A DNA stretch of 27,529 nt from positions 1-27,529 of IMG/VR virus record IMGVR_UViG_3300037264_007913; one strand, written 5' to 3'. A program made the position numbers and the translations under genes. The DNA comes from a virus. The notes under the pieces were generated by a model. The model saw only the letters and a list, made by a program, of their open reading frames with translations, did no database searches and was not told the origin of the DNA. Below, piece by piece: positions 1 through 27,529 of this stretch (the first letter of the stretch is position 1; every line of letters starts with the position of its first letter).

Positions 1-339
1 ACCCGCAGGCCCATGGACATCCTACGACTGGCACAGGTCGCGGGCATGTTTGTCTACGAATTCGCGCGTCTCGGCTTCGCGGTCCATCTCGTTCCGCCGA
101 AAAAGTGGAAAGGCGACGTGCCGAAGACAATTCACCAGCGCGAAGTGCTGACCCGTTACGGAATGTCCGCTATGCCATTCGGTGAAGGAACGATCCCCGA
201 GGAGCCGCAGCGGTCTTCCATCTGCGGCAGCGAAAAGGTCAAGCCCGGGCAGTGGATCCACGTCATGGACGCCATCGGCCTCGCGCGCTATGGTGCCATG
301 GGCATGCGGTCTCTGGGCAAGGAACGCGCACCCAGATGA
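1..339 (+). CDS. RuvC-like Holliday junction resolvase, C-terminal part (5' end outside window)
   Basis: The frame is open to the left edge, so only the last 112 residues or so are visible and the ATG at 13 is probably internal. The remaining part resembles phage RuvC-like nucleases: a helix with ILRLAQVAGMFVYEF, then a basic HLVPPKKWKGDVPK segment, and near the end VMDAIGLARYG, which fits the last acidic motif and helix of the RNase H-like fold (Asp of MDAIG as metal ligand). These enzymes cleave branched DNA during recombination or before packaging. It is the first of five closely spaced + strand genes, followed 10 bases later by the next start. Family assignment comes from motif recognition; the N-terminal catalytic residues are not in view. 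Confidence 0.6.
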   Translation, partial: TRRPMDILRLAQVAGMFVYEFARLGFAVHLVPPKKWKGDVPKTIHQREVLTRYGMSAMPFGEGTIPEEPQRSSICGSEKVKPGQWIHVMDAIGLARYGAMGMRSLGKERAPR

Positions 340-349
340 GGAGAGCACG

Positions 350-607
350 ATGAAGGCAGTCGAATTCTGCTACTGGCTACAGGGTTACTTCGAGTTGTTC
401 AATAGGGGCAACGCGGGCCTCAACCGGGAGCAGATTGGACAGGTCAAAGCTCACCTGGCTCTCGTCTTCAAACATGACATCGACCCATCATACTCGGTTG
501 ACCCAAAAACACAGGCCGATATGCAGAAAATTCACGATGCTGGCAAGACGCCACCGCCCGAACAGGATGCTGGTGGGTGTTCACATGATGTGGTGTACCG
601 ATGCTGA
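350..607 (+). CDS. conserved phage protein of unknown function (85 aa)
   Basis: The start ATG at 350 is chosen because a GGAG lies 7 bases upstream and the frame begins right after the resolvase gene. The product opens with MKAVEFCYWLQGYFEL, then a helix ending HLALVFKHDIDPSY, a pattern I recognise from small proteins recurrent in proteobacterial phages but with no known function. The C-terminal third is polar and proline-rich (KTPPPEQDAGG) and ends with VVYRC. No signal peptide or membrane segment is present. It sits between the resolvase and an adenine methyltransferase, so an early DNA-metabolism setting is likely. Confidence 0.7.
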   Translation: MKAVEFCYWLQGYFELFNRGNAGLNREQIGQVKAHLALVFKHDIDPSYSVDPKTQADMQKIHDAGKTPPPEQDAGGCSHDVVYRC

Positions 608-613
608 TAGCGG

Positions 614-1348
614 ATGAGCGTCCGACGCGTGGGTGAGTTCGTGGTCCACACGTCGCGCAACCAGGACCGCGGCGACAGCCGGCACGCACTCGATCCCAAC
701 GAACCGCCGCCCCTTCCCGGCGCAGTGCCGACAGAGAAGCAAGCGCGGGATCTGGACTACCAAACGCCGCGCCGCGTGCTGGACCTGGTTGACAGCTACT
801 TCGGCGGGCAGATCCACCTCGACCCGGCGAGCTGTGAGGGCAACCCGACGAACGCTAGGATGTTCATGCTGCCTGCACGCGGATCCGATGGTCGGATCCG
901 GACGCGTGTGCTACCTGGCTGCAAGAAGCCGGCACCACTCGGCGTCGACTTCGGCATGCCGCCGGAGCAGCGTACCGACGGACTCTCGTTGCCATGGTCT
1001 GGCAACGGTGTCTTCGTGAATCCGCCCTACGGCGCAGTGCTGGAGACTTGGCTGGCCAAGATCGCCGCAGAGGTCTATCGGTGCCGATACATCCTAGCCC
1101 TGCTGCCGGCCAGCCGTTTTGAGATGGGGTACTTCCACGACCACGTACTATCTCGCGCTAACGCCATGTGCTGCATCAGGAAGCGCCTGGCGTTCCTGCG
1201 TCCGACTACTGGTTTGCCGGCGAAAGGCAACCCCTACAGCAGCATCTTGTTCCAGTTTGCAGGTCCGGCCCTGCGCGAGAGTGCGCAAAGGTTCTGCAAG
1301 CACTTCGAGTCACTAGGCTGCTGCATAGAGATAAAGAGGCACGCATGA
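614..1348 (+). CDS. phage DNA N-6-adenine methyltransferase (Dam-like)
   Basis: The 244-residue product matches the phage Dam-like family (pfam05869 type): DYQTPRRVLDLVDSYFGGQIHLDPAS, then GLSLPWSGNGVFVNPPYG. The NPPY is the catalytic motif IV that holds the flipped adenine, and the LDPAS region belongs to the cofactor-binding side. Such enzymes transfer a methyl group from S-adenosylmethionine to adenine N6, often to protect phage DNA from host restriction. The first 40 residues are charged and less conserved-looking. The ATG at 614 has no strong ribosome-binding site; a GTG at residue 6 is an alternative. Its stop overlaps the next start as ATGA, implying translational coupling. The target sequence cannot be told from the protein. 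Confidence 0.85.
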   Translation: MSVRRVGEFVVHTSRNQDRGDSRHALDPNEPPPLPGAVPTEKQARDLDYQTPRRVLDLVDSYFGGQIHLDPASCEGNPTNARMFMLPARGSDGRIRTRVLPGCKKPAPLGVDFGMPPEQRTDGLSLPWSGNGVFVNPPYGAVLETWLAKIAAEVYRCRYILALLPASRFEMGYFHDHVLSRANAMCCIRKRLAFLRPTTGLPAKGNPYSSILFQFAGPALRESAQRFCKHFESLGCCIEIKRHA

Positions 1349-1515
1349 CTACGCCTTTTAGTTTGCAATTCATCATGCATGCCGTGTTCTGCGAGCAATG
1401 CATCACCTACCTAGCGCCGAGAGAGCGGAGGGAAGAATTGAAAGCGCCTAATCCGTTCTGGCGATGCTGGCGTGGCAGGGAACTCGCGGAATTGGCAGAA
1501 AAGGAATGCGAATGA
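1345..1515 (+). CDS. small cysteine-containing protein (56 aa)
   Basis: The ATG overlaps the methyltransferase stop as ATGA, with AGAGG about 7 bases upstream, and its own stop overlaps the next start as ATGA. This double coupling is the main support for a real gene. The product has a CEQC pair (Cys16, Cys19), a WRCW and a final ECE, with a basic-acidic helix between them. The four cysteines could bind a metal, but spacing fits no family I know. No function assigned. Confidence 0.6.
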   Translation: MTTPFSLQFIMHAVFCEQCITYLAPRERREELKAPNPFWRCWRGRELAELAEKECE

Positions 1516-1979
1516 AGTACGAGCACGAAGCCTTCATGCAAGAAGTCGTCCTGCAGGACGATCCGACCATTCGCTTCAATGTCCTGCCGGCTGTCGACCT
1601 CAATGCCTTGGCGATGGACCTGACCAGGCAGTTGATGGCAATACTCGTGCTTCGCAAGCGGCATGGCAAACCGGTCACCTTCTCCATACGCGTGACGAGC
1701 GAGACGACGCAGCCCGCTGACGCCAAGCCGTTGGGACTGCCAGCTACAATCGCCGGCAAGGTCGAAGGCCCCATCACGAGCGAGGTCCGCAAGCAACTCG
1801 AGACGCAACATGCCGACGACGACAAGCTCATAGAGCGCATCGATAAGTTCGGTAAGAACCTTACCGACTACGAAATCGACTTCATCGAGGACATGAAGCA
1901 CCGACTCGCCGGGCAGATGGTGATGACGCCGAATCAGCGGCATACGGCAGAGCGCATCGACGATGAACGAGTGACCTAG
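1512..1979 (+). CDS. conserved phage hypothetical protein (155 aa)
   Basis: I chose the ATG at 1512 over an upstream in-frame ATG at 1464 because it overlaps the preceding stop as ATGA and has AAGGA 6 bases ahead. The first 75 residues look like a compact alpha/beta domain. After a linker comes a helical C-terminal domain (about residues 100-155) containing KNLTDYEIDFIEDM and a later MTPNQRHTAERI, a pattern common to phage proteins of the type 'hydrophobic helix, LT/MT-x-x-Q, helix'. No catalytic motif is visible. The stop TAG lies in a palindromic CTAG shared with the stop of the convergent lipoprotein gene. Confidence 0.7.
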   Translation: MKYEHEAFMQEVVLQDDPTIRFNVLPAVDLNALAMDLTRQLMAILVLRKRHGKPVTFSIRVTSETTQPADAKPLGLPATIAGKVEGPITSEVRKQLETQHADDDKLIERIDKFGKNLTDYEIDFIEDMKHRLAGQMVMTPNQRHTAERIDDERVT

Positions 1980-2368
1980 GGCACTTCCACGCGCAGGTAT
2001 CCCTTATAATCGACCGGCACTTGCCCGGGAGCCATCGGTCGCGGATCCCATCTGCGCGTATGGACCGGCCAACCGCCATTAGACACCACCGACACGCCAG
2101 GCGGCACCGGAGACATGAAGACCGTCAGCACCTCGCCGGCCTTGACCGTGTAGACGGGAGACGTTTGCGGCCCGCCAAACACGACTACGCTGCAGTCGAA
2201 GGTGTCGGTGTTGCGGAGGTCCAGCCAAAGTTTGCTGCCGCCGGTGCCCTTACCGCTGTGCTTACTGCATCCGGTCACCAGCATCAACAAGATAGCCAGC
2301 AGCAGTGCGACTACGGCCAGCACGGCGTCTCGAATGAAGCTGCCGTCAACGTTTCTCCGGCGTGCCAC
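1976..2368 (-). CDS. putative phage-encoded lipoprotein (130 aa)
   Basis: I chose the GTG at 2368, preceded by GAGGGA with short spacing; a longer frame begins at 2434. The N-terminus has basic residues, a hydrophobic stretch at about residues 14-31 and a lipobox LVTGC (Cys34), so the product is expected to be exported and lipid-anchored. The mature part of about 97 residues begins with a flexible Gly/Ser/Lys stretch, then a probable beta-rich domain (KLWLDLRNTDTF, later YKGYLRVEV). It overlaps the end of the upstream 74-residue gene by 23 bases. Phage lipoproteins commonly block superinfection or act as outer-membrane spanins; its size is larger than most o-spanins, so superinfection exclusion or host conversion is my guess. 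Confidence 0.65.
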   Translation of the reverse strand: MARRRNVDGSFIRDAVLAVVALLLAILLMLVTGCSKHSGKGTGGSKLWLDLRNTDTFDCSVVVFGGPQTSPVYTVKAGEVLTVFMSPVPPGVSVVSNGGWPVHTRRWDPRPMAPGQVPVDYKGYLRVEVP

Positions 2369-2570
2369 GAGATCCCTCCAAAAACTCGAGGATCTCCTGG
2401 CACTGCCACAAGGCAAAATGGCGGTCGATTGCATCCGCCTGGTGCCGCGCTCCCTCGAGCCACGCTTCGGCGGCTCGTCCTAACGCGGCAAGCCTGCGCA
2501 GCTCGGTCGGCGCCCCTAGCGCCCGAATCCGAGCAAGCAGTGCTTCGGCGTCGAGGTCGGCACGCTCCAT
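2346..2570 (-). CDS. small alpha-helical protein of unknown function (74 aa)
   Basis: This frame runs from an ATG at 2570, just downstream of the hairpin that ends the tail module. The product is almost wholly helical and rich in Ala, Leu, Arg and Glu (DAEALLARIRALGA, then LRRLAALGRAAEAWLEG). It has one Cys (WQCQEIL) and no signal peptide. The ribosome-binding site is weak and GC-rich DNA yields spurious frames, so confidence is moderate. The coupling to the lipoprotein gene, whose start lies inside its end, favours a real gene. No function assigned. Confidence 0.45.
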   Translation of the reverse strand: MERADLDAEALLARIRALGAPTELRRLAALGRAAEAWLEGARHQADAIDRHFALWQCQEILEFLEGSRGTPEKR

Positions 2571-2615
2571 GCAGCACCATGGCCGGCGCTTGCGCGCTCG
2601 TCAAGGGTAGACGGA

Positions 2616-2649
2616 GGCCGGGCGACCCACGGGAGAGGATCGCCCGGCC
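2616..2649 (-). terminator. terminator-like hairpin after the tail module
   Basis: Read on the - strand there is a perfect 10-bp stem (GGCCGGGCGA paired with TCGCCCGGCC) with a 14-base loop, 36 bases past the stop of the last tail gene. It is followed by a pyrimidine-rich TCCGTCTACCCTT rather than a clean U-tract, so it may terminate only partly or protect the mRNA 3' end. Confidence 0.4.
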
Positions 2650-2684
2650 CCCTGCGGGGCGGGAGGACCAGAAGCGCCCCGGTT

Positions 2685-3299
2685 TCAACTGGTCGGCGCA
2701 GTGAGTTGCAGATAGTGAACCGTGACACGCACTGCGCCAGCCGAGAAGTTGCCGCCATTGGCCGTCAGGACCACGTCACCGGCCGCGACGTAGAGCTTCG
2801 GCTCCCAGGTACCGGCGAGGTGGTCGGTCAAGTCCGACGTGCTGCCCAGACCGACTCCGGTGTTGTCAGCGAACAGGTTGGCGGTGACCCCGTCGCCCAC
2901 GTCGAAACTCGCGGCGCCACCGATCGCTATGGTGACTCGAGTAGTGACGCCGAGCAGTATGCAGCCGGCAGGAATGAGCCCGGCGACGGTGACCGCAGCG
3001 CCGGCCATCGCCGGTTCCGCGAAGGCGTGCTTGACGAACGTTTCCTGCCCGCTGCTAGCGCCTAGGCCGAGCGATTGCAAGATCGACCACTGGCTGCCGT
3101 TCGAGAAGACTTCCGACCATCCGTAATCTGGGTGGTTGTGCGCGGCGATGCAGCGGTCGAAAGCGTTTGCTGCCGGAAGCGCCACCGGAAACTCCGCGAG
3201 GGGGATCGGTCCATCGCGCAGGATCGCATAGTTGGCGTTTACGTCGGCGTCCCACGATTCGTTAGCGTGGCTGATGTCGACGAGGGCGGGTCGAGTCAT
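2685..3299 (-). CDS. DUF2793-like tail-tip protein, copy 2 (204 aa)
   Basis: This is a paralogue of the gene just upstream (3308-3961). Both open with a M-x-RP start, pass through an ALPAANxxDRCI segment and an aromatic SNG-x-x-W motif, and end in a beta-rich domain with IPAGCILLGVTTRV, FDVGDG and YVAAGDVVLTANGG. I recognise the last half as the C-terminal type found in DUF2793 proteins of alphaproteobacterial phages and gene transfer agents, where they sit after the host-specificity protein and are thought to be tail fibre or receptor-binding components. The ribosome-binding site AGGAGGAACC is strong. It is the last gene before the hairpin at 2616-2649. Confidence 0.7.
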   Translation of the reverse strand: MTRPALVDISHANESWDADVNANYAILRDGPIPLAEFPVALPAANAFDRCIAAHNHPDYGWSEVFSNGSQWSILQSLGLGASSGQETFVKHAFAEPAMAGAAVTVAGLIPAGCILLGVTTRVTIAIGGAASFDVGDGVTANLFADNTGVGLGSTSDLTDHLAGTWEPKLYVAAGDVVLTANGGNFSAGAVRVTVHYLQLTAPTS

Positions 3300-3307
3300 G
3301 GTTCCTC

Positions 3308-3961
3308 CTAGCTCGTCGGCGGGACGAGGACGGCAAAATGTGCAGTAACGCGGACGGTGCCCTGCAGAAAGGCCGGCACACCGGACTTGGTCAGGACCAC
3401 GTCACCGGCTGCGGTGTAGAGCTTCGGCTGCCAGACGCCCGCCTTGTGCCCTGGCGAGCCAGGCGTAGGCCCCAGGTTCGACGTGTTCCCGACCGTGCCC
3501 AGGACCGTCAGCCCGAACAAATCCGGCGTCGTACCGTCGCCCACGTCGTAGTTGTAGAGCACTGGTCCGGCACGCTGCACCTCGACTAGTACTCGCGTCG
3601 TCACGCCGAACAAGATGCAGCCAGCCGGGATGACGCCGACAGCGGTTCCTGCGGCACCGACCAGCGGCCCGACTGCGACCGACTTGTGCGCAAAGAACGT
3701 GCCTTGCCCGTTTGCGCAGCCGAACGCGCTTCCCTGGATCAACTGCCAGGCGGTTCCGTTGGAGAACGCTAGCGTCCATCCATGCGGCGAATTGACGGCG
3801 ACGATGCAGCGGTCGGCAGTGTTCGCCGCAGGCAAGGCGGCAACCGAGGCGTAGGTCTTGATGGGGAACGGGAAGTCACCCAGGATCGCGGCATTCCTGT
3901 TGTGCTCCGTATCCCAGCCTTCGATGCCGTGCGGCAGGTCTTCGAGGATCGGCCGAGCCAT
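3308..3961 (-). CDS. DUF2793-like tail-tip protein, copy 1 (217 aa)
   Basis: It begins with an ATG that overlaps the stop of the host-specificity gene by one base, so both are translated as a unit. It has the same architecture as the copy at 2685-3299: a short N-terminal stretch naming an 'NAAILGDFPFPIKTY' strand, ALPAANTADRCIV, a SNGTAWQLI motif, then IPAGCILFGVTTRVLVEV and YNYDVGDGT. It is about 13 residues longer, mainly from an insertion around PTPGSPGHKAG. The likely role is a fibre or receptor-binding part of the tail tip. Function is inferred from family and position. Confidence 0.7.
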   Translation of the reverse strand: MARPILEDLPHGIEGWDTEHNRNAAILGDFPFPIKTYASVAALPAANTADRCIVAVNSPHGWTLAFSNGTAWQLIQGSAFGCANGQGTFFAHKSVAVGPLVGAAGTAVGVIPAGCILFGVTTRVLVEVQRAGPVLYNYDVGDGTTPDLFGLTVLGTVGNTSNLGPTPGSPGHKAGVWQPKLYTAAGDVVLTKSGVPAFLQGTVRVTAHFAVLVPPTS

Positions 3962-6480
3962 CAGTTGAACTCCACCGTCAGTGATGTCGGATCCGACTTC
4001 CAGCCGCCGTTGACGTTCCGTACCTCGACAATCATAGATTCCTCGCCCCCGAAGTCGGTCACGATATCGGCGTTGTCGTATGTGTAACTAGTCGTCGGCG
4101 AGAGCTGCGTCCGCTTGAGAACCATGGCTAGCGTGAAGAACTTTAGCTCGAACTCACCGACGATCGGCGAACTACCGCAGGGCACGCCGAAGCCCTGCAT
4201 GCCACAGCCGGTGCCGGGGATCGTAGCGGACCTGTACGCCCACGAGAACGGCACGTCCTCGCCGGTCGAGAAGCTAGGCGCGTGGTCACCGCCCCCGCGA
4301 TTGACGCGGAGGCACGCGACTGGCATGGGCACGATTCCCTTGCCCTTGACCACCTTGGTTACGGCAGTGACCGACGCCAACGAAACTTGCCCGCCAGGAC
4401 CCTGCGGCTGCGTCTTGACCGACAGGTTCCGCCCCGGGGCCAGCATCGTATCTTCCCAGTCAGTGATGCCGCCATCGCGGAAGATGTAGACTTTGTCACC
4501 GATAGCGTGTGCTTCGCGGACTGTGTCATAGCGGGCGCGAAGCATGTTCTCGAGTCGCCATGTGGTGCCGCCAACCGCGCTAATCCGACCTAGGAAGAAC
4601 AGTTCATCACCGATGAGACACATCTGCCTGCCGGATCGCCATGCAGCGTCGTCGCCGCTGTAGTCGTTAACGACTTCGATGTCAGGACCTAGCGCAGTGA
4701 AAGTAGGTCCTATAATGATAATGTATGGTCCGGTGCCGGTAGCGATGGCCTGCAAGAGAGCACCGCCGGCTTGGATGCCGGTTTCGGTCCCTTCCTCTAC
4801 GTACGTTATGTCGTCGCGAGAGAAATGGATGTCGGCCTCCACGACGTTAGCATCCGCGCGGATGCGCGGCACTGCGATGCTTATTTCGGCGAAACCGCTG
4901 GCGTGTGCCGGCACCTCGAACCAGGCAAAGGTGAGGTCTGGATCGGTCGTGAACACGGGAGCCCCGCCGGCCCCAGTACCGCCAGCAGACGGCGGCCCGA
5001 CGAACTCGCTAGCGTCGGCGCCGTAGAAGTCGGTAACGGCAGTCAGGTCGACCTTACCCGAACTCGGATCGAAACCGACTTCGGTAACCCGCAGAAAACC
5101 AGGCAGACCAAAAACGGTGATTGCGTCACCAGGCTTGAGGAGACGCGCAGTCCTCGACGCGTGGATCGTGTATCGAGCGCCGCCAGACAAGTCTTCCTGC
5201 GAACGCCGCTCGGCCACGGCAGCAGCCACGTCCATGTGGATGACGGTCGGCAACTCGATCTTTCGCGATCGATGGTAATTGAGAAAGCGCGCCTGTCCAT
5301 CATCGTCGATGCCGACAGTCTGCACCTTATATCCAGTCTCTCTGTCCTGGAACGAGAAAACCATCTTGTCTACCGGCCGTTCATCGTGCCGCACCTCTAC
5401 TTCTGGTAGCGGATCGCTAACAAGTTCCTCTGGCAAGTCGACGATCTCTACTAATAGCGGCTTCCGCACGGCCTTGAACGCAAACAAGCCTGACTCTGTG
5501 TCCCACGGCAGCAGCACGCCGTTGTCGACCAAGACCGATGCAATCGCGCTTTGGATTTCTTCGCCGTCCTTCGAGAGCACGGACGAGCGGATGTTTTCCG
5601 CCTCCAGCAGGACGCCTAACGCCTCGAGCGCGTCGTGGTCGATAGCCTCGCGGAAGTCCGGATGCCGCGGGAAACCAAGCCCGTAAGGGAACTCCCCGAA
5701 CAGGATCTGCGAGAGAGTGTGTGCGGCATTCTCTCCACGTATCGTTGCAGCAGGCAATGCCGGGCCGGAAGGAAAGGTAGCCTGCGACTGAACTAGAGTC
5801 GTCTCCTTGACATGACATTCCACCTCGTATTCTATAATCGGCCACCGGGCTGTGGCGCCTAGATCAAACGCAGTCCAGTAGACGTAACAGACGAGAGGCC
5901 ACCGACTCGAGACTCCTAGCTGCGTAATAACCCCGAGTTCCGTATTGATAGGCTGATCCTCCTCACCCCAGTATATTTTAAAGGTGGCGGAGAAGAAAGT
6001 AGGAGCGGCAGCGTTTGGAAGCGTGATAGTGGTTCCGCTCGGCATAGACACACTGCCAAGCCGGCTAATAGGATTCAAAAGCGATGCTTTACCGTTGATG
6101 TAAATCTGGTGAATGTGGTCGGCCGGGCCGATGCACAACCAATGAGCCGCCGACTCAACCGGGCCGCCGCTCCGTATCACTAGCGAACTGTTCGCTCTGC
6201 GCCGCTTCCTGCCGCCCTTGCCAGCCGCAAGAGTCCCAGGCGCACGCCGGTTGCCGACCCAGCCGATGATTGGCCCGATTCGTCGACGACCGATCAAAAC
6301 CGGGATATAGCTTCCGCGGGTCGCCGTCGTGGATGGCGTGTCCTCGATTCTAAGCTTGGAACCGCCGGTCGAAAGCTTAGGCTTGAGCAAGAACGACGTA
6401 GCGAGAGAGGCCGCCAGCGAAACTGCCGTCAGGATGAGCAGAACAGCGATCTCGCCGCCAGTAGCTAGGAAGATGCTCAT
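3961..6480 (-). CDS. tail host-specificity / baseplate hub protein (839 aa)
   Basis: The product resembles the large tail-tip proteins of the J/GTA gp15 kind (phage-tail_3 type). A hydrophobic segment (about residues 8-33, LLILTAVSLAASLATSFLL) comes first, then SYIPVLIGRRRIGPIIGW, a beta-rich hub region with AITVFGLPGFLRV, and a C-terminal fibronectin-like stretch. At about 470-500 there is a Gly/Pro linker. In this family the protein forms the central hub and spike and helps select the host. The ATG overlaps the NlpC/P60 stop as ATGA. It follows the peptidase gene exactly as in gene transfer agent tail cassettes. Its length is shorter than lambda J (over 1100 residues) and similar to shorter hub proteins. 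Confidence 0.8.
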   Translation of the reverse strand: MSIFLATGGEIAVLLILTAVSLAASLATSFLLKPKLSTGGSKLRIEDTPSTTATRGSYIPVLIGRRRIGPIIGWVGNRRAPGTLAAGKGGRKRRRANSSLVIRSGGPVESAAHWLCIGPADHIHQIYINGKASLLNPISRLGSVSMPSGTTITLPNAAAPTFFSATFKIYWGEEDQPINTELGVITQLGVSSRWPLVCYVYWTAFDLGATARWPIIEYEVECHVKETTLVQSQATFPSGPALPAATIRGENAAHTLSQILFGEFPYGLGFPRHPDFREAIDHDALEALGVLLEAENIRSSVLSKDGEEIQSAIASVLVDNGVLLPWDTESGLFAFKAVRKPLLVEIVDLPEELVSDPLPEVEVRHDERPVDKMVFSFQDRETGYKVQTVGIDDDGQARFLNYHRSRKIELPTVIHMDVAAAVAERRSQEDLSGGARYTIHASRTARLLKPGDAITVFGLPGFLRVTEVGFDPSSGKVDLTAVTDFYGADASEFVGPPSAGGTGAGGAPVFTTDPDLTFAWFEVPAHASGFAEISIAVPRIRADANVVEADIHFSRDDITYVEEGTETGIQAGGALLQAIATGTGPYIIIIGPTFTALGPDIEVVNDYSGDDAAWRSGRQMCLIGDELFFLGRISAVGGTTWRLENMLRARYDTVREAHAIGDKVYIFRDGGITDWEDTMLAPGRNLSVKTQPQGPGGQVSLASVTAVTKVVKGKGIVPMPVACLRVNRGGGDHAPSFSTGEDVPFSWAYRSATIPGTGCGMQGFGVPCGSSPIVGEFELKFFTLAMVLKRTQLSPTTSYTYDNADIVTDFGGEESMIVEVRNVNGGWKSDPTSLTVEFN

Positions 6481-6980
6481 GCGAACGACTCCCTACTGCG
6501 CATCCGATAGACTCTATAGACCCTGGTATTCGCCAGAAAGCCGAACCCTGTAGTGCAGACGCTTGGATAAACGGAGTGCCACAGCGTACCGCGATCCGGC
6601 CCGACAATCAGAGCGTGCCCCGGACCACCACCCTCGCCGTGCTGCACGACCACAGTATCGCCAGGCTCGAGAATGCCATCACGAACCGGATCATTGGGCA
6701 TGTACAGTCGCCTGATGAGGCGCATGCCGACTATGGCGCCACCGCGAGAATGCAGAGCAGCATCGTTCGGAAGGGACTTGACCGGCTGGCGCGGACGGCG
6801 CGAGAGGTCGTCGAGGACGGCGCAGACGAAGCGCACGCAGTCGACGCCCATGCCCTCCTTCTGTTGCCCACACATGTACGGAGTGCCGCGCCACGGCGCC
6901 AAGAGCGCGCTGAGTCGCCAGCGCAGCACCGTCGCTTGCTCAAACGACATGCCCGTGAAGTCACGCCAGCGATAGCTCAC
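6477..6980 (-). CDS. NlpC/P60-family tail-tip peptidase (167 aa)
   Basis: I chose the GTG at 6980, which overlaps the previous stop as GTGA; the frame extends further upstream inside the neighbouring gene but without a reason to start there. The catalytic Cys48 is in MGVDCVRF, the His122 in GPGHALIVG, and a possible third residue His135 in LWHSV, the order expected for NlpC/P60 cysteine peptidases. Such tail-tip enzymes cut peptidoglycan peptides so that the tail can reach the inner membrane during DNA injection (lambda K-like). Context is exact: between the BR0599-like protein and the host-specificity hub. Confidence 0.85.
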   Translation of the reverse strand: MSYRWRDFTGMSFEQATVLRWRLSALLAPWRGTPYMCGQQKEGMGVDCVRFVCAVLDDLSRRPRQPVKSLPNDAALHSRGGAIVGMRLIRRLYMPNDPVRDGILEPGDTVVVQHGEGGGPGHALIVGPDRGTLWHSVYPSVCTTGFGFLANTRVYRVYRMRSRESFA

Positions 6981-7825
6981 GGCGGATCCTCGTAGATCGG
7001 CATGTAGGCGGGGATGCCGTAGCCGAATCCGCCGAAACGTTCCTCGTTGTCCCAGCGATCCCGACAGGTCTCGATCGTCTTGTCGCACCCGGGCGTCACG
7101 ACAACGGGCTGCCCGACCCAGTGAGTCGGAGGTTGCCGCACGAGCTTAAAGGTCGTACCAGCCGCCTCGTCCCAGTCGCGAATCGTGATGCGTAGACCGT
7201 CTATTTCGACGAAGCCGCGGTGCCAGTACTTGTCGACCTGTGCCGACAAGCCCGAGATGACCACGTCCTTGCCAGAAATCGAGACCAGCGTGCCGGTTTC
7301 GCGCAGCGCCACCGCATCGACGGCGCACCCACGATCGCCAAAAGTCCACGCGCACTGGTTCGTGGCCACAAGGCCGAGCGGCACGTTCAGCCGAGCCTTG
7401 AGCGACTTCACGTTGAAGACCACCGTCCGTTCGTTGCCCTGGAAGTTCCGCAGCACGGTCTCAACCTTGCCTGAAAACAACTTGAGCAAGTTGGCATCGA
7501 TGCCGCTACCAAGGTCGACACGTTCAACTACCTCCCAGACGATGCAGTAGATGGGCGAGTGCGGCTCGCCGTTCGAGGCGCGCACTGAGAGGTGCGTGTC
7601 GTCTTCCGATAGTGGCACGCCGACCGAAGCAACCTTGTCTTCTAGCGTCCCCGAATTCACAGGGATCTTGACCTCGAGGTTGGGCATGCAATCGTAGCCG
7701 TGCCCGTTGATCGTCACAGGCCGCGTGAAGTCGGTGATGCGCAGCGCGTGCGCGAAACACGAACCCCAGCGGAATTCGACACCGACGTAGGCGAACTTGC
7801 GCGGAGTCTCGAGGGCGGTCGTCAT
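6977..7825 (-). CDS. BR0599/DUF2163-type tail-tip protein (282 aa)
   Basis: The fold family is shown by four cysteines in the C-terminal half (Cys158, Cys167 in QCAWTFGDRGC; Cys247, Cys254 in GCDKTIETC) and the ending RFGGFGYGIPAYMPIYEDPP, which is characteristic of phage_BR0599 (pfam09356 type). In gene transfer agents and related tails this protein forms part of the hub under the distal tail ring and precedes the NlpC/P60 peptidase, as here. The cysteines are placed to bind a metal or form disulfides. The N-terminal half contains ALRITDFTRPVTINGHGY, typical of the DUF2163 side. Starts with ATGA overlap to the upstream gene. Confidence 0.85.
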   Translation of the reverse strand: MTTALETPRKFAYVGVEFRWGSCFAHALRITDFTRPVTINGHGYDCMPNLEVKIPVNSGTLEDKVASVGVPLSEDDTHLSVRASNGEPHSPIYCIVWEVVERVDLGSGIDANLLKLFSGKVETVLRNFQGNERTVVFNVKSLKARLNVPLGLVATNQCAWTFGDRGCAVDAVALRETGTLVSISGKDVVISGLSAQVDKYWHRGFVEIDGLRITIRDWDEAAGTTFKLVRQPPTHWVGQPVVVTPGCDKTIETCRDRWDNEERFGGFGYGIPAYMPIYEDPP

Positions 7826-10323
7826 GGCGTGGCCTCGTTCAGCACTTCACGCACCCGGAACCGCATCTGACAGACCTTGTCCGTTATCCACTCCTCCTCG
7901 AGTGCGTCGTCTACGAACCGCACGAACGACGCCTGCGTGATGCGCGCCACCAGCGACAGGTCGTTGATCGGCGAGACTCCCGAAAACGTGAGACGCCAGT
8001 CGCCACTGACGTTAGTAACGGAAGCGATCTTGAGGATGGTGATCGTGCCGTTCTTCTGGACGATCGCCAAGTACTCAATGAAGTCTTCCACGTCATCGAG
8101 GGAGTAGTTGATTGCTGCGACATCCACGTGCGTAAACTGGAGGTCGACCGGCTCGAACAAGATCGTCTCGGGGACGAACCAGAACGGGACAAGGCGCCCA
8201 CAGCGTGAATCGAAGAACCGCAGCAGGTAGTAGGCGTCGGCGCGGGCGTAGCACGCGAACCGCAGCTCGTACTGGAACTGGGGGCGCTCGGCACGAAGGC
8301 GCACACGTTCCGCGCGCCCCTGGCTGCGCTGATCTCCGGCACGCACGACCGTCGTCTGGAATTCCTCGGACCAGTTGTGCTGCACGCGTGCTATAGAGTT
8401 CGTCGACAGAATGACGGCCTCGCCGGCACCGACGTTGGCTGTGCTTTCTTGATCGCTGACCTCGAACTTGCCTTGGCCGCCCTGGTCGCTGCCGAAGTCG
8501 CCCTCGCTAGGCGGAAGCGCACACGAGGGCGCCTCCATGAACGAAACCCCGACGAAGCCGACCTTGTTGGTGACGTTGGTTATCAGGCTCTCAAGCTTGA
8601 TCTCCCAAGCAGCAAGTGGATAGACCATCGCGCGACCGGCAACGTAATCATCCGGACCCGGGAACGGATTAACGGGCGTGATGTCCCCAAGAGGGTCTAC
8701 CAGAGTAATCGCACCAGCAGCCAGAGCTGCCACAGTGCCCACCTGCGGGTTCGTGATGCGACCAGCGGAATCGTAACCATGGATCAGCACCTGGAACCCG
8801 ACGTGGAAGCGCCGGTGGGTCGTGTCGCACGGAATCGAGGTGCCGGTCGCAAGGCCGGTGGTCCGCGACTGGTCCATGTAGAGCGGTATGCGGACGCGGT
8901 CGCTGGCGGCCCGCATGAGGTGAATCTGGAGGCGCGCGACCTCCGCATCCGTCAGTCCGGTCCACCGCACGGTGAGCGTCCGCGTGGGACGATCAGCGAG
9001 TGCCCGGCGCTCCTCAGCCAGCGTCCCTGACGACTGCGTGAGGTCGGTCAGCCACGCCGTCTCGAGCTTGGGCGGCGCAGACCAGTCCTGTAGGAAGAAG
9101 TCCCGCGTCAGCGCATCGCAGACACAGACGCCGACCGAAAGCGGCCCGGCATAGCCGTTCGGGTAGCCGAACGGAACCTGAATGACATCGGCAGTCGCTC
9201 GCCAGACCACGAGCTTGTCAGCAACGCTGCTCGAGAGCCCGTCTTCCCAGTTGGCGACGTAGATGGCCGGCTCTGGATCTGTGATATTGACGGCAGGTGA
9301 CGGTTCGGCATTAGGGACACGTGTACGGCTATCGAACGCGTGCATCGACGAGTACTGACCGAACCGCCGTGCGTTGTTGGGACTGTCAGACAAGATCGTC
9401 AGGATCCACGTCACGCCGTTGGTCGTCTGCGCCAGTCCAAGGTCGCGCTCGCCAAAGAACGAGAGCGCGCTGTCCGAGAAGGTGACAAGCACATTGTCGT
9501 TGTCAGCCATGACGACGCCGCAAGTCACCAAGTCCGTTCCGACCGCCGCCTTGATAACAGCATGCGACCAACTCATGCCGCCATCGGCACTCTTGGCGAC
9601 CTTGAACGGATCGGGACCGACCGCGTACTTCTGGTAGAAGATGTAGATCGTCTGCAGGTCGATGGTCGCCATCTTGGCAACTATCACATCCCCGCCCGTG
9701 CCGATACCGGCCACCGCCCACGTCTCGCCGCAGTCGTCCGACTGCGCAAACTTCACATCGACCGCGAAGTCGTCGTAGGCGACGAGGACCGTAGCCTCGC
9801 TCGCTATCATGGTGGTATTCGCTGGGCTGCCGCTTCCGACCTCGCGCTCCGTCCAGGTAGCGCCATCGTCATTGGACTTGAACAGCAGCACCTTACTCGT
9901 GGCATAGCGAGCGCACGAAACCAGGATCTCAGATGGCATCACCAGTATGTCGTTGGCATCGCCCGAATTGCTGTCGACCGTCGTAACAGTCCACGTGGTT
10001 CCGCCATTGACGGACTTGGCGAACTTGAGCTTGCGAGGCGAGAATCCCTCGTTCCAGATAACGTAACACTTCTCGCAGTCGATCCGCACACGAACGTACT
10101 GATAGAACTGCCCTGCCGGCGCAACAGCTATGACCACCTCATTCGACCAAGTAGCGCCTGAATCTCGCGACTTGCGGAAATGAATGCGATGCTGTCCGTC
10201 TGGATGCGTAGCGACGTAGGCGAGGAAAACCTCCCGCCCGTTAGTCGTCCAGATGTCGTTGTCGTGCCCGCCGCCATCGGCGAAGCTCCCGACCTCGACT
10301 CGCTCGAACCGCGGATCGCTCAC
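7822..10323 (-). CDS. sialidase-like beta-propeller fused to distal tail / hub protein (833 aa)
   Basis: The first 340 residues carry five clear Asp-box motifs plus one degenerate copy: SRDSGATW (52), SVNGGTTW (104), SNDDGATW (150), SDDCGETW (195), SADGGMSW (245) and TTNGVTW (300). Spacing of 45-55 residues fits a six-bladed propeller of the BNR/sialidase fold. The rest (about 400-833) looks like a duplicated tail-tip module, for example RTLTVRWTGLTDAEVARLQ and later YYLLRFFDSRCGRLVPFWFV, as in distal tail proteins. The gene lies where a Dit protein is expected, between tape measure and BR0599-like protein. The GTG overlaps the previous stop as GTGA. Whether the propeller cleaves or only binds sugars is unknown: I did not identify the sialidase arginine triad. 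Confidence 0.7.
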   Translation of the reverse strand: MSDPRFERVEVGSFADGGGHDNDIWTTNGREVFLAYVATHPDGQHRIHFRKSRDSGATWSNEVVIAVAPAGQFYQYVRVRIDCEKCYVIWNEGFSPRKLKFAKSVNGGTTWTVTTVDSNSGDANDILVMPSEILVSCARYATSKVLLFKSNDDGATWTEREVGSGSPANTTMIASEATVLVAYDDFAVDVKFAQSDDCGETWAVAGIGTGGDVIVAKMATIDLQTIYIFYQKYAVGPDPFKVAKSADGGMSWSHAVIKAAVGTDLVTCGVVMADNDNVLVTFSDSALSFFGERDLGLAQTTNGVTWILTILSDSPNNARRFGQYSSMHAFDSRTRVPNAEPSPAVNITDPEPAIYVANWEDGLSSSVADKLVVWRATADVIQVPFGYPNGYAGPLSVGVCVCDALTRDFFLQDWSAPPKLETAWLTDLTQSSGTLAEERRALADRPTRTLTVRWTGLTDAEVARLQIHLMRAASDRVRIPLYMDQSRTTGLATGTSIPCDTTHRRFHVGFQVLIHGYDSAGRITNPQVGTVAALAAGAITLVDPLGDITPVNPFPGPDDYVAGRAMVYPLAAWEIKLESLITNVTNKVGFVGVSFMEAPSCALPPSEGDFGSDQGGQGKFEVSDQESTANVGAGEAVILSTNSIARVQHNWSEEFQTTVVRAGDQRSQGRAERVRLRAERPQFQYELRFACYARADAYYLLRFFDSRCGRLVPFWFVPETILFEPVDLQFTHVDVAAINYSLDDVEDFIEYLAIVQKNGTITILKIASVTNVSGDWRLTFSGVSPINDLSLVARITQASFVRFVDDALEEEWITDKVCQMRFRVREVLNEATP

Positions 10324-13217
10324 AGTGAGGGCTTCCGGCGATTCAACTGTGTATTGATGTCGCTGGCATTCTCGCGCATGAACTTCAACAGCGACGCCTT
10401 ACCGCCCGTGAAGATGCGATCAGCCGTCTGTTCGTTGGCGACCACGATGGCGCGAACAACGGTGGGACCTTGCCCACCCAGCGAATCGGACGACGTGTTC
10501 TGGTACGCAGACGCCACCAGGCCGCCCGCGCTATAGCCCGGCCCGCCACTCGGTCCCGAAGCTCTAGACCTGGTACCGGACCCGAGCGCCCGGACAAGGC
10601 CCGGATCTATGGCACCCTGGTTGAGCGCGTGCATGAAGGCGAGACCGTACTTGCGGACGGAAGCTGTGCGGTGAACGTACTCGCCAGCCATGAGCCACGC
10701 CGGCACCGTGTCGCCAGGGTGGACGCCGATCGGTCGCCGCAGGATCGGGCCGCCGGCCGCGAAGCCGCGAGCAAGGCCCCCGAGCGACCCGGCCGCGCCA
10801 GCGGCGGCCCCGCCGACCGAAGTCGCCACAGCCCCACCAGGGAACAAGCTACCGAACGCGGCAAGTAACGCGCGCGCGATAGCGAGCTTGATGATGAACT
10901 GCAAGATCTCCTGCGCAATCGCCTTGAGGAACTGCGCAAAGCGCGTCTTGAGATCGACCTTGCTAGTCGGATCGAAAGCGTCCACGATCGCCGCCGAGAC
11001 GGAAGCCGCCAGCGAATTGATGGTACCAGAAATCAAGCTGGCGACACCAGTGACAGCATCGGCCATCCTGTCTAGAGCGACATCGAGACCGCCTTCGCCG
11101 CTGCGCCCGAATATCACCTGCTCCAAGAAACTGGGCTCGGTAAGGGCCAGCGAACCAGCCGCATCTATTTCATTTTTGGCACCTCCGATCGCCTCGCGCG
11201 TACGCGTCTTTAATAGATCGGCAAGCTTCGGAAACGCCGTCTGAATCGCCTCTAGCAACTTACCTGTCAAGCCGCTAGCGACGCCAGCAATCTCTGCAGC
11301 AAAGCCCTTCGCGCCGGCCGCGCCTTCGGCCAGGCTGCGCTTGTTCTGCTCGCCTATCGCTTGCTGATTGATGAGTTCGTTGGTTATTTCCTGAATACCC
11401 TTCTTGGTTTTCGCCAACTCTTTATCGAGGTTAGTGCCGCCCAGAACCGCAGATTTAAGACCCGACTTGCCGCCGAAAAGGCCACTAAACTCCAGAGCCA
11501 ACACTTTGGCTTCTAGCACCAGCCTCTTCAGCAGCAAGAACAGGCCGTTTATACCAGTGGCTATGTCCTCAACTATGATGGCGCGCAACGAGCCAAAACT
11601 GGTATTAATCGGTGCCAGAGCGGCAGCAATCAGACCAATAACAATAGCAATCGTAGCCAGCGCAGCCAGCGTAGCCAGCGCAGGACTGACGAGCAGCGCC
11701 AACCCTGTCCCGATCTTGGTCAAGATCCCAGGAACTAGGAGCAGCGTCTCTGCCACTACCTTACCGAGCCCGACGAGGCCGCCGAATCCGACAGCCAGCG
11801 TCTTTAGGATCGGCGGAATAACGAGCAAAACGCCAGCGACTTCACCGAAGAACTTGACTAGATCATCTTCGCCGAACAGCACATCTACTACCTGCCGTAG
11901 ACCACCTACCAACGGAGCAAAAAAGTTAGCGAGCGCGCCCAGCGCAGCAGACGCACCAACTATCACGCCAGAAATAGCAGAACCGGCCACCGAAATCAGC
12001 AGACCCAGCGTCCTGGCCGCAGCAAGCACATCATTTAAGTCTAGATTGGCAACCAGCTGACGCGCTTTAGTTACAACTTCGGCAAGCCTGCCATCAATGG
12101 CGGCAATAACCTGTAGCGTTTCCGGTCTGATTCTGAGGACGCCATCCGGCCCGACGACAGTAACTAGCTTGATGAGATCAGCGACCAACCCCTTGACGCT
12201 CTGGAACAACGCATTCCCGCCCTCGCCTAGCAGCAGTCCCGCAATGTTCTTGAGCTTCGAGAACAGCCGATCGAAGGTGCCAGCAGACTGCACGCCAGCT
12301 ATATTGAACGCCACTAGCTTGCTCTGCAAGAAGGTGAACAGCGTGCCGGCGTCCTTTGCCCGGACCAGTGCCTCACGAGAGATACCGAGTTCGTTCTCTA
12401 GTCTCGTACGCGCACCCTGCTGTCGCGCAGCGAAGATCGCGACGACCTCGCGACCGAGGCGCTCCGTCGAAAGCCCGATCGTATCCGCAGCCTGCGTGAT
12501 TCCGACGGTAAACTGCCGGACCTGGTCAATATTGGACGCCCCGAAGGCACGCAGGCCAGGAGCGAGCGCAAGGTTGAAGGTCTTGGCAAGATCCTCAAAA
12601 GACGAGTTGGTCTGTAGCGCATCGAGGCGCAACTTCCTGACCTGGTCAGCCGCGATCCCCTGCGCGGCCCCGAACGCTTGCGCACCTCGAACAAGTTGAC
12701 CCTGGGCATTCCTGATCTGCGCGACTCCGGTCAGAATGGCCGTCGTATTCGAAATGACGCGCTCTTGCGACGCGCCGAACTCAATCGCGCCTTCAACTAA
12801 TTCGCGGAACCCTGCGCGAATCTCTCGGAGCGCGATTCGGAACAGCGCGAAAACAGCAATGCGCTTGCCTAGATCCGTCAGCGCCTGCGAGAAACTATGC
12901 GTGCTGCCGTCGGCTTCGCGGGCCTCGCGATTGTAGTTACGGATGTTGGCAACGGCGTTCTGAGTGATGTTCACCTGCGCCTGGAAAGCCCGGTTTTGGG
13001 CCTGCACAGCAGCGGTCACCTGGCCCACGGCAGCAGCCGCAGCGGCGCCTACAGTGCCGCCACCGGCAGCGCCTTGCCGCGCCTGCTGCTGGATGTCGAC
13101 GATCTGCTTCTGCAGCGCAGCGAGTTGCGCCTTTAGGTCACCAACTGCATTGATGGACTGGCTGACCTCGATGTTGATCGGGAAGTTCAATCCACCGCGA
13201 TCGACACCGTCAGCCAT
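10320..13217 (-). CDS. tail tape measure protein (965 aa)
   Basis: This is the longest gene and follows the tail chaperones, as tape measures do. Residues 22-100 form a coiled coil with Gln/Ala-rich helices. Residues 404-440 and 461-535 contain long hydrophobic stretches (for example ALATLAALATIAIVIGLI), thought to insert in the host membrane at injection. The C-terminal 150 residues are Gly/Ala-rich with GGPILRRPIGVHPGDTVPAW then MAGEYVHRTASVRKYG, a common tape-measure ending. By the usual rule of about 1.5 angstroms per residue the tail would be near 145 nm long. The start ATG follows the chaperone extension stop by three bases. Confidence 0.9.
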   Translation of the reverse strand: MADGVDRGGLNFPINIEVSQSINAVGDLKAQLAALQKQIVDIQQQARQGAAGGGTVGAAAAAAVGQVTAAVQAQNRAFQAQVNITQNAVANIRNYNREAREADGSTHSFSQALTDLGKRIAVFALFRIALREIRAGFRELVEGAIEFGASQERVISNTTAILTGVAQIRNAQGQLVRGAQAFGAAQGIAADQVRKLRLDALQTNSSFEDLAKTFNLALAPGLRAFGASNIDQVRQFTVGITQAADTIGLSTERLGREVVAIFAARQQGARTRLENELGISREALVRAKDAGTLFTFLQSKLVAFNIAGVQSAGTFDRLFSKLKNIAGLLLGEGGNALFQSVKGLVADLIKLVTVVGPDGVLRIRPETLQVIAAIDGRLAEVVTKARQLVANLDLNDVLAAARTLGLLISVAGSAISGVIVGASAALGALANFFAPLVGGLRQVVDVLFGEDDLVKFFGEVAGVLLVIPPILKTLAVGFGGLVGLGKVVAETLLLVPGILTKIGTGLALLVSPALATLAALATIAIVIGLIAAALAPINTSFGSLRAIIVEDIATGINGLFLLLKRLVLEAKVLALEFSGLFGGKSGLKSAVLGGTNLDKELAKTKKGIQEITNELINQQAIGEQNKRSLAEGAAGAKGFAAEIAGVASGLTGKLLEAIQTAFPKLADLLKTRTREAIGGAKNEIDAAGSLALTEPSFLEQVIFGRSGEGGLDVALDRMADAVTGVASLISGTINSLAASVSAAIVDAFDPTSKVDLKTRFAQFLKAIAQEILQFIIKLAIARALLAAFGSLFPGGAVATSVGGAAAGAAGSLGGLARGFAAGGPILRRPIGVHPGDTVPAWLMAGEYVHRTASVRKYGLAFMHALNQGAIDPGLVRALGSGTRSRASGPSGGPGYSAGGLVASAYQNTSSDSLGGQGPTVVRAIVVANEQTADRIFTGGKASLLKFMRENASDINTQLNRRKPSL

Positions 13218-13220
13218 CGA

Positions 13221-13544
13221 CTACTTCTTCCTCGCCTGCTGTGCAAACCTGGCAGCGAACGTGGCGTTCTTATCCGCACGATCCGTACCAGCGACCGGCG
13301 CATCCGACTGCGCGCCGCCTGCGTGCTCCTTCTTCGCCATGGCCGCCAGTCGCTCAGACGCACGCCCGACCGAGACAATGTCCATGTCGGCCACCTGTGC
13401 CACCGTACCGAAGCCGTGCGACGCCAGCGAGAGCACCACCTCCTCGAGCAGCTCGACTAACTCATCTCGCTCGGGACCGGCTCGAGGAGCCTCGGCTCGA
13501 CGCTTCCGGTCGGCATGCTTCCGTCCACGAACTCCTTCACGAAG
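13221..13544 (-). CDS. tail assembly chaperone G-T extension, read by -1 frameshift
   Basis: This frame is one base back from the gene at 13457-14044 and stays open well upstream of that gene's stop. Joined at the slippery site it adds 107 residues to 167 from the first frame, giving a 274-residue fusion close to lambda gpG-T. The extension contains a predicted helix RDELVELLEEVVLSLASHGFG that begins upstream of the only nearby GTG (13439), so an independent start would lose half the helix. That GTG also has its GAGGAG too close to work as a ribosome-binding site. Such fusions recruit tube subunits to the tape measure. The ending KNATFAARFAQQARKK is basic. Confidence 0.65.
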   Translation of the reverse strand, partial: LREGVRGRKHADRKRRAEAPRAGPERDELVELLEEVVLSLASHGFGTVAQVADMDIVSVGRASERLAAMAKKEHAGGAQSDAPVAGTDRADKNATFAARFAQQARKK

Positions 13545-14044
13545 CCCGGGATCTTCCCCACGAAAGGGGCGAACACGCTGGCGTTCGCCTCGACGATGCC
13601 CTGAACGATCTTCGCCGCCGTAGGTACGTCCACGTCCTTGAAAACGGCAAGCGCGTCGGCTGCGACAGGTCGCGCGTACTCCTCGCGCAGGCTGTCCGCA
13701 GCGAGCCGGGCGAAGATGTCGAGGTTCTCAGGCCGCATGAGCGACTCGACGAGTTCGACGATCGCCTTCTGCCGCCGATCGGCCACGACCTTGTACGCCT
13801 CAAGCGTGATCGCGGACGGCTCGACGGTGACGAACTGGCGTTCGCCCCCCTTGCCGTCGCGCACCGTCTCCTGCGACGACTTCTTGAAGCTGTCGCTGGC
13901 GAGCGCCGCGATAGCTGACAAGATCGGTTTGGCAACGGCGCGCAGTTGCAGCACCATCGCCACCGACGCGGCGTAGAACCGCAGCGGCTGCCCGTTGATC
14001 TCGCGCTCGATGAAGTCCGGCGTGAGAAAGCTCTTGATGCCCAT
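13457..14044 (-). CDS. tail assembly chaperone (gpG-like, 195 aa)
   Basis: It lies between the tail tube gene and the tape measure, the invariable place of the gpG-type chaperone. The product is mainly helical: IKSFLTPDFIEREINGQ, then AVAKPILSAIAALASD, a charged stretch, and KAIVELVESLMRPENL. It has no membrane segment. Chaperones of this kind hold the tape measure before the tube assembles around it. Start ATG at 14044 has an AGGAGG-type site (CCAGGAGGACACC). A CCCGGGC heptamer in register X XXY YYZ at 13544-13550 would divert some ribosomes into the G-T extension. Identity rests on position and the overlapping -1 frame rather than on sequence motifs. Confidence 0.75.
   Translation of the reverse strand: MGIKSFLTPDFIEREINGQPLRFYAASVAMVLQLRAVAKPILSAIAALASDSFKKSSQETVRDGKGGERQFVTVEPSAITLEAYKVVADRRQKAIVELVESLMRPENLDIFARLAADSLREEYARPVAADALAVFKDVDVPTAAKIVQGIVEANASVFAPFVGKIPGFVKEFVDGSMPTGSVEPRLLEPVPSEMS
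13544..13550 (-). promoter_or_regulatory. probable -1 ribosomal frameshift site (CCCGGGC)
   Basis: In the gpG-like frame the codons are ATC CCG GGC, so the heptamer reads C CCG GGC and satisfies X XXY YYZ. Slipping back one base gives CCC GGG CTT and enters the 107-residue extension. It is the only heptamer of this form I found between the point where the -1 frame is open and the end of the first gene. GC-only slippery sites are not the usual ones (GGGAAAG or A-rich), so this is an inference. Confidence 0.5.
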
Positions 14045-14063
14045 GGTGTCCTCCTGGTGCCCC

Positions 14064-14090
14064 GCGGCCGGCGTCTCCCTCGCCGGCCGC
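14064..14090 (-). terminator. strong hairpin between tail tube and chaperone genes
   Basis: A perfect 10-bp GC stem (GCGGCCGGCG with CGCCGGCCGC) and a 7-base loop fill most of the 60-base gap. There is no U-tract after it (GGGGCACC follows), so complete termination is unlikely. It could reduce read-through, or shield the upstream tail tube message from 3' exonucleases, matching the need for far more tube protein than chaperone. Confidence 0.5.
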
Positions 14091-14104
14091 TATCCATAGA
14101 CGCC

Positions 14105-14959
14105 TTACGGCGCGAACGCGTTGGCGTGCGTCGTGATGTTGAAGTAGGGCGAAGACGCGTCGGCGATCTCGTTCAACTCGCAGACGCCCTTGAGCGAGAA
14201 CTTCGACACGTCGTCGCTGATGAAACCCAGGTCCCCGTCGAGAGCGAGCGCGATCTTGTGAATCTGCATCTCGATCTGCGCGTCGTTGTTCGCCGGGTTC
14301 TCGCCGATGAACACGAGCGCACCTGCGGTCGGCGTGCTCGTCAGCGCCCACACGCGCTCCAGCACAACTGCGCCGGCATCGGCAGCGAGCGTCACGTCGA
14401 TGTCGTCACCCGGAGCGTAGTTCGCGCCGCCCTGGATGAAGAAGATCCTACCCATCTGTTCGTCGACTTCATAGTCGGTGCCCTCGACGAGGAGCACGTC
14501 GGGCGCACCCTGCTTCTCGACGGTGAGGTTGGCGGTCGCGATGTCATAGGCGCGAACCCCGGTCGCGTTCTGGATCGGGTACCACCGACCCTCCGCTACC
14601 GCCGAGATCATCTCGTACTCAGCGAAGCCGGCGATGGCCGAGTTCGTGGGCTGCGGACTGGCGATGGAACCCGAGAGGGCGAACGCGAGGTTCTCGAAGT
14701 TCGTGACCTCGTCCAGTTCGCAACTGAACTCGAACTTTTGCCCTGTAATGATCGTCTTGTCGATCGTCGCGAGACCCGACCGAGACGACTTGTGGTCGAT
14801 CTTGTCCGTCGTCGCCGTCAGCTTGGCTGACGGCGCGTTGCCAAGGTCGCGGTAGCCGCCGGCCGGGAGATCGGCAGTCAGCGACGAAAAGTAGAGGATC
14901 CCGCGGCCGACGAGGTAGTCGTCGGTACTCGCGCGACCTGAGATATTGATGCCGGGCAT
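14105..14959 (-). CDS. major tail tube protein (284 aa)
   Basis: The sequence has the usual tube-protein features: INISGRASTDDYLVGRGILY at the start, RDLGNAPSAKLTATTDKIDH (the N-terminal strand and loop), then KFEFSCELDEVTNFENLAF, and near the end FSLKGVCELNEIADASSP. This pattern, with a strand-rich core and a repeated 'tube' motif, fits a protein that stacks as hexamers around the tape measure. A central insertion of about 90 residues (LTVEKQGAPDVLLVEGTDYEV to VLERVWAL) may be an extra surface domain. Position is right: before the chaperones and after the completion genes. The ATG has a GGAG site upstream. Confidence 0.8.
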   Translation of the reverse strand: MPGINISGRASTDDYLVGRGILYFSSLTADLPAGGYRDLGNAPSAKLTATTDKIDHKSSRSGLATIDKTIITGQKFEFSCELDEVTNFENLAFALSGSIASPQPTNSAIAGFAEYEMISAVAEGRWYPIQNATGVRAYDIATANLTVEKQGAPDVLLVEGTDYEVDEQMGRIFFIQGGANYAPGDDIDVTLAADAGAVVLERVWALTSTPTAGALVFIGENPANNDAQIEMQIHKIALALDGDLGFISDDVSKFSLKGVCELNEIADASSPYFNITTHANAFAP

Positions 14960-14974
14960 TGATGGCTCCTTTCG

Positions 14975-16957
14975 TTACGCAGGGCGCATCCGCGCCTGGA
15001 AGGTGTAGGTGACCCTGGTTCCCCTGGTACCGTTTTGCTGCACGGGGTGTGTCGGCGCGGCGCTGACCAACTCCAGAATGATCGAAGCATACCGCTGTAG
15101 TTGCACGTCGGGCAGTTTGACCACCTTGACCCGTATCGGCTTGTCGAGCAACCGCTGCTCGAAAGCCTCGCACGTTACCTCGACATTGAAACCGAGTATC
15201 AGGTCGAACGTCCAGGTCGCCCGCTGCCTCACGAGTCGCCGCCGGTTACTGCCAACAACGAACGTGGAACTCGTCTCGTTGACTAGTGCTTCGGCCGGCA
15301 ACACAGAAGCGCCTAGCGTAACCAGCTTTGTGTCTTTGTCGTACTGCCTCTTGTAAAACAGCCCAGACATGGCGGCGGAAACTAGCGCATTCTGCACACG
15401 AACCACATCCGACACAACAGCCATGACTACCGTAGCTCCGAAAGTACTGTCGACTTCCTCTGCAAGTCCGACAGCGACAATCTTTTCAGCCGTGGCCGCA
15501 AGAGCCGAATCGGTTTCCGTTGACTGCCCGACCGTAACAACTTTCAGGACAGTCAGCAGTTGCGCTGCATCCACCTCCGTTGCCTGATTAACTTGTATGA
15601 ATTGATTGGACTGCAGAGCCAGTGCATCGTCTGTTTCTAGTGCCAGTGCTATTGCAACTAACTTACCGGCCGAAACAGAAAACGGACTGTCAACTTCCTC
15701 CGCGTAGCCGACAGTGTAACCGTGCTCCGCAGTGATAGCAAGCCCGGTATCCGTTTCCTCGACTAGCCCGGTAGTCGAGGTCTTCTTGCTGGTGGTTGCG
15801 AGTCCTGTATCCGTCTCCTCGGCTAGTCCGACAACCGCAGTCTTCTCAGCAACCGCAGCGAGCCCGGTATCCGTCTCCTCGGCTAGTCCGACAACCGCAG
15901 TCTTCTCAGCAACGGCAGCGAGCCCGGTATCCGTCTCCTCAGCTAGTCCTGTCGCCAGGATCTTCTTGGTTGTGGCCGCGAGGCCGGTGTCCGTCTCCTC
16001 CGCCAACCCAACAACCACAGTCTTTTCGGCAACGGCAGCGAGTCCGGTGTCCGTCTCCTCGGCGAATCCGACTGTGTAGGTTCTTTCGGCGGTGGCTGCG
16101 AGCCCGGTGTCGGTCTCCTGCGCCTGACCAACGGCGATCGTTTGCCCTGTAGAAAGTGGTAGCCCTTCGTCCGTCTCCGAAGCCAGCCCGACTGTGTAGG
16201 TTCTTTCGGCGGTCGCCGCGAGGGCTGTGTCGGTCTCGCTCGAGAGCCCTGTCGCCAGGGTCTTCTTGGTTGTGGCCGCGAGGGCGGTGTCCGTCTCCTC
16301 AGCCAGCCCGACCGCCGTAGTCGTGTGCTGGTCACTGATCGCCAAAGCCGCGAACGACACGTCGTCGCTCGAACCGGCGGTGTAGCCAATCGTGAAGTCA
16401 CTGGTTCCGGCGGTAGTCTGTCTGTCAACCCTCTGGATCTCGTTACCGGAATCGTTGTCGTGTACGGCGCTCATGCTTGCGACAAGCGTGTAGTCGGTTA
16501 CGTTAGAGAGACCGCCACCCAGAGCGCAGACCGAAAGACACGACTTACCGCCGTACTGCAAAGTCACTTGCGGGTTTTGGATATCTTCGCTGATACCGTC
16601 CGTGTCTTTGACGAAGCAGTTGGCCGCCCCGGTGAACGTTAGGCAGCACATCATGAAGTCGTCACCGGTCGCCGAAGTCAGGTCAACCGAGACCGTTTGC
16701 GCGCCGGTAGGGATGCCCGTACCGAGAAACCAGAGTTGTGTGTTAGTCTGTTCGCCCGAAGTGTCAACGTTCTCCTTGATCTTGGCGAGCGCAACCCCTC
16801 CGTAGGTGACGCCCGCTATCTGATCCGTCGAGGACGTGTAGTTGATGAGCGCGACCACGACCGCCCGCGGCGTTCCCGCAGGCGTGTGCGAAAAAGTCCA
16901 CGGATCGGTCGTGGCTGTGCGGATACTCTCGGTCGCGAAGTCGAAGGCGACCGTCAC
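14975..16957 (-). CDS. virion-associated protein with beta-sandwich domain and 15 x 20-residue repeats (660 aa)
   Basis: Three parts are visible. Residues 1-210 form a beta-sandwich resembling a domain common in phage and bacterial surface proteins (WTFSHTPAGTPRAVVVALIN, IAGVTYGGVALAKI, MMCCLTFTGA). Residues 213-512 are fifteen repeats of exactly 20 residues with consensus VGLAEETDTGLAAxxEK. Residues 513-660 form a separate domain (RATWTFDLILGFNVEVTCEAFE, then HPVQQNGTRGTRVTYTF) that may be the part bound to the tail. It lies between completion genes and the tail tube gene, so it is probably a tail or neck component displaying an extended arm. The GTG start has only a weak ribosome-binding site. 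Confidence 0.75.
   Translation of the reverse strand: MTVAFDFATESIRTATTDPWTFSHTPAGTPRAVVVALINYTSSTDQIAGVTYGGVALAKIKENVDTSGEQTNTQLWFLGTGIPTGAQTVSVDLTSATGDDFMMCCLTFTGAANCFVKDTDGISEDIQNPQVTLQYGGKSCLSVCALGGGLSNVTDYTLVASMSAVHDNDSGNEIQRVDRQTTAGTSDFTIGYTAGSSDDVSFAALAISDQHTTTAVGLAEETDTALAATTKKTLATGLSSETDTALAATAERTYTVGLASETDEGLPLSTGQTIAVGQAQETDTGLAATAERTYTVGFAEETDTGLAAVAEKTVVVGLAEETDTGLAATTKKILATGLAEETDTGLAAVAEKTAVVGLAEETDTGLAAVAEKTAVVGLAEETDTGLATTSKKTSTTGLVEETDTGLAITAEHGYTVGYAEEVDSPFSVSAGKLVAIALALETDDALALQSNQFIQVNQATEVDAAQLLTVLKVVTVGQSTETDSALAATAEKIVAVGLAEEVDSTFGATVVMAVVSDVVRVQNALVSAAMSGLFYKRQYDKDTKLVTLGASVLPAEALVNETSSTFVVGSNRRRLVRQRATWTFDLILGFNVEVTCEAFEQRLLDKPIRVKVVKLPDVQLQRYASIILELVSAAPTHPVQQNGTRGTRVTYTFQARMRPA
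15422..16321 (-). repeat. 60-bp tandem repeat array (15 units) inside the 660-residue gene
   Basis: Units are all exactly 60 bases, keep frame, and code for VGLAEETDTGLAAxxEK-type repeats. Units around 15830-15950 are nearly identical at DNA level, whereas those toward both ends (for example 15480-15660) have diverged, so recent copying has occurred in the middle of the array. Conserved core: ETD in thirteen units, E(V)D in the rest. Confidence 0.9.
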
Positions 16958-16960
16958 GCG

Positions 16961-17434
16961 TCAGCTCGCTCGGAAGAAGCCAGCGGCGTTGAGCTGGGCG
17001 GTGATGTCGGAACCATCCGGCGTAACCGCGAAGTCGAGCGACACAAGCGGCACGATGTTGGTGTCCGTCCCGCCCGTAGTGTCCGAGTCGTAGCAGATCA
17101 GCAGTTTGCTCCACGTGTCCCCGGCGGCGACCGCCGTCCATGTCGGATCCGGGAAGTCCACGTCCTGCCGGTCGTTGGTGTCGTCCGTCGTGATCGTGAT
17201 ACCGCCGGCCTGATCCAGCGTCTTGCGCACATAGCCCGCGTTCTCAGGCTCCGTGCTGCCGCCGTCGATGATCGCCTGCAGCGTGTCCAGATCCTTGAGG
17301 AGCGCATCGGACTGCAGTCCGGTCGTCTCGAGAACGACGAGGATGAGCGCGGCGTTGGTCGGGTCATTCGCATTGACCCTGGCCGCATACTCGGCGACCT
17401 TGCCCTTCGCGATGTTGAAAACGAAGTCTGCCAC
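16961..17434 (-). CDS. putative virion structural protein (157 aa)
   Basis: The GTG at 17434 has AGGAG 6-7 bases upstream. The product opens MADFVFNIAKGKVAEYAARV, followed by an alpha/beta region (NAALILVVLETTGLQSDALL) and a beta-rich C-terminal half with TWSKLLICYDSD and a final LNAAGFFRAS. I have seen proteins with this opening in many phage structural cassettes but with no defined role. It is three bases from the repeat-protein gene and follows the connector-like gene, so head-tail joining or tail completion is plausible. Confidence 0.65.
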   Translation of the reverse strand: MADFVFNIAKGKVAEYAARVNANDPTNAALILVVLETTGLQSDALLKDLDTLQAIIDGGSTEPENAGYVRKTLDQAGGITITTDDTNDRQDVDFPDPTWTAVAAGDTWSKLLICYDSDTTGGTDTNIVPLVSLDFAVTPDGSDITAQLNAAGFFRAS

Positions 17435-17443
17435 TGGTCTCTC

Positions 17444-18016
17444 CTACGTAACGCCATCCGGGCACTGCCCGGCATAGTCGGGAAACTGGCTACCGAACTG
17501 CCTGCGCCGCCGCGGGAAGATGCTGGCACCCGGCAGATCGGATGGCTGGTCCGGCTCGAGTATCGTCGCCTTGACCCGGACCTCCTGCGTCTCGGTACCG
17601 AGCAGGATCTCCAGCATGGCGTCGACCTGCCCTTGCAGTTCCTCGATCTCTGACGCAAGCACCTTCCCCTGCGCCCGGAAAGCGGCCTCGTCGTTCCAGA
17701 TCTGGTTGATGTTGGCCGACCCGTCGATAAACATCTGAGGCATGCGCTGCATGAGCAGTAACCGGCACCAGATGATCTCGCAGGCATTGGCACGTGCGCG
17801 AGTAAGCTCCTCCGGATCTTCGGGATTCTCTGCGTACGTGAACCCCTCCAGCTCATTGACCCTAACCGAACCGAGTCGGTCGTAGAACCCGAGGCGCACC
17901 TCCTCGATTGCCTGGTCAATGATCTGCGCCGCGTCGCTGACGCTCGGCGAACCCGTGAGGCGCAGACGCGCTATGAGGGTCGCTCGATTGGCAACGAACA
18001 GCGGCTCCGTAGCCAC
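17444..18016 (-). CDS. putative head-tail adaptor protein (190 aa)
   Basis: The N-terminal 110 residues are helical and fit head-completion/adaptor proteins: NRATLIARLRLTGSPSVSDA, IIDQAIEEVRLGFYDRLG, then TRARANACEIIWCRLLLM. A coiled-coil helix (VLASEIEELQGQVDAMLEI) and a basic proline-rich tail (IFPRRRRQFGSQFPDY) follow. Adaptors of this type form a ring under the portal. Start is a GTG with a weak site. It is the second of three short genes between capsid and tail; assignment is by shape and position, not a specific motif. Confidence 0.55.
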   Translation of the reverse strand: MATEPLFVANRATLIARLRLTGSPSVSDAAQIIDQAIEEVRLGFYDRLGSVRVNELEGFTYAENPEDPEELTRARANACEIIWCRLLLMQRMPQMFIDGSANINQIWNDEAAFRAQGKVLASEIEELQGQVDAMLEILLGTETQEVRVKATILEPDQPSDLPGASIFPRRRRQFGSQFPDYAGQCPDGVT

Positions 18017-18027
18017 GCGTTAGCAAC

Positions 18028-18468
18028 TCACTTCCCGAAGTCCAGCGAGAGCTGCGCCGCAGCCTCGCGGGAATCCAAAAACGGCGCCATGTGCGGATCG
18101 CGCTCGCGCACCAGGCTGTTCAGTTCCGCGATCGTCTTGCCGTCGAGCTTCTTGGGGTCGATCTGCCACGGAGAGGCGCGCTTCGGCTGCCCGGCGACGA
18201 TGCCGGTGATTTCCTTCTGGGTCATGCCGCCGGTCTTGGCAGCAAGATCGCCGACCGGATCGATGGTAGGATTCGTGACCGGCGGCGGAACTCCGTCACC
18301 TAGCTTCGAGTCCTCGGCGACGACATGCCGCTCGCGAATACCATCCTCGAGCCACTGGCGGCTGACCGCGTCTGCGGGCACGATCTCGCCAGGCTGCAGC
18401 AGGCGCTCGGTAGCACCCTTCCGCAGAAGCACAGTGCAGCCGTGCGCAACCCTGAAAACCTGACTCAC
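18028..18468 (-). CDS. putative head-module protein of unknown role (146 aa)
   Basis: The GTG at 18468 has GGAGG 6 bases upstream. It opens VFRVAHGCTVLLRKG, followed by ERLLQPGEIVPADAVSRQWLEDG, which resembles a small beta-domain placed early in phage head genes; the rest is polar with a Pro-rich linker (GVPPPVTNP) and ends with REAAAQLSLDFGK. No membrane or catalytic motif. It could be an accessory head protein such as lambda FI; this is a guess from position just after the tRNA and before the adaptor candidate. Confidence 0.6.
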   Translation of the reverse strand: MSQVFRVAHGCTVLLRKGATERLLQPGEIVPADAVSRQWLEDGIRERHVVAEDSKLGDGVPPPVTNPTIDPVGDLAAKTGGMTQKEITGIVAGQPKRASPWQIDPKKLDGKTIAELNSLVRERDPHMAPFLDSREAAAQLSLDFGK

Positions 18469-18486
18469 GCTGTCCTCCCGTTGCTA

Positions 18487-18558
18487 TTGCGGCGGCAGGA
18501 ATCGCACCTGCGACCTCCAGGTTATGAGCCTGGCGAGCTGCTGCTGCTCTACGCCGCG
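18487..18558 (-). tRNA. tRNA with CAU anticodon, initiator (fMet)-like
   Basis: The - strand folds into a full cloverleaf of 72 bases: acceptor CGCGGCG with CGCCGCA, D stem GAGC/GCTC, anticodon stem CCAGG/CCTGG with loop CTCATAA, variable AGGTC, T stem GCAGG/CCTGC, discriminator A, no encoded CCA. Initiator marks are the unpaired C1-A72, the A11-U24 pair and the CTCATAA loop. Only two of the three G-C pairs usual beside the anticodon loop are kept. The D loop is 7 bases (AGCAGCA) without G18-G19, and the T loop is TGCGATT with G at 55. It lies between structural genes on the same strand, so it would be cut from the late transcript. Confidence 0.8.
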
Positions 18559-18588
18559 TCGTTCGTCACCCCACCACCCAGCATCCTG

Positions 18589-19116
18589 TTACTGGAAGCC
18601 GCGCGAGTTGGACCCGTAGAACCACGGGCGCACGGTCACGCTACCGGCGCTGATCGTGATGACACGCAGGTCCACGTAGTTAGCACCGCGAGTATCGAAT
18701 GTCGGCGTAGTCGTCGCAGAGTACCGACCACCAGCAGAGACCTGATGATCGGATGCCGTCGCGGTGATGTCGAGAGCTGCGAGCCCGAGAAAGGTGTAGA
18801 CGCCGGACTCCTCGTTGCGGAAGTAGAGGCCGCAGGAGATGGCGCACGTAGCTCCAGCATCCGAGAAGTCGACGCGCGCAGCGACCACCGGGTTGCCGTA
18901 GCTCTTGAACGGCGCAATGGGCGTGGCCGTCCAGACCTTCGTCTCGACCGCCGAGATGGCGTTCTTGAGGACGGGCGGCGCAGTCGTGCCGCGGAGGTCG
19001 ACGTAGTGCGTCTCGGCAACGGGCGGCGCAGCCTGCACAGACTTCTGCACACCGCCGCCGAACGACAGCAGCGCGGCAACGAGCAGGATCGGCAGCAGCC
19101 ACTTCATGTTCTTCAT
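18589..19116 (-). CDS. exported protein of unknown function inside the head module (175 aa)
   Basis: A standard signal peptide is visible: MKNMKW, a hydrophobic core LLPILLVAALLSF, and a probable cleavage at VQA-A around residue 30. The mature part of about 145 residues is beta-rich (THYVDLRGTT, SCGLYFRNEESGVYTFLGLA, NYVDLRVITIS, VTVRPWFYG) with two cysteines (CAISC). It has a good ribosome-binding site, GGAGGACAAC. It is 12 bases after the capsid gene, so it is made with the late structural proteins yet directed to the envelope. A secreted product could alter the cell surface or block superinfection. Alternatively the hydrophobic start may be kept and the protein could decorate the head. Confidence 0.7.
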   Translation of the reverse strand: MKNMKWLLPILLVAALLSFGGGVQKSVQAAPPVAETHYVDLRGTTAPPVLKNAISAVETKVWTATPIAPFKSYGNPVVAARVDFSDAGATCAISCGLYFRNEESGVYTFLGLAALDITATASDHQVSAGGRYSATTTPTFDTRGANYVDLRVITISAGSVTVRPWFYGSNSRGFQ

Positions 19117-19128
19117 GTTGTCCTCCGC

Positions 19129-20199
19129 TCAGACGCCCGAAACGACCTTCATGGAGACCATGCTGCCAGGACGGCGCGGCACCGGCAGCGGACGCCCGTG
19201 CAGCAGCGCCCACATGAGCGACGGATCCTCCGTGATCCACGACTTGGAAAACCGCTCGGCCTGCTGGAACATGCCGGCGCCGAGCGCCTTCATGTCGGGA
19301 ATCGCGCCGTAGTAGAGAACGTTCTCGGCGGCCGGCGTGACGCAGAGGAACTCCGCGTACTTGGATCGCACCAGCGCAGTCGAGACCCCGTTCACCGAAA
19401 CCGTGCGGCTGTATTCCCACACCTGGATCCCGCTGAACCAGCCGTGGAAGATCGCGCCGTCCTCGTTGAACTGCGACTGCAGGTCGACGTTACCGACCCC
19501 GAAGCCGGGCATCTGGAGGCCGTAGCCGATGAACTGCTTCTTCAACAGCGTGAGGAACGCGCCGCTCGCCGCCTGTCCGAGGATGCAGTGCGTCGGCACG
19601 AGCCCGACCGCGTTCGAGATGAGCCGCTTCGCCGTGAGGAAGTCCTGCTCCATGGTCGGGAGCGAGGAGTCCGGGTCGTCCCAGAACGTGGCGAGAATGA
19701 CCGTGTTGCCGGCAGGCTTCGGGAACGTGATGAGGAAGTTCGCCTGATCCGCGACCTGGTAAGAGATCGCGCCCTGGATCGCCAGCGAGATCAGGTACTC
19801 CTCACTGTTGGTCTCGAGGTCGGCTAGCACCTGCATGTCGCGCGCGACGTGCATGTCGATCATCGCGTTAAGCGACGCCGACGAATCCTGAAAGATGGTC
19901 CCCCCAGGACGCCGGCCCTCGAGCAGCTCGCTCGGGGTGAACGGTCGCTTGATGCGGATCGACGGCGCCGTGACCGACTGGAACGTCTCGCCGTGCCCGG
20001 CGACCATGACGCCCTCGGCGCCGTAGCCGACGAAGGGCGCCGTCTCGCGCGCCTTGGTCAGCACGTCGATCTCGATGGTTCCGGTCGGCTTGGTCTCATG
20101 GTTGCTGAAAACGAGCCGCCGCAGGAACTGGTTCGGCGACTTCATCTCGTTGACCGCAGCGGTCAGCGAAGCCACCGTCAACTGGTCGATGGTGCTCAT
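19129..20199 (-). CDS. major capsid protein, lambda gpE type (356 aa)
   Basis: Length and motifs fit the gpE family of HK97-fold capsid proteins: NQFLRRLVFSNHE near the N-terminus, RPFTPSELLEGRRPGG (the conserved strand and turn), ALVRSKYAEFLCVTPAAE in the C-terminal A domain, and KSWITEDPSLMWALLHGRPL at the end. The subunit assembles the icosahedral shell with scaffold and protease from the genes just upstream. No cleavable N-terminal delta domain is obvious, as in lambda E. ATG with GGAG upstream. The gene order protease-scaffold, decoration, capsid is the lambda order C/Nu3, D, E. Confidence 0.85.
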   Translation of the reverse strand: MSTIDQLTVASLTAAVNEMKSPNQFLRRLVFSNHETKPTGTIEIDVLTKARETAPFVGYGAEGVMVAGHGETFQSVTAPSIRIKRPFTPSELLEGRRPGGTIFQDSSASLNAMIDMHVARDMQVLADLETNSEEYLISLAIQGAISYQVADQANFLITFPKPAGNTVILATFWDDPDSSLPTMEQDFLTAKRLISNAVGLVPTHCILGQAASGAFLTLLKKQFIGYGLQMPGFGVGNVDLQSQFNEDGAIFHGWFSGIQVWEYSRTVSVNGVSTALVRSKYAEFLCVTPAAENVLYYGAIPDMKALGAGMFQQAERFSKSWITEDPSLMWALLHGRPLPVPRRPGSMVSMKVVSGV

Positions 20200-20210
20200 G
20201 GTGGATCTCC

Positions 20211-20630
20211 TCAGTGCGCCGCGTCGAGGCCCTGGACGAGAAGGCCGCGCTCGACGAGCCCGTTGCGGAGCGCAGTCTTGAGGTTCGCCTCGGTCTCGTT
20301 GACGTTTCCGCCGTTGACGACGAGCGTCAGTAGGATGTCGTCGAGGTGGATCTTGCCGCGCTGCATGACCTCGCCAAGCACCTCGTCGGCGGCACTCGTC
20401 TGCACCTTATTGGGGTAGACGAAGCCGTCGACCGTCTGTCCGTTCGTCCACACCTTGACATGGTTCGACGCGCCGCCGTCGAAGTAGATCGGAGTCGCGA
20501 CGACGTACTTGTCTGCCGCAACCACCGTGTTGAAGGTGCGCGTGAAGACGCCACCATCTCGGGCAGGCGCGATCCGCGGGTAGGACTCGCGATCGACCGC
20601 CTCGAACAACTCGTTGTCGCCGAGTGCCAT
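20211..20630 (-). CDS. putative head decoration protein (139 aa)
   Basis: It lies between scaffold-protease and major capsid genes, where lambda D sits. The sequence is beta-rich: AADKYVVATPIYFDGGASNH, VDGFVYPNKVQTSAADEVLG, HLDDILLTLVVNGG. It ends with a helix TALRNGLVERGLLVQGLDAAH. Decoration proteins trimerise on the capsid surface to hold it against DNA pressure. The sequence is not obviously the classic lambda D family, so the call is by context and size. Its ATG has GGAGAG upstream, 12 bases after the scaffold stop. Confidence 0.6.
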   Translation of the reverse strand: MALGDNELFEAVDRESYPRIAPARDGGVFTRTFNTVVAADKYVVATPIYFDGGASNHVKVWTNGQTVDGFVYPNKVQTSAADEVLGEVMQRGKIHLDDILLTLVVNGGNVNETEANLKTALRNGLVERGLLVQGLDAAH

Positions 20631-20642
20631 GGGTATCTCTCC

Positions 20643-21680
<1,038 letters not shown>

Positions 21681-21683
21681 AGG

Positions 21684-21712
21684 TTGGAAATTAGCCTCCC
21701 GCGCTGTAGAAT
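21684..21712 (+). promoter_or_regulatory. sigma70-like promoter for the portal gene
   Basis: TTGGAA at 21684-21689 and TAGAAT at 21707-21712 are separated by 17 bases, giving four of six and five of six matches to the consensus. Transcription would begin near 21719, leaving about 28 bases before the portal ATG with TAGG as ribosome-binding site. It lies in the only divergent gap of the window. Confidence 0.5.
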
Positions 21713-21746
21713 GCAAGTGATTCAACCACAATGCTATAGGTATCAC

Positions 21747-23201
21747 ATGCCCGATAGCCACAACTTTTCACGCATCCGGCCGCCCACGAGGCCGCTCTAC
21801 CCGCAGCACGCAATGGCGCTGCTCGACGTACTGATGAAGGGAGACGAGCCGCCCCCCGGCGCCCCCTCCCGCCAGTCGGTGTCGGCCGGCCGCAAGTGGC
21901 ACCCGTTCGACATGCGACAAGCAACACAATTCCAAGTGGCGAACATCCATCACTCCACCTGCATCCACGCCAAGGCTGCCAGCACTGTGGGCATGGGTTT
22001 TGAGAACGATAAAGTCGCCGAATTGCTGGATCCGCTCTGCGAAATCGGCTTCCAACCGGTGCTAAACACGCTGGCCGAAGACTACTACCAAGTCGGTGGC
22101 GCATGGCTGGAAGTCATCCGCGCCGCCGGAAGCGGCCTCGGCCCCCTCACCGGCTTGCACTGGGTTCCGGCCTCTCAAGTCTACGTCGTCATCGAAAACG
22201 AGCAAACGTACGATCGACACTACGAAGTAGACTCCCGCGAAGGGGCCGGCACCCGCATCTACGCCAAGTTCGGCGACCTCGACGGACTGAGGAAGCGGAT
22301 GGGCGGTGGCGCACGGAGCCTGACTTTCGCCGGTACCAACGTCGGTCCAGACGACAGGATCGCCGAACTGATCTACGTGCCGCGAACCAGCACGCTCTCG
22401 CGCTGGTACGGCATGCCGGACTGGTTGGCGGCAACAGCGACAATCGAACTGTCGCAGATGCACAAGCAGCACTACTACGACTTCTACAACAACCGCGGCG
22501 TTGCCGAGTTCCTGCTCTGGATCATCGGCGAGGACTTCTCGAAAGAGGAGTGGCAGCGCATCGTCGACTCGCTCAAGGGCAACATCGGCGACGGGAACAA
22601 GAGCAAGTCGAACGCGTTCAACCTCAAGAACGCAGAAGCACGCGTGCAGGTCGACCGCTTAGCGCTAGGCGAGGACGTGTCCGGCCAGTTCGCCCCGCTG
22701 TCGGACGTGAACGCCCAGGAGATCGTCTCGGCACACCGCGTCCCGCCCCTGCTGGCCGGTATCCAGATCCCCGGGAAGATGGGCGCCGTGAACGAGCTAC
22801 CCAACGCGCTCGTGGCCTTCCAGATCCTGGTCGTAGGCCCGGCGCAGCGCACTTTCCAGACCGTCCTCGGCAACACGCTAGGAAACCCGAAGTTGAACGG
22901 CGGCCTCGGCCTCACGAAAGCCGACTTCAACCTCCACGAAATCACGGCGCAACTCGACATCGCAGCGATTGACACCGCAGCCAGGATGCAAGACCCCGCC
23001 AACTCGGAGCGCGGACAGCGACGGCTGGCAGCTGTCGGCGCAGCGCCGAACGGTACCCAACGCGGCCTCGGCGGCGCCATGCTCAAGAACGACCTCATCG
23101 AAGACCTGCTCAATCGCGCCCTGTCGATCGCACAGTCCAAGCCGAATCACACCGAACACGACGCTGCCCTACTAGACGCAATAGAAGCCGCGCGTGGCTG
23201 A
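21747..23201 (+). CDS. phage portal protein, PBSX family (484 aa)
   Basis: The ATG at 21747 has a TAGG seven bases upstream; an ATG at 21711 lacks a site, and the long open frame before it is antisense to other genes. Landmarks of PBSX-type portals: FQVANIHHSTCIHAKAAST, GLHWVPASQVYVVIENEQ, DRIAELIYVPRTSTLSRWYG, HYYDFYNNRGVAEFLLWIIG, and DVNAQEIVSAHRVPPLLAGI. The last is the clip/crown region with the highly conserved AHRVPP. The portal forms the dodecameric ring through which DNA passes. It is on the opposite strand to the terminase, protease and capsid genes on both sides. The stop overlaps the next start by eight bases. Confidence 0.9.
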   Translation: MPDSHNFSRIRPPTRPLYPQHAMALLDVLMKGDEPPPGAPSRQSVSAGRKWHPFDMRQATQFQVANIHHSTCIHAKAASTVGMGFENDKVAELLDPLCEIGFQPVLNTLAEDYYQVGGAWLEVIRAAGSGLGPLTGLHWVPASQVYVVIENEQTYDRHYEVDSREGAGTRIYAKFGDLDGLRKRMGGGARSLTFAGTNVGPDDRIAELIYVPRTSTLSRWYGMPDWLAATATIELSQMHKQHYYDFYNNRGVAEFLLWIIGEDFSKEEWQRIVDSLKGNIGDGNKSKSNAFNLKNAEARVQVDRLALGEDVSGQFAPLSDVNAQEIVSAHRVPPLLAGIQIPGKMGAVNELPNALVAFQILVVGPAQRTFQTVLGNTLGNPKLNGGLGLTKADFNLHEITAQLDIAAIDTAARMQDPANSERGQRRLAAVGAAPNGTQRGLGGAMLKNDLIEDLLNRALSIAQSKPNHTEHDAALLDAIEAARG

Positions 23202-23721
23202 CGAACGCCTCGAGATCGCACTGACAGACGCGCTAGCCGAAGTCTGCCTGCGCGTCGCAAAGACAGCCATCCCATCGAAAACGCTCGTTACAGCCCTCAA
23301 GATCCGGCGTCGCGCGTCCAACGAAGTGACGCTTTCGGTGCCGCACTACTGGGCTGTCTACCTACACGACGGCCGCGGGAACGTCACACCGAAACAGGGT
23401 AGCTACCTAGCCTGGTTCATCAATCCAGCAGACGACCCGCGCCTTGTCTCCGGTGCCGGTCCTGAACGACTCACGCAGGTCCGCTACCTGCGCGAAGTCT
23501 GGACGCGCGAACAGTTGGTCTCCGCACTGCGCTCCGGCAGGTTGGTTTTCGCCAGGGAAGCGTCTTCCACGCTACCTGGCGCGCGTTTCTTCGTGGAACC
23601 GCCAATGTCTACGCTTGCGCAGACCGAAGAAATACAGGCAACAGCCAGGCGAGTGATCGCACAACACTTAGCAGATCAGTTACCGCCGGATTCGACCTTC
23701 AAAGTTACTTTCCCGTTGTGA
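23194..23721 (+). CDS. putative neck / virion morphogenesis protein (175 aa)
   Basis: The GTG at 23194 overlaps the portal stop, so the pair is one operon. The sequence has an N-terminal helix (ALTDALAEVCLRVAKTAIPS), then SVPHYWAVYLHDGRGNVTP, and a conserved-looking RFFVEPPMSTLAQTEEI. The 'YWAVYLHDGRG' core followed by a proline-rich stretch resembles HK97 gp10-like and Mu virion morphogenesis proteins that form the neck or tail completion ring. I regard this as likely but not certain. The last 46 bases overlap the end of the convergent zinc-ribbon gene. Confidence 0.6.
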   Translation: MADERLEIALTDALAEVCLRVAKTAIPSKTLVTALKIRRRASNEVTLSVPHYWAVYLHDGRGNVTPKQGSYLAWFINPADDPRLVSGAGPERLTQVRYLREVWTREQLVSALRSGRLVFAREASSTLPGARFFVEPPMSTLAQTEEIQATARRVIAQHLADQLPPDSTFKVTFPL

Positions 23722-23939
23722 CGCGTCAATCGCAACTTGGTTTCCGGGTCGCTGATCTGCCTAGAGAGCGCCCTGGCGCCGTCTCCATGGCCGTTGGCCT
23801 CACGAACTACCATGGTAATGGACAACAGAGTAAACACTGCGTCACACGGCCCGCAAACCGCCCGCTGCGTTCGCGAACCATCGCCTACGTTGAAAACGTG
23901 TGTGATCTCGAGCCGCCCATTGCAGTGCGGACACTTCAC
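23676..23939 (-). CDS. zinc-ribbon protein (87 aa)
   Basis: Four cysteines form a CPHC (3-6) and CGPC (29-32) pair with 22 residues between them: a zinc ribbon at the N-terminus resembling the first part of NrdR or the transcript-factor type ribbons. The strand between (THVFNVGDGSRTQRAV) and VFTLLSITMV after it fit that fold. The rest is charged and shows no ATP-cone. The GTG overlaps the terminase stop as GTGA. A role beside the terminase, or in late gene control, is possible. No function is proven by the sequence. Confidence 0.7.
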   Translation of the reverse strand: MKCPHCNGRLEITHVFNVGDGSRTQRAVCGPCDAVFTLLSITMVVREANGHGDGARALSRQISDPETKLRLTRHNGKVTLKVESGGN

Positions 23940-25519
23940 GGGTCGACTCGCATGCCGATACGCCGACCACCGCGCCTGGCATCGCGCTCGGAATCCAGAG
24001 TCGAATGCAAGAGACCGCTATGGCCGTCGTACATGGCATAGATAAGCGCCTCGGCGCGATCGGGCGAGCCTGCCTCTGGATCTGCCTTGCGAACGCGATC
24101 CCGGTAATCGTCCTTGGCCTCCACCAATAGCTTACCCTGTGCATTCAGGTGGTACCGTCTATTGCTGAGTTGCTGCACTAGTTGCGAATCATTGGGTATG
24201 CGGACCTTGCGCTCCCGCACCTTAGCCGCTAGCTGAAACCACGCTTCCGTGATCCTGTTACCGTACTGCCGATCCGTAGCCGCGGCACCGTTGTTGAAAG
24301 GTAACAGCCGTTTCTTGGCGTCGTAGAACCTACGAAGCAGCCCCTGGCCCATGCCGCCGGCATCAACGCAGTACACAACCTGGTCGTCCTTCCAGCCCAG
24401 CTGCGCCTGCGCCTTGAAGGCGTAATCGATGAGTTGGTTAGGATCTATCTGCTGAAATGCCTTCCATTCTTCGACAGCACCGCCTACACGCAAGAAGATG
24501 ACGTTCTCGTCCTGCCCAAAACGTGCAAAATCTAGCCCTATCTGATAAGCAAACGGGTCATCAGGATCGTCCTGCCGCATCCCTGGATGCTTGAGGAGTC
24601 GAAGCGCGCGCGCGTCCGTGACAGTACAGCCCTCTAGGTCTTCCGACGCCATGATCGTGTCCGGGTCGGCATTCGGAAACTGCCCCTGCACGCGTACCCG
24701 GTAAGGCGTCGAATTAAGGCCGAACTCGCGCTCAACCCTGCTGTTTCGCTCTGGGTCAAACCAGATGGAATGCGGCGTCTCCTCGGCATTCAGAGTGATA
24801 CAGTACCAGTCAGCACGCTGACTGTGGAAACAGTCGAAGAACGCACAATCGCGCGTGTTGGGATTGCCGATCATCAAGAACAACGCATTGCGGTTGGTGA
24901 GGGTGCCCTTGAAAGTGGTAATTATACCTCTAGGAATGCCGCTCGATTCCTCCGCAACCACCGTCAAGTTTTCTTGATGAAACCCGGCCGCATTCTCCTC
25001 CCGAGAAGCCGTCACCAGCCGTATGCCCCACACCTCGCTACCAGCAATGTCCACACGCGTATTAGTAGGCTGGACGATGGCCGCAAGCAGCGGATCCGCG
25101 TGCTTGAGTTGCCGCTTGAACTCCGCAAGCCATATGTCGCGATTCTGTCGCATAGTAGGCGAAGTCACGACCGTAAGCGCATCCACGTAGCGAACAGTTC
25201 GCCAGCCACCAATCAAACCGGCTATTGTAGTCTTGCCAGGCCCCTGGCCGGACTTGACCGCTACGTAACGATGCGGACCCGGCGCGTCGGTCTCGCCGCT
25301 TCGGCACCTGCGGCACCGGAACGGCTGATCGCCTGGCCGCTCTGGATAGCCGCACTGCACGGCCTCGAAGACCTCGGCCTGCTGGTCGGTGGGCACGAAC
25401 GAGAAGGCGGCGCAGTACTCGAAGATGCTGCCTCGAATACGGCTGTATAGTTCTTCAACTCGTCGCTCGAGGCGCAGGAGTTCATTCCTTCTGTGCGGGC
25501 GAGCACGCGTCCTCGGCAC
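23936..25519 (-). CDS. terminase large subunit (527 aa)
   Basis: Walker A is KSGQGPGKTT (89-98). Walker B is LTVVAEESSGIP (185-196), where the expected Asp-Glu is Glu-Glu. The nuclease domain has Asp330 (IGLDFARFGQDEN), Asp386 (CVDAGGMGQG) and Asp487 (PDRAEALIYAMYDG), the three metal ligands of the RNase H-like fold. The enzyme cuts concatemeric DNA and drives it into the head. Before Walker A a Cys cluster (QCGYPERPGDQPFRCRRCRSG, 55-75 region) looks like a small metal-binding insertion. The start GTG overlaps the 49-residue gene by 38 bases. A terminase small subunit is not identified. Confidence 0.9.
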   Translation of the reverse strand: MPRTRARPHRRNELLRLERRVEELYSRIRGSIFEYCAAFSFVPTDQQAEVFEAVQCGYPERPGDQPFRCRRCRSGETDAPGPHRYVAVKSGQGPGKTTIAGLIGGWRTVRYVDALTVVTSPTMRQNRDIWLAEFKRQLKHADPLLAAIVQPTNTRVDIAGSEVWGIRLVTASREENAAGFHQENLTVVAEESSGIPRGIITTFKGTLTNRNALFLMIGNPNTRDCAFFDCFHSQRADWYCITLNAEETPHSIWFDPERNSRVEREFGLNSTPYRVRVQGQFPNADPDTIMASEDLEGCTVTDARALRLLKHPGMRQDDPDDPFAYQIGLDFARFGQDENVIFLRVGGAVEEWKAFQQIDPNQLIDYAFKAQAQLGWKDDQVVYCVDAGGMGQGLLRRFYDAKKRLLPFNNGAAATDRQYGNRITEAWFQLAAKVRERKVRIPNDSQLVQQLSNRRYHLNAQGKLLVEAKDDYRDRVRKADPEAGSPDRAEALIYAMYDGHSGLLHSTLDSERDARRGGRRIGMRVDP

Positions 25520-25631
25520 ACTTGACGGCTTGGTCAGCAGCCTCCTCGAGCCGCTTCTTGTCGTCGAGCTTCTCGCGTCGCATGTCGTCGAGCTTCTCCC
25601 GCAGCAGTTTGGTCGAATCGCTGGGCGTCAC
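25482..25631 (-). CDS. small helical protein overlapping terminase start (49 aa)
   Basis: A GTG overlaps the stop of the upstream gene as GTGA. The product is highly charged and helical (two near-identical segments, REKLDDMR and REKLDDKK), with two Cys near the end. It is too small for a usual terminase small subunit, but it sits in that position. It may be a real gene by coupling alone; function unknown. Confidence 0.45.
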   Translation of the reverse strand: MTPSDSTKLLREKLDDMRREKLDDKKRLEEAADQAVKCAEDACSPAQKE

Positions 25632-25945
25632 GGAGTCAACACCTTTCCGTTACCACGCTCGAGAGCGATGCGGATCCTCTCGAGGGCGGCGATCATCTTC
25701 TCGTTCTGTTCCCGGCACTCCTGGTGGTTCTGGTGCGCCTGCCGGAGCGTCACATTCTGGAGTTCCTCGATCTTGGTCGCATGCTCCTTGGCCTGCGCCA
25801 GCAGCATAACGTCCTTGGCCTCGTTCTCGGCGTCGCGCTTCGTCTCGCGGTCGTTGAACCACCGCGCCACGACCTTGGCGACGCTCAAGGCACCCAGCAC
25901 GAACGTTCCACCCGCGGTGTAGATGGCGCTGTCAGGAATCTCCAC
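25628..25945 (-). CDS. membrane protein with coiled coil, holin- or spanin-like (105 aa)
   Basis: The GTG at 25945 is chosen because it has AAAGAGG 8 bases upstream and removes an Arg-rich N-terminus that makes little sense; a longer frame begins at 26146. A single membrane segment lies at about residues 8-27 (IYTAGGTFVLGALSVAKVVA), followed by a long charged coiled coil (NDRETKRDAENEAKDVML and EQNEKMIAALERIRIALERG). This layout matches inner-membrane spanins and some small holin-like proteins. It follows an exported coiled-coil gene at 13 bases distance, which supports a membrane-associated pair. No endolysin gene is next to it. Confidence 0.55.
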   Translation of the reverse strand: MEIPDSAIYTAGGTFVLGALSVAKVVARWFNDRETKRDAENEAKDVMLLAQAKEHATKIEELQNVTLRQAHQNHQECREQNEKMIAALERIRIALERGNGKVLTP

Positions 25946-25958
25946 AGTGGATCCTCTT

Positions 25959-26270
25959 TCAGCTCCCCACGGGAGCGACCTCCACGAAAACGCCGCGCTC
26001 GGGATCGAAGTGTATCCGCGCCGCGCGACCAACGCCAAGGCGCGAAACGATCTCAGCGATTGCCTTGTCCGTGCGAACGGCAAGTGCCTTCTCCTCCGCA
26101 ACGAGCTGCGAGCGCAACTTGGCAAGCTCATCGCGGCGGCGCGCATGGGCCTCGAGAGCCGTGCGCTCGCATTCGAGTGCCTGCCACTCCCGCGGCCCGC
26201 GCTCCTGGGCTCCGGCTACCCAGCCAAACGCCAGAACTGCTGCAACAACAACAGGTCCCCTGATCTTCAC
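25959..26270 (-). CDS. exported coiled-coil protein (103 aa)
   Basis: A GTG start with GGGAG upstream gives an N-terminal signal peptide (MKIRGPVVVAAVLAFGWVAGA, cleavage near residue 21), no lipobox. A helix-rich charged segment follows (ALEAHARRRDELAKLRSQLVAEEKAL), then a short beta end (RIHFDPERGVFVEVAP). The product should be periplasmic. It lies between a fibre-like gene and the membrane/coiled-coil gene. It might act with the next protein in lysis, but neither shows a diagnostic motif. Confidence 0.6.
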   Translation of the reverse strand: MKIRGPVVVAAVLAFGWVAGAQERGPREWQALECERTALEAHARRRDELAKLRSQLVAEEKALAVRTDKAIAEIVSRLGVGRAARIHFDPERGVFVEVAPVGS

Positions 26271-26284
26271 GATGACTCCCGTTT

Positions 26285-27529
26285 CTAGTCGTTATTTATG
26301 ACGAAAAAGTTGACATCGGTATTGCCGGTAGGCGCTGCGTTGAACGTGATTGTCGCCGTTCCAGCACCAGCAGCAACAGCCATGGAAAGCGCCGTGACAT
26401 CCGACGTAGCAAGCGTCAGCATCACAGTCGAATTGGCTGTGATGTAGGAGTTTGTAAGCGTAAAAGTCGTTCCGGTAGCATCTTTGCGGAACCGACCGGC
26501 GGCCTTGTTGATGGTAGCCGCGTCGCCGGCTGTGGTGTCGATACCTGTGTCGATATAGACCTTACGCCAACCAACACTAGCCTCTCCGATATCATAGGTG
26601 CCGGCAGTCGCATTACGGTGAGTCCCCGAGAGGAGCGTGCTCACTCCAGTCGAGGCGTTCGTGACGCGAAGGACGCCCGCGGCATCGCGCGCGAGCCCGG
26701 TGTCGCCGGAACCAGCCGGATCTGTCGTCGAACTCCACCGGACCTGCTGCCCGCTCGCAAGCGCGATCGTCGAGCCGGTCGTCGACGTAGCATAGATGCC
26801 GAGGACGTTGGCAGCCGCGCGGCCTAGCGCGACGTCGGCCGTCCCGCCGGGCGAGGCCGTCGAACTCCAGGCGAGGAGGCTCGTCGACTGGACCACCGAG
26901 TTGCCAGTCGAGGTCACGCGCCATCGCTCGGTGTGGTTCCCGCCGTTGGGCAACGTAGTGACACGGAAGTATCCCGCGGTGTTCCCCGAGGTCCCGTTCT
27001 CCTTGCATCCCTGGACCGTCGCCATGACAAACACGTTCGGCACGGCGTCCGTCCGGGCCGTGAACTCGATCCCGGGGCCGATGTCGATCCCGAAGGCGGT
27101 CTCGTCGCGGAGCTGGAAGTTCGCCCGCGCGTCCCCCGAGACGACGCGCGCCGGGGCGAGGATCGCGCCGAACGTCAGCGTGGAAGGTTGACCCAAGACG
27201 CAAAGAGAACCGGCGCCGTTGGCGATCCGCAGGACGGCCGCCGCCGCGGAGTTGGCGTGGGTCAGGTCAAGCGCGTCGCCGGTCGCGTTCGCCCCCATGG
27301 AGACCGAGATACCGTCTCCCGCCGCTGCACTTGATGGCGCCTTGCTGACGGTAATAACATCGGCTGTCGAAGTAGTCGCGAGCGCAAAAGCGCCAGTAAG
27401 CGCCAGCAAACCAGTCCGCGCAGAATCATCCGCAAGACGGAATTCGATGGTGGCTGCATTACGCTTGATGGCAGGCTGCGAAGACGTGATACCGCCAAAG
27501 GTAAGCAAGCCGTCTGGCGTCAGGCGCAT
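26285..27529 (-). CDS. tail fibre-like protein (at least 414 aa, 5' end at window edge)
   Basis: The frame is open to the last base, where an ATG happens to sit, so this may or may not be the true start. The sequence is Ala/Thr/Gly/Ser-rich and beta-prone. A motif of the type RWSSTxxPxGxxDxGLxRxAAxVL occurs twice (about 220-245 and 268-293), a pattern common in trimeric phage fibre shafts. The end has YDIGEASVGWRKVYIDTG and ATITFNAAPTGNTDVNFFVIN, a terminal tip seen in many phage fibres. It may bind the host surface. It is upstream of the lysis-like pair, far from the other tail genes. Confidence 0.65.
   Translation of the reverse strand: MRLTPDGLLTFGGITSSQPAIKRNAATIEFRLADDSARTGLLALTGAFALATTSTADVITVSKAPSSAAAGDGISVSMGANATGDALDLTHANSAAAAVLRIANGAGSLCVLGQPSTLTFGAILAPARVVSGDARANFQLRDETAFGIDIGPGIEFTARTDAVPNVFVMATVQGCKENGTSGNTAGYFRVTTLPNGGNHTERWRVTSTGNSVVQSTSLLAWSSTASPGGTADVALGRAAANVLGIYATSTTGSTIALASGQQVRWSSTTDPAGSGDTGLARDAAGVLRVTNASTGVSTLLSGTHRNATAGTYDIGEASVGWRKVYIDTGIDTTAGDAATINKAAGRFRKDATGTTFTLTNSYITANSTVMLTLATSDVTALSMAVAAGAGTATITFNAAPTGNTDVNFFVINND

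Follow-up and report, generated by a model that had tools for sequence, protein, structure and literature searches.

In phage P2, the portal and terminase genes form the Q-P operon, which diverges from the scaffold and capsid genes O-N-M-L, and one annotated activator site lies between them. Another member of the Peduoviridae shares this type of divergent layout, and one set of coordinates serves both directions in Smp131, a P2-like phage (PMC3931495). Related PBSX-type portals are also found in psiM100, phiH (for which an XkdF-like protease is annotated), CGphi46, RHph_TM16, Dorin, and Mildred21, but in these phages the portal, protease, and capsid genes lie on one strand. Divergence of the portal and capsid genes in the manner of P2 is already known. 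What is new here is an arrangement in which the terminase large subunit gene (terL) lies outside the portal operon, fixed across an uncultured lineage, and a palindrome at the portal start, which is present in about half of the contigs.

The portal-neck gene pair and its neighbors

The DNA that we analyzed, referred to here as the window, is the whole of the IMG/VR virus record IMGVR_UViG_3300037264_007913 (27,529 bases), which comes from a metagenome-type collection and probably represents about half a genome. Its main features are as follows.

3961..18468, minus strand: connector and tail genes, downstream of the capsid gene, in an order kept in relatives
10320..13217, minus strand: tape measure gene, among the tail genes
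19129..20199, minus strand: major capsid protein gene, Phage_cap_E (Pfam PF03864, E 2e-42)
20211..20630, minus strand: decoration-like protein gene, a putative function, assigned by location and by comparison with decoration genes in phages that share this capsid family
20643..21680, minus strand: XkdF-type capsid protease gene (Pfam Peptidase_S78_2, E 3e-15)
21681..21746, no strand: divergent gap of 66 bp between the protease GTG (21680) and the portal ATG (21747)
21684..21712, plus strand: sigma70-like promoter-like site, TTGGAA-17-TAGAAT, reading toward the portal gene (from its pair score and shuffles)
21688..21716, minus strand: weak promoter-like pair, TTGCAT-17-TAATTT, reading toward the protease gene (score 9.0; z 2.2)
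21733..21744, no strand: palindromic element GCTATAGGTATC, lineage consensus GATAGATCTATC (from relatives and placement)
21747..23201, plus strand: portal protein gene of the PBSX/P2 type, 484 aa (PHROG 68; TIGR01540 and Pfam Phage_portal, both below cutoff)
23194..23721, plus strand: neck-like gene, 175 aa, with the motif VPHYWAVYxHDGRG, co-oriented with the portal gene in relatives
23676..23939, minus strand: zinc-ribbon gene, converging on the neck gene (homologues adjoin terL)
23936..25519, minus strand: terL (PHROG 2, E 6e-31; orthologues 39 to 48% identical)

An earlier, sequence-only reading of this DNA had placed the portal gene and a partner on the plus strand, between the minus-strand protease, capsid, and tail genes on one side and the minus-strand zinc-ribbon and terminase genes on the other. 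Open reading frames and profile matches confirmed this map. The convergent overlap of 46 bases that had been described between the partner and the zinc-ribbon gene is exact (23676-23721, from the zinc-ribbon stop at 23676-23678 to the neck stop at 23719-23721); it is not conserved, because a relative (L012) has the same two genes without overlap. A terminator-like match follows the neck gene at 23715-23736, and such matches are no commoner than chance. The GTG at 21680 is most likely the start of the protease gene, which sets the divergent gap at 21681-21746.

The portal reading frame is open from the ATG at 21747 to the stop at 23201. Its product matched the PHROG 68 portal family (E 4e-10) and TIGR01540, portal_PBSX (E 6e-20), the latter with 71.7 bits against a curated cutoff of 166; the portal of a relative (L002) scored 112.6 bits against the same cutoff. 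The Pfam Phage_portal match reached 37.4 bits (cutoff, 39.1). Judged by E-value, the window portal is homologous to the PBSX portals of TIGR01540, short of certified membership because the cutoff was missed. One relative's portal is 42 to 43% identical to it. When a model of the neck protein (pLDDT 74) was examined for a fold in common with HK97 gp10-like or tail completion neck proteins, the best match, the tail completion protein of SaPI1 (9mu2_P), was weak (Z 6.9 over 76 residues).

Several other features of the window are recorded here in their own right. A tRNA-Met gene (anticodon CAT) lies at 18487-18558 on the minus strand, between the capsid and connector genes. A 660-residue protein with many VGLAEETDTGLAA-type repeats is encoded on the minus strand at 14975-16957, between the connector and major tail genes, and the C-terminal region of the protease contains an Ala-Pro run that stems from a GCGGGC tandem repeat (21005-21066). 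On the plus strand, the gene at 614-1348 has an NPPYG motif and probably encodes a DNA adenine methyltransferase. It sits beside a RuvC-like gene (13-339) whose homologue in relatives comes after the neck gene, on the other strand.

Portal orientation across the lineage

We gathered relatives with three query proteins, neck, capsid, and portal (the protease alignment was too variable for use as a query), and merged overlapping records into 93 distinct contig groups. The portal and protease genes are on opposite strands in all 78 distinct contigs that hold both. The portal gene is likewise opposed to the capsid gene (72/72 distinct contigs) and to the decoration gene (76/76), and it shares a strand with the neck gene (72/72). 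Two further portal scans yielded eight new contigs with both portal and protease genes (L233, L236, L237, L238, L248, L275, L348, and L353), all of which agree. The search of related phage genomes for portal orientation that had been suggested thus found portal-protease divergence in every contig with both genes. The aligned portals of the relatives are about 32 to 44% identical to that of the window. Portal-protease divergence is a long-fixed trait of an uncultured phage lineage.

Since the window is a single virus record from a metagenome-type collection, its layout might have been a misassembly or a recent inversion private to this record. The orientation survey (78/78 plus 8/8 further contigs) excludes both, and we consider their probability negligible; the reading frames are also intact. 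The small inversion that had been offered as the origin of the pair is therefore not supported, as the orientation is fixed across the lineage. Short inverted repeats were looked for at the edges of the segment, and none joined the two edges, as would be expected for an old arrangement.

No isolates of the lineage were found. The neck protein had no match among phage records, and the closest portals there are less than 30% identical. To look for the host, portal alignments were run twice against bacterial and archaeal genomes, and no relative was returned. Whole-contig maps gave a common order, in which terL and the zinc-ribbon gene are followed by the tail, connector, capsid, decoration, and protease genes reading one way, the portal-neck pair reading the opposite way, and then RuvC-like, polymerase-type exonuclease, helicase-like, and other replication-type genes in the capsid direction. 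Two contigs look complete, at about 55 kb, because their ends carry direct repeats (127 bases in one and 68 in the other).

Orthologues of terL were found in 19 of 30 long contigs, their strands being derived from contig coordinates. In 17 of the 19, the gene is far from the portal gene, as a rule beyond the end of the tail genes, and on the portal strand. It is also far from the portal gene in G020, on the capsid strand. In G027, to which L012 belongs, it is near the neck gene and convergent with it, which is also the arrangement of the window and of the short contigs L011 and L151. The claim that the portal gene opposes every other structural gene consequently holds for the window but not for most relatives, in which terL is on the portal strand. 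The small zinc-ribbon gene travels with terL, with homologues beside it in G002, G003, G011, G012, and G020. The cysteine spacing of the window zinc ribbon, CX2CX22CX2C, is close to the CX2CX22CX4C reported for the P2 zinc-finger activator Ogr, which makes the gene a lead for a candidate late regulator. Its identification as a certified Ogr was not reached: the sole Ogr_Delta match, from one zinc-ribbon homologue, had an E value of 0.036 and fell below cutoff.

The lineage resembles P2 in that the two portals belong to one broad family (the PBSX type being included in TIGR01540) and are read away from the protease or scaffold and capsid genes, with divergent transcription out of a short shared gap. 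It differs in pairing the portal gene with a neck-like gene and leaving terL outside, whereas terL is in the portal operon of P2, and its protease and capsid belong to other families. A second non-P2 group with divergent head genes consists of the prophage-like contigs L292-L301 and L304, several of which have isolate-genome style names, and the layout therefore extends past the Peduoviridae. In this group, an XkdF-type protease gene, and the capsid gene where seen, diverge from the portal gene as in the lineage. The group differs from the lineage in that its portals are 22 to 27% identical, terL directly follows the portal gene on the same strand (where seen), and the palindrome is lacking. 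A gp10-like gene sometimes stands behind the portal gene in these contigs. In a portal tree, P2 groups with the prophage-like contigs and the clade of the window stands apart; a single origin of the divergent layout was not rejected (p-AU 0.17).

The divergent gap and its palindrome

The gap is mostly 57 to 140 bases long in relatives. Its G+C content is 45% in the window, compared with 62% for the whole window, and the relatives' gaps have a lower G+C content than their own locus in 50 of 50 contigs (mean, 0.48 versus 0.59). In both directions, the promoter-like pairs of these 50 gaps outscore dinucleotide shuffles (mean z 0.68 and 0.55), an effect that is modest per locus. The TTGGAA-17-TAGAAT site of the sequence-only reading is present as described (TTGGAA at 21684-21689 and TAGAAT at 21707-21712). 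It ranks third among the 275,010 hexamer pairs scored in the window, behind two pairs that both lie inside a tail gene, and its z of 3.1 against shuffles is stronger than the lineage mean. A search of Rfam found no known RNA in the gap and only a tRNA elsewhere. The proposal that the pair is a separate unit with its own promoter was borne out as to the divergence of the pair and the presence of a good promoter-like site; the AT-rich gaps of relatives, enriched in promoter-like pairs both ways, suggest putative promoters facing each operon.

When words and dyads were counted in the gaps, GATA-N4-TATC stood out. Copies of this palindrome in the relaxed form G[AC]TA-N4-TA[GT]C number 35 in 21 kb of gap sequence and 22 in the remaining 918 kb, a 69-fold enrichment. 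A weight matrix built from these copies, the window's own included, scored above 99% of the null in 40 of 78 contigs and above 95% in 50 of 78, and a clear palindrome is absent in about half of the contigs. Whole records mostly contain zero to two copies, with four in one record. The only copy in the window ends two bases before the portal ATG. Because one copy anywhere in a sequence of this size is not rare by chance (22/100 shuffles), what gives it weight is where it lies and what the relatives show. The distance from the palindrome to the portal start downstream is mostly 0 to 48 bases in other contigs, and a Shine-Dalgarno-like stretch often follows it directly on the 3' side. Among the eight further contigs, five have it at the portal start and none has it elsewhere; four of the five form one subclade and are not fully independent.

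In the half-site, G[AC]TA[GC], there is independent variation at the second pair (A or C against T or G), which would be expected of a site bound by a dimer. The outer pairs, at positions -1/+12 and -2/+13, are each Watson-Crick in 20 of 29 non-redundant sequences, a level reached by none of 500 shuffles. This covariation would fit a stem formed in RNA, or else a symmetric operator that is recognized differently from one lineage to another. We lean toward a DNA operator rather than an RNA hairpin, because many of the copies would give only a weak RNA stem.

In a subclade with long gaps (for example, L050, L060, L061, L048, and L174; alignment A6, columns 213-230), the palindrome is preceded by a hairpin of seven pairs that shows compensatory and G-U changes and has 79% of cells paired; its covariation score was reached by 6 of 500 shuffles. 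Further palindromes, CTGCC-N4/5-GGCAG and AAATCGCGATTT, surround it.

Short elements next to start codons are known from other phages. Start-associated sequences in cluster K mycobacteriophages are short conserved elements directly upstream of start codons (PMC3203893), and inverted repeats occupy this position in Microbacterium cluster EG phages (PMC7302621). Those elements occur about 8 to 19 times per genome, at many genes, whereas the palindrome of this lineage is near single-copy and located at the portal gene. Within the part of the literature that was covered, our search turned up neither an inverted portal-neck pair nor a palindrome described as an operator for the portal.

Proposed separate control of the portal gene and its alternatives

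We propose a two-gene late operon, made up of the portal and neck genes of a siphovirus-type lineage and divergent from the protease-capsid-tail operon. The short gap would serve as a bidirectional promoter region in which two late transcripts start back to back, a short one for the portal and neck proteins and another for the protease, decoration, capsid, and tail proteins. In about half of the lineage, the window included, the palindrome 5' of the portal ribosome-binding site or start codon would be bound by a dimeric regulator or would form an RNA hairpin, giving a regulator a handle on the portal gene that the capsid operon need not share. Promoter activity, binding at the palindrome, and any effect on the amount of portal are what we infer from these sequences. 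The promoter enrichment of the gap and the nearness of the palindrome to the portal start make separate control of the portal gene plausible. On the model as a whole, in which a fixed divergent operon, a bidirectional promoter gap, and a palindrome together set portal expression apart from that of the capsid, our judgment is evenly poised. A bolder version seems to us improbable. In it, portal synthesis would be under feedback from a phage protein, perhaps the portal itself, with the palindrome acting as a dedicated DNA or mRNA operator. If it were true, portal rings would be made in step with heads despite the opposite strands, and the portal vertex would have a private dosage circuit, retained throughout an uncultured phage lineage.

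The main rival is a shared late switch, in which a single activator or repressor site would turn on both operons instead of setting portal dose, as between pP and pO in P2. The single annotated activator site for both P2 promoters and the shared coordinates in Smp131 (PMC3931495) are precedents. A switch of this kind would also suit the symmetry of the palindrome and its near-uniqueness in each genome, and a single late promoter could serve the entire head-tail block. Against this stand the asymmetric placement of the palindrome, hard against the portal start, and its unlikeness to the P2 site TGT-N12-ACA, which the window gap lacks and which was seen in 1 of 50 contig gaps, with 1.0 expected by chance. 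We regard a shared switch as possible, on the doubtful side.

It is rather unlikely that the orientation is a frozen accident, in which an ancestral pair was inverted, both directions kept adequate promoters, the strands do nothing, and the palindrome is an unrelated control element. Gene order in the lineage is strongly conserved in general, and a one-strand arrangement of all head genes serves related portal families well; but terL has changed both place and strand among members of the lineage, portal-protease divergence has stayed constant throughout, and similar divergent layouts recur in the Peduoviridae and the second prophage group. A palindrome that is near single-copy and adjoins packaging-related genes could also be a packaging or replication site (of the cos/pac type or an origin element) that came to lie at the portal start by chance. 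Its position, however, tracks the portal start and the Shine-Dalgarno-like stretch, and the 78 contigs continue across the gap instead of terminating in it, so that we hold this to be very unlikely.

The P2-style divergent layout reaches beyond P2-like phages, and it does not require the terminase gene in the portal operon. Head assembly has long posed the question of how about twelve portal copies are made against several hundred capsid subunits. If the proposed separate control of the portal gene holds, a lineage with its own portal-neck operon and, often, a near single-copy palindrome at the portal start would offer a naturally isolated control point for portal expression.
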